From Aquella oligotrophica (lineage in GTDB: Bacteria; Pseudomonadota; Gammaproteobacteria; Burkholderiales; UBA11063), in the NCBI RefSeq assembly GCF_002892535.1, contig NZ_CP024847.1, forward strand, positions 2,728,001 through 2,792,000: a stretch of DNA of 64,000 bases, written 5' to 3'. The notes under the pieces were generated by a model. The model was not told the origin of the DNA. It saw only the letters and a program-made list of their open reading frames with translations, and ran no database searches. The position numbers and the translations under genes are program-made. Below, in pieces: positions 1-64,000 of this stretch; positions within the stretch are counted from its first letter, which is position 1; each line of letters starts with the position of its first letter.

Positions 1-1
1 A

Positions 2-271
2 TTTACAATTCAGATTGGACCAATTTCTTATGATGACTACTCCCAGTTATTACCTAACTCTAAAAAATTTAAACTACTTCATCAATCGGTTAGTTTATAT
101 ATTGATCAACCATTAATTTGGGATGTAGAATTATCAATTCTAGGAGAAGAAGTCCCTGGAATAACTCTTGGAAAAATAAATGGTGCACAACTGGGATATG
201 ATAGCTGGCTTTTAGATAAGAAAGCTTCAAGAAAGGCTGTTTATAATGTCAGATTTGATTATATTGAATAA
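2..271 (+). CDS. tssG: TssG (ImpH/VasB), type VI secretion baseplate protein, C-terminal fragment
   Basis: An open frame enters from the left edge and encodes the last 89 residues of a protein before TAA at 269-271. The fragment has the layout of the TssG C-terminus: an IQIGPISYDDYSQLLP stretch, then a hydrophobic LYI segment, a WDVELSILGEEVPG segment, and a final LGYDSWL motif close to the end. In the known family TssG is a wedge protein of the type VI secretion baseplate and works with TssE, TssF and TssK in the cytoplasm. The start and most of the protein lie outside the window, so the rest of a T6SS cluster is expected to the left. A bidirectional hairpin follows directly. The family call rests on recalled C-terminal motifs only. 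Confidence 0.75.
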   Translation, partial: FTIQIGPISYDDYSQLLPNSKKFKLLHQSVSLYIDQPLIWDVELSILGEEVPGITLGKINGAQLGYDSWLLDKKASRKAVYNVRFDYIE

Positions 272-275
272 TATT

Positions 276-316
276 CCAACGGTTTTACTAACTCTTAGAG
301 ACATCAAAACCGTTGG
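276..316. terminator. Bidirectional terminator between tssG and rho
   Basis: A perfect 11-bp inverted repeat, CCAACGGTTTT (276-286) and AAAACCGTTGG (306-316), lies between two convergent genes. The T-rich and A-rich arms let it act on both strands. It is placed to end tssG transcription on the plus strand and rho transcription on the minus strand. Confidence 0.75.
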
Positions 317-334
317 TTAAATGAATAATTAAAA

Positions 335-1591
335 CTACCTAGTCATTGCATTAAAGAAATCACCATTATTCTTGGTTTCCCTGATTTTCTCAAGAACAAA
401 ACTACTCGCTTCAATCGGTTGTTTCTCAGACAAGAACTTCCGCAACACCCATAACTTTTGTAACTGATCCTTACTTAATAGTAACTCTTCACGACGAGTT
501 CCGGACCGTAAGATATCAATTGCCGGATAAACTCGGCGTTCTGCCAAAGTACGATCCATATGTAATTCCATATTTCCGGTACCTTTAAACTCTTCATAAA
601 TCACGTCATCCATGCGCGAACCAGTATCAACTAACGCTGTAGCTATGATCGTCAGTGAACCACCCTCTTCTATATTCCGTGCAGCCCCAAAGAAACGTTT
701 TGGTCGATGTAAGGCATTAGCATCAACACCACCAGTTAAAATTTTCCCCGAAGCAGGCGCAACCGTATTATAAGCACGCGCAAGACGCGTAATTGAATCA
801 AGCAAAATTACCACATCTTTCTTACTCTCAACCAAGCGTTTAGCCTTTTCCATAACCATCTCCGCAACCTGTACATGGCGCGCAGCTGGTTCATCAAATG
901 TTGAGGCAACAACTTCACCTTTTACCGAGCGTTGCATCTCAGTAACCTCTTCCGGGCGCTCATCAATCAATAATACAATCAGAACAACTTCAGGATGATT
1001 AGCTGTAATAGAATGAGCAATATGTTGAAGCATAACTGTTTTACCAGTCTTAGGTGGTGCAACCAGTAAACCACGCTGTCCTTTACCGATTGGAGAGAAC
1101 AAATCAATTACTCTTCCTGTATAATTCTCTTCACCCTTAATATCTCGCTCAAGGTGTATCTGCTGATCTGGAAATAATGGAGTTAAATTTTCAAATAATA
1201 TCTTATGTTTATTTGCCTCAGGTGGATTGCCATTAACTGTATCAACTCTTACCAAGGCAAAATACTTTTCACCTTCTTTTGGCATCCTAATTTCACCTTC
1301 AACGGTATCACCAGTTTGCAAATTAAAACGACGAATCTGACTTGGACTGATGTATATATCATCATGACTGGCTAGATATGAAGTATCTGGCGAGCGTAGA
1401 AAGCCAAAACCATCAGGCAAAACCTCAAGTACCCCACCACCGGATATATTCTCACCCTGTTCGGCAACTTTACGCAAAATAGCAAAAATCAGATCATGCT
1501 TACGCAGTCTGCTCGCCCCCTCAATATTATAACCAGCAGCCATTTCAACAAGCTGCGATACGTGAATATCTTTTATTTCTGATAAATGCAT
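335..1591 (-). CDS. rho: Transcription termination factor Rho
   Basis: The 418-residue product has the normal length for Rho, the hexameric RNA helicase/translocase that ends transcription of untranslated RNA. The N-terminal helical Rho_N region (about 1-45) is followed by a cold-shock-like RNA-binding domain that starts with GFGFLRSPD (about 62-70). The RecA-type ATPase core carries the P-loop APPKTGKT (about 178-185) and the Walker B segment [16 protein letters not shown]. The start [14 protein letters not shown] matches family N-termini. It lies 152 bases downstream of trxA on the same strand, with a strong hairpin between the two. Rho next to trxA is a common pairing in proteobacteria. 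Confidence 0.97.
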
Positions 1592-1705
1592 GTTTTTATA
1601 ACACCTAAAAACCTGTTACTGTTAGTTTTAATTTCCTGCCAGACAATGAATTTTGAATTTTTGAGAATTTTTGTGGTATTTGGAATTACTCGATTTGATT
1701 GAAAG

Positions 1706-1737
1706 ATAAATAGTTGCCTTATTCGGCAACTATTTAT
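1706..1737 (-). terminator. Hairpin terminator or attenuator between trxA and rho
   Basis: A perfect 13-bp inverted repeat with a 6-base loop (arms 1706-1718 and 1725-1737, core AAATAGTTGCC / GGCAACTATTT) starts 6 bases past the trxA stop. The run of T after it on the minus strand is weak (TCTTTC), so it may stabilise the trxA mRNA end or only partly separate trxA from rho. Confidence 0.6.
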
Positions 1738-1742
1738 AATAA

Positions 1743-2066
1743 CTAGATATTGCTGTCAATAAATGCAGCCAGCTGACCTTTAGGTAAAGCACCAACCTTA
1801 GTTTCTACAACTTGACCATTTTTAAATAGCAATAATGTAGGAATTCCGCGCACTCCATAAGTTGCAGCAGAAACACTATTTTCATCCACATTAACTTTAA
1901 CAATTTTCAAACGCCCAGCGTATTCTTTAGATAAATCATCCAGAATTGGCGCAACCATACGGCATGGACCACACCACTCAGCCCAGAAATCGACTAAAAC
2001 AGGTACTTCTGACTTTAAAACATCAGCTTCAAATGAAGCATCTGTAGCATATACAACATTACTCAT
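1743..2066 (-). CDS. trxA: Thioredoxin
   Basis: Thioredoxin of 107 residues, the standard length. The redox site WCGPC is present (residues about 31-35), and the cis-proline sits in GIPTLLLF about 45 residues later. It reduces protein disulfides in the cytoplasm using electrons from thioredoxin reductase. The frame is open for 15 codons upstream, but the start at 2066 ([17 protein letters not shown]) was chosen because it matches family N-termini and follows a purine-rich AAGG. It lies between rpoC and rho on the same strand. Confidence 0.95.
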
Positions 2067-2184
2067 AATTTTTAAAAACCTTAAAAAACCTTCGCCATTA
2101 TTATAGCACAATAAAAATATATTACTATAAATCTTAAATAAGTTTATTTTTTAGGGCACATTATATGTACCCACACAATAATAC

Positions 2185-5100
2185 TTACTGATCTAAGTCT
2201 AGTGCTGTACCATTATCATTAATTTGTGGTAGTTGGTGACCATGTTTAGCACGATGATAAGACAACCCGGTTCCGGCAGGAATCAGACGTCCCATAATCA
2301 CATTTTCTTTTAATCCACGTAGGTAATCAACGCGTCCAGATACAGCAGATTCAGTCAGAACTCGAGTAGTTTCCTGGAATGATGCCGCAGAAATAAACGA
2401 ATCAGTATTTAATGAGGCACGAGTAATACCCAAAAGAATATTTTTAAACTCCACAGGTTCTTTACCCGCAGCAATTAGGCGATCATTTTCATCAAGAATT
2501 GCTGAACGCTCAGCCTGTTCACCCTCAAGGAAAATTGCACTATCACCAGGATTTACAATCACTACACGACGTAGCATCTGACGTACAACCACCTCAATAT
2601 GTTTATCACTGATTTTTACACCCTGCAAGCGGTAAACTTCCTGTACCTCATGTGCGATATATTTAGATAATTCTTCAATACCCTTCATTTCTAGTAACTC
2701 ATGTGGATCAACTGGACCATCAACAATCATCTGTCCACGTTCCACATACTCACCATCATTAACTAGGATATGCTTATCTTTTGGAATTGCTAAATCAACT
2801 TCTTCACCACTTACAGCAAGAATTTTGATTTTATGTTTACCTTTAGTTTCTTTTTGGAAGGTAATTGTTCCAGATAAAGGAGCTAACATTCCCGCATCTT
2901 TAGGTATCCGCGCTTCAAATAACTCAGCAACACGTGGCAGACCACCAGTAATATCACGAGTCTTCATTGATTCTTGTGGTTTTTTCGCTATAATATCACC
3001 AGCATTTACATTCTGATTATCACGAACCGCAATAATATCACCAATCTGGAAAGAAATAATAACTGGCGCATCGGTTCCAAATATTTTAACCTCACGACCA
3101 GCTTCATCAAATAGACGCGCTACTGGACGCAAGTTTTTATCTTTAGATTTAGCACCTTTAACTTTAGCCGGATCAATTACTTTAAGCGCAGTTAAACCTG
3201 TTACGTCATCAGTTTCTTTAACTACTGTCAAGCCTTCTTCAACATTCTCAAGAACAATTGTACCAGAATGTTCAGAAATTACTGGGCGTGAATGTGGATC
3301 CCAACTAGCAAGCTTTTTACCAGCATCAACTTTTTCACCATCAGCAACGGCAAGTATTGAGCCATAAGGAATTTTATGTTGTTCACGTTCGCGGTTATGT
3401 TGATCCAAAATCACCAATTCAGCTGAACGCGAAACAATAACTTTTTCGCCAGATGGTTTAGTTACATAACGTAAATCTTTATAACCAACAATACCTGATG
3501 ATTTAGCTTCAACCTGACTCACAGCAGCAGCGCGCGAAGCCGCACCCCCGATGTGGAATGTACGCATCGTTAACTGAGTTCCCGGCTCACCAATTGATTG
3601 AGCAGCAATAATACCAACTGCTTCACCCTGATTAACCTGATAACCACGAGCTAGATCGCGACCGTAACATTTAGCACATAAACCATAGCGAGTATCACAA
3701 GTTAATGGTGTACGAACTTTAATTTCATCAATATTAGTTTGCTCAATTCGTTCTACCAATCCTTCATCAAGAAGAGTCCCAGCCGCAGCAATTACTTTAT
3801 TTGTATCATGATCAATAACATCTTCAGCAACAACGCGTCCAAGGATACGATCACGCAATGATTCAATTACATCACCACCCTGAATGATAGAGCGCATTAC
3901 TACACCATTGGTTGTACCGCAATCATCTTCAACGATTACCAAATCTTGGGTAACATCCACCAAACGACGCGTCAGGTAACCCGAGTTTGCTGTTTTAAGT
4001 GCGGTATCCGATAATCCTTTACGTGCACCATGGGTTGAGATGAAGTACTGCGATACCGTCAATCCCTCACGGAAGTTTGCTGTAATCGGAGTTTCCATAA
4101 TCTCACCCGATGGTTTAGCCATCAAACCACGCATTCCTGATAGCTGTTTAATCTGAGCAATCGATCCCCGCGCACCAGAATCCGCCATCATAAAGATTGA
4201 ATTAAATGAATCTTGATCTACAAGAGTACCATCTTTATCAGTTACTTTTTCTTTAGATAATTCACTCATCAGAGTCTTGGCAATATCCTCACCACAACGA
4301 CCCCAAATATCAATTACTTTATTATAACGTTCACCCTGTGTAACCAGACCTTCGTTATACTGCTGTAAAATCGCATCAACTTCAGATTGAGCTTTGGCAA
4401 CTTTATCATATTTTGAATTTGGTACATGCATATCATTAACACATACAGAGATTCCACCAATTGTTGAATAACGGAAACCCATATACATCAAATGATCGGC
4501 TAAAATCACTGTATCTTTAATCCCACACTTACGGAATGATACGTTGATTAATTTAGCAACTTCTTTTTTCTTCAATGCTTTATTGATTAATTCAAAATCT
4601 AGCCCCTGTGGCATAATTTGAGAAAGAATAGCGCGACCAACTGTAGTCTTACGACGAACAGAATGGCTAACCATATCGCCATTACCATCACGATGCCATT
4701 CTTCTAAACGCACTTCAACTAAAGCATGTAGTCCAACTTGACCGGTTTGATAAGCACGTTCAAGCTCTTTAAGATTGGCAAATATTGTGCCTTCACCTTT
4801 ATCATTAACTTTTTCACGAGTCATATAATAAAGTCCAAGAATAATATCTTGAGATGGAACAATGATTGGTTCACCATGAGCTGGTGATAATACGTTATTC
4901 GATGCCAACATCAAAGTGCGCGCTTCCATCTGCGCCTCAAGGCTCAATGGTACGTGTACCGCCATCTGATCCCCATCAAAATCGGCATTGAATGCTGCAC
5001 AAACCAGTGGATGTAATTGAATAGCTTTACCTTCAATCAATACTGGTTCAAAAGCCTGAATACCAAGACGGTGAAGTGTCGGTGCACGGTTTAATAATAC

Positions 5101-6402
5101 TGGATGTTCACGGATTACATCTTCAAGGATATCCCAGACCTGTGGATGCTCCTGCTCAACCATTCGTTTCGCATATTTAATTGAAGAAGCATAACCTAAA
5201 ATTTGTAACTTATGATAAACAAAAGGCTTGAAAAGCTCTAATGCCATAATTTTTGGCAACCCGCACTGATACAAACGCAGATTAGGACCAACCGTAATTA
5301 CCGAACGACCAGAATAATCAACACGTTTACCCAATAGATTTTGACGGAAACGACCTGATTTACCCTTAATCATCTCAGCAAGTGATTTTAATGGGCGTTT
5401 ATTCGCACCAGTAATCACCTTACCGCGCTTACCATTATCAAATAATGAATCCACAGCTTCTTGTAACATACGGCGCTCATTACGGAGGATAATTTCTGGC
5501 GCACGTAGCTGGATCAATTTGCGTAACCGATTGTTTCGGTTAATTACACGGCGATATAAATCATTTAAATCAGAAGTAGCAAAGCGTCCACCATCAAGAG
5601 CAACTAATGGACGTAATTCCGGTGGTAATACTGGAACACAATCCATAATCATCCACTCAGGTTTCATTTCTGAACGCTTGAATCCTTCTAGTACTTTCAG
5701 GCGTTTAGCCAATTTTTTCAAATTAGTTTCTGATTTGGTAGTAGCCATTTCTTCACGAATTGTACCAATCTCAGTTTCTAAATCAATTGACTGAAGCATT
5801 CTACGTACTGCCTCGGCACCGATTCCGACATCTAATTTGTCATCATCGTTATTTTCGATAAGAAAATTATACTGTTCAGGAGATAGAATATCTCCTTTTC
5901 TAATTGGAGTTTTGCCATCTTTAGGATGTAGCGGAGGTTCAACACGATCAAGGACTTCAATAACTGCATATGCTTCAAAATATAAAACGTGTTCAATATC
6001 ACGTAATGGCATATCAAGTACCATCCCCATTCTAGATGGTAATGATTTTAAGAACCAGATATGTGCAACCGGAGAAGCTAATTCAATATGCCCCATGCGT
6101 TCACGACGCACTTTAGATAAAGTTACTTCAACACCACACTTCTCACAGATTACTCCGCGATGTTTAATCCGTTTATATTTTCCACATAAACATTCATAAT
6201 CTTTAACTGGTCCAAAAATTCGTGCACAAAACAAGCCATCCCGCTCAGGACGTAAAGTACGATAATTAATCGTCTCCGGCTTTTTAATTTCACCATATGA
6301 CCACGAACGAATTTTTTCCGGGGAGGCTAAGCCAATACGGATACGACCATAATGTTCATTACTATCTTTATTATTAAGAAAGAGATTGTTAAACTCCAAC
6401 AT
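2185..6402 (-). CDS. rpoC: RNA polymerase subunit beta prime
   Basis: Intact 1405-residue beta-prime subunit, the usual proteobacterial length. The N-terminal zinc site is visible as CLCGKYK plus CEKCG (about residues 70-90). The catalytic magnesium site NADFDGDQM is near residue 460. Later come the switch and trigger-loop region (GARGS and [10 protein letters not shown]) and the second zinc cluster [19 protein letters not shown]. The subunit joins beta, alpha and omega to form core polymerase. It follows rpoB with a 177-base gap that holds a long inverted repeat. Unlike most betaproteobacteria, it is followed by trxA and not by rpsL-rpsG-fusA. Confidence 0.98.
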
Positions 6403-6474
6403 TACGCTACTCCAAAAATTTTGCCGCTACTGCAATGAAAACTTCATTGCCTATTTTATTTGATGATTCATGTC

Positions 6475-6582
6475 TAAACTGCCAAATTAATTTGTAAGAG
6501 CGAGAAGTAAGGCGACGCCGTATACAATTAATACACAAGAAGCCTTACGCCAAAGCTATTACAAAATTAGTTGCGCAGTTTA
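6475..6582. repeat. Long imperfect inverted-repeat element between rpoB and rpoC
   Basis: The 108-base segment begins with TAAACTGC (6475-6482) and ends with its exact complement GCAGTTTA (6575-6582). Inside, the arms continue to match: CAAATTAATTTGTAA against a sequence complementary to TTACAAAATTAGTTG, then GTAAGGC (6507-6513) against GCCTTAC (6542-6548). The right end overlaps the rpoB stop codon. It could be a miniature dispersed element, or an mRNA processing hairpin of the rpoBC transcript. Confidence 0.6.
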
Positions 6583-9500
6583 TTCTTCGAGTTCCATATC
6601 GAGTGCCAACGCTCTCACCTCGCGAGTCAATACTCTAAAGGCTTCTGGAATCTGTGCAGAAATCTTATGCTCACCCTCAAGAAGACGTTCATACATTTCG
6701 GTACGACCTTCAACGTCATCTGATTTAACAGTTAACATTTCCTGAAGAATATATGCAGCACCGTATGCTTCAAGTGCCCACACCTCCATCTCACCGAAAC
6801 GTTGTCCACCAAATTGAGCTTTACCACCCAATGGCTGCTGAGTTACAAGTGAATATGGACCAGTTGAACGAGCATGTACTTTTTCGTCTACCAAATGGTG
6901 GAGACGAAGCATATACATATAACCAATTGTTACTGGACGATCAAATTGCATGCCAGTACGACCATCAAATAATGTCACCTGACCTGATTCAGGTAAATCT
7001 GCAAGTTTTAGCATTTCTTTAATTTCAACTTCTTTAGCCCCATCAAATACCGGAGAGGCAAATGGTACGCCTTTACGTAGATTCTGTGCTAGCTCATTAA
7101 ACTCAACTTCGCTCAGCTGATTTACATCTTCACCTTTACCTGCAGACTTATAAACCTGATCAACAAATTGTTTTACTTCAAGCATGTTTCTCTGATCACG
7201 CAACATTTTATCAATCTTATGCCCAAGTCCTTTAGCAGCAAGCCCTAAATGTACTTCAAGGATCTGTCCGATATTCATACGTGATGGAACCCCAAGTGGA
7301 TTAAGAACAATATCAACTGTACGTCCATCTTCCATATATGGCATATCTTCTACTGGTAATACTTTTGATACCACACCCTTATTACCATGACGTCCAGCCA
7401 TTTTATCACCAGGCTGTAAGCGACGTTTAATCGCAACGAAAACTTTAACCATCTTGATAACGCCATTTGGTAGATCAACACCTTGATAAAGCTTATCTTT
7501 TTGCACTTTAAAGCGCGCTTCAAGTTCGGCACGTTTTTCGTCAATAGCTTTAACCATCATGGTTAGTTGCTCATTGATCGCCTCATCTTTTAATTCAAGG
7601 GTCAACCAATCACGTTTAGCCATTCCAGCAAGTAACTCTTCGGTTACTTTACCTTTTTTATTTTTCAATTCTTGAGTAAGCAATGTCGATTTAATCCGTG
7701 TAGCCGCATCATCTTCAATAATCGTCATTTGATCACGAATATCTTGACGCAATCTACCAAGTTCAGCTTCAATATTTTCAAGGCTACGTGGATCAAGCTT
7801 GCTACCATCACGATTAAATACCTGAACATCAATTACTGTACCACTGATACCAACAGGTACACGTAAAGACGTATCTTTAACATCTGATGCTTTTTCGCCA
7901 AAAATTGCACGCAGTAATTTTTCTTCTGGAGTAAGTTGTACTTCACCTTTTGGAGTTACTTTACCTACTAAAACATCGCCTGGAGTAACCTCAGCACCGA
8001 TATGGATAATACCAGTATCATCAAGACGAGCTAATTGGCTTTGTGAAAGATTTGGTATATCGCGAGTAATTTCTTCATCACCTTGTTTGGTTTCACGAGC
8101 AACAACTGATAATTCTTCAATATGAATTGAGGTATATTTATCTGCTGCAACTAGCTTCTCAGAAACAAGAATTGAATCCTCAAAGTTGTATCCATTCCAA
8201 GGCATAAAGGCAACTAGAACATTCTGTCCAACAGCCAATTCACCAAGATCAGTAGCAGAACCATCCGCAACCACATCACCAGCAGAAATAATATCCCAGC
8301 TTTTACAATTGGTTTTTGATTGATACATGTATTTTGGTTACTACGTAAATACTTAACTAGATTATAAATATCAATACCAAGATCATTGCCAACGATTTCA
8401 TTCTCATTCACTTTGATAATGATACGATTACCATCAACAAAGTCAACAACACCGCCACGTTTAGCAATAACTACTGTCCCGGAATCAATTGCCGCAACCC
8501 GTTCCATACCAGTTCCAACCAAAGGACTATCAGCACGTACACATGGTACACCCTGACGTTGCATGTTTGAACCCATCAATGCACGGTTCGCATCATCATG
8601 TTCAAGGAATGGAATTAGCGAAGCGGCAACCGATACAACCTGATTAGTTGCCACATCCATATAATCAATTTCTTCACGTAAAACAAGTGTTGTTTCACCT
8701 TTTTTACGCGCAAACACCAGCTCATCCGCAAAAGAACCATCAGAACTAAGCGTTGCATTTGCTTGCGCAATAACTACTTTATCTTCATCAATTGCAGATA
8801 AGTACTCGATTTCATCAGTAACTCGATTATTCTCAACTTTACGATACGGAGTTTCCAAGAATCCATGCTGATTTGGTCTCGCGAATGCTGATAAAGAATT
8901 AATCAAACCAATATTCTGCCCCTCTGGAGTTTCGATTGGACATAAGCGACCATAATGAGTAACGTGTACATCGCGAACCTCAAATCCAGCACGATCACGA
9001 GTCAAACCACCCGGTCCCAATGCAGAAATACGACGCTTGTGAGTAATCTCAGACAGTGGATTAGTGTGATCCATAAACTGCGATAATTGGCTAGTCGAGA
9101 AGAAATCTTTCAAGCTGGATGTAACTGGTTTAGCACTTATTAACTTATTTGGCAATAAATCTTTTTCTTCAAGTGGTTGAGTCAACTTGTCTTTTACTGC
9201 TTTATCTATTCGCGACAATCCAATACGGAACTGATTTTCTACCAACTCACCAACACCACGAATCCGGCGATTACCCAAATGATCAATATCATCAATAACA
9301 CCACGACCATTACGTAATTCAATTAAAATAGCCAGCGATAAGATGATATCTTCTTTTGCTAATAAAACGGCTTCATTATCTGGCTGTTGTAAACTAGACA
9401 GCAGGTTTCTAAACCACTGTGGAGTTTTTGGATCTAATTCATGTAGATATGTACGGGAATTAAATTTAAATCGACCTACATTTGATAAATCATAAGTTTC

Positions 9501-10706
9501 AGCATTAAAGAAAGTACGATTAAATACGGTTGCTGCAATATCTTCAGAATATGGCTCACCTGGACGCATCATTTTATAAATCTGGTGGATTGCTTCTACT
9601 TTATTATCTGCAGTTTCTTTAGAAGCCTCTTCATCACGTAAAGTATCCGCCAGATATGAACCATGCTCAAGATCATTTACATACAAAGTCTTAATTTCTT
9701 TAATTGAACTTACTAACACATTTTTTACTAAATCTTCAGTAATCACTGTATTTGATTTAGCAAGTATTTCGCCAGTATCACGATCCAGTAAATCAGCACC
9801 TAAAATACGTCCTTCCAACTCTTCCACAGGAACTTCTATTTCGGTCAATCCAGCTTTTTCCAGATCACGGATATGCTTAGTTGTAATTTTTTTATCTTTA
9901 GCAACAATCAAATTACCATCTTTATCTTTGATATCGAAACGCGAAGTCTCACCTTTTAAGCGTTCAGAAATTATTTGCTTATAAATCCGTCCGCGCTTAA
10001 TAGCATAAACATCTTTATCGTAGAAAAGATCAATTATCTCATCATGACTATAACCAATTGCTTTCAATAACAAAGTAACAGTCATTTTACGTCGCTTATC
10101 AATACGGAAGTAAATCAGATCCTTGGCATCAAATTCAAGATCCAACCAGCTACCACGATAAGGAATTATTCTTGAAGAATAAAGTAGCTTATTCGCAGAA
10201 TGATTTTTACCATGATCATGCTCAAAATATACCCCAGGAGAACGATGCAACTGAGCAACCACAACACGTTCATTACCATTAATAATAAACGATGCAGTAT
10301 CTGTCATAAAAGGGATTTCTCCCATATATACATCTTCTTCCGCGGTATGTAATACAGTTTTATAATCAGAATCACGGTCAAATACAGTTAGGCGTACCTT
10401 GGCATGCAATTTTCCAGCATATGACACACCACGTAGCAAACACTCATAAACATCAAACATCGGACTACTAAGACTATAGCTAATAAAGTCCAAACGGGTA
10501 CTACCATTATTGGAAATAATTGGAAAAATATCATTGAATGCTTTTTGTAAACCAATATTTTGCCGTTTTGCTGGCGCTACTCCCTGTTGTAAAAAATCGT
10601 TATAGGAATTTTTTTGCATTGCCAGTAAATAGGGTACCTTCAAGAAGGCAGGCTGCTTGGCAAAGCTCTTACGAATACGTTTTTTTTCTGTGAAAGAATA
10701 GCTCAT
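6580..10706 (-). CDS. rpoB: RNA polymerase subunit beta, interrupted by a one-base frameshift
   Basis: Two overlapping frames together encode one RpoB. The first gives residues 1-804 (start [18 protein letters not shown]) and runs through [17 protein letters not shown]. The second resumes with [20 protein letters not shown] and ends in LALDMELEE. They join exactly if one G is added to the GGG at 8295-8297 (CCC on the plus strand), giving 1375 residues, a normal length for the subunit. Conserved blocks include [17 protein letters not shown], the rifampicin region [18 protein letters not shown], and the [15 protein letters not shown] and [23 protein letters not shown] motifs. The subunit is essential, so the break is probably a consensus error. 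It follows rplL after a 266-base gap with an internal hairpin. Confidence 0.95.
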
Positions 10707-10918
10707 AAGTAAGGCTCCGATGTGTATGAGTAAATAAAGAAAAAAGATAACCGAAATAACTACTTTTTACGTTTAAATTGCTATTGCTAAAATCATTCCC
10801 AATTAAAGTAAGGAATCAAATTATTAAAAACACTAGCAGCAATATTTATAAATTTAGTCGAAATAGTTATTTTTATTAGCTTTTAATTAGTGTTTGGCTA
10901 TTTGCCAATAAATACGGC

Positions 10919-10947
10919 AAAAGAGGCAACGTAGTGTTACCCCTTTT
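10919..10947 (-). terminator. Attenuator or RNase III hairpin in the rplL-rpoB gap
   Basis: On the minus strand the arms at 10936-10947 and 10919-10930 pair over 12 bases (with G-U pairs) around the loop ACTAC, and the 3' arm ends in CTCTTTT. It sits 26 bases past the rplL stop and 213 bases before rpoB. In E. coli this gap is known to hold a partial terminator and an RNase III site that set the ratio of L7/L12 to polymerase. I infer the same role here. Confidence 0.6.
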
Positions 10948-10972
10948 ATTTTCAAATTAACTGACAAGTTAA

Positions 10973-11347
10973 TTATTTCATCTCAGCTTTAGCACCAGCT
11001 TCGGTAATTTTCTTAACCAATGCTTCAGCATCAGCTTTTGCTACGCCTTCTTTAACTGCTTTAGGTGCAGACTCAACTAGAGCTTTAGCTTCAGCAAGAC
11101 CTAGACCAGTGATTTCACGAACCACTTTAATTGCAGCAACTTTATTTGCACCAGCTTCTGTAAGAACTACGTCAAATTCAGTTTTCTCTTCAGCAGCGGC
11201 AGCACCACCAGCAGCAGGGCCAGCAGCAACAGCAACAGCGGCAGCTGAAACACCAAATTTTTCTTCCATTTCTTTTACTAGCTCAGATAAATCCATAACG
11301 GTCATCTGACCAATTGCTTCAATAATTTCTACTTTAGAAACAGCCAT
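10973..11347 (-). CDS. rplL: Ribosomal protein L7/L12
   Basis: 124 residues, standard for L7/L12, the flexible stalk protein of the 50S subunit that recruits elongation factors. The N-terminal dimerisation helices (about 1-35, with [13 protein letters not shown]) lead into an alanine-rich hinge (about 37-52). The globular C-terminal domain carries [25 protein letters not shown], shown here only by its ends IKVVRE and [10 protein letters not shown]. It lies 51 bases downstream of rplJ. In the known system four or more copies bind L10, and the pair controls translation of its own operon. Confidence 0.97.
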
Positions 11348-11398
11348 TTTTGACTCCTAATAAATCTTTAAAAATAATTAATTTTAACAACTGCTATA

Positions 11399-11896
11399 TT
11401 AAGCAGCTTCCTGTTCTTTTTTGTCTTTGATTGCAGCAACCAAACGAACAAAGCTAGCAGGGATTTGTTGCATAACACCCATAACTTGAGCAAGCAATTC
11501 ATCACGGCTAGGTATAGATGCTAATTGTTTAACACCAGCGGTATCAAGCAATTTTTCATTATACATACCAGCAACGATTTTTACTTTGTCATTAGCTTTG
11601 GCAAATTCGTTGATAATTTTTGCAGCAGCAACCGGATCTTCAGAAACACCATAAATCAATTGGCCAGTCATTTTCTCAGCCAATGGAGCAAACTTGGTAC
11701 CTTCAACTGCCTTACGTGCTAATGTATTTTTAATTACATGCAAGTAAACATTTGCTTTGCGGGCTTCACGGCGAATAGCAGTCAATGATTCAACTGTAAC
11801 ACCAGCATACTCAGCAACAACAACAGTTTGAGCACTACCAAGGGTTTCTGAGACCTGAGCGACAACGACTTTTTTACTGTCTAGGTTTAAACTCAA
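11399..11896 (-). CDS. rplJ: Ribosomal protein L10
   Basis: 165 residues, the normal size of L10, which anchors L7/L12 dimers to the 50S subunit. Family features are the N-terminal VSETLGSAQTVVVAEYAGVT segment, the RREARKANV stretch and KNTLARKAVEGT. The C-terminal helix that binds L12 contains LVAAIKDKKEQEAA. A 239-base leader with several hairpins separates it from rplA, as expected for the autoregulatory L10 leader. The start follows a CTCC complement (GGAG) on the plus strand, that is, a good ribosome binding site. Confidence 0.97.
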   Translation of the reverse strand: MSLNLDSKKVVVAQVSETLGSAQTVVVAEYAGVTVESLTAIRREARKANVYLHVIKNTLARKAVEGTKFAPLAEKMTGQLIYGVSEDPVAAAKIINEFAKANDKVKIVAGMYNEKLLDTAGVKQLASIPSRDELLAQVMGVMQQIPASFVRLVAAIKDKKEQEAA

Positions 11897-12135
11897 GGCT
11901 CAACTCCTAAATTTATAGTGGATTTAAACGATTTAATAGAGTAGTCAGAATGAGAACTTTATATCTGTCGAGTTTCCACTATCTGCGTAGGATTTCAGAG
12001 AAATTTAAGCGCTTGTTAAAAACAAACGACTCCCACGGTCTTTGATAATGATAAGGCAAAAGCCTTATCCCCAATTGACTCCAAAACTAGAGTCAAATTT
12101 TACAAACCCCGGCAAGAATTACCGAGGTTTAAAAA
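11897..12135 (-). promoter_or_regulatory. Candidate L10 leader region
   Basis: The gap between rplA and rplJ holds three hairpins on the minus strand. One is a 9-bp stem (12104-12130, AAACCTCGG with CCGGGGTTT) just after the rplA stop. One is a short GACTC/GAGTC stem at 12077-12094. One is a perfect GATAAGGC/GCCTTATC stem at 12050-12069. In other proteobacteria this position carries the mRNA structure bound by the L10-L12 complex to repress its own synthesis. I did not check the match to the known leader fold, so the regulatory role is inferred from position and structure. Confidence 0.5.
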
Positions 12136-12828
12136 TTATTTTGCAATTGTAGCAGCATCAACCTTAACGCCAACACCCATAGTGCTGGATACTGTTACAC
12201 GCTTAAGATATTGACCTTTACTGCTTGCAGGTTTTGCTTTAACTAGCACATCAACAAGAGCAGCTAAATTTTCACCCAATTTTTCAGGAGCAAAAGAAGC
12301 TCGACCAATAGTTGAATGAATAATACCATTTTTATCTGTACGATATTGAACCTGACCAGCTTTAGCATTTTTAACCGCTGTAGCCACATCTGCAGTTACT
12401 GTACCAACTTTAGGATTTGGCATAAGACCACGTGGCCCAAGAATTTGACCAAGTGTACCAACCACACGCATCGTATCTGGAGTTGCGATCACTAAATCAA
12501 AGTTAAGATTACCTTTTTTAACTTCATCAGCAAGCTCTTCTAAACCAACAATATCAGCACCAGCAGCTTTAGCTGCCTCTGCTTGTGGACCTTGAGCAAA
12601 TACAGCCACACGCACTGTCTTACCTGTACCATTTGGCAATACTAGTGAACCACGAATCATCTGATCAGATTTACGCGGATCAACACCAAGATTGATAGCC
12701 ACATCAATTGACTCATCAAATTTTGCAGTTGCAGCCGACTTAACTAAAGAAATCGCCTCTGTAGCAGCGTATAATTTTGCACCATCAATAGCGGCAAACG
12801 CCTTTTGTCTTTTCGTTAACTTAGCCAT
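12136..12828 (-). CDS. rplA: Ribosomal protein L1
   Basis: 230 residues, typical of L1, the 23S rRNA-binding protein of the mobile L1 stalk at the ribosomal E site. Family motifs include the N-terminal [33 protein letters not shown], the [16 protein letters not shown] loop, and the C-terminal [16 protein letters not shown]. Its ATG overlaps the rplK stop by one base (TAATG), so the two are translationally coupled. In known systems L1 represses the L11-L1 transcript by binding near the rplK start. Confidence 0.97.
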
Positions 12829-13262
12829 TATTTAACCCCCTCAACTTCAAGCCCCATACTACGCGCAGAACCAGCAATAGTACGTACAGCCGCATCCAAA
12901 TCAGCAGCAGTCAAATCTGGTTCTTTAGTTTTTGCAATTTCTTCCAGCTGAACGCGAGTAACTTTACCTACTTTATCAGCGTTTGGACGTGAACTACCAC
13001 TCTTAATCCCAGCAGCTTTTTTTAATAGAATTGAAGCTGGTGGAGTTTTCATTATAAAAGTGAAACTCTTATCAGAGAAAGCGGTAATAACCACAGGAAC
13101 AGGAAGACCTGGCTCCATTGATTGAGTTTTTGCATTAAAAGCTTTACAGAACTCCATAATGTTAAGACCACGCTGACCTAGCGCAGGACCAACTGGAGGT
13201 GATGGATTTGCCTTACCGGCAGGAATTTGTAGCTTTATGAAGCCAATGACTTTTTTTGCCAT
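12828..13262 (-). CDS. rplK: Ribosomal protein L11
   Basis: 144 residues of L11, which with 23S rRNA forms the GTPase-associated centre. The frame is open for 36 more codons upstream, but the start at 13262 ([20 protein letters not shown]) matches the family exactly. Other landmarks are [23 protein letters not shown], abbreviated to [10 protein letters not shown], and the C-terminal [10 protein letters not shown]. It is the first gene of the rplK-rplA-rplJ-rplL-rpoB-rpoC block. secE and nusG, which usually precede it, are absent, and a promoter with an extended -10 lies about 90 bases upstream. Confidence 0.97.
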
Positions 13263-13353
13263 CTTTATACATACCTTTAAAATGGGTAAAAACGCATTTC
13301 TAAGCAGTAACTTAGATTTGCTCCCCGGATTATTGTGAAATTTTGAGCTTGTT

Positions 13354-13362
13354 ATTATAGCA
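13354..13362 (-). promoter_or_regulatory. Extended -10 promoter for rplK
   Basis: On the minus strand TGCTATAAT (13362 to 13354) is a perfect extended -10 element (TGnTATAAT). No good -35 box is seen at 16-18 bases, which fits extended -10 promoters. It leaves a leader of about 85 bases before the rplK start at 13262. A divergent TATAAT on the plus strand (13393-13398) probably serves the neighbouring membrane-protein gene. Confidence 0.6.
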
Positions 13363-13467
13363 TAATTCAAGTTAAAATCACACTTAATTTACTATAATTT
13401 AATGCAAAGCATTTATAAACTCGGCTCTATACCCAAATTAACGCACCATCTATCGCAAGGGAAAATC

Positions 13468-13971
13468 GTGGCAACCATAAAAAAAAGAAGCGCAAAAAAA
13501 ACAACAAACCTAATAAACCAACCCCTTGACATCCTCAATTTCGGGCAACTAACTAAACTAGCCACCTGCTTCTGGACGGGAGGAACTATCACGATTGGCT
13601 CTATAATTATCCCACTATTATTCAAGACACTAGATCAGATAACCGCAGCAACGATTACCGGACAAATTCTAAACATAAATGCATACACAGGAATGGTGGC
13701 CTGTATTTTTATAATAATCGGACTAATAATTAAACACCAGCTATATTTTTTTAAATCACGTAAATTTTGGTACGCACTCTCATCGGAAGCAATACTAACA
13801 GTAAACTATTTTGGGATTTTCCCTATCATAGCAAATTTACGCACCAAACTTGCCGATATCGCGCACCACGTAATTCAAACAACACCAAGCTTTAACTTTT
13901 GGCATTCTCTATCATCAGGATTATTTGTACTAACAGGACTATTAGCAATTTTGATTGTTTTGGAAAAATAA
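13468..13971 (+). CDS. DUF4149 (TMEM205-like) membrane protein
   Basis: A small integral membrane protein of 167 residues if translation starts at GTG 13468, which has AAGGG six bases upstream. An ATG at 13402 in the same frame is only a few bases past a TATAAT box and has no ribosome binding site. Four hydrophobic segments are visible, near TKLATCFWTGGTITIGSI, then GMVACIFIIIGLII, SEAILTVNYFGIFPII and HSLSSGLFVLTGLLAILIVL, each quoted in part. The layout (a GG then P-L-F motif in helix 1, a WHSLS segment before the last helix) matches the DUF4149 family, whose function is unknown. It is transcribed away from rplK. Confidence 0.7.
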   Translation: MATIKKRSAKKTTNLINQPLDILNFGQLTKLATCFWTGGTITIGSIIIPLLFKTLDQITAATITGQILNINAYTGMVACIFIIIGLIIKHQLYFFKSRKFWYALSSEAILTVNYFGIFPIIANLRTKLADIAHHVIQTTPSFNFWHSLSSGLFVLTGLLAILIVLEK

Positions 13972-13973
13972 AA

Positions 13974-14049
13974 TGGTGGCCTGGGGCAGAATCGAACTGC
14001 CGACACAAGGATTTTCAATCCTCTGCTCTACCGACTGAGCTACCTGGCC
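13974..14049 (-). tRNA. tRNA-Phe (GAA)
   Basis: A 76-base cloverleaf including an encoded CCA. The anticodon loop reads TTGAAAA with anticodon GAA. D arm GCTCAGTCGGTAGAGC and T arm GGCAG/CTGCC around TTCGATT are standard. The acceptor stem GGCCAGG pairs with CCAGGCC except for an A-A mismatch at the 5-68 position, which is unusual and may be a base error. It is the last of a three-tRNA minus-strand cluster. Confidence 0.95.
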
Positions 14050-14054
14050 AAAAA

Positions 14055-14130
14055 TGGTGCCGGAGAAAGGAATTGAACCCTCGACCTTCTGATTACAAGT
14101 CAGCTGCTCTACCAACTGAGCTACTCCGGC
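14055..14130 (-). tRNA. tRNA-Thr (TGT)
   Basis: A 76-base cloverleaf with encoded CCA. The acceptor stem GCCGGAG pairs perfectly with CTCCGGC. The anticodon loop CTTGTAA gives anticodon TGT. D arm GCTCAGTTGGTAGAGC and a standard TTCAATT T loop are present. It is separated by 5 bases from tRNA-Phe and 6 bases from the CAT tRNA, so the three are probably one transcript. Confidence 0.96.
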
Positions 14131-14136
14131 ATATTT

Positions 14137-14213
<77 letters not shown>

Positions 14214-14221
14214 TCAAATCT

Positions 14222-14240
14222 GAGATAGGTATTCTATCTC
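14222..14240. terminator. Small hairpin between gltX and the tRNA cluster
   Basis: GAGATAG (14222-14228) and CTATCTC (14234-14240) form a perfect 7-bp stem with a 5-base loop, placed between gltX and the tRNAs downstream of it. It lacks a clear U-tract, so it may be a processing or weak termination structure. Confidence 0.35.
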
Positions 14241-14297
14241 AATCAATTCAACAATGTCAACGTTTTTTTATATTATTTTCACGCCTAAAATTTATTA

Positions 14298-15668
14298 CTA
14301 AGCCGCCAATCTGCTTAACACATTGTTTTTACCCAAGATATATAGAACAGCATCAAACGATGGTGTTTGCGTAGTTCCACATAATTTTAGTCGTAATGGC
14401 ATCCCTAGCTGCGGCATTTTGATATTATTCACTGAACAGAACTCTTTTATTGTAGCTTTTATGGCATCAAGACTCCACTCATTTAGGGTAGATAATGCTT
14501 CGGCAAATTTAGTAAGAATCACATTTGCATCCGAAGTTAAATGTTTTTCAACTTCTTCTGAAGCGGCAATTTTTGGCTGATAAAAATAATGTACTTCTTC
14601 TGCCATTGCATTCAGATTATCACTACGTGATTTAACCAACTCAATAATTGCATTCAAATCAAGTCTATTAAGATCAACAACACCCAACTGCTCTAGTTTA
14701 GGCTGAAGAAGCTTTGTTAGTGTCTCAACCGAACTATTCTTTAGATGTTGTCCATTCACCCAATACAGTTTTTTCATATCAAAGCGGGCTGGAGATGGTG
14801 AAATATTATTTAAATCAAACCATTCAACAAACTGACTTATTGAGAACACCTCATCGTCACCATGCCCCCAGCATAATCGTGCAAGGTAATTAAGTAATGC
14901 TTCCGGTAAAATCCCCATATCCTGATACTGAATGACACTAACTGGATCATTCCGCTTTGACATTTTTTGCCCGTCATCACGTAAAATCATTGGCACATGA
15001 GCATATTGCGGCAAAGTCGCACCAAGTGCTTTTAAGATATTTATCTGGCGTGGCGTATTATTTACGTGATCATCACCTCGAGTAACGTGAGTTATCTGCA
15101 TATCCAGATCATCGACTACCACACAGAAATTATATGTTGGCGTCCCATCACTTCTCGCAATGATCAAATCATCCAGTTCGCTATTGGCAATCTCAATCCG
15201 CCCTTTTACCAAATCATCCCAAACAACTACTCCATCTACCGGGTTTTTAAAGCGAACGACCGGTCTTACTCCCGGGCGTGGTGTGTGGTTATGCCGACAA
15301 CGCATGTCATAGCGAGGTTTTTCACCTCTTGCCCGCTGTGCTTCGCGCATTTCATCCAATTCTTCTTTAGAACAATAACAGTAATAAGAGGTGCCGTCTT
15401 TCAGCATTTGCGCGATAACTTCCTTATAGCGCTCCATCCGATGAGTCTGAAAATATGGACCTTCATCATAATCTAAGTTAAGCCAGTCCATTGCCTGAAT
15501 AATACTATCAACCGATTCCTGCGTAGAGCGCTCCAAATCTGTGTCTTCAACACGCAAAATAAACGTACCTTTATTTTTTCTGGCGTATGCCCAAGAAAAA
15601 AGTGCTGTTCTGGCACCACCGATATGTAAAAACCCAGTTGGACTGGGTGCAAAACGAGTTCTAACCAT
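14298..15668 (-). CDS. gltX: Glutamyl-tRNA synthetase
   Basis: 456-residue class I aminoacyl-tRNA synthetase that charges tRNA-Glu. The HIGH-type motif is in FAPSPTGFLHIGGARTALF (residues about 6-24), and the KMSKR motif is in DGQKMSKRNDPVS (about residue 235). A zinc-like CYCSKEELDEM segment with CRH follows the second quarter, as in many bacterial enzymes. The length is at the short end of the family. It sits between the tRNA cluster and an acyl-CoA ligase, with a 12-bp hairpin upstream. GluRS and GlnRS share this fold, but the PTGFLHIGG context and length favour GluRS. Confidence 0.94.
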   Translation of the reverse strand: MVRTRFAPSPTGFLHIGGARTALFSWAYARKNKGTFILRVEDTDLERSTQESVDSIIQAMDWLNLDYDEGPYFQTHRMERYKEVIAQMLKDGTSYYCYCSKEELDEMREAQRARGEKPRYDMRCRHNHTPRPGVRPVVRFKNPVDGVVVWDDLVKGRIEIANSELDDLIIARSDGTPTYNFCVVVDDLDMQITHVTRGDDHVNNTPRQINILKALGATLPQYAHVPMILRDDGQKMSKRNDPVSVIQYQDMGILPEALLNYLARLCWGHGDDEVFSISQFVEWFDLNNISPSPARFDMKKLYWVNGQHLKNSSVETLTKLLQPKLEQLGVVDLNRLDLNAIIELVKSRSDNLNAMAEEVHYFYQPKIAASEEVEKHLTSDANVILTKFAEALSTLNEWSLDAIKATIKEFCSVNNIKMPQLGMPLRLKLCGTTQTPSFDAVLYILGKNNVLSRLAA

Positions 15669-15709
15669 ATTTTTTATCCATTAGCTTGAGATTAATTATA
15701 AGACAATAT

Positions 15710-15744
15710 TATACCTGATAAAAATAGCTTCATTATCAGGTATA
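15710..15744 (-). terminator. Hairpin between the acyl-CoA ligase gene and gltX
   Basis: A perfect 12-bp inverted repeat, TATACCTGATAA (15710-15721) and TTATCAGGTATA (15733-15744), lies 31 bases past the acyl-CoA ligase stop. No long T run follows it on the minus strand, so termination may be partial. Confidence 0.55.
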
Positions 15745-15774
15745 GTATTAATGAAATAGAGAAAGAGCTACTGC

Positions 15775-17334
15775 TTACTCCTGATTGGCAATGTCACGCA
15801 ATTCTCGTTTGAGAATTTTTCCCGTTGCATTGCGTGGAAGTTTTTCCATAAAATAAACTTTACGCGGTTGTTTAAATGGCGCAAGATGTGGCTTGATATA
15901 TTCTTTAAATTCAGCTTCAGTAGCTGTTTCACCTTCTTTAAGTTCAATATAGGCAACTGGCGTTTCATTCGCCTCAATATCCTTGATGCCAATCACAGCG
16001 CAAGCATTAACTTTATCATTAGTATAAATCACTTCTTCAATTTCACGCGGATAGATATTCATCCCCTTACTGATAATCAAGTCTTTCTTTCGATCAACAA
16101 TGAAAATGAAACCATCATTATCAACTTTACCGATATCGCCAGTTCTAAACCAGCCATCAATAACAGCATCTTCGGTTTCTGCCTGACGATTATAATAACC
16201 AAGCATCACACAATCACCCTTAACACAAATCTCACCAATTGTGCCACGGGCTACCTGCTGCATATTGTCATCAAAACACTCAACCTGATACCCGGGTAAA
16301 GCCTTCCCAACTGAACCAGTCCGGTTTGCCCATGGCGTATTTACCGATACTACTGGCGAACACTCGCTAATTCCATACCCCTGAATAAGAGTACCTTTTT
16401 TAAAAGTAGCAGCGAACTTACGCATAGTCTCTTCGGCTAATGGCGCAGCTCCAGAAATAAACCCCTTGACGGCGTGAAACCAATGAAAATACCAAGGTAA
16501 GGTAGCTTTAGATAGTGCGCTATATACATCTGGAACGCCAGCGAAATAAGGAACACGCTTTAAAAGTACTTGCTTCAAAAGTTTAGCAAAATCACCTTTG
16601 GTAGCAATCGAACGAATCACTGTTACACCACTATTACTTAATACTGGTAATAGTACAGTTACTGTTAGCGTAAAGGCATGAAACATCGGAAGATAGCATA
16701 CCATTGGAATCTTACCTGGTTTAACGCGCAAATGTTCTAGGCAACCTGTTATATTTGAATAAATATTACGGAATGCTAGCATTGCACCTTTAGGCTTACC
16801 TGTCGTTCCAGAAGTATAAACTATCACAGATAATTCATTTTCATCAAGCGGAGTGTGTGGTGCAGAATCTTCAGGACTAGAGAGGATTGAATCATGATCT
16901 ATGTTTTTATCATTTTCAAGCGGAACATCGCCAATCCAGATGATTTTTGCTATTCCAGTCTTAAATACCTGCTCTTTGACTTCCTTGGCAAACTTACCGG
17001 AGGCAAATAGCAGCTTTGCCTGACTATCATTAAGAATATAGGCAATTTCATCTTCTTTAAGAAAGTTATTTATTGGAACGACTACCCCACCAACTTTATT
17101 AATCGCAAAGAAATTGACAATAAATTGCCAGCTATTTGCCATTAATAGTGCAACTTTATCACCTTTTTTAATTCCTTTTTTATGTAGATAACTTGCTACA
17201 GTATTTACATATTCAACAAGCTGTTGATTGGAAATCTTTAATTCTTCTTCAAAAATTATTGTTTTTCCCGGCTTGAGAGCACTATTATTAACTAAAATCT
17301 GGTAAAAATTTGTTGGAGAAATGGAGTTGTCCAC
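15775..17334 (-). CDS. Long-chain fatty-acid-CoA ligase (AMP-binding)
   Basis: 519-residue ANL-superfamily enzyme that activates a carboxylic acid, probably a fatty acid, to its CoA thioester through an acyl-adenylate. Signature motifs appear in order: the P-loop VYTSGTTGKPKGAML (about residue 171), GYGISECSPVVS (about 321), GWFRTGDIG (about 392), DRKKDLIISKGMNIYPREIEE, quoted in part, and the catalytic lysine region PRNATGKILKREL near the C-terminus. It has no signal peptide. The substrate chain length cannot be told from sequence alone. It stands alone between the M48 protease gene and gltX. Confidence 0.88.
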   Translation of the reverse strand: MDNSISPTNFYQILVNNSALKPGKTIIFEEELKISNQQLVEYVNTVASYLHKKGIKKGDKVALLMANSWQFIVNFFAINKVGGVVVPINNFLKEDEIAYILNDSQAKLLFASGKFAKEVKEQVFKTGIAKIIWIGDVPLENDKNIDHDSILSSPEDSAPHTPLDENELSVIVYTSGTTGKPKGAMLAFRNIYSNITGCLEHLRVKPGKIPMVCYLPMFHAFTLTVTVLLPVLSNSGVTVIRSIATKGDFAKLLKQVLLKRVPYFAGVPDVYSALSKATLPWYFHWFHAVKGFISGAAPLAEETMRKFAATFKKGTLIQGYGISECSPVVSVNTPWANRTGSVGKALPGYQVECFDDNMQQVARGTIGEICVKGDCVMLGYYNRQAETEDAVIDGWFRTGDIGKVDNDGFIFIVDRKKDLIISKGMNIYPREIEEVIYTNDKVNACAVIGIKDIEANETPVAYIELKEGETATEAEFKEYIKPHLAPFKQPRKVYFMEKLPRNATGKILKRELRDIANQE

Positions 17335-17444
17335 CTTAATTCCTTATTCTGAATAAAATTTTATTTGATTATACCTGATTTAGAGCACCGTAAGCATTTT
17401 TTTGTTGCATAAGTTGGGAATATAACAAATTAACTCTCGAGAAT

Positions 17445-19007
17445 CTATTGCCTCAATAATTGAAGTTTGGCATTAATTTCTGGTAGGCGGGCACTGATTA
17501 AGCCCTGCAAATCAGTATCACCGGGTTTGGAAGGTTTCAATTTCAATGCTGCATTATATTGTTCCATAGCAAGTTTATAATTACCTATGTAATAAAATTC
17601 AGTTCCCAATCCGTAATGATATTTTATTGGTTGATTATATTTGCCATCGGAATATAATATCGCGTACTGATCCCAGACATCAGGATCACTGGTATTGGTT
17701 TGTGCCAAAATCCCCAAGCGATTCGCAGCTTTAGGATAACTTCTAGTAGCGATAAGAAATTCAAGCTGCCCCATCCATAATCCCTTATGGTTTGGATAAT
17801 CCTGCAAAGCCTGATCATAAAGAGTATCAGCCAATTTATTATTACCTACGGCAATTAATTGTTTTGCCTTTAAACCAAGAGTCATAGGGTGCCCCTGTAC
17901 TGACTTACTACTAACTTTATTTAAAATAAGGATGCTGTTTTTATAGTCCTTATTCTGGAAATAAGCAAGAGCTAACCCGTAGTGCTGAGCATCAATATTT
18001 ACATAACGTTTATTTGCCAATGCGTTTAGATAAAATTTTATTGCATCTTCATTACCAAGCTGACGTACCCGACATTTTTCCCTAGATAGTAAGAAATCTA
18101 TACTATCCTGACGCATCTTAACTGGCATATGATTGGCACGAACCTCAGCTTCACTTAGTCGCTCTATAGTTACAGGGTGCGTCTGCAAAAAAGCTAATGC
18201 ATCATTAGCATTAAATTTATATGCATCCTGCATGCGCTGAAAAAATTCTGGCATGGCATGAGCATCAAATCCAGCTTGATACATCAACTGCTGCCCAACC
18301 CGATCAGCTTCACGCTCATAATCACGCGAGAAAGCTAGCTGACTTTGGATTCCAGCACCCTGCCCACTTTGCGCAGCAATTATTGCAGCTCCAGGGGCAA
18401 TTGGAGCCATCAGTGCCCCAGCAATAATCCCTGCAATAGTAAGCCATTGTGCCCGATTGGCGACACTTATATTCCGGAAAATATGATGCTGAATTACATG
18501 CCCAATCTCATGAGCCATAACAGAAGATAATTCTGCTTCAGACATGGTCGCATAGATTAAACCATTATAAGCACAGATATACCCTCCAGGAAGAGCAAAG
18601 GCATTAATTTCTTTATCTTTAATCAAATAAAAATTAAATTGCTGTCCTGCCATTGGCGAATAACTAACTAAATTACCTCCTAAGGTATTAAGATAATCAA
18701 GGCAATCAAAATCTTCCAGCATGTCGCCACTAGCATATATTTGCAAAATTACTTGCTTACCAAGCATATCTGCCTGATGAGGGGTGAGGTTACTTCGATC
18801 ACTATCCCCCATATCTGGCAGACCATTGATTCCATCGGCAATGGATTTATGATTGCAAAGACTCATAGCAACACCTAATGCAACTCCTCCTACAACCTGA
18901 TGAAGAAATCCTCGCCTTGAAAGGTCAATAACCAAATCAAGTTGCTCTTGCGGAGAATCTTTTCGCGCAGCATATAAACGCTCAATGATACTTCCCAGAT
19001 TTTTCAT
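17445..19007 (-). CDS. M48 family metalloprotease with TPR region (BepA-like), possible Tat signal
   Basis: A zinc metalloprotease of 520 residues from ATG 19007. A TTG seven codons upstream is also in frame. The M48 zinc site HEIGHVIQHH is followed by the third ligand region DYEREADRVGQQLM, and the C-terminal third shows TPR-like helices (for example YYIGNYKLAMEQYNAALKLK). This layout matches BepA/YfgC, the periplasmic protease-chaperone that oversees LptD and BAM assembly. The N-terminus is odd: SRRGFL at residues 30-35 precedes a hydrophobic stretch, which resembles a twin-arginine export signal and not a Sec signal. It follows bamC closely, which supports an envelope-assembly role. Confidence 0.85.
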   Translation of the reverse strand: MKNLGSIIERLYAARKDSPQEQLDLVIDLSRRGFLHQVVGGVALGVAMSLCNHKSIADGINGLPDMGDSDRSNLTPHQADMLGKQVILQIYASGDMLEDFDCLDYLNTLGGNLVSYSPMAGQQFNFYLIKDKEINAFALPGGYICAYNGLIYATMSEAELSSVMAHEIGHVIQHHIFRNISVANRAQWLTIAGIIAGALMAPIAPGAAIIAAQSGQGAGIQSQLAFSRDYEREADRVGQQLMYQAGFDAHAMPEFFQRMQDAYKFNANDALAFLQTHPVTIERLSEAEVRANHMPVKMRQDSIDFLLSREKCRVRQLGNEDAIKFYLNALANKRYVNIDAQHYGLALAYFQNKDYKNSILILNKVSSKSVQGHPMTLGLKAKQLIAVGNNKLADTLYDQALQDYPNHKGLWMGQLEFLIATRSYPKAANRLGILAQTNTSDPDVWDQYAILYSDGKYNQPIKYHYGLGTEFYYIGNYKLAMEQYNAALKLKPSKPGDTDLQGLISARLPEINAKLQLLRQ

Positions 19008-19031
19008 TTGTCTATAACCTGATAGCAAATT

Positions 19032-20155
19032 TTACTGTAATTGCTGAGCTAACCCACTCATATACTTCTTCTGATTTGCACTAAAATCCTTATCAAGATT
19101 TTGGCTATCATATGGTAACATAGTAATTACAGTTTGATTACCCTGAGCAACTAATTTTATTGTATAAAGCGGTTTTGGTGCGCTATTCTGATTGGCAGAC
19201 TCCTTACCAAACCATTTTTTCATAAAGCCAGGATCAGGATTATCAAGCTGTGCCTGAAGTGGGTAAACATAGTATTCGCCCTTGGTCCGATTTTTATCTA
19301 CAACTCCAAGATCAATTCGGTCAAGAGCAACGGCAGTACGCCACCATGCACGGTCAAACTGATCATTCACAATCACCTGATTATTATTTATGAGATTTGC
19401 TTCTTTTGGTGCTGACTCCACCTGTTTAACAATTTTCTTGACTTGATCTTGCGGAGTTCCGGCAAAAGCCATAAACTGAGCCAGAAATTCAAGCTCCAAT
19501 TGCGGATTTGATGGTCTGGTTATCCATTTTGTTCTTTGGGTATCTGAAGAAGCAAAGCTCGATGTAGTAGAAATTCCCTCTCTACCACATCCTTCATATA
19601 CCTCATCCATCTGATAATTGGTATCCATTATTACAACATTATGACCATCTTGCCATAAAGTTACCCGGTAAAGATACATTGAATTGAGTGAATACATCCC
19701 CCCCAACCAATCCAGTCAAAAAGCCCCCTGATTGATGCGCCCTGTGGAACTTTGGTATTTCTACTTGACCAATCAGTCTGGATTACCCCTAGGGCGGGAT
19801 TTTGATATTTTACAGTTAATCCAAGCTGATTAATATATGCCAACATTACGGGCATCATCCGATCAACGCTCTGGCTCTCAATAACTAGCCAACGCTGAGA
19901 ACCACCCGTAACTATTGACATACCTCTTGCTCGACTAACCTGATATGACGACTGCTTTTGCGCCGTCAAATCCATCTTATAGTTAGTATTCAAGTCCGGG
20001 CTACTCATTCCTGGCGGTGTAATTAATGTATCTGTATTTCGGGGAGCCGCAGAGGTAAATGCAGCTTGTGAATCGGTAGTACCACATCCACCCAAACCTA
20101 AAAGCATGCCCACTGTAATTAGAATATATCCAAATTTATTTGTATTTGCTATCAT
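19032..20155 (-). CDS. bamC: BamC-like outer membrane assembly lipoprotein, broken by a one-base frameshift
   Basis: Two overlapping frames make one lipoprotein. The first has a signal peptide with lipobox LGLGGC (Cys about 24), then RGMSIVTGGSQRWLVIES as in BamC, and reaches GLFDWIGWGG. The second continues with MYSLNSMYLYRVTLWQDG and NYQMDEVYEG. They join if one G is added to the seven-G run at 19698-19704, giving about 374 residues. BamC is an accessory lipoprotein of the outer-membrane beta-barrel assembly complex. It lies 15 bases after pilZ, and the M48 protease gene follows about 25 bases later. Either a sequencing error or a phase-variable tract could cause the break. Confidence 0.8.
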
Positions 20156-20170
20156 GTTATTTCAATTTAC

Positions 20171-20509
20171 CTAAAATGTATAATATTCGAGCATATTATT
20201 CTGTAATAAGCCACCTAGCATAACTTCAATCCTAGATCTGGCATCCTGCCCGGCTCTATCTGCATTGAATTGGACACCTATTCCAGCACGATATCCTACA
20301 GCAGAGGAAGGACTAACCCAAAAAACTTTTCCACTAATCGCAAGTGGTTCATTTCCTTCGGGCAAGGAGATTATTAAAAATACCTCGTCACCTAGTTCCA
20401 GCGTATGATTATCCAGAACAAAAATCCCACCATTTTTGAATTGTTTAATATACGCTTTAGCTAATTCATTCTTATTGCTAAATCCGACTTTTAAAATATT
20501 ACCGCTCAT
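20171..20509 (-). CDS. pilZ: PilZ-domain type IV pilus protein
   Basis: 112 residues forming a single PilZ domain. Landmarks are YIKQFKNGGIFVLDNHTLELGD (part quoted: FKNGGIFV), the FLIISLPEG strand, GKVFWVSPSSAVGYRAGIGVQF (part quoted: GYRAGIGVQF). The RxxxR and DxSxxG c-di-GMP binding motifs are missing, as in the type IV pilus PilZ that acts with PilB rather than by binding the nucleotide. Its start overlaps the stop of the AsmA-like gene by one base (TAATG). It belongs to the pilB-pilC-pilD run. Confidence 0.85.
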   Translation of the reverse strand: MSGNILKVGFSNKNELAKAYIKQFKNGGIFVLDNHTLELGDEVFLIISLPEGNEPLAISGKVFWVSPSSAVGYRAGIGVQFNADRAGQDARSRIEVMLGGLLQNNMLEYYTF

Positions 20510-22620
20510 TATCCACCACGTCTCTTTCCGCTTTTATAAGTCTTATTTCTCTGATGCCCAGACTCAGCATTTAATGTCATATTCTGAATATAAATTTTAG
20601 GGCTAAATAACTCTCCATTAATCTCCACAGGAATTGAAATTGATTTAATTTTTTGCATATTTAAAGGCAAAATACTGCTAACTTGAAGTTTATAATCAAT
20701 ACTATTATCTGCAAAACTGATTAACCCGGTTCCATTCGCTAGAATAGTTGGCGAATTAAAATTAATCTGACTTTTCTCTGAACGCCCATTAACAAAACTA
20801 AAATTAGCCTGAAGCCGAGTAAAGTTTGTCATCATAACATTTCTATTTTGGAAAGCTGCCAGATTTTCGGGGCTCAGAAACAAGCTAAAATCAACTCCGG
20901 AGAACCCACCATTATTGACGCTCAAATTTACCGTACCATTCATCTTTTTGTGTAAATCCTGGTAATTAGTAATACTCTCAGCATGAGTATTTATTAATAA
21001 ATCTGCACTCCCAATAATGGCATTTACATTAAATAAGTTGCTAAATAAACGCTTTAAATCTATTCCAGTTATAGTATTAGCAAGAGAAATATCAAAACCA
21101 TTCTTAACCTTGTTAATTTGAGCATGTCCAGACAATTTCCCTCCATAAACCCCAGCATCAAGCTTTGTTATATTCAGCTGCCCCTTTTGCACACTAAGCT
21201 CAGTATCAAAATTATTTAATGTCAGATTAGCAAGCTTTAACTGCTCAAAAAACATCTTGGCTTTCATGTCAATAATGCTTATCCAATTAAATGGCAGACG
21301 GCTAGCATCTGAGTATAATGGCAAGAATTGATTGGAGTGTTCTTCAAGAATAAATTTTGATAGATCCAATGCCGCAACCTTTGCAGTTACTTCAAGTTCA
21401 GGAATAATATCCTTATGGCTATATGTGCCTGTCAGTTGAGTATTTGCACCATTAAGCTTACCACGTAAATTGAATGAAGCCTGATTAACTGGCAAATAAA
21501 AATTACAACTTCCTCGTAATCCACCATAAAACAGTCGCCCCTGTTTGCTAGAGTTTATATTAAGTCCAACGCTACAATTATTATTAACCAGATTCAAGCT
21601 TTCATTAAGATTGGCATCATTTAGTTCTATATTTGCTGAAAATTTCTGGTCAACGTTCGCCGCCTCATATCGCAGGTTAAGACTGTCAATATTATAGTCA
21701 TAAAAATCATCTGTGGCAATTTTATAGGCATTTAAACTTATTGTCTGATTAAACTGCTTTAACGGATTATTAAGTATCGCATTTATACTGCTTACAGTTA
21801 AGCCATAACTAGAATAGAGGATGGTATCAATTGCCATGGTTCCACTATATTTTTTACCATTTACTACTCCTTTACTATTTTCAATCCATAACTGTTGCCC
21901 CTTCGACACATAACGGGCATGTGACTGCATCTCAAAGTTTACGCGAGGATTAACAATGGCAGTATTTAGTTCTTCTATATTAATATTACCATTCTCAATA
22001 CTAGAAACCTTACCATAGACATTCAAATCTGATTGATAACGAGCGAGCTTAAACCCCAAATGGAAAGTTGGTTTTTTTGAATTAAGACTGTATAGTTGCA
22101 GGTTAGCATCACGAATAATGTAAGTAGCAGCACTTTCAATCAAATTGAGATTAGTAACTGATAAACTATTTAAATTGCTAAATTCAGAGTTTGCAATTGT
22201 ATTATAGTCAAAAAGAGTAGCATAATTTGTACTTTTTAATGCATCACGATAAAATGTAACCCCATTAAAAGCAATACGCTTTACCTTATATCTGCCGATA
22301 ATTAATTCCGGCCATGATAATTGACAATTAGCTGTATTTATGTGTAGTATCTTCTGATTTCTTTTATCAAATACAGTTAGATCAGATATAAATAAACTAA
22401 GCCCGTGCCAAGAGCGAGGTTCTACAGTACCATCGATCTGAACTGAATAGTTTTGCTTATCAAACTGGCTAATCACAATTTGTCTAACTGTTTTCGCATC
22501 AAACCAGTAATAAAAAAACATCAGTGGCAAACCAACTGTTATAAAAAAAGCAGTAAATACTGCCCAGCCGATAATCCGACGCTGTTTTCTACTGACATTA
22601 AATTTCAGATATTTATACAT
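20509..22620 (-). CDS. AsmA-family envelope protein
   Basis: A 703-residue protein with one N-terminal membrane segment (about residues 18-40, AVFTAFFITVGLPLMFFYYW) and a long beta-rich part. The AsmA family signature is seen near the N-terminus (VEPRSWHGLSLFISDLTVFD, LIIGRYKVKRIAFNGV) and in the C-terminal AsmA domain (ANLTLNNFDTELSVQKGQLNITKLDAGVYGGKLSGHA, quoted here as DAGVYGGKLSGHA; then NGSADLLINTHAES-like text and NGTVNLSVNNGGFSGVD). Such proteins are anchored in the inner membrane and are thought to move phospholipid toward the outer membrane. It lies 8 bases after coaE. Confidence 0.85.
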   Translation of the reverse strand: MYKYLKFNVSRKQRRIIGWAVFTAFFITVGLPLMFFYYWFDAKTVRQIVISQFDKQNYSVQIDGTVEPRSWHGLSLFISDLTVFDKRNQKILHINTANCQLSWPELIIGRYKVKRIAFNGVTFYRDALKSTNYATLFDYNTIANSEFSNLNSLSVTNLNLIESAATYIIRDANLQLYSLNSKKPTFHLGFKLARYQSDLNVYGKVSSIENGNINIEELNTAIVNPRVNFEMQSHARYVSKGQQLWIENSKGVVNGKKYSGTMAIDTILYSSYGLTVSSINAILNNPLKQFNQTISLNAYKIATDDFYDYNIDSLNLRYEAANVDQKFSANIELNDANLNESLNLVNNNCSVGLNINSSKQGRLFYGGLRGSCNFYLPVNQASFNLRGKLNGANTQLTGTYSHKDIIPELEVTAKVAALDLSKFILEEHSNQFLPLYSDASRLPFNWISIIDMKAKMFFEQLKLANLTLNNFDTELSVQKGQLNITKLDAGVYGGKLSGHAQINKVKNGFDISLANTITGIDLKRLFSNLFNVNAIIGSADLLINTHAESITNYQDLHKKMNGTVNLSVNNGGFSGVDFSLFLSPENLAAFQNRNVMMTNFTRLQANFSFVNGRSEKSQINFNSPTILANGTGLISFADNSIDYKLQVSSILPLNMQKIKSISIPVEINGELFSPKIYIQNMTLNAESGHQRNKTYKSGKRRGG

Positions 22621-22627
22621 TACAATT

Positions 22628-23224
22628 TTACTTTAGCTGTAAATACTTCTCGTGTAAAAGATTAACCTGTTGCTCTAAATTATCTATTCCCCCGTTATTA
22701 TAAATGATATCATCAGCCAAAAGCATTTGCTTTTCTCTTGTCACCTGAGTTGCTAAGATATTATCCACTTGATGCTGGGTAAAATTATTTCTTGCTTTTA
22801 GTCGTGAAACAATTGCGTCGTAATTACAATCAACAAAAATATTGCGACTGGTTATTTTTAAATAACGAGGTGATTTAAATAATAATGGCACCATCAAAAT
22901 CAAATAGCTCTCAACATTAAACGCTGCAATTTGGCGATTAACTTCATCAAAAATAATCGGATGCAGGATTTTCTCAAGCTCTTCTCTAGCACTCTCATCG
23001 CCAAAAACTAGCTCGCGCATTTTATCTCGAGATAAAGCCCCGCTATTATCTATATACCTTGCCCCAAATTGTTTAATAATCATAGGTATCGCAATTCCAT
23101 TGCTAGCCGTAATATCATGAGCAATTTGGTCAGTATCAATAACTTTTACACCATGTCTGATAAAGATGTTAGCTACAGTCGTCTTACCACTACCAATTAA
23201 ACCCGTAAGTCCAATTACTTTCAT
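22628..23224 (-). CDS. coaE: Dephospho-CoA kinase
   Basis: 198 residues. The P-loop GLIGSGKTTVANIF is at residues about 8-21, and DTDQIAHDIT follows as in CoaE. The LID region is ...HQVDNILATQ. It phosphorylates dephospho-CoA in the last step of coenzyme A synthesis in the cytoplasm. Its ATG overlaps the pilD stop by one base. The pilD-coaE pair is common in proteobacteria even though the functions are unrelated. Confidence 0.94.
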   Translation of the reverse strand: MKVIGLTGLIGSGKTTVANIFIRHGVKVIDTDQIAHDITASNGIAIPMIIKQFGARYIDNSGALSRDKMRELVFGDESAREELEKILHPIIFDEVNRQIAAFNVESYLILMVPLLFKSPRYLKITSRNIFVDCNYDAIVSRLKARNNFTQHQVDNILATQVTREKQMLLADDIIYNNGGIDNLEQQVNLLHEKYLQLK

Positions 23225-24096
23225 TAGAAAAGTACCAAAGGAAGCAGTTTATTTCCATAAAAAAAGGTAACTAATCCTGCAACCCCAAGAAAGGGTCCAA
23301 ATGGAATGGGTTTATTTGGAAGTAACCGTCCGGTTAAACGCATGATTACCGCATAAATTATGCCAGCAAGCGAAGAAATAATAATCACATTTAGCAAACT
23401 CTGCCAACCAAGCCAAGCACCAATAGCAGCCAATAATTTAAAGTCTCCATAACCCATGCCTTCTTTTTTGGTAATAAGCTTAAATAACCAATAGATACTC
23501 CAAAGAAAAAGATAGCCAACTACAGCACCGATAACCGCATTACTTAGCCCTCCACAGATACTGCCATTTAAATTGAATAATAGCCCTAACCAAACAAGAG
23601 GTAAAGTTAACTCATCCGGTAACAAAAAAGTATCAAAATCAATTAGAATCAGGCAGATTATTATCGAGGTAAAGATAAGCGCACCAATAATACTTAAAGT
23701 TTCCGACTCAATAAAACCAATGGCAACAAAAAGTAATCCGCTTACAAGCTCAACTAGAGGGTACCTAATAGAAATTCGCATTTTACATTTAATGCATTTG
23801 CCAGCTATCAGAAAATAACCAAGTATTGGAATATTAGTCCAAACCGGGACTTTACTATGACATTTTGGACAATGTGATGCCGGATGCAATAAATTAAAAT
23901 GAGTATTATCTGAGCTAACTCCGCACTCTGCACCCAAAAGCTCAACGCATTGATTACGCCAAGATTTCTGTAACATGATGGGAAGACGATAAATAACTAC
24001 GTTGAGAAAGCTCCCGATACAAATTCCAAACAAAAACAAGCAAATTGCCCGAAATAATAAGCTATTAAAAAATAAAAAACCAAATAAATCAATCAT
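23224..24096 (-). CDS. pilD: Prepilin peptidase / N-methyltransferase
   Basis: 290 residues. A membrane aspartyl protease that cleaves and N-methylates type IV prepilins. The N-terminal GSFLNVVIYRLP segment is followed by two zinc-type pairs, CPKCH and CIKCK (residues about 88-125), typical of the methyltransferase loop. The catalytic aspartates are in LIDFDTFLLPDELTLPL and in GMGYGDFKLLAAIGAWLGW. Several hydrophobic helices span the chain. It lies between pilC and coaE in the pilus operon. Confidence 0.95.
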   Translation of the reverse strand: MIDLFGFLFFNSLLFRAICLFLFGICIGSFLNVVIYRLPIMLQKSWRNQCVELLGAECGVSSDNTHFNLLHPASHCPKCHSKVPVWTNIPILGYFLIAGKCIKCKMRISIRYPLVELVSGLLFVAIGFIESETLSIIGALIFTSIIICLILIDFDTFLLPDELTLPLVWLGLLFNLNGSICGGLSNAVIGAVVGYLFLWSIYWLFKLITKKEGMGYGDFKLLAAIGAWLGWQSLLNVIIISSLAGIIYAVIMRLTGRLLPNKPIPFGPFLGVAGLVTFFYGNKLLPLVLF

Positions 24097-24168
24097 AATT
24101 AACCTGTTCCTTTAGTCCAAGCAGTTACAAGTATTAAATAAGATTAGCGGATTAATATGAATACTTAT

Positions 24169-25535
24169 TTATCCTACTACATTTCCCAAATTAAATAATG
24201 GTAAATAAATGGCAATGATAATTGACCCTAGTACACTACCCAGTATAACTATCGTTGCTGGTTCAATTAGAGAAAGTAACGTCTCAATAACCATTTCGAC
24301 TTCCTGATCATAATAATCTGCTATCGATTGTAGTAAATACTCTAGCGAACCAGCCTCTTCACCAACGGCAATCATCTGATTTACCATACTGGGGAAAATA
24401 TCCGTAACCAGCATCGCACCATATAAACTACTACCAGATTCAACATCTTTCTGAATATTCAACGTCGCCGCACCATATAAGTAATTATTTACCAGTAAGG
24501 CAATCGAATGTAGTGCTTCATTTAATGGTACACCAGCTGCAAACAATAGGGATAGGGTTCGTGTCCAGCGTGAAATTAATGATTTCTGGGCAAGCTCCCC
24601 AAAAAGTGGAACCCGAAAAATACTGCTATCACAGAAGAAACGAAAACGTGGAAAATTGCGATACATAAAACGGAATAGGAAAAATAGCCCCACTCCACCA
24701 GCGATAAATAACCACCAATAGTGTATTACAGCATCTGATGCCGCAATTACAATCAAGGTTGGCGTAGGTAATTTAGCTCCCACGCTGGAAAAAATCTTCT
24801 GAAATTGCGGAACTACAAAACCAAGAACAATACCCAAAACCACTGTTGATACCACCAAGACAATTACCGGATATGCCATTGCTGCTTTTACTTTACGTCC
24901 GATTGCATCAATTTTCTCGCGATATTCGACATATCTCAATAATAAAGTCTCAAGTATCCCCCCTGCTCACCGATTGCAAGGAAATTAATAAAAAGAGGAT
25001 CGAATACTTTTGGATAGGTACCAAAAGACTCTGAAAGACTCAATCCATTCTCAACTCCAAATTTGATATCTTCAAGAATCTCAAGGAATTTTTTATTATC
25101 TATTCCACGAATAACAATATCAAAAGCCTTTAATAATGGAACACCCGATTTTATAACTACCACAAACTGTTTAATAAAAACCGTAATTTCTTTGGCTTTT
25201 ACCGGACGTTTAATTTTTTTCTTGGTACGCTTCTCGACATCTGTTTCTTCTTTACGGGTCAAATCATGAATTTCTTTGGAGCGTGCAAGTTTAGCAAATA
25301 AGCCAAGCCTCTTTTCCTGAGTGCCGACTTTTCCTTTAAACTGTGAAAGTACATCACCAAGAAATGAAAAACTGCTTTTCTGGCGAACACTTAATGGAAT
25401 AATTTCACGTTTACGCAGTTTCACACGGGCAATAATTGCAGTTGGTGCTTCTATCGTCCCCGTAACTAAGTCTCCATTTTTAGTTCGCCCTTCGTATGAC
25501 CAACTAAGATCTGCTTGCTTTCTAACTCTTGCCAT
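24169..25535 (-). CDS. pilC: Type IV pilus inner-membrane platform protein, broken by a one-base frameshift
   Basis: Two overlapping frames form one T2SSF/PilC platform protein. The N-terminal part starts MARVRKQADLSWSYEGRTKNGD and ends in INFLAIGEQGG. The C-terminal part carries LRYVEYREKIDAIGRKVKAAMAYP, quoted in part, and ISRWTRTLSLLFAAGVPLNEAL. They join exactly if one G is added to the six-G run at 24958-24963, giving about 455 residues. That is some 50 longer than usual, because a basic linker (about residues 55-115, with EKRTKKKIKRPVKAKEI) precedes the first T2SSF domain. The protein spans the inner membrane and couples the PilB ATPase to pilus growth. Confidence 0.88.
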
Positions 25536-25543
25536 GATGATGT

Positions 25544-27238
25544 CTACTCATTAGTATTAGCTTCCACTTCAGACAGACTAGTTACACCCTGTCTTACTTT
25601 CTCAAGCCCACTTTGTCGTAAATTAAGAACCCCTTCTTTTCTTGCCTGATCTGCAAGTTCAACTGAAGTTGCACCAGTTAAAATTAATCGTTTTAACTCA
25701 TCGGAAATAGCCATTACCTCAAAAACACCAATCCGCCCTTTGTAGCCAGTGTTATGGCAAAGATAGCAACCCACCGCAACATACGGTTGCCAACCACTAT
25801 TTACTAACTCTTCAGAAAATCCAGCCATAATCAGCGTTTCTTTATCAAATTTACCATGGCGCTTACAATTTGGACACAATTTACGAACTAGTCGCTGGGC
25901 AATAATCGTCAAGATAGCATCACCAACATTATAAGTTGGCACACCCATGCTTACAAGCCTAGTTAAAGCAGCTGGAGCATTATTGGTATGGAGCGTAGAT
26001 AAAACCAAGTGCCCGGTTTGTGCAGCTTTAATCGCCATTTCAGCCGTATCTAAATCCCTAATCTCTCCAACCATTATTACATCAGGATCTTGACGCAAGA
26101 ATGCACGTAAGGCAACTCCAAAGGTTAATCCAGTCTTCTCATTAATTGCCACTTGATTAATCCCACCGATAGGAATCTCTATTGGGTCTTCAGCGGTAGA
26201 GATATTTTTACTCGCATCATTTAACAGATTGAGGCAAGTATAGAGCGTTACGGTTTTACCAGAGCCTGTTGGTCCAGTAACTAGTGCCATACCATATGGA
26301 CGACTAATAGTATCCATAATGACACGCTTTTGTTCCGGTTCAAAGCCCAATGCCTCAATACCTAGACTTGCTGCACTACGATCTAAGATCCTTAGTACAA
26401 TTTTCTCACCATAAGAGGTAGGTAGAGTACTTACCCGAAAGTCAATTATCTGATTCTGAGACAGGGCTAGCCTTAAGCGACCATCTTGAGGAACACGCTT
26501 TTCCGAAATATCCAGTTTAGAAACAACTTTGATCCTTGCTGCGATTTTCTCCTTAAGCGCAACTGGCGGAGTAGTGACTTCACTCAATACACCATCAATC
26601 CGATAACGAACCCGATATACTTTCTCATACGGCTCAAAATGAATATCCGAGGCACCTACCTGCACAGCATCAAAAATCATTTTATGTACAAATTTAACAA
26701 TTGGCTGGTCATCATCGCCAGAGTTGACCATATCACTATCAGGAAAGGTGTCAGCAAACTCAACCCCCTGTAGTGCATCCTCATCAAGGTTAATGGTTTT
26801 AAAATAATTAGTGCTATTCTGATTTATTACTTGCTGTAGCTGTTTTTCTTCTAGAAGAATTAAATCAATTGCCAGTCCAGTTTTAAAAGCAATGTCGGCA
26901 AAAATTTCTTTTTGGGTAGGATCAATGACTCCAAGTTTGAGGCGTTTATTCCGGCTAAAAAGAGGAATAACTTTATGTTCAATTATAAAATCAACAGGCA
27001 GTAAGTTCTTTGGCATAAATTCAAGATTGTATGCATCAATATCCAAAACTGGGATACCGTAAAACTTGGATAGTACCATTAAGATCTGTATCGTTGTTAA
27101 TTCTGGTTTTACTCTGATTACTGCTGAAATTACAGAAATCCGCTCCCGATTGACAAGCTCAAATGCAGCTTTTGACTCTGGATCTGAAATTAACCCACTT
27201 TGTTCCAAAATCGTAAAAATTCCACTATTTACTGGCAT
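25544..27238 (-). CDS. pilB: Type IV pilus extension ATPase PilB
   Basis: 564-residue cytoplasmic hexameric ATPase that drives pilus assembly. The N-terminal MshEN/T2SSE_N region contains GIPVLDIDAYNLEFMPKNLLP. The ATPase core has Walker A GPTGSGKTVTLYT (about residue 321), the Asp box and DPDVIMVGEIRDLDTAEMA, and the His box TGHLVLSTLHTNNA. A tetracysteine zinc site follows, CPNCKRHGKF and CYLCHNTGYKGR. It is the first gene of the pilB-pilC-pilD run, and 8 bases separate it from pilC. Confidence 0.95.
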   Translation of the reverse strand: MPVNSGIFTILEQSGLISDPESKAAFELVNRERISVISAVIRVKPELTTIQILMVLSKFYGIPVLDIDAYNLEFMPKNLLPVDFIIEHKVIPLFSRNKRLKLGVIDPTQKEIFADIAFKTGLAIDLILLEEKQLQQVINQNSTNYFKTINLDEDALQGVEFADTFPDSDMVNSGDDDQPIVKFVHKMIFDAVQVGASDIHFEPYEKVYRVRYRIDGVLSEVTTPPVALKEKIAARIKVVSKLDISEKRVPQDGRLRLALSQNQIIDFRVSTLPTSYGEKIVLRILDRSAASLGIEALGFEPEQKRVIMDTISRPYGMALVTGPTGSGKTVTLYTCLNLLNDASKNISTAEDPIEIPIGGINQVAINEKTGLTFGVALRAFLRQDPDVIMVGEIRDLDTAEMAIKAAQTGHLVLSTLHTNNAPAALTRLVSMGVPTYNVGDAILTIIAQRLVRKLCPNCKRHGKFDKETLIMAGFSEELVNSGWQPYVAVGCYLCHNTGYKGRIGVFEVMAISDELKRLILTGATSVELADQARKEGVLNLRQSGLEKVRQGVTSLSEVEANTNE

Positions 27239-27383
27239 ATTGTCTTTTACTCTAAGGTTACTTGTACTTGTTGTTTAAGAACTTGTTTACAAGCTCTAAT
27301 CTAAGTGATACATCCATTTTTATCAAAATGAAACCAATCCACATAATATTTTATCATGTCTGCTAAAAAATGTTATGCTCCAA

Positions 27384-28643
27384 TCAGTTTAACCTAGAAA
27401 TTCTTACCCGCTCTGCCCAGAATTTGCCAACATGAATAATCTCAAAACAGATTTGATTAATTTTGAAACAAACCCCATTCACTGGCACTGTCCCTAAATA
27501 CTTCATTATCAATCCATTAATACTCATGGCATCGTAGCTAAATGGGATTTCAAAACCAGAGGCTTCATTGAATTCACGAATTAAGGCTGCTCCATCAACG
27601 ATATAGGAATCATTTTCTTCTTTAACCATCAGGTAACTACGATGTGGAGCATCAGTCGTAAAATCACCAAAAACAATTTCCAGCATATCTTCAAGACAGG
27701 CAATACCAAGATTGTCGCCATATTCGTTGACAACCATAAATACCCGATCCCGATTCTTTTGTGCTTTTGCGATTTGTTTTATAATTGGAACAAAGTCAGG
27801 AATATAATTTATTTTCCTGATCAAGTTACTTAATTCCTGATGAGTATAGTCACGATTGGAAATACTCAAAACATCTTTTACATGTAGATAACCAAGAATA
27901 TTATCTAATTGATCCGCATAAATAATAATTCGGGTATGATGAGCTTGTTCAAGCTGTTGACGAATTAGATCTATTTCCCCCGAAAAATTAATCATCTCAA
28001 CATTTCGCAAAGGTATAATAATTTCTTTTACTGTAAGCTGCTCAAGCTCGATGGAATTTAACAAAATTGAACGATGGCGCTCCTGAAATGGCGAACGTTT
28101 ATCGGCAATTATCGCTTTCAGTTCATCAAGTGATGTTCCATCTGCACTACCTACACCAATCAAACGAGTAATTCCATAAACAATCTTGTCAATAAACCAA
28201 ATTAATGGTTTAGTAACTATAAATAGATAGTATAATGGTATAGCAATAAACTTTAAAACATGTAATGGTGCTTTTGAGGCTATTATCTTGGGTGCAGCTT
28301 CAGAAAAAATAATAATCATTAAAGTAACAATTAATGTAGCAACTGATAGAATTAACTGGTGTCCATTACCAAATATATTAAGAACTAACATCGTAGATAA
28401 TGTCGTTACCAAGGCATTAAAAAAGCTATTCCCAAAAAGACTAAAAATAAGTACTTTCTCTAACTGCTGCTTTAAAATTAGAGCATAATGTGCCCAGCGC
28501 TGTTTTTCAGAAAGACTAATCAGTCGGTGTTCAGAAATAGCAACACTCGCAGTCTCTAGAAAAGAAAATAAGCTAGCAATAAGCAATAAAAGAAAAAGAC
28601 CAATTAAACTAAAAACCAACATTAATAAATTCCTGTATAGCAA
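27384..28643 (-). CDS. CorC/HlyC-type CNNM transporter-like protein
   Basis: 419 residues. The N-terminal DUF21 (CNNM) part has about four hydrophobic segments (residues 5-25, 60-80, 95-115, 130-150). It is followed by a LDELKAIIADKRSPFQERHR linker, two CBS domains (about 205-325, with ILGYLHVKDVL and VVNEYGDNLGIACLEDMLE) and a C-terminal CorC_HlyC domain (SYIVDGAALIREFNEASGF). Relatives are linked to magnesium or cobalt efflux, but the ion is not shown by sequence. The gene stands alone between pilB and an amino-acid antiporter gene. Confidence 0.85.
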   Translation of the reverse strand: MLYRNLLMLVFSLIGLFLLLLIASLFSFLETASVAISEHRLISLSEKQRWAHYALILKQQLEKVLIFSLFGNSFFNALVTTLSTMLVLNIFGNGHQLILSVATLIVTLMIIIFSEAAPKIIASKAPLHVLKFIAIPLYYLFIVTKPLIWFIDKIVYGITRLIGVGSADGTSLDELKAIIADKRSPFQERHRSILLNSIELEQLTVKEIIIPLRNVEMINFSGEIDLIRQQLEQAHHTRIIIYADQLDNILGYLHVKDVLSISNRDYTHQELSNLIRKINYIPDFVPIIKQIAKAQKNRDRVFMVVNEYGDNLGIACLEDMLEIVFGDFTTDAPHRSYLMVKEENDSYIVDGAALIREFNEASGFEIPFSYDAMSINGLIMKYLGTVPVNGVCFKINQICFEIIHVGKFWAERVRISRLN

Positions 28644-28661
28644 CTAAATAGTACTTAAATG

Positions 28662-28690
28662 AAAACCCCAACAACTTTGTTGGGGTTTTT
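28662..28690 (-). terminator. Rho-independent terminator of the ArcD-like gene
   Basis: AAAACCCCAACAA (28662-28674) and TTGTTGGGGTTTT (28677-28689) form a long perfect stem with a tiny loop, 15 bases past the antiporter stop. On the minus strand the 3' arm ends GGGGTTTTCATTT, a good U-tract. Confidence 0.85.
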
Positions 28691-28704
28691 CGGTTTTGGA
28701 TTTT

Positions 28705-30147
28705 CTAGAACTGTACCACTCCGGTATACCACGCCCAACCAGATGCAATTGCGCAAATCACAATGGTTGTAAATAATACAATTTCAAATTTGTTTTCGAA
28801 TAGTCTCCGCCCATCTTCACGACGTGCTTTATAAAATAAAAATATTCCAATAAGATACATCAAAGTTGAAATCGCAAGATATTTAAGCCCTCCAGCATAA
28901 ATCATCCATACTGCATAAAGAACGGCTAATGATCCTTTGATCAATTCATAATAATGAACTTTTTTATCAGTAAGAATTAACTTAACAGAGAACATTGCTG
29001 CTAAAAGATAAGGAACTAGCACCAGACTTGTAGCAATCATAATCATATTTAAGTAAACTGCCTGACTAAAGTAGGCACAAATCATCATTACCTGCAAAGT
29101 TAACCCAGACATAATCGCTGCATTAACTGGCACCCCACCTTTATTTAGCTTGGTTAAGAATCTAGGCATAGTTTTATCTTGAGCCGAAAGAAATAAAATA
29201 TTTGTCGCCAGCATATTCCAAGCAAGTAATGCACCAACCACACAAATTAATACTGCAAAACGAATAATATTCGCACTAATAGGCCCAATAACTAATGCCA
29301 TTACACCTGCGGTAGAAGGGGTTGTTAACTGCTGAACTTCTGCAGTTGGCATAATCCCAAATGGCAAGCAAGATAATAGGGTATCAATCAAAAGAACGGC
29401 AATTACTGCTAACATAGTAGCCTTACCAACATCTTTCATTGATTTAGCATAAATTGCATAAATACAGGCAGCCTCAATACCCAAGAAATCCCAAACAGTA
29501 ACTAGCATGGTAGCTTTTATCTGTTCGAACATTGACCCAAGGTGCAAATCATGGGTAGACATATTTTTCATAAAAACTGAAGTCTTGAAGCCATAAATGA
29601 ATACTAATATCAGGGCTGCAAGAGCCATTAGCTTTACTGAAGTAATTATTATGTTTACGATAGAAGCCTCTTTTACTCCTTTTATAATTAGCCCCATAAC
29701 TATCCAAAGTAGCAATGATTCACATAAAAATGAAGGTAATGTAGCCCCGGCAGTAGCTCCGTGTCCGAAAACAGGGAAAAAATTACCAAGGGTAGCAAAG
29801 ATATATATCAGATAACTGGCATTACCCAATAAAGCATTAAGAAAATACCCCCAAGCAGAGGTAAATCCTACATAGTCACCAAAACCAAATTTAGCATAAC
29901 CATAAATACCACTTTTAATATCTGGACGTTTATTACTAATATAAACAAAAGACCAAGCCAGCGCAATCATGCCTGCGGCAACAATTCCCCAGTGTAAAAC
30001 AACTGCGACCGCCCCAGAGCGATTGGCAATATTTTGTGGAATATCAAATACACCACTCCCCATCATAGAACCAAAAGTTAAAGAGAATAGTGCAAAAAAA
30101 GTTAAATCTTTAACATCTATTCCCTGCCCGGTAGTCTTTCCAGCCAT
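28705..30147 (-). CDS. Basic amino acid / ornithine-type antiporter (ArcD-like, APC family)
   Basis: 480 residues with about 12 hydrophobic segments. The first helix carries the APC substrate motif GSMMGSGVFDIPQNIANRSG. Then KPDIKSGIYGYAKFGFGDYVGFTSAWGYF, quoted here as IYGYAKFGFGDYVGF, and GNASYLIYIFATLGNFFP closely follow arginine:ornithine antiporters. The helix 6 region WDFLGIEAACIYA is also conserved. It should exchange basic amino acids or their decarboxylated or deiminated products across the inner membrane. No arginine deiminase or decarboxylase gene is nearby, so the exact substrate stays open. Confidence 0.8.
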   Translation of the reverse strand: MAGKTTGQGIDVKDLTFFALFSLTFGSMMGSGVFDIPQNIANRSGAVAVVLHWGIVAAGMIALAWSFVYISNKRPDIKSGIYGYAKFGFGDYVGFTSAWGYFLNALLGNASYLIYIFATLGNFFPVFGHGATAGATLPSFLCESLLLWIVMGLIIKGVKEASIVNIIITSVKLMALAALILVFIYGFKTSVFMKNMSTHDLHLGSMFEQIKATMLVTVWDFLGIEAACIYAIYAKSMKDVGKATMLAVIAVLLIDTLLSCLPFGIMPTAEVQQLTTPSTAGVMALVIGPISANIIRFAVLICVVGALLAWNMLATNILFLSAQDKTMPRFLTKLNKGGVPVNAAIMSGLTLQVMMICAYFSQAVYLNMIMIATSLVLVPYLLAAMFSVKLILTDKKVHYYELIKGSLAVLYAVWMIYAGGLKYLAISTLMYLIGIFLFYKARREDGRRLFENKFEIVLFTTIVICAIASGWAWYTGVVQF

Positions 30148-30291
30148 AAAACTTTCCTTTTAAAGTGTAACGTATTACCTGCCACTTTGTTTTATTAATA
30201 CTTTTAAACCATTAGATAATTTATATTTATAATAATATGTATTCTAACTTAAAATTCAATTCATTTATTAGCATATCCAACAATAAAAAAG

Positions 30292-30319
30292 AATATAGTA
30301 AGAAGATGGTTTATATCAA
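30292..30319 (-). promoter_or_regulatory. Candidate promoter of the ArcD-like gene
   Basis: In the 371-base gap between groEL and the antiporter gene, the minus strand has TTGATA (30319-30314) and TATATT (30297-30292) spaced by 16 bases, leaving a leader of about 140 bases. No riboswitch-like structure was recognised in that leader. Apart from this and the groEL terminator I see nothing else in the gap. Confidence 0.4.
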
Positions 30320-30469
30320 ACATTATTATTATACAACTATTTGTTTCAAAGGGTATTGATTATAGTAACTAGGATTAATTATAGACTACCAGCATATCAA
30401 AAAAACACAAACACTTCAGACCAATACTGTCAAAAAAAATATCTTTTTTCACTGTAAAAATGCAACAAA

Positions 30470-30497
30470 AAAGCTCCTGAATATTGTCAGGAGCTTT
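30470..30497 (-). terminator. Rho-independent terminator of groES-groEL
   Basis: AAAGCTCCTGA (30470-30480) and TCAGGAGCTTT (30487-30497) form an 11-bp perfect stem with a 6-base loop, 21 bases past the groEL stop. On the minus strand the 3' arm runs into a T-rich tail (GCTTTTTTG). Confidence 0.9.
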
Positions 30498-30518
30498 AAA
30501 CAAGAATGGCAGTTATGA

Positions 30519-32165
<1,647 letters not shown>

Positions 32166-32209
32166 TTATGTCCTCTAATTTATTTACTTAAACTTTATGA
32201 ATTAACTTA

Positions 32210-32500
32210 TTAACCAACGATAGCCAAAATGTCGTCTTCACGCATAACTAGTAATTCTTTACCGTCCATTTTTACCGCTTGACCAGAATATTTACCAAAT
32301 AATACGCGATCACCAGCTTTAACACACATCTCCTGACGTGAACCGTTATCAAGTTTTTTACCCGAACCAACTGCTACAACTACACCCATATCTGGTTTTT
32401 CAGCTGCACTACCTGGTAAAACGATTCCTGATGCAGTTTTTTCTTCAGCTTCAACGCGCTCAACTACTACACGGTCATGTAAAGGCTTCAATGTTGCCAT
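32210..32500 (-). CDS. groES: Co-chaperonin GroES (10 kDa)
   Basis: 96 residues with the family start [25 protein letters not shown], quoted in part as [19 protein letters not shown], which includes the mobile loop that docks on GroEL. The C-terminus is [19 protein letters not shown]-like. It caps the GroEL ring. It is the first gene of the groES-groEL operon, with a good ribosome binding site (AGGAG) and a heat-shock-type promoter upstream. Confidence 0.98.
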
Positions 32501-32552
32501 ATCTAACTCCTAAAAAAGTTATAGTAACAATAAAAATTAATCTAACAATTGC

Positions 32553-32581
32553 TATATGGGAGTATAAAAGAGGATTTCAAG
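32553..32581 (-). promoter_or_regulatory. Sigma-32 (RpoH) type promoter of groES-groEL
   Basis: On the minus strand CTTGAAA (32581-32575), a 14-base spacer and CCCATATA (32560-32553) match the RpoH consensus (CTTGAAA then CCCCATnT) closely. It lies 53 bases before groES. This shows directly that the operon is probably heat-shock controlled. No CIRCE inverted repeat was seen. Confidence 0.75.
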
Positions 32582-32606
32582 AGCTTTTTATAATTTTTTT
32601 GCAAAT

Positions 32607-32640
32607 AAAAAAACCACTTCATGCTGAAAGTGGTTTTATT
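32607..32640 (-). terminator. Terminator of the GH20 gene
   Basis: AAAACCACTT (32610-32619) pairs with AAGTGGTTTT (32628-32637). On the minus strand the 3' arm continues into GGTTTTTTTATTT, a strong U-tract. It ends the hexosaminidase transcript just before the groES promoter. Confidence 0.85.
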
Positions 32641-32652
32641 TTACCGTATAAG

Positions 32653-35016
32653 CTAGTTTTTCGGACAGCTTGAGGATGGAACTTCTAAGGCAATACCATT
32701 GGGATAACCACGATAATGCACTGCAAATAGTTTATTCAAATATGCCAAGAAGCCAGTTTGCCCACAACCAAGCCGGATTGACAAGCTCTGCCAGTTTACT
32801 TGGTTATTTATATCAGTTATGGTAGCTGGTGACCAGCCAGCCTCAGCTAATCCAGCCATCTTTGGTAATGCCATATAAATCATATGCTCATAAGTAGCCA
32901 GATTTTCTGCCCATAAAGTACCTTCAAGTCCAAGTATATTTTGCTGATACGCTGGTGCTATCTGATTAACTGTCTGGGTAGCACTCACTGCACTCATTAA
33001 TGCTGCTTGCGTATCGGAAAATCCGGTTGCCCAAGTGAAACCTGGCTCAGTTATCGCTGGGTTATACGCTAGATCAAAATAGGTTTCATCAGCATAATCT
33101 AGAACAACTGGATAGCCAGATTCAGCCAATACTTTTGCTTGTGGAATCCCACCAGTGGAAGTATTCCAGATCCACACATGCCCTGCCTGCGCTGCTGGCA
33201 CTACGTTTTGTCCCAAAGCAGTTTCATCGGTCTGGATATATTGTTGCCAACCAGATATTTTAAGATTTGGATTTTTTGCCGCAAACATCTGGAAAAATAA
33301 CTGTGATTTACCCAATGCACTTAGATTAGCCCATTGTCCACTACAGCTGCTATCATTTGTCCAAGCGCCAGAACTTACCTCATCGCCTCCAACACTTATT
33401 TCATTGTTTATAGCATAAAGTGTACTTTGGTTGTTAAAGATGGTCGCCGCCTGATTAAAGATATTATCAAATAGCGTAGTAAACTTTGGACCAACCGATG
33501 TTGTGCTGTTGTAAGTACACACCGGAAGTACATCATCAGTATAACCTTGCACCGAGATAAAATCAGATTTATCGTTTGGATCAACCAGCTCATCAGGAAA
33601 AGCTTTAATCAGTGAGCGCGCATGTCCGGGAGTATCAATTTCGGGAATGATAGTAATTCCACGCTTATTCGCATAGCTAACAAGTTCAGCTAAATCATTC
33701 AATGAATAGGTTCCGGTATATGTAGTATTATATTGCGGATAAGTAAGATCATTAAAATTAGTAATATCCAGATTACCCTGAATAAACATTAATGCCGTAA
33801 TACTATTGGGATAACCACGCACATCAGCCACGGATTTAATGCTTGGATAAGCGGCAAGTCCAATTCGGGTGCCTTCATCATCAGCAAAATGCATATGGAG
33901 GGTATTTATCTTATGTGCCAATGCCAGATCAATTAATACCTTAATCTCGGCAACGCTAAAGAAATGACGTGCAGTATCAAGTAAAACCCCACGATATTTA
34001 AAGCGTGGATAATCAGTAATTGTAGCTGCCGCCAAAGTAGAGTTCTGGTTCCAAAGCTGACGTAAGCTTTGTAATGCATATAGCACACCAGTATTATTTA
34101 ACGCATAAACATAAATTACTCCATTTCCAATTGCAATCTGATAACCCTCGGGATTATTAGCAATTAATGTAGTATCACTTAATTGTTTTATAACTATACC
34201 ACTAGTTACATTAGGCTGATTATCAACCGTAGCTGATATTCCAAGATCTTTAGCCAGATCATCACGATAAAAATTTGCCACAGTGTTATCAGTATTTAAC
34301 TCATTATGTATTGCTAAACCACTTTGCAGTGTATAACTACCAGTTCCAGCTACATATGTAACTGGACTTGGGATAAGATTAACACTTTCAATAAATGAAT
34401 TTGAATTTGCCCAGATAGTATTTATATGCTGATTGATCTGTATATTAACTGCTGTCGCATCATAATCCAATAATTGATAAGTAGTAGTTGTTGTTGGAAT
34501 ATTAGAAACTTGGCTTCCTGAAGTAATAAAGAAGTTTTGTGGAACTGCTGAATAATTACCTGCATTCCATTGATTATTATGTAGTAGATTAACAACATAA
34601 TTAACCCCAGATTCTAGAATAAAACTGCCTTCTGGTGCCAGAACCGTTGTATAGCCAGCACTTAAATCTTGACTAGTTATTGAGGAAGTCGTCTGATATT
34701 TTAAATTAGCACAGCTAGTTGAATTTTCTATACAAATTTGCATAAGCAAATCAGGGTTTACTGATTGCTGAGTAGTTACCACAGTATCAAAGCTGCGAGG
34801 CATATAAAAGCCAAACTGCCAGTTAGATAACTTATTATTCCCATTGGTAAATTTTATTACCGTTGAAAACTGACTTGCCTGAGTATCACCAGCCATTTTA
34901 CCAACTGTTACTGAGCTTATATTGATTAGTGGAGTAGTATTGCTACTGGATGAATTGCCACTGCTACAAGATATAAGTAATGGCAACACAGCAAAAGTTA
35001 AAGCTATTTTCTTCAT
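32653..35016 (-). CDS. Beta-N-acetylhexosaminidase (GH20, chitobiase-like) lipoprotein
   Basis: 787 residues. The signal peptide ends in the lipobox LLISC, with Cys about 17 followed by SSG, so it is likely an outer-membrane lipoprotein. The first 170 residues resemble the carbohydrate-binding CHB_HEX domain. The GH20b domain spans about 200-335. The catalytic GH20 barrel starts near 337 (FKYRGVLLDTARHFF). The catalytic Asp-Glu pair is D545-E546 in VGGDEVSSG, and HMHFADDEGTRIGL is also present. The family removes terminal GlcNAc from chitin oligosaccharides. A GH19 chitinase at 61.6 kb would supply substrate. It has its own terminator. Confidence 0.88.
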   Translation of the reverse strand: MKKIALTFAVLPLLISCSSGNSSSSNTTPLINISSVTVGKMAGDTQASQFSTVIKFTNGNNKLSNWQFGFYMPRSFDTVVTTQQSVNPDLLMQICIENSTSCANLKYQTTSSITSQDLSAGYTTVLAPEGSFILESGVNYVVNLLHNNQWNAGNYSAVPQNFFITSGSQVSNIPTTTTTYQLLDYDATAVNIQINQHINTIWANSNSFIESVNLIPSPVTYVAGTGSYTLQSGLAIHNELNTDNTVANFYRDDLAKDLGISATVDNQPNVTSGIVIKQLSDTTLIANNPEGYQIAIGNGVIYVYALNNTGVLYALQSLRQLWNQNSTLAAATITDYPRFKYRGVLLDTARHFFSVAEIKVLIDLALAHKINTLHMHFADDEGTRIGLAAYPSIKSVADVRGYPNSITALMFIQGNLDITNFNDLTYPQYNTTYTGTYSLNDLAELVSYANKRGITIIPEIDTPGHARSLIKAFPDELVDPNDKSDFISVQGYTDDVLPVCTYNSTTSVGPKFTTLFDNIFNQAATIFNNQSTLYAINNEISVGGDEVSSGAWTNDSSCSGQWANLSALGKSQLFFQMFAAKNPNLKISGWQQYIQTDETALGQNVVPAAQAGHVWIWNTSTGGIPQAKVLAESGYPVVLDYADETYFDLAYNPAITEPGFTWATGFSDTQAALMSAVSATQTVNQIAPAYQQNILGLEGTLWAENLATYEHMIYMALPKMAGLAEAGWSPATITDINNQVNWQSLSIRLGCGQTGFLAYLNKLFAVHYRGYPNGIALEVPSSSCPKN

Positions 35017-35110
35017 TCTTTATTCCTGAATAAATGAGTCCTTAGAATTTTATCAGAATAAAGAAGCAGACAGTAATACAATATTGAATAACAGATATTC
35101 AGGATTATAG

Positions 35111-35211
35111 ACTAAAACAAATTGAAGTTTCTAGGTTGTTGTTTCGCTCCTTACTTACTACTTGTAAGCCACGTCACTCACGCCTACCATGCTCCTTCAA
35201 TCTGATTTAGT
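35111..35211. repeat. Imperfect inverted-repeat element upstream of the GH20 gene
   Basis: The left arm ACTAAAACAAATTGAAG (35111-35127) and the right arm CTTCAATCTGATTTAGT (35195-35211) are complementary at 15 of 17 positions, and flanking TATA sequences extend the match. The GC-richer centre (about 35145-35190) contains CGCTCCTTACTTACTACTTG and CACGCCTACC. This resembles the centre of the element at 6475-6582 in its GAGC...GGTAGGCG-like order on the opposite strand. It may be a second copy of a dispersed family. Confidence 0.45.
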
Positions 35212-35233
35212 ATACGAACTTTAAATTAGATGA

Positions 35234-35833
35234 TCAACCTACAATATATACTTGACCAGTCTGAGCACCTTCAACACTTTTACTATATGCTAAAGCAGCT
35301 TCAGCCGCCGCAACAGGTTTATAACCTCTAAAAAATGGTGCATAACCTGCCATTGCTTCAGTAATTACAGTTGGGCTTACGATATTTATTCTTAAACCTC
35401 GTGGTAACTCTATTGCAGCATGTTTAACAAACCCATCAAGTGCCCCATTTACCATTGCAGCACTACTACCCAAAACTATTGGGTCACGATTAAGAATGCC
35501 ACTAGTTAAGGTAAAAGAACCTTTATCATTAAGATGCTTAATTCCTTCCATAACTATATTTACCTGCCCCATTAGCTTATTGTCTAGTCCCTTAGCATAA
35601 AGTTCAGGCGTCATCTCTTCTAATTTGCCGAAATGAACTTTACCACTGGCAATAACTACCGCATCCAGATTTGTTACCTGAGCATACATTGCCCGAATCG
35701 AATCCAAATTACAAATATCAACTTGAACATCACCCGTTTTTGTCCCCGCAGTAATAACTTCATGTCTTTCTGCTAGCTCAGCAACAATTGCCTTACCGAT
35801 TGTACCACTCGCACCAATTACCAAAACTCTCAT
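35234..35833 (-). CDS. Short-chain dehydrogenase/reductase-like protein lacking the catalytic Tyr
   Basis: About 199 residues. A Rossmann fold with GASGTIGKAI near the N-terminus, the DAVVIASGKVHFGKLEEM region corresponding to NNAG, and a helix AAMVNGALDGFVKHAAIELP where the usual YxxxK would be. The Tyr is replaced (M or V there), as in a known subgroup of small SDRs, so redox activity is uncertain. Two ATG codons are adjacent, and I use the second, which follows GAGGATAA at better spacing. It may bind NAD(P) and could act on an unknown substrate. No operon partner. Confidence 0.75.
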   Translation of the reverse strand: MRVLVIGASGTIGKAIVAELAERHEVITAGTKTGDVQVDICNLDSIRAMYAQVTNLDAVVIASGKVHFGKLEEMTPELYAKGLDNKLMGQVNIVMEGIKHLNDKGSFTLTSGILNRDPIVLGSSAAMVNGALDGFVKHAAIELPRGLRINIVSPTVITEAMAGYAPFFRGYKPVAAAEAALAYSKSVEGAQTGQVYIVG

Positions 35834-36072
35834 CATTTATCCTCACACTGTTGAATTAAGTGCTCAATTGTAACGACTATTTACATCCACTGTCAAATAA
35901 TCCATAACTAACTAATACTATTGAGATTATTAACATAATATTATTCACCAAAAATTAAACCACAAAAAATATAAGTTTATATAACCACAATATAAAAAAT
36001 GTATTACAATATCTAAATAAACAAGGTTATTTAAAATACCTTATCTTATTTAAACTTATCGGAGACAAAAAT

Positions 36073-36876
36073 ATGAATGCATCAGAATTATTTAATAACC
36101 TTTGGGATCAATACGTAAAAGAAAGTCCCGAAGCACTTGAGATTTATAATAAATTTGTAGAATTTGGCGAAGAGGTTATTAATGATCACATTGCCTTTCG
36201 CACCTTTGATGATCCGCGCATCAATGTTGAGCAACTAGCAATTCATTTTGAAAAACTTGGTTATGAAGTAAAAGGTGAATATGTATTTGAAAGTAAATGC
36301 CTAAGAGCTAAACATTTTGAACATAAAACCGACCCCAAACAACCAAAAGTATTTATCAGTGAGTTAACAACCAGTAAATTCAGTCAATACTTACAGGATA
36401 AAGCCAAAGAATGTGTAGAGCGGATTCCACAAGCGTTTTTGGGCACGCCTGAATTACTCTATTCTGGTGCAATCTGGGCTGATCTTGATTATGAAGTATA
36501 TCAGAAACTTCTTGCTGAATCTGAGTACGCTGCATGGCTCTATGTATTTGGATTTCGCGCAAATCATTTTACTGTCTATATCAATGAATTAAAAAAACTT
36601 GATACAATTGAAAAAGTAAATGAGTTTTTAAAAGAGAATGGATTTACCCTAAATACCGCAGGCGGTGAAATAAAAGGGACTCCAGAAGAACTCTTAGAAC
36701 AATCCAGCACCATGGCAAATAAAGTTCCAGTAAAATTTAGTCAAGGAACTTATGAAATTTTGAATAGCTTTTATGAATTTGCCAAACGCTATCCGCAAAC
36801 TGATGGTTCAATTTATCAGGGTTTCATTGCCAAATCAGCAGATAAATTATTTGAAAGTACTTATGTAGGCGGCTAA
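36073..36876 (+). CDS. DUF1338 family protein, 2-oxoadipate dioxygenase/decarboxylase-like
   Basis: 267 residues. The metal-ligand motifs of the family are visible: His in NDHIAFRTFDDPR (about residue 39), His in FRANHFTVYINEL, and Glu in NSFYEFAKRYP, and the C-terminal SADKLFESTYVGG is typical. Related enzymes (HglS/YdcJ) convert 2-oxoadipate to 2-hydroxyglutarate in lysine breakdown and use iron(II). The substrate here is inferred from the family only. GGAGAC eight bases before the ATG is a good ribosome binding site. It is the only plus-strand gene between 14 and 56 kb, and convergent with the signalling operon. Confidence 0.82.
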   Translation: MNASELFNNLWDQYVKESPEALEIYNKFVEFGEEVINDHIAFRTFDDPRINVEQLAIHFEKLGYEVKGEYVFESKCLRAKHFEHKTDPKQPKVFISELTTSKFSQYLQDKAKECVERIPQAFLGTPELLYSGAIWADLDYEVYQKLLAESEYAAWLYVFGFRANHFTVYINELKKLDTIEKVNEFLKENGFTLNTAGGEIKGTPEELLEQSSTMANKVPVKFSQGTYEILNSFYEFAKRYPQTDGSIYQGFIAKSADKLFESTYVGG

Positions 36877-36888
36877 TTCAAATAACCA

Positions 36889-36924
36889 TTGACCTCCTGA
36901 TTCATAAATGCAGCAGGAGGTCAA
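36889..36924. terminator. Bidirectional terminator between DUF1338 and the signalling operon
   Basis: TTGACCTCCTG (36889-36899) and CAGGAGGTCAA (36914-36924) form an 11-bp perfect stem with a 14-base loop between convergent genes. TTTACTTTG follows on the plus strand. It likely ends both transcripts. Confidence 0.8.
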
Positions 36925-36962
36925 TTTACTTTGTTAATAGATCTAAAAAAAATCCACCACTA

Positions 36963-37874
36963 CTATGAAAATGTAACCAACTGATTTCTACCATTACTCT
37001 TTGCCTGATATAAAGCCTTATCTGCAATGGCAAGTACATTAGAAGCAGCGTCGAGTTTAAAGGGCAGAAATATTGCAAGACCAGCACTAATGGTAATAAA
37101 TGGACTAACCTTTGAATAAGCATGCTGGATTTGAAGTTTCTCTACAGCCTTAATCACTTGATCTACTAGTGAAATAACTTCTTCTTTTTCTAACTCAGGT
37201 AATACCAAAACAAATTCTTCCCCACCATAACGAGCAACAAGTGCCCCCTTAACCATATTCACGTACTTTTTCAGACATTTTGCTAGCTCAATCAGACAAA
37301 CATCCCCCATGCCATGCCCATAATTATCATTATAGTTTTTAAAATAATCAACATCAATCATAACTAGGGAAAGTTTCTGTTGCTGTTTTTGACACTCATC
37401 TAAAATAAGAGGTAGCCTACCATCCAGATAACGACGATTAAAAATCTGGGTTAATCCATCTATTTGGGCAAGCTCTTCCAACAAATCACTTTTAAGTTTC
37501 AAGCTCACCTGATTCCGCACACGAACCTTGACAATTGCGGGATGAAATGGTTTGATTATATAATCAACCGCCCCAAGATTAAACCCAGCTTCTTCATCGT
37601 CAACATCATTTTTGGCGGTCACAAATATAATGGGAATCTTGTTGGTATTATTTTCCGCTTTTAACCTTCGGCAAACCTGATAGCCATCGATAGTCGGCAT
37701 GACAATATCAAGTAATATTAGATCTATTCTTTCCCCCGAAGAAGCAATCTCAATAGCCTTTTCACCACTTGTTGCAACCTTTAGGTGATAATCATTTTTC
37801 AGAATCTCAGATAATATTTGGATATTTATAGGTGTATCATCTACAATCAAAATAGTAGCTTTATATTGATTCAT
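36963..37874 (-). CDS. Response regulator with GGDEF diguanylate cyclase (PleD-like, one receiver)
   Basis: 303 residues from ATG 37874. The N-terminal receiver has acidic D12-D13 and the phosphorylation site D56 (in LILLDIVMP), and K109-P110 matches KPF. The GGDEF domain has the metal site D174-D176 (MIDVDYFKN), [10 protein letters not shown] and the intact active site GGEEF at 217-221. The inhibitory RxxD is absent (KGAL in its place), so product feedback may be lost. The start ATG lies inside the end of the upstream hybrid-kinase gene (14-base overlap), so the kinase is its probable partner. It should make c-di-GMP when phosphorylated. Confidence 0.93.
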
Positions 37875-40668
37875 GAGACTCCACTCCACTAACAAAAATA
37901 TTTAAGCCATGTACTCTCAACTCATGCTGTAAACCATTAGAAAGCTGTTCCAGCTTTAATATCTCAGAATCATTAGGAGTTTTCCCATTCTTTATTGAAA
38001 GTTCAAGTTTAGCAAAAAAATTTGCTAACCCAGTGACATAAAGATTGGCACATGCTCCACGTAAAGAATGGCTGGCTCTAAATAACTCATCAATACTCCT
38101 GAGCTCTGACTCACCACACAACAAGATATATTGCTCTATTTGCTGCAATAGTTTAGAAAATAATTTAGCTAATAATTCATGGTTATTGGCGAAAGTTCTC
38201 TCAATACTCCCCCAATCTATACCCAAGATGGAATCCAAATTTGGAATAACTATCGCGTCTCCCTCTTGATAACACCAGTGAGCAATTTTTGTGTATAACT
38301 CCTGCATGTCAATTGGCTTAGCTATATGATCACACATTCCTGATGCAAACATATTTGCTTTATCCTCAGCCATAACGGTTGCAGTTAAAGCAATTATTGG
38401 TAATTTAGGATTAGCTGCATGGATCAGCTTTGCAGCATCATAACCACTCATGATCGGCATTTGGAGATCCATTAATATCAGATCAAATATTTCATTTTGC
38501 TCAATAATGAAGTTAACTACCTCCTGACCGTTATTGGCAATAGTTATCTGCGCACCTACTCTGACTAGCATGGCAGTAACTACTTCCTGATTAATTTCAT
38601 TATCTTCAGCTATCAAAATTCTGAGGGTGCTAAAATCTGTAATCGCAGTATTTACACTAGTATATTCATTATATGAATAAACTCCTTTTAGTGCATCCTC
38701 CATTGACTGAAGTAACATATGTGGTAAAACTGGTTTTTGTAACAAAGTAATTTGCTCATTATTTCCTAAATTGATTTCCTCACTAGAATATGCACTAACT
38801 ATCAATACTGAAGGAATCTGTCCTTTTATTAACCCGCCAGCAGCAAGCTTGCGAATTTTATTAATTGCATCTAACCCATTCATACCAGGCATTCGCCAAT
38901 CCATCAGTATAAAATCAAATCCTTGGTTTTCAGATTCAACCAATATTTTTGCAATTGCATTTTCAGCACTATCCGCTTCAATAACTTCATAGCCATTTTT
39001 TAATAAAATTTCCCTAAGAATATCACGCGCAAGCTCCTGATCATCAACAATCAGAATTCGCTTACCATGCCCTACAGATAAAGCTTGGGAATTACTCTCC
39101 TGCTGTATATGTCTAACAATAGGCAAGCGCAACTGGAAATAAAAAACCGAGCCATGGTTAAGCTTGCTGTCAACCTTGAGCTGACTACCCATTTCCGCAA
39201 GTATTTTGCTACTAATAACTAACCCCAGACCTGTACCGCCATATTTCCTAGTAATAGAAGAGTCCGATTGGGTAAATGGCTTAAATAACCGTGATAGCTG
39301 TTCTTCACTAATTCCAATTCCAGTATCTTTTATACTAAATTCAATCAAGGCCAGATCATCGCCTGACTCTAGAAGATTAAGTTTAAGCTCAATATAGCCT
39401 TTTTCGGTAAATTTTATCGCATTACTCAATAAATTATTAATCACTTGGGTCAAACGTAATGAATCTCCAAGCAATTCTGTAGGAATATCATCATGCATCC
39501 GTACATAAAACTCAAGCTTATCCAAATTTCCATTAGTTACAGAAAAAACAGTTACTATCTGATGGATTAACTCGTGAAGATTAAATGGTTGCTGCTCAAG
39601 CTCCAGTTTACCCGACTCAATCTTAGAATAATCTAAAATATCATTGATTATACCCAGTAGCAATTTTGAAGAGGCGGTGATTTTTTGCAGATACCCACTC
39701 TGAATATAGTCTAGTCTAGTTTGTAATAAAAGTTGACTTAGTCCAATAACTGCATTTAACGGTGTCCGAATTTCATGACTCATATTCGCCACAAACGCAC
39801 TTTTTGCAATGCTCGCTGCCTCGGCTTCTGCTTTTGCCTGAATCAACTTAGTTTCATAACTTTTCCGCTCGGTAATATCCTGGAGTACACCATAAACCCG
39901 GTAGCATTTACCATTCTGCATTTCGGGAAACCCTTTGCATCTAACCCATTTCTCATTACCCAAATAAGTAACAATAATAAATTCATCATCAAATGGAATA
40001 CCATTTTCAATCGCATTGCCAAAAAGTCGAATTATTTTGTCCCGACTTTCTCCTTCTTTATAAAAAGAAACCCCATCTGTAACTGAAGGCTGAAATCCAG
40101 CTGGTGTTTCATGCATTTGCGCGGTATATTCACCCCAATATACAGTATCACGTCCAACATCATATTCCCAACTACCAACCAATACCAATTTTGCCGTCTC
40201 TGCCAAAAGTTTTTCACTATGTTTAAGCTTATCATCAAGTTCAACAAATTTGGTAATATCCTTGGCAATTCCCAAGTAACCTGTAATTTGTCCATCCGCT
40301 CCCCGAAGAGTAGTAATAGTTAATTCAACTTTTATCCTGTTAGCATCTTTGCCAATCCATGTCCATTGACCAATATCCGGTGCGCTAGTCATCCTTGATT
40401 TATGAATAAAAACCTCAAATCCAGGATTTATCCGACATATAGACTCCCTTGATAACTCACTGGCTTTTTGCTCAATTTCGGTAGAATCATGAAATATTGT
40501 CAATGAATTAATACCAATCATTTCTTTGGCAGTATAACCAAGTAGTTGCTCGGCTCCATGATTAAAAATTTGGATAACTCCATTAATATCAGTGGAAATT
40601 ATGGCATAATTTGTGCTATTTAGGATCTCACCTATCTCAGGTATTACATTCACTTTATTTATTCTCAA
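37861..40668 (-). CDS. Hybrid sensor histidine kinase PAS-PAS-HisKA-HATPase-REC-REC-HPt
   Basis: About 935 residues, soluble with no membrane segment. Two PAS domains (about 15-140 and 155-268) precede the dimerisation domain with phospho-acceptor H298 ([14 protein letters not shown]). The HATPase_c domain has [21 protein letters not shown] and [10 protein letters not shown]. Then come two receivers, each with a DWRMPG or DLQMPI phospho-site, and a C-terminal HPt domain with ASHSLRGAC. Both PAS domains and the core are paralogous to the adjacent giant kinase, so it looks like a tandem duplicate that lost its membrane input. The start TTG at 40668 overlaps the upstream gene; GTG at 40653 is an alternative. 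Confidence 0.93.
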
Positions 40669-43600
40669 CTAAAGATTTTTTTATTTCATTTCCTAGATTA
40701 ACCGCAGCATCAAAAGCAAAGTTTTCAATCAGACGGATAAACTGATGAATTAATCCCTCAACAAAAGATCCTTTAGCCATGAAATCTAACTGTTTTAGGT
40801 CATCATTTTCAACAATTTCATTAACTGAAATTACCTGCATAACTTTATCAAGTATTTCCAAAATCGAGTCAGTATTAGTTGAAAAAGTATTCAGTCCACC
40901 ATATTCTGCATATAAGCTATTTTGTAACTTATTTAATTCAAAATTGAACTGCGTGATTAACTTATTCAAACTCTCATAATTTGTTTGACTAAAGCCGCTA
41001 TCAGACTTGGTTTCTTCTTCCAAACTACTAAATAATGTAAAAAGTGGATTTAGTCCTAAATTACCAGCAGCCCCCTTGAGAGAATGCAGCAAATTACAAA
41101 TTTGGCTTTGAGAGTGTTTCTCTATACTGCTAGCTAAAAGTAACATAGCTTCATCAAGCTGTATACTAAACTGCCCAAATAACTTCAATGCTTTCTCAAG
41201 GTCACCATTTACCACAGTTTTTATATACTCTAGATCAATAATAAAATCAACATATTGCTGAATCTGTTTTTCTGACATTTCTGCCTCAACACCAAGATCT
41301 ACCTTCAACCATTTGGCAACTGTCAAATATAGTTTATTTGTTTCAATAGGTTTTGCAATATGATCACACATTCCCGAATTCAACATCAGTTTAATATCTT
41401 CACTCATAACTGTTGCCGTTAAAGCAATAATCGGCAAATTTGGTAATTGTTGATGAATAATAGTAGCAGCCTCATAACCACTCATCACAGGCATTTGTAA
41501 ATCCATTAAAATCAGATCTATTTTGGCAGAATTGTTATTCGTAACCATATTTACTGCTTCAAGCCCATTATTAGCGATCATGACTGTTGCACCGATCTTA
41601 TTCAACATAAGACTTGCAACTTCCTGGTTAATCAGATTATCTTCAACCAGCAAAATATTTTTACCTAAGAGTGAAACCAATTGTGGTTTAGCTTCCGGCA
41701 TTTCCTGCAAGGTACTATTGATACTAAGTTGCAGAGCATTAATCAGCATTCCACGCGTCACTGGTTTAGTAAGTAAAGCAACATCATCTTCTTTGGTCAA
41801 AGCTATCTCATGTTTTGAGTACGCACTTACCAGTAAAATTGTTGGCGCAGTTCGCCCCAATACTCCCTCTTTCGCCATTAGCTTTAATTTACGAATAGCA
41901 GTTAAACCATTCATGCCAGACATTTTCCAATCCATAATTACAAAATCAAAGCCACTGTCTTTATCTGACAATATCATGGTCAAAGCTTCCTCAGCACTCT
42001 GTGCCTCAGATACATTCTGGCTAAGTCCCTCGAGAATATTTCGTAAAATATTTCTGGTTATGGGTTCATCATCAACAATCAGAACTCTTTTGCCCCTAAT
42101 TTTAGTCAATCCTCCCTCTTCAGGAACATCTTCGTATGGCAGGTTTAAGTTGAAACTAAATTTAGAACCAATACCGGACACGCTCTCAAGATTTAATTCA
42201 GACCCCATAACCCGCAGAATCTGGTTACTGATGACCAACCCCAGTCCAGTTCCGCCATATTTACGGGTAATCGAGGAGTCTGATTGGCTAAATGGTTTAA
42301 ATAGTGACTGCTGTTGCTCCTCAGCAATACCGATACCAGTATCTTTCATCGAAACCAGAAGTGAGACGGTTTTTTCCGGCGGATTAATCGATAATAAACT
42401 AATAGTCAGTTCAATTTTACCTTCTGGAGTAAATTTAACGGCATTACTAAGTAGATTTGTCAGGACTTGTGCAATCCGTAATTTATCACCAAAAAGATTT
42501 TGGGGAACATTATTATCAACATGGATAAAAAATTCAAGATTTTCAGGAGAACGATTATTTGCAATAAATATAATTATCAACTGGTTTAAAACTTCATCAA
42601 GATTAAATCTCACCTTTTCAAGCATTAACTTGCCAGCCTCAATTTTTGAATAATCAAGAATATCATTAATTATCCCTAGTAGCAATTGTGAAGAATTGAT
42701 TATTTTATTAACGTAATCCTTTTGAATATGATTAAGCGAGGTATCTGTAAGTAACTGGCTTAATCCAATAACTGCATTCATTGGAGTTCTAATCTCGTGG
42801 CTCATATTAGCGACAAAATTACTTTTGGCAATGCTTGCTTCTTCGGCAGCTTTTCTTGCTGCAATCAGGTTTGCTTCATACTCTACCTGCTGACTGATAT
42901 CAACTACTACCGACCAGATAACTTCGCGACCAGTATGATCAGTGGTCAAAATACCATTTAGCAGAACTGGATAACAGCTGCCATCTTTCCTGATGTATTC
43001 TTTTCTATACGGACCATAAAGACGTGTTGCTTTTAAGGACTCCAACTGAATCTGCTCTTGCTCCTGATATTCAGAAGGGGTTATATCCCAATAATCACTT
43101 TGTTTTATCTCTTCAAGAGTATAGCCGATTGAATTAAGTAATGAGTTATTGGCTTCAAGAAAAGCACCTGTCGCAAAATCATTCATGGCAATACCAACTG
43201 GCGATAATTCAAACAGATTCTGGAATTTTTCCGCAGTTTTTTGCAATTCATTCTGCAATATCTTATAGTTACTGATTTCTTGATGAGTACCATACATTAA
43301 TTCAGGCTTCCCATCATTAGTCCAGGTAGTAACTTTTCCACGATCAAGCACCCAGACCCAATACCCATCACGATGCCGCATACGTATTTCACAAGCATAA
43401 AATTCAGATTTGCCAGTAAAATGCTCCTGCAATAATTGATTTCTACGAATTTTGTCATCCGGATGCATACATTTAGTCGAGGTGTTTATATCTGTAGGAG
43501 CTAACTCCTCCAATGTATAACCGATTGTTTCAGCCCATTTTTTATTAAAAATAGTCGCACCAGTTTGAATATTCCACTCCCAAGTGCCAAGACCAGTACC

Positions 43601-46600
43601 ATCAATCATATAGCCCAATCGTCCACGCTCAGCATCCAATTCCCGTACCAGATTGACCCGATCTGAGATATCATGGCAAACTCCGTACATTCTGAGGCAG
43701 ATTCCATTTTCCATAACCGGAAATCCTTTGACCCTCATCCACTTATAGTTACCCTGATAACTGACTGCTCTAACCTCAATATCAAAGGATAAACCACTAG
43801 CCACACTTTCCATAAACGATGAATTCACTTTATCACGATAGTAACCTTCTTCATAAAACCGACTAACATCGGCTTCATAGGAAGAAAGATAATCTAGTGG
43901 TGCCTCAAATAACTCATACATCGTCTTAGTCCAAAGCACTTCGCCACTAAGCAAATTAACTTCCCAGCCACCAATCAGCCCCATCTGTCCAGTCTGTTCA
44001 AGTAACTCTCGGCTAAACTTTAGTTTCTCATTAGCAATTACCAGCTCAGTAATATCTTTGGCAATCCCAAGATAACCATAAATTTCACCATTTTTATCAA
44101 AAAGAGCCGTTACACTTAATTCAACTTGTAACCGACTGCCATCTTTTCTGATATATGTCCACTGATTAGTATCTGCACCACCTAAACGCGAGCGATAAAC
44201 AAATACTTCAAATCCCGGAGCAATAGCAACATTAAATTCAGTAGACAGCCTATCTGCCATTGCCGCAACCTCTGCTGAATCATGAATAATTGCTGGAGTT
44301 TTTAAATTAATGACTTCGCTTGCCGAATAACCAAGCATCTCCTCAGCACCAGTATTAAAACTTTTAATGATCCCATTACAGTCGGTAGAAATTATTGATT
44401 GTTTAGCTGAATTGAGAATTGCATTTTGTAACCCGGACATCTGAATAATTTCATCCATTAATCGATGCTGTTCAGTCACATTGGTAAATGTACCAACTAC
44501 CCGGCGAACCACGCCATCCTGGTCTATAATTCCACAACCACGAACAATTAACCATAACGTCTGGCCATTTTTATGATGAAATCTTGCAGTTAACCGATAT
44601 GGAATCTTATCTGAAACAGCTAGGTGGCTTGCCTTAGTGACCATTTCAGCATCTTCAGTAAAAATAACCGTCTGCCATAGCCCAAGGTTATCATCCTTAA
44701 ACTCATACTCTTCATAACCGAACAAGATACGAACGTTTTCACTATAATATACCGCCCCAGTCTCAACATTCCAATCCCACCAGCCATCATTGACCGCATT
44801 TAAAATAGTTTGATATAACTGCTCATTCTGAGTAAACATCACTGCACTAGCATTTTGCTTCTCAAGTTCATGTTCAAGCATTACCTGATGGCTAATATCG
44901 CGAAAACTGGCATAACAAACTAATGGATTGCCCGAAGAAGCATCTCGCTGTATCCCTATTTTGGCGCTAACATGTAGTTTTGATCCATTATAAAGAAGCA
45001 AAATCAGCTTCTGATCATAAATATCACCAATTAACATTTGTTCAAACATTTCGGTTGAAGCGGCGTGACACTCTTCAGCACATAAGATGAAGATTGACTG
45101 ATTAATTAAATAGGTCTTATCCGGATAACCCAGAACATTAACTAGCGTATCATTACAATTAAGAATAAGGCGGTTCGAGTAATCAAAGGTTAAATATAGA
45201 TCTGGAGCATTTTCATAAAGCAACATGTATTGATGTCGGCTCTTATTTAACAGCTTCGTCCGTCGGTACACCAAGCGCTTAAGGTTACGGTTACTCTGAT
45301 TAATCGTATAAACTAGAACAATCAACAATGAAGAAAGCACACTGACTAATAAGCCAAAAACCAGAAATAGCAATGGCTGAAAACTCATCGGATGCTCATT
45401 AATATATTGCTGGCTTGGCCAACTATCGATCTTCATTACTGCGCCATTAACTGGATATGCAGAAGTAGTTAAATGATTAAGAAAATTATTTACCGGATCA
45501 GTTGTCTTTATTTGCTTAAAAAGCAGTTGATTATCTATAAATATTTTAAAATTAAGCTGCCCTAATCCACTATCATTATCAATAACTCGCTGCAAAATTT
45601 TGTCTATTTTTAGTAGTGCCAGCTGCTGGATTTTACCTTTATAATTTAAACACCAATAATAGGTATTGTGAAATAGAATTGTATCCAAACTAGCATTAGC
45701 TGATAAGCCAGTTATGCCTCTGCAACTGCTTTCGATCTGTGCCAATTGCTCTGAATCAAAAGGTGTCACGCTATTTTTTATATGACTAACACCAATATTA
45801 TCAACGACTTTCAGCAAAACTAGCTCATTAAAATTATTCAAATAACTTTGGCTATCAGTTTCCCATAAAGCATTGTTAAAACTATCCACAGCCAAACGCC
45901 GATAAAATCGTTCAAGGGCAAGAACATCAGCTTTAAACTCGTTAGCAAGATTGGTAACTAAAATCTGATTATTGCGAAGTAAACTATCAGCATAAAATTT
46001 ATGCGCACTGAGAATTAGTAACTGCCATTGAAAAATTACAAAAGTAACCAAAACTGCAAAGAAAGAGAGTGCTGATGCATATATTTTTATTGCCTTAAAA
46101 CGAATAATTTCTCGATAGATAAATAAAAATTGGGTCGTAGCAAGTAAAAAAATACCTATAGCGGTATGAATTGCAATACCAATTGAACTAACCCAAGAGT
46201 AAAGAGATGGGAGATGAAAAGCATAACCAACCATTGCAAGCGAGCTTAGAATAAAAGCAATTGCGATTAAAAGCAGCTGGATAAATAACATAATCGTCCG
46301 GTAGGAACGAACTACATTAAAAATTAGCGCTAGATTTAGAACAATAAAAGAGATGGCTGTAGTTGGGGACATTCGTCCAGGTAAAAATGCTACTTTGTTA
46401 AGATAGATCTGAAGCACAACAGAATCAATTCCAAAGTTAATACCAAACAGATACTCGGATAAAGTAAGAATATTAATTATACCTGAAAGATAACATGAAA
46501 ACAAAAACCAGCGATGCCTACCCAAGCGAAGTGTAATTGCAACTCCGCTTAAAAAAAAGCATAATGCAGTGTTAAACTGCATCGGAGAGTAACTGGGTAA

Positions 46601-46720
46601 AATATGAACAATTTGGCTACTCTGGATACACCAGCCAAACATTACAAATAAACCAAGAGACATGATAATTAAAGCCAGAATCTGAATAATTAGTTTAAAT
46701 CCGCCAGTTATATTTTTCAT
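40655..46720 (-). CDS. Giant membrane hybrid histidine kinase with six PAS domains, two receivers and HPt
   Basis: About 2021 residues from ATG 46720 (preceded by GAGAGTGG; a TTG four codons upstream is also in frame). The N-terminus has about seven membrane segments (residues 10-230) with the recurring [12 protein letters not shown] motif, then an extracytoplasmic region (about 235-445) and one more helix (about 450-473). Six PAS domains follow (about 500-1275), then HisKA with H1308, HATPase_c ([10 protein letters not shown]), receivers with D1597 and D1740, and HPt with H1879 ([10 protein letters not shown]). It is a full multi-step phosphorelay in one chain. It lies 14 bases after the GGDEF-EAL gene and overlaps the next kinase. 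Confidence 0.93.
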
Positions 46721-46734
46721 AACCACTCTCAATA

Positions 46735-48093
46735 TTAACTCTGACTATATTTTTCCATGTGCAGTTGACAGGCATCTATAAAGGCTAGCGTTTGCCCAAG
46801 TATATATCCCTGAAAATATTTATAACCTATTCCCTGTAATATCCGTAGCTGTTCAAGAGTTTCAATCCCTTCAGCTACCAAATCAATATTCATTTTTCTG
46901 GCATAAAAGCTGATAGCTTCAAAAATTGCCAGACTATTTTCATAATTATCATGCCGAGGATTTAATGCTCGGGCAAAAGACATATCCAACTTTACTGTAT
47001 CAAAACGACATTCCATGAGGCGCTGTAAAGAGGAATATGCAACCCCAAAATCATCTAATGCCAACCTGATACCAAATTGGTGGACTTTTTCGATTAATTG
47101 TCTGAAGAAATGAGAGTTTTTGGCATCATCAGGCATAAGCTGATTTTCAGTAATTTCAAATTCCAGCTGTACATTTTGAAAAAGCTCTTTATTTATAACA
47201 TAAACTTTTAATAGCTCATCAACATGTAGTAAAAAATTCTCGACTGACAAGGCTAGATTTATTGATATTTTTAATTGGGTAGTTGAAAGCAAATGAGACC
47301 AGCATTCATTCTGAAGAAGAAGAATAACCTTGTCTAGCATCAACTGGTTTAGTTTACTACTGAAGCCATTTTCCATAATATAGTCAATAAACATGTCTGG
47401 ATTAAGTATATTACCATCGAGATCAAGTCGAACCAACACCTCATAACCAATAATCTGATTTATATCAGTTCCAACAGGCTGCAATACAATAAAAAAACGG
47501 TCTTCATCAAAGAGTTTCTGAATTGCTGCCGGAAAATCAAGTTTATTATATGATAACTCACTATGCACTGGATCAAATTTAATTAGATTTATTTTTGCTC
47601 TTTTGGCAAAATTGATACTGCTTGCCAGGGAGGAGTAAAGATTATTTACATTAAATGACAGATTTAGATTAAGCAGATAAGCAAGGCGAACACTACATTC
47701 AAGGATATTGCCATTTACATGATATGGAGTAGACAGTGTTTCATAAAGCCGCTCGAGTAATTCCAAATCTACATTATCACTTACAAGTATCATAAATTCA
47801 TCACCATTCATCCGGATTAGCACCTGCTGATGATTAAAAAATTCACGAATCCTCATACATAATGAGATTAAAATTGAATCTCCTGCTTGCAAAGAGTAGA
47901 AATTATTTATCTTGGCAAATTGATTAATATTTATCAAAATTGCATTTAATGGCTTTCCAAGACTAAGCGTACTAGTCACAAACTCATCAAGCATCTCCTG
48001 ATAGAATGCACGATTATAAGATTGAGTCAACTCATCATAAATACCCGATGAATGAAGATTATTCTGCTTCCCTGAAATAGAATCTGCTTTCAT
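46735..48093 (-). CDS. GGDEF-EAL protein, probable c-di-GMP phosphodiesterase with inactive GGDEF
   Basis: 452 residues, no membrane segment. The GGDEF domain is degenerate: NGDEF at 96-100, and the metal Asp of the usual DIDxF is replaced (LININQF). The EAL domain keeps the catalytic set: E218 (in EVLVR), N289, the EFEITE acid, D347-D348 (DDFG), K368 (VKLD) and E408 (AEGIE), plus Q428. I predict hydrolysis of c-di-GMP to pGpG, possibly activated by GTP or c-di-GMP at the GGDEF. Its ATG overlaps the HlyD-like stop by four bases (ATGA), so the two are coupled. Confidence 0.93.
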   Translation of the reverse strand: MKADSISGKQNNLHSSGIYDELTQSYNRAFYQEMLDEFVTSTLSLGKPLNAILININQFAKINNFYSLQAGDSILISLCMRIREFFNHQQVLIRMNGDEFMILVSDNVDLELLERLYETLSTPYHVNGNILECSVRLAYLLNLNLSFNVNNLYSSLASSINFAKRAKINLIKFDPVHSELSYNKLDFPAAIQKLFDEDRFFIVLQPVGTDINQIIGYEVLVRLDLDGNILNPDMFIDYIMENGFSSKLNQLMLDKVILLLQNECWSHLLSTTQLKISINLALSVENFLLHVDELLKVYVINKELFQNVQLEFEITENQLMPDDAKNSHFFRQLIEKVHQFGIRLALDDFGVAYSSLQRLMECRFDTVKLDMSFARALNPRHDNYENSLAIFEAISFYARKMNIDLVAEGIETLEQLRILQGIGYKYFQGYILGQTLAFIDACQLHMEKYSQS

Positions 48094-49115
48094 AATAAAA
48101 CTTCCACCTCAATACCATTTACTTTATACGAATCAGGAAACCCACTTTCAGGCTTAATCACAATTACCGGTTTCCTTTCATTTTGACTACCAACCAAATC
48201 AACACCTTTATATAATTTATCGGTAAAACTGGGGATATTCTCGATAATTCCGCTAGCAATGCCTTTATTTGGCAAAATCAACCTGACTCTAGCACCTGCA
48301 TGCACCCTTGCTAAATATTTAGCATCGACAAACGCTAATACTCTAAATTGATCCTGACTTGAAATCACCAAAATATTCTTGTCTTTCGCAACAAACTCTC
48401 CACTATGAACTGCAATTTCCTTAATCGTACCATTAGTTGGCGCAACTAGATTTAATAATTCATTTTGTTTATTTTTATCTATCATTTCCAGTTCAATTTT
48501 GCGAATATCATCATCAAATACCTGAGCCTTATTTACCTCAAAATCAAGTTTGGCTTGAGTGATTCTTGCCAAAATCATTTTATATTGCTGTTCAGCATTC
48601 AAGTATAGCTGCCTGGCATCGTGCAGCTGCAATAAAGTAACAATGCCCTGTTTCTGATAAACCAACAAATTATCATAATAGCTCTTACTGGTTTTTATCT
48701 GCCCTAATGCCTGCTTCTTTAACTCTTCAAGCTCAGCTATTTCTGGATTTTGATAAGCATTTTTCTGTTGTAAAAGAGTTTCCATCTGGCGGCTTAGGGT
48801 AGTAATCTGACTTTCAAGAACTGGTGATTTTAGTTTAACCAAATTCATGTTTATTTTGACCTTATCACCCTGAAGATAATTGATTGATTCGACATAACCA
48901 TCGATAGGAGCATTGATATTAAATTCCTCCGCTACTACAACTCCTTTTGCATGCGGATAGAAATTGTCATAAACAATTTTGCCAACAAGATAAATCATTG
49001 GTAATAATAAAAAAACAGCAAGTAAGTACCACTGTAATCGTGGAATCAACTTCTTGCCAAGTCCATACTCGGCTTTACTATTTGGATTGCGATTAACCTG
49101 TTTCAATTTGAACAA
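48090..49115 (-). CDS. HlyD-family membrane fusion-like protein, polysaccharide type
   Basis: 341 residues. One membrane anchor at about 29-51 (LQWYLLAVFLLLPMIYLVGK), then a lipoyl-like half (EFNINAPIDGYVESINYLQGDKV, quoted in part), a coiled-coil hairpin (about 100-210), a second lipoyl-like half (LVAPTNGTIKEIAVHSGEFV) and a beta-barrel portion. The architecture matches the periplasmic part of Alg44-type proteins that sit beside family 2 glycosyltransferases, but there is no PilZ domain. It lies 4 bases after the glycosyltransferase gene, as in alginate-like synthases. It may couple polymer extension to passage through the periplasm. Confidence 0.85.
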   Translation of the reverse strand: MFKLKQVNRNPNSKAEYGLGKKLIPRLQWYLLAVFLLLPMIYLVGKIVYDNFYPHAKGVVVAEEFNINAPIDGYVESINYLQGDKVKINMNLVKLKSPVLESQITTLSRQMETLLQQKNAYQNPEIAELEELKKQALGQIKTSKSYYDNLLVYQKQGIVTLLQLHDARQLYLNAEQQYKMILARITQAKLDFEVNKAQVFDDDIRKIELEMIDKNKQNELLNLVAPTNGTIKEIAVHSGEFVAKDKNILVISSQDQFRVLAFVDAKYLARVHAGARVRLILPNKGIASGIIENIPSFTDKLYKGVDLVGSQNERKPVIVIKPESGFPDSYKVNGIEVEVLL

Positions 49116-49119
49116 AAAA

Positions 49120-50442
49120 TCACTCCCTATTTTTAAGAACCCACCACGGAGCCATAGAACTATAGCGATGGCTATTTAAGGTTATCTCATAGATAATTGC
49201 TATAGCAGTCCATATTCTCATTATGAACTGATAGATTGGCATCAAGAATAAATATGGAATCGTCAAAAAATCTCTACGTTTCCGTTCTGAAACCATTGTA
49301 ATAAATATCACAAAATTTAGAAATGTAATTAATAAATAATAGAAATAGGTTAACAGTAATAAGGTTAGCACAAAATTTAACTGAAAGTTAAATAATATAT
49401 AAGGAATATAGACTAGTATCGACAAGGGTACTACCAAATTAAATAACAACCCTCCCCACATCAAAAGAAATGATGTAGTAAACCGCATAAAGGATGAAGT
49501 AAGCCTCCCCCTGTAACGTTTAAGCCAAACATAGAACATATCGCCATCCCAACGTAATCGCTGCCGGAACAAAACACGCCAGCTTTCTGGGGCATCTGTA
49601 TGGCTAACCAACCGTGAAGAGTGAAGAAGTCGCAATTTATGATAACGCGAAAACATCGACTGAATCCGAATAGTCAAATCAAGATCTTCTCCCGAACCAG
49701 TACGCCATCCCCCCATCTGTTTAAGCATTGTTTTACGAAAAAAACCAAATGCACCTGAAATTATATTCAAGCTATTTAATTCAGACAAGCCCTGTCTGGC
49801 AAGATTTATTCCAAGTAGATACTCAAGATTTTGCAGATTGGTCACAAGATTCTTACTGGCATTTCTTACTCTTACTGCACCACTTAGCGCAACAACACTT
49901 TGCTCAACAAACATCTGTGCTGCGACCTGTATCGATGTGTTATCACAGGAGGTCTCACCATCGAGAACCATAATAATTTCGCCTTTTGCCAATTGCAATC
50001 CCAAATTCAATGATGAAACCTTTCCTCCTCGAATATATTTAGGAATGACCCTAATTTCACGATTAGGAACATTTCCATAACTTTTAGCAATTGCTAATGC
50101 TGCAGCATAAGTATGCTGATTTTGTTTAGAGCCATCAACAATTACAAGAATTTCAATATTACCAGAGTAGATCTGTTCAACCAGAGAACGAATTGATAAA
50201 ATCACCCCAGTACCCTCGCTGTAGCATGGAATAATACAGCTAATCGTTGGATAATACAATGGATAATTTGGACATCGACTAAAGCTTGCTAATAAAAATT
50301 GACGTAAAATTGTCAAAATAATTATCAGATAATAGGGTAGTTCAATAAGTAAGACAATTGTAAATAGCCCCATCAAAAATTGATAACGCCCAAGTTCCAA
50401 GATGGCTGTTGATATTACTATCAAATAAGAATGAAAATCCAT
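49120..50442 (-). CDS. Membrane-bound family 2 glycosyltransferase (processive, BcsA/Alg8-like)
   Basis: 440 residues. Two membrane segments at the N-terminus (about 5-50), a cytoplasmic GT-A domain, then about four segments in 310-425. Catalytic motifs are D103 (IVDGS), D161-G-E (MVLDGETSCD), GED at 251-253 and Q(R)LRW at 294-298. These make it a processive synthase of the cellulose/chitin/PNAG/alginate class. It lacks a PilZ domain. The sugar used cannot be told from the sequence. Its start overlaps the stop of the TackOD1 gene by one base, and the HlyD-like gene follows after 4 bases. Confidence 0.9.
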   Translation of the reverse strand: MDFHSYLIVISTAILELGRYQFLMGLFTIVLLIELPYYLIIILTILRQFLLASFSRCPNYPLYYPTISCIIPCYSEGTGVILSIRSLVEQIYSGNIEILVIVDGSKQNQHTYAAALAIAKSYGNVPNREIRVIPKYIRGGKVSSLNLGLQLAKGEIIMVLDGETSCDNTSIQVAAQMFVEQSVVALSGAVRVRNASKNLVTNLQNLEYLLGINLARQGLSELNSLNIISGAFGFFRKTMLKQMGGWRTGSGEDLDLTIRIQSMFSRYHKLRLLHSSRLVSHTDAPESWRVLFRQRLRWDGDMFYVWLKRYRGRLTSSFMRFTTSFLLMWGGLLFNLVVPLSILVYIPYILFNFQLNFVLTLLLLTYFYYLLITFLNFVIFITMVSERKRRDFLTIPYLFLMPIYQFIMRIWTAIAIIYEITLNSHRYSSMAPWWVLKNRE

Positions 50443-51737
50443 TATTTAAACCATAACTCACGGAAATCTAAATTAACTATTTGATCTGCAGCATAGGCAT
50501 TTAGTTTAGGCTCTTTCTCGGCATTACTAAACGTGGTCATTATGGATTTCATTAATTTCTCTTTGATTATATTTCCATCAATAACGGAAGATTTAGGAAA
50601 AAGAAAGAGAACTGTACCTAATCCAGAATTACAATATAAATCGGTAGTCCGTAGGGTCATTTTAAATGTTTGAGACAATTTACGGAAATCTAAGTCATCA
50701 TTTTTTAAATCCAGCTCTAGAACAAGCATATTAAAATGTTCATCTGAATGCCGTTTATACAGACGAATTAACCATTCCAGCATTTGTAAAAAATAATCCT
50801 TGTGCGCATAATTTAACTTATCAAATAAATATAAAGTTTCACCTTTTATATAGCTCAAAAATTTACTGTCATTACCAATTTTTATCTGGTAAGCATGATA
50901 AGTATGTTTTGGTAATTTGTTAATATCATTAGCCAAATGCCCACAGCTTATACATAATGCAGAACTATTACCTTCAATAAAAATCTCCTGACAATTCAAA
51001 CATCTTGAGCTTTCCAGCGGATGATCATAATCATCACCGATCAGTTTCAGCTTAGTCCGACAATTATTACAGCGTAAACCCTCTGGTACAATAAACTCAA
51101 TTTCATTAGCAACATAGCCACATTTAAAGCAATGGACAAATTTACTTTCAATAATATTGCTACTATTACAATGGGGACAGTTTTCTGAAAACTTCAATAA
51201 TTCAGACTGACAAAGACTACAACAGAAACAGTTATCGATATATTTTTTATCAGTAATTAAATTTAACTCTATCAACTCATTAATGATACTGTTAATTACG
51301 CCATAATCAATTTGGAAAAGTTGCTGAAGAAGATAAGTATATAATTGTGCCCCAAAAACCCCGGGTAATGGTATTAATGCTTCCGAAGGATAAAGAAACA
51401 GGTATTTTAAAGCCCGATGATACGTGTCATCGAGCTTTAAATCATCAAGCTGCTGATAGCGAACAAGAAGACTTTTAATTTCAGTAAAAAAATTTGCTGT
51501 GGCAGCAAATTCGAGATTGGCATAAATGGATTTACCGTTAATACTAACTACTGGTTTCAACCAACCCAAATCAGCCCGTAACCTAGTCACCAGCTTACCC
51601 AGCTGAATCTCAGCCCCATCAATCAAAATAAAATCATAATCTTCAATTTTATCTGGCAATGTATCTGCTAAACACTGCCGAACATTTAACTCAGGATGTT
51701 CAATTACAATACTACCAACAACAAGCACCTTAAACAT
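50442..51737 (-). CDS. TackOD1-type metal-binding protein with degenerate GGDEF-like C-terminus
   Basis: 431 residues. The first 110 look like a receiver-type fold (FKVLVVGSIVIEH, DYDFILIDG). The middle has six CxxC pairs (C173/C176, C187/C190, C203/C206, C223/C226, C246/C249, C262/C265) with HCFKCGYVANEIEF, LRCNNCRTKLKLIGDDYDHP and CLNCQ, matching the TackOD1 zinc-ribbon domain described by Makarova and colleagues. The C-terminus (about 335-390) resembles a GGDEF fold in which GGDEF has become GLGTV, while R363xxD366 sits exactly five residues before it. That I-site could bind c-di-GMP. The domain family call is from recalled motifs. Confidence 0.8.
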   Translation of the reverse strand: MFKVLVVGSIVIEHPELNVRQCLADTLPDKIEDYDFILIDGAEIQLGKLVTRLRADLGWLKPVVSINGKSIYANLEFAATANFFTEIKSLLVRYQQLDDLKLDDTYHRALKYLFLYPSEALIPLPGVFGAQLYTYLLQQLFQIDYGVINSIINELIELNLITDKKYIDNCFCCSLCQSELLKFSENCPHCNSSNIIESKFVHCFKCGYVANEIEFIVPEGLRCNNCRTKLKLIGDDYDHPLESSRCLNCQEIFIEGNSSALCISCGHLANDINKLPKHTYHAYQIKIGNDSKFLSYIKGETLYLFDKLNYAHKDYFLQMLEWLIRLYKRHSDEHFNMLVLELDLKNDDLDFRKLSQTFKMTLRTTDLYCNSGLGTVLFLFPKSSVIDGNIIKEKLMKSIMTTFSNAEKEPKLNAYAADQIVNLDFRELWFK

Positions 51738-51789
51738 GATTTAAAAAAACTCCTGTAGTAAATAAGCTGGCAATTATATGCTTTACGAC

Positions 51790-52401
51790 TCAATACCTTT
51801 CCCAACTTTCAACTTCTTTATCCCGGCTAAAAACATTTATTAGCAAATTAACCAGCAAAACCAACCAAAGTACTGGATCAAGCAAATAATCCCAAAGATT
51901 ATTTGAAGATTGCAGATGTAGATAAAACCCAAATAAAGCCACAACCAGCACTAATCCCAGCCGACGATTAGTTAACATTAACCCAAGGCTTAGAATAAAG
52001 ATTATCCATAACATCAACCATGGTAAATAGCCATATGAATAAAAATCAATTTTAAAGAAACCAAAAGTAGATAAATATAATAGAAGCCCAACTATGGAAA
52101 TAGCCACTTTTTCTACACTGTTTAATACAGGTGCTTTGCTATCACTAACATCAAACTGGTTAAAGATAATTAATATCAGTAGAACCCCGCTCGCAGTGCT
52201 AACATCACCGATTACCCCCCGCACCAACTCAACCAGCGAACTACCACGGAATAAAGGAATAAAATTAACCCCTAGAGTTAGAAGTATAAACAATAATGAA
52301 CTAAAAAACAATGACCTTTTAGGAAGCTGAGACAAATATACCAGCAATAAAGATAATGCCATGGTATAAATAATTTGCTGGAAAAAATCAATGCTTAGCA
52401 T
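51790..52401 (-). CDS. Unknown polytopic membrane protein of the exopolysaccharide operon
   Basis: About 203 residues from ATG 52401, which follows AGAGATTAATC; ATG 52416 is also in frame but has a poor ribosome binding site. About seven hydrophobic segments cover most of the chain, for example IIYTMALSLLLVYL, LFFSSLLFILLTLGVNF, GVLLILIIFNQF, AISIVGLLLYLSTFGFF and LWLVLLVNLLINVF. I recognise no family. Its start overlaps the sialidase-like gene's end by 14 bases, and it is followed 52 bases later by the TackOD1 gene. A role as a polymer export or acyl-transfer partner would be guesswork. Confidence 0.75.
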   Translation of the reverse strand: MLSIDFFQQIIYTMALSLLLVYLSQLPKRSLFFSSLLFILLTLGVNFIPLFRGSSLVELVRGVIGDVSTASGVLLILIIFNQFDVSDSKAPVLNSVEKVAISIVGLLLYLSTFGFFKIDFYSYGYLPWLMLWIIFILSLGLMLTNRRLGLVLVVALFGFYLHLQSSNNLWDYLLDPVLWLVLLVNLLINVFSRDKEVESWERY

Positions 52402-53539
52402 GATTAATCTCTTCATTAAGCCAGTTACGGTTAAACCTTACATGTTTAATGTTCTGACGATTGTTGGTATATAAAATATCAATCAGATTACCATTAACCT
52501 GAATTGATGGATACGAAAACTCTTCACCTGGCTTATCTTCAAGCTGATAAACTGGGTGCCATTCGGTTCCATTATATGAAATAGCTAGCCATAAATGAGC
52601 GCGACTAATATCATTATAAACCATTAGCATCCGACCATCATTCAAACTGACAGCTGCTATTGAGGCATCTGGATTGGTTAGATTAGTTGGCTCAGGATCA
52701 GACCAATGCATGCCTCCATCAGTAGTTTGTGAAGTATATAAAATCCTTGATTCACTATCATTTGCACTATTACGGAAGAATGTCCAAGCATTTAAACTAC
52801 CCACTGGAACCAAACTCGGTTGTAGCATTTTGTTTTTATTGGTAATTCGGATTTGCTGAATAAAGTTACCATCAGCATCAAACCTTAATAATTCAGGATA
52901 TTTGCGGATAAATTCATGATAAACAGGCAAATAGAACCCGCCATCAGATAATCCGATCGCAGAAGTCCGAACAAGCGTACTTATATTAAAAAATGGGCTA
53001 ATAACGATACGTTCAGGTGATGTCCAATGTAACCCATTATCTTGTGACTGCAAGTGATTTAGTGCACTTCCAGACCAACCACCGATACTCACGGATACAA
53101 CAAAAAGATGTAAAACTCCATTAGCTGCACGATAAATAACCGGATTACCAACTTTGATCACATAACGATGATTCGCTTTGGCAATCATTTGTGGATCAAC
53201 CAATGAAGTTGCCATATCCCATTTGCCATTATGGTAAGTAGAATGCCAAATCTTAACATCTGGCTGCCCCTCTTTGGTACCAGCAAACCAGAAAGCGAGG
53301 AGGTCATCATTTGCAAGCATAGTAAAAGAAGAACTGTGTGCAGCAGGTAAATATAGAGGCTGTGGAATTATTGCAGACTCAAAAAGTAAGGCTCTGCTTG
53401 ACATTGACCTCACCGGAGAAGTTGATTCTATAATAAATCTAGGTTTTGCAATCATATCATGCTGCCGCTTCTGATAAAGCAAAAACCCAACCAGAAACAA
53501 TGCTATAATGCCAACAACCTTACCGAACTTATTTTTCAT
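52388..53539 (-). CDS. Membrane-anchored BNR-repeat, sialidase-like protein
   Basis: 383 residues with a single N-terminal anchor (about 8-22). The rest is a six-bladed-propeller type sequence with Asp-box motifs: SQDNGLHWTSPE, TTDGGMHWSDPE and SYNGTEWHP. In this family (GH33-like exo-alpha-sialidase or related BNR proteins) the propeller often carries hydrolase activity, but I did not confirm the arginine triad, so substrate and activity are not proven. Its ATG overlaps the stop of the Gfo/Idh/MocA gene (TAATG). In the operon it could trim or bind the exported polysaccharide on the periplasmic side. Confidence 0.8.
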   Translation of the reverse strand: MKNKFGKVVGIIALFLVGFLLYQKRQHDMIAKPRFIIESTSPVRSMSSRALLFESAIIPQPLYLPAAHSSSFTMLANDDLLAFWFAGTKEGQPDVKIWHSTYHNGKWDMATSLVDPQMIAKANHRYVIKVGNPVIYRAANGVLHLFVVSVSIGGWSGSALNHLQSQDNGLHWTSPERIVISPFFNISTLVRTSAIGLSDGGFYLPVYHEFIRKYPELLRFDADGNFIQQIRITNKNKMLQPSLVPVGSLNAWTFFRNSANDSESRILYTSQTTDGGMHWSDPEPTNLTNPDASIAAVSLNDGRMLMVYNDISRAHLWLAISYNGTEWHPVYQLEDKPGEEFSYPSIQVNGNLIDILYTNNRQNIKHVRFNRNWLNEEINHAKH

Positions 53540-54555
53540 TAAAAACTACGTTTATCCAAAGCATTAATCTCAGATACCAACTGGATAACATCATGAGTAT
53601 TTTTTATCGCAAATAAGTCTGGATTATGAATAATTTGTTTATACAGTTCAGGATGGTGCGGACACGCCCCAATTGTTACCTGATTATCAATAGTCACCCC
53701 AAGAACCTCAGAACATATCCGTTTATACCGGGCTAATCGTTCAGGATCAAGAAATTCGCAGGCAACAATCTGATCTAGAGATCTACCACCAAGCTTTAGA
53801 TACCCTTCACTACCCATAATGGTCAAAGATAACTCAATATTACGTGGCTCAGCTGCAAGCGATACTTCCATTGTTCCACCAAATGAGCCAAAATCAAATA
53901 AGGCATAAGTAGTATCACTGACATCAGTACCTTGAAATTTGGTATAAAAAGAATTTGCAGCTAAAACCTTGGGGGTTCCAAGTAACTGTTGCATAATATC
54001 TAGGTAATGGATACCAAACTCAAAAAGAACTCCTCCACAGCTACTATATTTACCACGCCAACCACTAAAATAGTCGAGTGGACGCTGCCAACGCTGAATC
54101 AAACCAACTCCTCGAATATCGCCTAATAGCTCCTCTACCATGATTCGTTTTGCGATAGCAATAGATGGATTAATCCTTACTTGTAAAACGCAAAAAGCAT
54201 CAACATTATATCTAGCGGCAAGAGACTCAAGTTCCAAAACCTGATTAGCATCAAAAGACACTGGTTTCTCAACGATAATTGATTTGGATGACTCTAGTGC
54301 TTTCTTTGCCTGCACATAGTGTAGATTACTTGGAGTCAAGATTACAATACAATTAACTTCAGAGTCTTGATAGACCTCTTCTTCACTGGAGTAATACTTT
54401 AATTCAGGAAGTTGGGAACGCCATTTATCAATTACTGAGGCTCTAGGGTCAAAAAGACCAATAAACTGATAATCTTCAGGATATGCCTGTAGTGCAGCCA
54501 AATGACGACTAAAAATTGCTCCGCCACCCAAAACTGCCACCTTATACTTTGCCAT
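53539..54555 (-). CDS. Gfo/Idh/MocA family oxidoreductase
   Basis: 338 residues from ATG 54555; the frame runs on upstream into yhbY. The NAD(P) site is AVLGGGAIFSRHLAAL near the N-terminus. EKPVSFDANQVLELE carries the conserved lysine of the EKP motif. The C-terminal sheet domain has GGVLFEFGIHYLDIMQQLLG, with the usual GxxxDxGxHxxD-like arrangement altered to FEFGIHYLD. The family oxidises or reduces sugars and sugar nucleotides. In this operon it is likely to prepare or modify a precursor. It starts 4 bases after the yhbY stop codon. Confidence 0.88.
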   Translation of the reverse strand: MAKYKVAVLGGGAIFSRHLAALQAYPEDYQFIGLFDPRASVIDKWRSQLPELKYYSSEEEVYQDSEVNCIVILTPSNLHYVQAKKALESSKSIIVEKPVSFDANQVLELESLAARYNVDAFCVLQVRINPSIAIAKRIMVEELLGDIRGVGLIQRWQRPLDYFSGWRGKYSSCGGVLFEFGIHYLDIMQQLLGTPKVLAANSFYTKFQGTDVSDTTYALFDFGSFGGTMEVSLAAEPRNIELSLTIMGSEGYLKLGGRSLDQIVACEFLDPERLARYKRICSEVLGVTIDNQVTIGACPHHPELYKQIIHNPDLFAIKNTHDVIQLVSEINALDKRSF

Positions 54556-54559
54556 TTCG

Positions 54560-54859
54560 CTACTCTTTGGGTAAAGTGATTTTCTGCTTCTCACTAGGTT
54601 TAAACAATATTATCTGCTTACCAATATGTTGAACAAACTGTGCTGCTGTTTCTGTCAAAAGTTGTGGGATAAGAGCTTCTCGAACTTCTCTGTCATCACT
54701 CATCACCTTAATTTTAATTAATTCGTGTGCATTAAGACTTGATTGAATCTCTTTAATAACCGAAGGCGTCACGCCATTATTGCCTATCATTACCACTGGC
54801 TGAATACCATGTGCCAACCCTTTTAAATATTGGCGTTGTTTAACCGTCAATTCACTCAT
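54560..54859 (-). CDS. yhbY: YhbY-type (CRM) RNA-binding protein
   Basis: About 99 residues from ATG 54859 (MSELTVKQRQYLKG), which has GAAGG at good spacing; an in-frame GTG four codons upstream is also open. The CRS1/YhbY core is PVVMIGNNGVTPSVIKEI and HELIKIKVMSDDREVRE, with GKQIILFKPSE at the end. Homologues bind pre-50S ribosomes. It is the first gene of the run that continues into the polysaccharide and signalling genes, 4 bases ahead of the oxidoreductase gene, but a housekeeping RNA role is more likely than a role in the pathway. Confidence 0.9.
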   Translation of the reverse strand: MSELTVKQRQYLKGLAHGIQPVVMIGNNGVTPSVIKEIQSSLNAHELIKIKVMSDDREVREALIPQLLTETAAQFVQHIGKQIILFKPSEKQKITLPKE

Positions 54860-54902
54860 AAAAACCTTCACATCCTATTAAAATTATTGAACCATAAGGT
54901 TC

Positions 54903-54930
54903 GAAAACTATCACATTCAAATTGATAGTC
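54903..54930 (-). terminator. Weak terminator of the AdiC-like gene
   Basis: ACTATCA (54907-54913) and TGATAGT (54923-54929) form a 7-bp stem with a 9-base loop. On the minus strand the 3' arm is followed by TTTTCG. It lies 38 bases past the antiporter stop and before yhbY. Confidence 0.45.
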
Positions 54931-54967
54931 GATTTTATATTTATACTCAAAGCATTTAATTTACTAA

Positions 54968-56275
54968 CTACTTACTCCCGTAACCTTTGAAAGCAAAAAA
55001 TACCGTACTTGCAATCATCACCAGAAATGCCCAAACTGTCAATGGCTTATCAGAACCAAGGATTGACCACATACAAAACACTGCTGCAATTAGCCCCAGA
55101 GTAACATATAACCAGTAATTTTTGCTCCCAACTTCAATTTTACCAAGCTTTATCACTGCAAATGCCGAAAATATATATGGAATCAGATATAAAATTACTG
55201 ACATGGTAATGATTTTATTAAATTGCTGCTGTGCTGTAGGTGAAATAGTCAAAACAACTACAAAGCTCATAACAACCGCAAGAATCGTAAGTCCAATTGC
55301 AGGAACGCCATGTTTATTCGTCTTGGCAAAAACGCTAGGGAAAAGATTATCTTCCGCCGCAGCACGGGCAGTATGTCCAGTTACTAGTGTCCAGCCAGCC
55401 ATTGCACCAGAACAATCAATAATGGCAACAATTGACATCAAAATCCCGGCAGTATGGGAATGGAAAATTGTAGCCAGAGTATCTGCAAATGGTGAGCTAG
55501 ATGCAGCAAGCTGATGATTTGGGATAATTCCCATCATTACTGTGCAAGTAGCAATATAAATCGTTGCCGCAATCATTACGCCTAGAATTGTTGCTAACGG
55601 AATGTTTTTTCTAGGATTTTTTACAACAGCAGCAGAGACACAGGCAGATTCAACACCAATAAACGCCCACATAATGTTATTAAACGAGGAGTTTACCGCA
55701 GTTATTGGCGTTTGATGAGAAGCATTCCAGCCCGCCATAAAAGTATCATAACTAAACCAGTGCCAGCCAAAAATAGCAACAAACAAAAGAGGAAAAACAG
55801 CCAAGAGAAAAGCTAGAGACTGGACGAGTCCAACTACCTTTGCCCCACGGATATTAAGCCAAGTAAAGAGCCAGATAATAATAATCTGAGTAGCGGCACT
55901 AATTGCCAGATTATTAAATAGGGGAAAAATATTTGCAAGATAACCAACCACAATAGTAACCATACTAACTAAAGCGATCCAGTTAGCAAGAGAATAAACA
56001 AAATTGGTTTGATAGCCGATAAAATCGCCAAACGCTGCTCTAGCATATGAATACGGACCAGCTCCTCCCGGAACGATGATAGCAAGTCTAGCAAACACCA
56101 AAGCGAGAGCAATCACACCCAACATTGCTACGCCCCAGCCAATAAGTGATATCCCACCTATTCCAGCAAGTGAGGCTGGTAACATATATACGCCAGAACC
56201 AAGCATATTACTTGTTACCAAAAACATCGCAGCAACAAGACCTATCTGTGAAATACCCTTTTTATTCGCAAGCAT
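54968..56275 (-). CDS. Arginine/agmatine-type antiporter (AdiC/CadB-like, APC family)
   Basis: 435 residues with about 12 hydrophobic helices. The substrate motif GSGVYMLPASLAGIGG (helix 1) and IMWAFIGVESACVSAAVVKNP (helix 6), quoted in part, match E. coli AdiC closely, as does GGAGPYSYARAAFGDFIGYQTN, quoted in part as YSYARAAFGDFIGYQTN. It should swap a basic amino acid for its decarboxylated amine across the inner membrane, which in E. coli protects against acid. No decarboxylase gene is in the window. It diverges from prmC. Confidence 0.82.
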   Translation of the reverse strand: MLANKKGISQIGLVAAMFLVTSNMLGSGVYMLPASLAGIGGISLIGWGVAMLGVIALALVFARLAIIVPGGAGPYSYARAAFGDFIGYQTNFVYSLANWIALVSMVTIVVGYLANIFPLFNNLAISAATQIIIIWLFTWLNIRGAKVVGLVQSLAFLLAVFPLLFVAIFGWHWFSYDTFMAGWNASHQTPITAVNSSFNNIMWAFIGVESACVSAAVVKNPRKNIPLATILGVMIAATIYIATCTVMMGIIPNHQLAASSSPFADTLATIFHSHTAGILMSIVAIIDCSGAMAGWTLVTGHTARAAAEDNLFPSVFAKTNKHGVPAIGLTILAVVMSFVVVLTISPTAQQQFNKIITMSVILYLIPYIFSAFAVIKLGKIEVGSKNYWLYVTLGLIAAVFCMWSILGSDKPLTVWAFLVMIASTVFFAFKGYGSK

Positions 56276-56509
56276 ATCGCCTCAATATTAATAGACACTC
56301 TTCCAGTATTATACAATCTTTTTTAACTATCGGAAATTAATGAATGCATTTTGACCACTTTAGGATCCATAACAACTGTAAAAATGCAACCCTACCCTTT
56401 TAATTATAAATCTGTTAACATCGCTACTGATACTCACAAAATAATTAAATTAACGCTTTACATGACCAGTTATTTATTAAGAGATTTTTTTAAGAAAGAA
56501 TAGTAGCAG

Positions 56510-57310
56510 ATGATTACTATCCGTCAATTATTAATGAAAAATGATATTAGCCGACTGGATAATCGGGTGATTCTTCGTGAAATCACTGGGCTTACAGATG
56601 CACAACTTATAAGTCGTGATGATACACCTTTATCCGATCAGCAACTTATACAATATCAAAGCTGGATTGAGCGACTACAAAAAGGTGAGCCAATTGCATA
56701 TATTATTGGCTATAAAGAATTTTTTTCACGAAGATTTAAGGTTACATCAGATACTCTTATTCCTCGTCCGGATACCGAGATCCTAGTAGAACAAATTCTA
56801 GCAACCGCCAAAAATGGTGATTCTCTGCTCGATATGGGAACGGGAAGTGGTTGTATAGCAATTAGCTGCCAACTGGAGAATCCAACCTTAAATGTTTCTG
56901 CTTGCGATATATCATTAGCAGCTCTAACTATCGCCAAAGAAAATGCTAGATTGCTTAATGCAGAAATTTCTTGTATTGAAAGCAATTGGTTTCAGGCTAT
57001 TAGTGGAAAATTTGCTATAATTGCGAGTAATCCACCGTATATCCATGCAACAGATAATCATCTGGCTAATTTAGCATATGAACCAGCTTCAGCACTTACC
57101 GATTTTGCTGATGGTTTATCTGCTATTCGGCAGATCATACAAGATGCACCAAAGCATTTGTTAAATCAAGGTTGGTTATTGTTTGAGCATGGTTATGATC
57201 AGGCGAATAAGGTTAGGGAACTGTTGGGAAAACGTGGTTTTCAAAATATCAGTTCAGAGAAAGATTACGCCGGGATTGAAAGAGTATCTTATGGGCAATG
57301 GATAGAGTAA
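56510..57310 (+). CDS. prmC: Peptide chain release factor glutamine methyltransferase
   Basis: 266 residues. The N-terminal helical domain (about 1-70) precedes a SAM methyltransferase fold with LLDMGTGSGCIAISCQ and the catalytic SNPPYI motif. It methylates the GGQ glutamine of RF1 and RF2. The start MITIRQLLMKND suits the family, and it opens a plus-strand run with a PAP2 gene, metF and an amidotransferase-like gene. Confidence 0.94.
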   Translation: MITIRQLLMKNDISRLDNRVILREITGLTDAQLISRDDTPLSDQQLIQYQSWIERLQKGEPIAYIIGYKEFFSRRFKVTSDTLIPRPDTEILVEQILATAKNGDSLLDMGTGSGCIAISCQLENPTLNVSACDISLAALTIAKENARLLNAEISCIESNWFQAISGKFAIIASNPPYIHATDNHLANLAYEPASALTDFADGLSAIRQIIQDAPKHLLNQGWLLFEHGYDQANKVRELLGKRGFQNISSEKDYAGIERVSYGQWIE

Positions 57311-57383
57311 GTTTAAATACCTGAAAATCATTACATCATAATCTCTATTTTTATAAAACTATATAGTTATTAAGGAACTTTTG

Positions 57384-58046
57384 ATGGCTTGCCCATTACA
57401 CAAATGCGAAACAAAATGTTGCTGTCTTAAAGATAGCTGGTTATTTTTAATTTTTCTGGCTCTTGCCATTGGAATCTGGTTATCCGGTAAAAATCACGAA
57501 CTTTTTCTAGCCATAAATAGCCACCATGATTTATTACCAGACATGTTCTGGGCTTCATTTAATTTACTTAGTTATTCAAAATTTTTCATTCTTCCAGTAT
57601 TATTGATACTTATTACTGTTGTTAAAAAACGCAGTGCATTACCAAATGTTTTACTACTAATTATTCTTTACTATCTAGTTTTTGCGGCATTAAAAAAATT
57701 GGTCGGCGAAGCTCGCCCATACATAGTATTACCTGAAAACAGCTTTTTCTGGCTAAACTATTTCGAAGATGCGGTAAAATCAGCTTATAAATCTTTCCCT
57801 TCCGGGCATACCGGAAATATGGCAGTGTTTGCCTTTGCTATTAGCACCATGTTTTTTGCCAATAAACGCGGCTTACAATTCTTAATGCTATTTCTAGTTG
57901 CGGCAACTGCTTTTGCGCGTATCTGTACCGGATGGCATTGGCCGCTAGATGTAATTAGTAGTGGTCTAATTGGCTATGTGTTGGTAAAAATATGTTTTGC
58001 AATTAATTTAAGTCGTTGGTGTCCAAAGAAAAATGCGAGTAAGTGA
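57384..58046 (+). CDS. PAP2-family membrane phosphatase
   Basis: 220 residues from ATG 57384 (AAGGA six bases upstream). The three phosphatase motifs are present: KKLVGEARP (KxxxxxxRP), SFPSGHTGNM (PSGH) and RICTGWHWPLDV (RxxxxxHxxxD). About five membrane segments are seen. The family dephosphorylates lipid phosphates such as undecaprenyl pyrophosphate or lipid A in the periplasm. The exact substrate is not determined. The next gene, metF, starts 14 bases before this stop. Confidence 0.87.
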   Translation: MACPLHKCETKCCCLKDSWLFLIFLALAIGIWLSGKNHELFLAINSHHDLLPDMFWASFNLLSYSKFFILPVLLILITVVKKRSALPNVLLLIILYYLVFAALKKLVGEARPYIVLPENSFFWLNYFEDAVKSAYKSFPSGHTGNMAVFAFAISTMFFANKRGLQFLMLFLVAATAFARICTGWHWPLDVISSGLIGYVLVKICFAINLSRWCPKKNASK

Positions 58047-58977
58047 TCATTTAAGTCAGGCAAAAAAAACTCTATTTAGTTATGAGATTGTTCCTCCGTT
58101 ACGCGGTTCTACTCCGATAACGGAAATCTTTTCAATTATTGAAAAGCTTTTACCGTATGATCCGAAATGGATTAATGTTACAACTCATGCTTCATCATTA
58201 TTATATGTTGAAAATAGCGATGGAACGATTAGTAAAAGAATCCATAAGAAACGTCCAGGAACAATGGGCATTTGTGGTGTAATTCAGAATAAGTATGGAA
58301 TTGATGCTGTTGCTCATGTTTTATGCCAAGGATTCTCACAGCAAGAAACCGAAGATGCCCTAATTGAGCTTAATTATATGGGAATAGAAAATATTCTTGC
58401 CTTAAAAGGTGATAATCTTAACTATAACCGCCAAATTGCCGACAATGAGACAGTCAATCGCAATGCAGTTGATCTGGTACGCCAAGTTGCCAAGATGCGC
58501 GATGGTAAATTTATAGCTGATACTGAATACCCTCCGGTAGACTTTTGTATGGGCGTTGCTGGTTATCCAGAAAAACACTTTGAAGCCGCCAATATGCAGC
58601 TTAATATTGATTATTTGAAGCAAAAAGTTGCTGCTGGTGCCGAATATGTAATTACTCAAATGTTTTTCGACAATGATAAGTACTTTGCCTATGTCGATGC
58701 CTGTCGTGCAGCAGGGATAAATGTCCCTATCATCCCGGGCATAAAAGTAATTAAAACTGCGAATCAACTAAATAGCCTGCCACGCTTATTTCATATTGAC
58801 CTACCTCATGAACTGGTAAGTGAATTGGTCGCAAAGCCTGAACATGCTGCAACAATTGGTAAAGAATGGGCAAAAACTCAGGTTAAGGATCTAATTGCTC
58901 GTGGTGCGCCATGTGTACATTTCTTCCTGATGAATGATGTCAGTAGTGTACTTGAAATTATCAAAGACTTTAATTAA
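58033..58977 (+). CDS. metF: 5,10-methylenetetrahydrofolate reductase, Bacteroidota-like
   Basis: 314 residues. The FAD-binding TIM-barrel enzyme that makes 5-methyltetrahydrofolate for methionine synthesis. It starts MRVSDHLSQAKKTLFSYEIVPPLRG, quoted in part, and has RKRPGTMGICGVIQNKYGID-like text, VDFCMGVAGYPEKHFEA and ITQMFFDNDKY. These segments match what I recall of Bacteroidota MetF (for example FSFEILPPLKG) better than the SFEFFPPK type of most proteobacteria. It overlaps the PAP2 gene by 14 bases, and 18 bases separate it from the next gene. Confidence 0.93.
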   Translation: MRVSDHLSQAKKTLFSYEIVPPLRGSTPITEIFSIIEKLLPYDPKWINVTTHASSLLYVENSDGTISKRIHKKRPGTMGICGVIQNKYGIDAVAHVLCQGFSQQETEDALIELNYMGIENILALKGDNLNYNRQIADNETVNRNAVDLVRQVAKMRDGKFIADTEYPPVDFCMGVAGYPEKHFEAANMQLNIDYLKQKVAAGAEYVITQMFFDNDKYFAYVDACRAAGINVPIIPGIKVIKTANQLNSLPRLFHIDLPHELVSELVAKPEHAATIGKEWAKTQVKDLIARGAPCVHFFLMNDVSSVLEIIKDFN

Positions 58978-58995
58978 TCTACTAATGAGAAAACT

Positions 58996-59802
58996 GTGAG
59001 AAAACCAATTATAGGTATTACTTCAAATCTGGATAGTATTGCTGCAACATCTGCTAGTCACGATGAATTTGTCTTCGTAAGATCAAATTATGTCAATGCA
59101 ATTTGTGAAAATGGCGGGATCCCATTAATTATCAGTAGTAAGATTGAATCTGAAGATGCCGCACATATTGTTGACTCTCTAGATGGATTATTACTAATCG
59201 GTGGACAGGATGTTGATCCACGTTTTTATGGTGAAGAATGCCTTATTGAATATTGTTCGAGCATTCAGGATTCGGGTGTTCCATATAAGCGCCCACTACG
59301 GGATAAACCCAACCATTTACGCGATGAGTTTGAAATAGCCCTTTATTTTGCAGCCAAAAAGCGCAAAATTCCAATTGTCGGCATCTGTCGTGGTTATCAG
59401 TTGATTAATGTAGCTGAAGGTGGCAGTTTATTTCAGGAAATCGAAATAAACGATGTATTACATACTATCTTACCTGATGACATTATTCCGGATCATGAAG
59501 TTCTTTTACAGGAAAATTCCCACGCACATCAAGTTTTTGGCGCAACCTGTTTTATGACATGTAGTATTCACCATCAGGGGATCAAACATTTGGGACATGA
59601 TTTGATTGCTACTGGGTTTGCCAAAGACGGTTTGATTGAAATTGTTGAGAGCCCAGACCCAGAACATTTCTTGATTGGTATTCAGGGACACCCAGAGCGT
59701 TCATGTAAGCAATTTTATGAACATAATAGCCTCTTCTCGTCTTTTATCCAGGCTTGTATTGATTTTAGATATCGAAGTCAACACCAAAAATTACCAGCCT
59801 GA
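58996..59802 (+). CDS. Class I glutamine amidotransferase-like gamma-glutamyl hydrolase (peptidase C26, PuuD-like)
   Basis: 268 residues. The start is GTG at 58996; the ATG at 58985 is out of frame. The nucleophile is Cys131 in IVGICRGYQLINVAEGG. The His and Glu of the triad lie in GIQGHPERS. GLLLIGGQDVDPRFYGE is the oxyanion-hole region. Relatives cleave gamma-glutamyl-GABA in putrescine breakdown. The absence of other puu genes here leaves the substrate open. Confidence 0.83.
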   Translation: MRKPIIGITSNLDSIAATSASHDEFVFVRSNYVNAICENGGIPLIISSKIESEDAAHIVDSLDGLLLIGGQDVDPRFYGEECLIEYCSSIQDSGVPYKRPLRDKPNHLRDEFEIALYFAAKKRKIPIVGICRGYQLINVAEGGSLFQEIEINDVLHTILPDDIIPDHEVLLQENSHAHQVFGATCFMTCSIHHQGIKHLGHDLIATGFAKDGLIEIVESPDPEHFLIGIQGHPERSCKQFYEHNSLFSSFIQACIDFRYRSQHQKLPA

Positions 59803-59920
59803 AATACTAGCCTGTCCAAATTGGTTAGATAATATGATTTTCTCCATGCTATATTAATTGGTATCTTAGATAATATCGGTGAGAATAATAGCTCTAATAT
59901 ATAGAAAAGTGAAATTCATA

Positions 59921-61450
59921 ATGAAAAATAGTTTTAAAACAGTCTTGGTTTTTAGTGGTTTTTTTAGTATTGCATTATTGTCTTCATGTAGTAGTGGAAC
60001 AAGTAGCAATTCTGATGCTACACTAAGTTTTAGTGTGGAACCTGCCAGTAATAGTACACCAACTGGTACACAAAATTATATTACACCAGCAATTAAAGTT
60101 TCTATCCTAGATAGCAATGGTGCAGTTGAGAGTACGGCAAATGTGCCCGTAACTCTTTCTATCGCCAATCAACCCAATGTCAGTCAGCCTATGGGAGAAA
60201 TATATACCGGAACCCTGATTGGTAATGTTACGGTCAGTGCAGTAAATGGCATTGCAACTTTTGAGAGTCTATCGGTTACTCAGCCGGGAAATGGTTATAC
60301 TCTTCTTGCGAGTGCAGAAGGTTATAAATCAGCAATAAGTACTCCATTTAATGTTAATTCTTCAATAGTTATTGCTGAATCAGCTGGTTATAAGAGTACT
60401 CTAGATAGTAGTGGTTATGAAGTTGCTTATATTGGCGATATTGGCAGTAATTATCAGGGTAACGTTTATGTTTACATTGATTATGGTTCAAATCCAATTA
60501 CTACTGATGAAGAATTTAATAATTTCAATTGTGGTGAAAGTTGGATCAGAAATACTCCACGTAATGCGACTTTTGATTATGCTAATACTCTAGGTAGCCC
60601 GATGGCAGCACCTGGTCCGTTAACTCCATATACTGACTGTCAGGGACACACTTGGGGGCTAATTGTAATTAATCAAAGCTATAACTGGCCTTTTGAATCT
60701 GTAGCTTATCCGACACCCGTACCAGTAAATGGCTGGCAGGCAGGGCAAACAGGTAATTATGTTCCGCCTGGAGAGGTTAAATATTCAAATATAAATAAAA
60801 ATCAATTTTATTTGTTCACTCAAAATAATCAGGCAGGTGAAGCAATTTTACGCCACTTTATTACCGATACTTGGGGTAATATTTATATAATGAAATCAAC
60901 TAATCTTGCCGATACTACTCCAGAAGAGATTACTAGAGCTTTCGAATCAGCAGTTTTACCAATTGGATTTAAGAAAACTAGTATATATTTGGCACAAGAT
61001 TTATATTCTATGCCTGCATACAATTATTATGGGAATGAGTCATATCCAAGTTCATTGTTTATGGACTTCCGGGATAGTGCCGATAATGCTTATAGCATGG
61101 TTTATTGGAGTGGTAATGGTAATAGCATCCCACAGCAGGTACAACCAACAGGGGTTCTTCCATTATTTACTACCGAAAAAGGTGGACGGTTAAATGGTAC
61201 AGATACCGATGACCAGATGTGGGGTAGCTTTGGTAATGATGTATTTTATCCATATTCAGGTAATGATATTATTGATGGTGGACTTGGAGAAAACACGGTA
61301 GTATTTGCTTTGGCATCGAGTATGTATGCAATTTCCACCAGTGATGGGATTACAACAGTTAGTGGTCCAGATGGAGTAAAAACCCTAAGTAATATTCAAT
61401 ATTTGCAGTTTAGCGATAAGGTTTTAGTTAACTCAATTACCTCTCATTAG
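59921..61450 (+). CDS. Lipoprotein with an Ig-like domain and degenerate RTX-type repeats
   Basis: 509 residues from ATG 59921; upstream ATG-less codons are in frame but do not fit a signal peptide. The signal ends in the lipobox ALLSSC, followed by SSGTSS, so it is likely an outer-membrane lipoprotein. The region about 20-155 is beta-rich like a bacterial Ig domain. The C-terminal end has RTX-like nonapeptides: DTDDQMWGSFGNDVFYPYSGNDIIDGGLG, quoted here as GSFGNDVF and SGNDIIDGGLG, then LSNIQYLQFSDKVL. I recognise no catalytic domain in the middle. It lies just before the chitinase gene and may bind a polymer. Confidence 0.75.
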   Translation: MKNSFKTVLVFSGFFSIALLSSCSSGTSSNSDATLSFSVEPASNSTPTGTQNYITPAIKVSILDSNGAVESTANVPVTLSIANQPNVSQPMGEIYTGTLIGNVTVSAVNGIATFESLSVTQPGNGYTLLASAEGYKSAISTPFNVNSSIVIAESAGYKSTLDSSGYEVAYIGDIGSNYQGNVYVYIDYGSNPITTDEEFNNFNCGESWIRNTPRNATFDYANTLGSPMAAPGPLTPYTDCQGHTWGLIVINQSYNWPFESVAYPTPVPVNGWQAGQTGNYVPPGEVKYSNINKNQFYLFTQNNQAGEAILRHFITDTWGNIYIMKSTNLADTTPEEITRAFESAVLPIGFKKTSIYLAQDLYSMPAYNYYGNESYPSSLFMDFRDSADNAYSMVYWSGNGNSIPQQVQPTGVLPLFTTEKGGRLNGTDTDDQMWGSFGNDVFYPYSGNDIIDGGLGENTVVFALASSMYAISTSDGITTVSGPDGVKTLSNIQYLQFSDKVLVNSITSH

Positions 61451-61508
61451 GATTTACAAATGTTTTTAGTACTTGCCATACGAAAATGAATAGTTAATAT
61501 ACGAATTT

Positions 61509-61536
61509 GCAGATTGCCACTTTTATGGCTATCTGC
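61509..61536 (+). terminator. Hairpin between the lipoprotein and chitinase genes
   Basis: GCAGAT (61509-61514) pairs with ATCTGC (61531-61536), and GCCA pairs with TGGC inside after a T-T mismatch. The tail TAAAATATGTTT is only moderately U-rich. It may separate the two transcripts. Confidence 0.45.
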
Positions 61537-61586
61537 TAAAATATGTTTATCAGTATGATAAAACTATTTAACACAAGGGAAACATA

Positions 61587-62894
61587 ATGAAACTTAAACT
61601 ATCCACAATGGCAATTAGCCTATTTGCAGGTCTATCCATGATTTCTATGGTAAATGCGGATGAAGTAACCGGGCTAATTACAAAGAAGCAGTTTGATGAG
61701 ATATTTCCTCTATCTAACGGCGAACATTTGAAAGCAGAATATACAAAAGCTTATAAACAATTTAAAGATAGTTTACCTGAATATGCTGCGGCAGCTCAAA
61801 AATGTCAAAAATATGAGGATATGAAAGACTGGAGTGGTCAGGCAAAATGTCTGCAAGAAAATGCACCAAATTACGGCAAATCTAGAGCAACTCTTGATGA
61901 GCTTGCTGGCAAATTACAAAATTGTCCAGCTATTATGGTGGTGGATAACTCTGGCAAAAAAGTCGACTTTAGTGGTGAGAAGCCAGATCCATCAACAATA
62001 AAATCAATAAAAACCTTATATACTTATGAAAATTTTGCTAAAACAACACCGTATTTCCCTGGTTTTCTATCAATGAGCGGAGGTCGCCATAATGCTAAAC
62101 GTGAGTTAGCAGCACTTCTTGCCAATGTACAACAAGAAACCACCGGCTTGTGTTTTGCCTCAGAAACTCCATTTGACATCCTCGAAAAATTGAATTCACC
62201 AGCTGACTTTAGCAAAATCACCAATCAACAATTAGCCGCGTGGATGAATGATGATGATAAAAAAGCATTAGCCGGACAAGGAGTAACTGATCTTTACTCT
62301 CTTAATGACGTAAGCAGAAGAAAAGTTATTGACTATGTTCTTAGTGTGAAAAAACCTAAAGGCAAATATTGTAAATGGGATGCAAATCCACAAGGAGAAA
62401 AAGATTGCCTGGCTTCACCTAATTATTACTATGGGCGTGGTGCAATTCAACTTAGCTATCCATACAACTACATTGCATTTGGGAATACTGATTTTGTTAA
62501 AAAGCAAGGCTATGATTTATTAATGCACCCTAGTTTGGTAGCTGATCCTTCAGCTAATCAGGAAAATCGTAGCAGTTTATTATGGGGTTCAGCTATCTGG
62601 TTCTGGATGACTCCGCAGGCACCTAAACCATCAGCTCATGCAGTTATGACCAATCAATGGCAACCAACAGAAGCTGATATAAAAAATGGTCGACAGCCTG
62701 GGTTTGGTACAGTAATTAATATCATCAATGGTGGGCTAGAATGTGGTAGTAGCCGCGGAGCCGATAAGGATGTTAAGGCACAAAATCGGATTGATGCTTA
62801 TAAGCGGATATTAAGAATTATTGGATCATCTGAAGACGATAACAGTAAATACCCATTAGACTGTAAAAACAGTAATAATTTCAATCACCAATAG
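61587..62894 (+). CDS. Secreted GH19 chitinase
   Basis: 435 residues with a Sec signal peptide (about 1-24, LFAGLSMISMVNA). GH19 landmarks are LLANVQQETTGLCFASE with general acid Glu184, the YYGRGAIQLSYPYNYIAFG substrate-binding segment, AIWFWMTPQ, and IINGGLECGS. The first 120 residues are not part of the catalytic core and contain several Cys that may form disulfides. It hydrolyses chitin by inversion in the periplasm or outside. The GH20 hexosaminidase at 32.7 kb could complete the pathway. AAGGGAAAC just before the ATG is a good ribosome binding site, and a strong terminator follows. Confidence 0.92.
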   Translation: MKLKLSTMAISLFAGLSMISMVNADEVTGLITKKQFDEIFPLSNGEHLKAEYTKAYKQFKDSLPEYAAAAQKCQKYEDMKDWSGQAKCLQENAPNYGKSRATLDELAGKLQNCPAIMVVDNSGKKVDFSGEKPDPSTIKSIKTLYTYENFAKTTPYFPGFLSMSGGRHNAKRELAALLANVQQETTGLCFASETPFDILEKLNSPADFSKITNQQLAAWMNDDDKKALAGQGVTDLYSLNDVSRRKVIDYVLSVKKPKGKYCKWDANPQGEKDCLASPNYYYGRGAIQLSYPYNYIAFGNTDFVKKQGYDLLMHPSLVADPSANQENRSSLLWGSAIWFWMTPQAPKPSAHAVMTNQWQPTEADIKNGRQPGFGTVINIINGGLECGSSRGADKDVKAQNRIDAYKRILRIIGSSEDDNSKYPLDCKNSNNFNHQ

Positions 62895-62924
62895 TCAAAA
62901 TAGTCTTAATTAAAATCTACCCAA

Positions 62925-62955
62925 AAAAGCCGCTAGTTTGAAACTGGCGGCTTTT
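62925..62955 (+). terminator. Strong terminator of the chitinase gene
   Basis: AAAAGCCGCTAGTTT and AAACTGGCGGCTTTT (62941-62955) form a near-perfect stem of up to 15 bp with a tiny loop, 30 bases past the chitinase stop, and end in CTTTTCATT. It would stop both the plus-strand gene and minus-strand read-through. Confidence 0.9.
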
Positions 62956-63229
62956 CATTAGGATCTTAATGTTATTCGATAGCAGCACCTATCATTATTC
63001 TACACTTCTAAAATTACATCTACCACCATAGCTTTAAACCAAAACGGAGTATTATCCAACACAATAGCTCACTCTTAATCTGGCGATAATCAACTACCGT
63101 GTCATTTCCTAATTTCCCATAATAATTTTTTGAATAAAATTGATACTTTAAGCAGGTAAAAATTATAAAACTAATCAAAAGTATACTTTATATTCATAAA
63201 ATTAATAAGCTCAAATAATATTAATTTGT
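62956..63229. other. Intergenic stretch without a recognised feature
   Basis: No open frame over about 100 codons, no RNA gene and no clear promoter were seen between the chitinase terminator and the patatin-like gene. It is AT-rich. A short open run on the minus strand around 63010-63090 resembles no family I know. Confidence 0.4.
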
Positions 63230-64000
63230 TTAAATCATCCCTATATCTTGAAGAAACTTTGTCCCCTGTTTAATTCCATCATCAATCAGTAATTTAATAT
63301 GTTCAGGATCTCTATCCAGCTTGCCCGCAAAATTCAGTGATTTTTGCAATTCGGGAGACATCTCAATCATGGGAATATGATATGGTTTATCCGGATCATC
63401 AGGAAAACTTTTGGGAATCCGGATTTCATGAGTAATTCCTCGTGCCGCCAAATGTGATTTTTTATATGCACCAAGACCAAACAAGAAATTCAGAAACTCT
63501 ATCTGGCTAAGATTCTGAAAAAGCGAGATATTCCCCTCCAATTGATTACGTCGATCGTGAATATCAGATATTTCTGTTGGTATATGGTCTGTAGTAGTTG
63601 GATTAATCTTGATTACCCAAATTTCATCGGGAACAAACGGACCAATAACGGCTTCTTTAATTAGTACATCTATTGGAGGATTGTCAGAAAATAAACCATC
63701 CCAATATGCCTGACCATTAATTTCGACTGCCGGAAAAATATTAGGAACACATGCAGAAGCGGTAAGGTGCTCTGGCTTGATTACCTCATTGTATGATGAA
63801 AACTTAGTTAATCTTCCACTTAAAATATTACACGCCCCGAGTACCAATACAGGAGACTTACCCTTAAAATCTTCCATTTGAGTAAAATCAGCATGTTGAA
63901 TTAGTAACTGTTTTAAATCACTAAATTCTGGACGTAACCCTACCGTAGTCATTTTAGCAATTGCTCGTGCAGATTCTGATGTTGGACTTTGATTTAAAGT
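63230..64000 (-). CDS. Patatin-like phospholipase, C-terminal fragment
   Basis: The frame is open from the right edge for 16 codons before a Met at 63952, so the gene is probably cut by the window end and the true start lies outside. The visible 256 residues include the patatin Asp motif DGLFSDNPP with the preceding GQAYW, and LTASACVPNIFPAVEI. The Ser of GxSxG lies beyond the edge. The C-terminal FLNFLFGLGAYKKSHLAARGIT text is typical of patatin-like proteins. The family hydrolyses lipids through a Ser-Asp dyad. Confidence 0.75.
   Translation of the reverse strand, partial: TLNQSPTSESARAIAKMTTVGLRPEFSDLKQLLIQHADFTQMEDFKGKSPVLVLGACNILSGRLTKFSSYNEVIKPEHLTASACVPNIFPAVEINGQAYWDGLFSDNPPIDVLIKEAVIGPFVPDEIWVIKINPTTTDHIPTEISDIHDRRNQLEGNISLFQNLSQIEFLNFLFGLGAYKKSHLAARGITHEIRIPKSFPDDPDKPYHIPMIEMSPELQKSLNFAGKLDRDPEHIKLLIDDGIKQGTKFLQDIGMI

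Follow-up and report, generated by a model that had tools for sequence, protein, structure and literature searches.

Does a run of eleven tightly packed genes in Aquella oligotrophica encode a single, undescribed biofilm polysaccharide system with built-in control, as originally predicted from its sequence, or does it combine parts of separate origin? The run lies in a 64,000-nucleotide stretch of DNA (the window), which spans positions 2,728,001-2,792,000 of the single-contig 2.82 Mb genome (NZ_CP024847.1). All eleven ORFs (11/11) were recovered on the minus strand at the positions first given, with one detail at the upper end: the YhbY frame has an ATG at 54859, and its longest ORF begins with GTG at 54871. 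From low to high coordinate, the gaps between the longest ORFs were -35, -14, 2, -4, 4, -1, 52, -29, -1 and -35 bases (negative values are overlaps), the widest of which, at 52 bases, separates the gene for a 208-aa membrane protein from that for a TackOD1 protein. The close packing was therefore borne out. Overlaps of 1-14 bases, also predicted, do occur, but the longest ORFs additionally overlap by 29-35 bases; these larger values come from taking the longest ORF in each case and fall if a later start codon is used. Domain assignments made from the sequence matched Pfam results for the run's proteins, and there was indeed no outer-membrane factor gene inside the run. Tight packing argues for co-transcription of the run. 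Scanning it for promoters and terminators was uninformative, with counts at shuffle level (76 vs 73.3 and 11 vs 10.3 in shuffles, respectively).

Neighbourhood searches, which the original prediction had itself named as a test of one conserved system, split the run. At its upstream end are genes for the YhbY ribosome-assembly protein (54560..54871; CRS1_YhbY, above the TIGR00253 cut-off), a Gfo/Idh/MocA oxidoreductase (53539..54594; PF01408, GFO_IDH_MocA), a BNR/sialidase-like protein (52388..53539; PF13088, BNR_2) and the 208-aa membrane protein (51790..52416), for which no Pfam family scored above cut-off. Were all eleven genes one undescribed polysaccharide system, the sialidase-like and oxidoreductase proteins could trim or make the polymer, and the dense packing with overlaps is consistent with that idea. 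However, among 22 congeners, BNR matches (E 0.001) were present in 17 and YhbY matches in 14, with many of these genomes incomplete and two of the matches weak or partial, and the 208-aa gene adjoined the BNR gene in 12 of 16 congener stretches. The four genes, Gfo/Idh/MocA included, occurred together in congener stretches where no TackOD1, GT2 or HlyD match was listed at tblastn E 1e-8 (16 stretches, several on contigs that end soon after the 208-aa gene; kinase and GGDEF query matches were listed from 100 bits upward). In the two congener stretches examined in detail, the genes beyond the 208-aa gene were ordinary and mutually different.

Conversely, no BNR, Gfo/Idh/MocA, YhbY or 208-aa homologue was found in the ORFs of 91 loci that carry the synthase cassette described below (phmmer E 1e-5), and the whole genomes of the 22 congeners held no strong match to the synthase (best E 1.7e-6). 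Since these four genes occur in congeners that lack the cassette, they probably stand outside the polysaccharide system, and conservation of the whole run as one system was rejected, the four-gene block being native and separate. We therefore consider a single eleven-gene system very improbable. Because no close synthase was present in the 22 congeners, the cassette was probably gained in the window genome, a simpler reading than its loss in the other congeners. G+C content differed little among the parts (0.346 in the three core genes, 0.362 in the signalling genes, 0.377 in the native block and 0.371 in the window). The run is thus, in our assessment, likely a composite of a native four-gene block, then a probably acquired Mxd-type cassette, and then a c-di-GMP and phosphorelay set, wired as we propose below.

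By sequence comparison, the three genes that follow the native block are a distant member of the Mxd family, homologous to mxdA-mxdB-mxdC of Shewanella oneidensis. The TackOD1 protein (50442..51737; PF18551, E=1.7e-43) has the same domains as MxdA and 27% identity to it over 319 columns (E=1e-29, a single comparison). The membrane family 2 glycosyltransferase (GT2), a predicted polysaccharide synthase (49120..50442; PF13641), has 40% identity to MxdB over 416 columns, and the HlyD-like periplasmic adaptor (48090..49115; PF13437 (HlyD_3) and PF16576) aligns with MxdC along residues 4-339 of its 341, at 25% identity over 360 columns (E=6e-26, a single comparison). The A-B-C order is as in the reference locus (L250), and the window genes are tightly packed, with gaps of -1 and 4 bases. 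The low identities to MxdA (27%) and MxdC (25%) are a point against the Mxd assignment.

We take the reference locus, found in genome G1047, to be mxd of S. oneidensis MR-1. At 4.35 Mb, this genome has consecutive ORFs for a TackOD1 protein (462 aa), a GT2 (442 aa) and a HlyD-like protein (362 aa), then a 122-aa ORF. G1047 belongs to the same genus as G812, which passed the NCBI Shewanella DgcS model (460 bits vs a cut-off of 400) and was the sole passing genome (under two handles) among 26 handles; the synthase was found in 13 of 77 genomes of this genus, G812 included. The G1047 TackOD1 protein carries NVDEF at residue 358, the motif reported for MxdA, and RVTD at residue 387. An active GGDEF motif usually starts nine residues after the I-site Arg, and by this spacing the NVDEF lies off the position expected for one. 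The 122-aa ORF, mxdD, was matched only in L250, L251 and the sub-loci L236 and L237, and not in the window (tblastn E 1 with the default low-complexity filter, which a divergent short protein could escape). We did not take mxdD as defining Mxd, as it was present in two of six stretches of the same genus.

Because the synthase core is homologous to mxdABC, the claim of an undescribed system is unsupported, although the underlying reading of a c-di-GMP-linked, synthase-dependent exopolysaccharide system with adjacent signalling genes was right. The mxd operon is reported, in the available text, to build the S. oneidensis biofilm matrix in a c-di-GMP-linked manner. Both systems have same-order A-B-C homologues comprising a TackOD1 protein with a dead GGDEF domain and I-site, a GT2 and a HlyD-like adaptor, but only the window joins a GGDEF-EAL gene, two hybrid kinase genes and a REC-GGDEF gene directly downstream, and its cassette abuts the native block upstream, with no mxdD found there. 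With a distant Mxd copy as its core, placed between the native block and the c-di-GMP/phosphorelay genes, the run is a known, though poorly understood, system in a new arrangement.

Comparison with other polysaccharide systems agreed with this placement. EDLD and QRLRW motifs were present in the window synthase in an alignment of synthases, and its profile matched PDB hyaluronan and cellulose synthases. It scored 120.2 bits against the PNAG synthase PgaC/IcaA model, below the curated NCBIfam cut-off of 422.3, and a BcsA-type PilZ domain was absent, as Pfam at E 0.01 gave only GT2-type families for the 440-aa protein. No pel family (pelA-pelG) was represented among the run's eleven proteins. 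Pel, through its PelD receptor, resembles the window in having a dead GGDEF domain with an intact I-site, a likeness of working rather than of membership; the window differs in having one GT2 synthase with a HlyD adaptor. PelD carries a GAF domain, whereas the window protein instead combines TackOD1 with a receiver-like fold. The E. coli Nfr (NfrB-NfrA) and cyanobacterial XcsA-XcsB-TolC systems likewise use GT2 synthases, described in the available text as c-di-GMP-binding or PilZ-bearing, and for Xcs, XcsB is HlyD-like and a TolC channel has been proposed (PMC8669469, PMC12430437). In both, however, the c-di-GMP domain (MshEN or PilZ) is inside the synthase, whereas the window synthase shows only GT2-type Pfam families.

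From its published description, the Francisella novicida cluster FTN_0451-0456 is, like the window, a c-di-GMP gene cluster (PMC2358893, PMC9763628, PMC3952080), and FTN_0453 is said to be homologous to Shewanella and Vibrio cluster genes, citing Thormann 2006 (PMC2358893). A Francisella sp. locus in our set (L117) encodes TackOD1-GT2-HlyD-GGDEF-EAL in order; unlike in the window, no kinase domain was found within two genes of this cassette.

The original prediction had treated the TackOD1 protein as foreign to any such system, a view that is unsupported, as the protein is the MxdA homologue and the candidate c-di-GMP receptor of the system. Its predicted fold comprises a receiver-like N-terminal domain, a zinc-ribbon TackOD1 domain and a catalytically dead GGDEF domain, in which the I-site reads RTTD (Arg363, Asp366). 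Across 82 TackOD1 relatives, both the R and the D of the I-site RxxD were kept in 78, and a GG(D/E)EF motif was found in none (0/82). L081 has lost the I-site and L128 half of it; the two remaining non-matches counted among the 82, L065 and L097, are short ORFs without this region. Of three plasmid records examined, one lacked annotation at the locus and two carry the NCBI label 'diguanylate cyclase' for the TackOD1 protein, a label that looks wrong given the lack of a GG[DE]EF motif in the 82 relatives. Together with c-di-GMP binding reported for S. oneidensis MxdA in the available text, these patterns point to the window protein as the putative c-di-GMP receptor of the system.

The same protein could instead be a zinc- or redox-sensing scaffold for the synthase, with a dead GGDEF domain that is merely structural. 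Twelve Cys columns were kept at 98-100% in the 82 rows, TackOD1 is defined by its cysteines with a role termed obscure in the available text (PMC5847659), and MxdA is said to affect the c-di-GMP level only indirectly (PMC3691769). However, retention of the I-site in 78 of 82 rows with the active-site motif in none, and the reported binding of c-di-GMP by MxdA, speak against a scaffold that does not act as a receptor, and the two roles could coexist. We regard this alternative as rather unlikely and retain the receptor assignment.

The TackOD1-GT2 association extends well beyond Aquella. We used eight aligned synthases to scan 84,980 species genomes, which gave 315 relatives, and kept the best 80 of these. 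By record labels, the best 80 of 315 came from Pseudomonadota, Thermodesulfobacteriota, Synergistota, Planctomycetota, Lentisphaerota, Myxococcota and one bin labelled Pedobacter (one relative set behind this list left out the duplicate contigs L063, L065 and L066 and GT2 ORFs <380 aa). ORF calls among these best 80 loci recovered TackOD1 in 74, HlyD in 70 and GT2 in 72, the misses including two contigs of ~3 kb and two loci where the gene is seemingly hidden by a longer ORF in another frame. Apparent TackOD1-GT2 fusions (851 aa in L090 and 716 aa in L132) were rejected, as their N-terminal parts look like an out-of-frame reading of TackOD1; the count of 74 of 80 is therefore probably a lower bound. 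L101 likewise had no TackOD1 or GT2 call. Adding 11 loci chosen by TackOD1, with three contigs in both sets, gave the 91 loci, and TackOD1 and GT2 were on the same strand and <=200 bases apart in 77 of the 79 that had both.

Two surveys with the Pfam model only, covering 274 and 398 genomes, gave 25 near-complete TackOD1 loci outside the window; G191 and G214 (above cut-off, with 70 and 43 model positions) and sub-cut-off hits were left out of this count. A GT2 match lay within the 1.5-kb flank in 24 of the 25, L013 being the sole case with none in that flank. Fourteen of the 24 were close relatives and 10 were distant (30-36% identity; the L020 match is short, at 84 bits). The synthases of seven of the 25 loci were among the eight queries.

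In 54 of the 91 cassette loci, we observed a gene whose modelled product joins a TolC-like channel to a GH18/PgaB-like barrel, a candidate outer-membrane exporter of the cassette in these relatives. Cassettes with this gene (in Nitrosomonas, Desulfobulbaceae, Comamonas and others) share the TackOD1-GT2-HlyD genes of the window but carry the extra TolC-like/GH18/PgaB-like gene, for which, using the Nitrosomonas-type protein, a search run without a positive control gave no match in the window genome. PF02321 marked 26 stretches there, pairing by our reading into 13 ORFs, none within the window coordinates. A dedicated outer-membrane gene in the organism's own genome was thus rejected, the TolC/GH18-like search being empty and the PF02321 ORFs all lying outside the window. 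The genome has unlinked TolC-type genes, with no outer-membrane partner linked in the window.

The last four genes of the run encode signalling proteins. The GGDEF-EAL protein (46735..48093; PF00990, PF00563) has NGDEF in place of GGDEF and all of the EAL-domain residues sought, so it is more likely a phosphodiesterase. It is followed by a 2025-aa membrane hybrid histidine kinase with multiple PAS, HisKA, HATPase, two REC and Hpt domains by Pfam (40655..46732), and by a second hybrid histidine kinase of 935 aa with PAS, HisKA, HATPase, two REC and Hpt domains (37861..40668). By blastp, the second kinase is paralogous to the C-terminal half of the first (39% over 978 columns), and H-box and Hpt motifs are present in both. 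The final gene encodes a REC-GGDEF protein (36963..37895; PF00072, PF00990) with a GGEEF motif and no preceding RxxD, which makes it likely an active diguanylate cyclase free of product inhibition.

Whether these genes serve the cassette depends on how their linkage is read. In 82 loci, GGDEF domains were commoner in genes at most two positions from the cassette than in those farther away (12/293 vs 5/631; Fisher p 0.001), as were EAL domains (8/293 vs 1/631; Fisher p 0.0006), but only 8 of the 82 loci had c-di-GMP genes that close. Kinases and receivers showed no enrichment (HKc 1/293 near vs 12/631 far; REC 4 vs 17), so kinases are unsupported as a conserved companion of the cassette. These counts use mechanical ORFs and leave out the duplicates L063, L065 and L066 and loci with <2 core ORFs. 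No other locus among the 91 had the kinase pair adjoining the cassette; L139 came closest, with kinase-like and REC-GGDEF-like ORFs three and four genes off. In some Nitrosomonas loci, kinase-like ORFs lie a few genes off, on the opposite strand.

The scarcity of nearby c-di-GMP genes, the lack of kinase enrichment and the isolation of many cassettes among unrelated ORFs would all fit an accident of insertion, in which the signalling genes are co-transcribed but act on the c-di-GMP pool of the whole cell or on another target, and other cyclases control the cassette. However, GGDEF and EAL domains are enriched beside the cassette, the window genes are joined to it by gaps of <=2 bases or overlaps, and S. 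oneidensis MxdA is reported, in the available text, to meet the response regulator CheY3 and the cyclase PdgA (PMC7666153, PMC11395469). We consider accidental linkage possible but doubtful. Built-in control of the polysaccharide system, resting on this single operon, is plausible. The S. oneidensis mxd genes are reported to answer to BarA/UvrY and ArcS/ArcA (PMC3691769). Transcriptional control of Mxd by phosphorelays is therefore already known, and the window differs by the physical linkage of the phosphorelay genes.

We propose that both hybrid kinases respond to signals and, by way of their REC and Hpt domains, relay phosphate to the REC-GGDEF protein. The latter would then make c-di-GMP, and the GGDEF-EAL protein would remove it. 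The second messenger would bind the I-site in the TackOD1 protein's dead GGDEF domain; once bound, the TackOD1 protein would switch on the membrane synthase. The growing chain, which we infer to be of the hexosamine type, may exit by way of the HlyD-like adaptor and a TolC-like outer-membrane channel encoded at an unlinked site. The proposal builds on homology, gene order, the domains and motifs present, and predicted folds. More tentatively, bacterial TackOD1 proteins might be a general class of zinc-ribbon c-di-GMP receptors that gate family 2 polysaccharide synthases. In the window, such a receptor would have a phosphorelay of its own, and the kinase-fed cyclase would dock on its receiver-like domain; in many other lineages, the exit would be a TolC channel that incorporates a barrel able to cut the polymer.

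The literature passages on Mxd gave no description of its polymer, export route or receptor domain. Available text on MxdA and mxd, with thin coverage of subscription journals, made no mention of TackOD1 or of the TolC/GH18 fusion, and the phrase 'Thaumarchaeal output domain' was not found in the literature searched. Our comparison links TackOD1, a Pfam domain of 'obscure' function, to Mxd, extends the system over several phyla, and supplies a candidate exporter for the outer membrane, part of which has the kind of fold that cleaves sugars. The window operon unites kinases, a likely cyclase, a probable phosphodiesterase, a putative receptor and a synthase that could be tested as a unit.

At 54 of the 91 loci gathered from other genomes (80 best synthase relatives and 11 chosen by TackOD1), the cassette was accompanied by a recurrent gene whose predicted product, as judged from a structure model, combines a TolC-like channel and a GH18/PgaB-like barrel in one fusion protein (for example L096:11239-13434, among loci L071-L150). 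We met no description of such a fusion gene in the portions of the MxdA/mxd literature consulted.

Within the genus, the block of yhbY, GFO, BNR, and membrane protein genes (window 51790-54871) was found repeatedly. The sole family match for the membrane protein was a weak one to Wzy_C, under the Pfam cut-off (E 0.008). Approximately 2 kb below the eleven-gene run lies a GH20 hexosaminidase-like gene (window 32653-35016; PF00728), whose candidate substrate could be an amino-sugar polymer.

In other lineages, TackOD1 was adjoined by more distant GT2 proteins with 30-36% identity (loci L018, L019, L020, L223, and L227-L232). At L013/L062, a near-complete TackOD1 protein had no GT2 neighbour, with receiver- and kinase-like ORFs downstream of its gene. 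TackOD1 proteins were also encoded on plasmids of Plesiomonas shigelloides (L200:7980-9335) and Aeromonas caviae (L202:5773-7155). Both are annotated as diguanylate cyclases, despite the absence of a GG[DE]EF motif from their relatives. Plasmids can be a location of the cassette or of its putative receptor.
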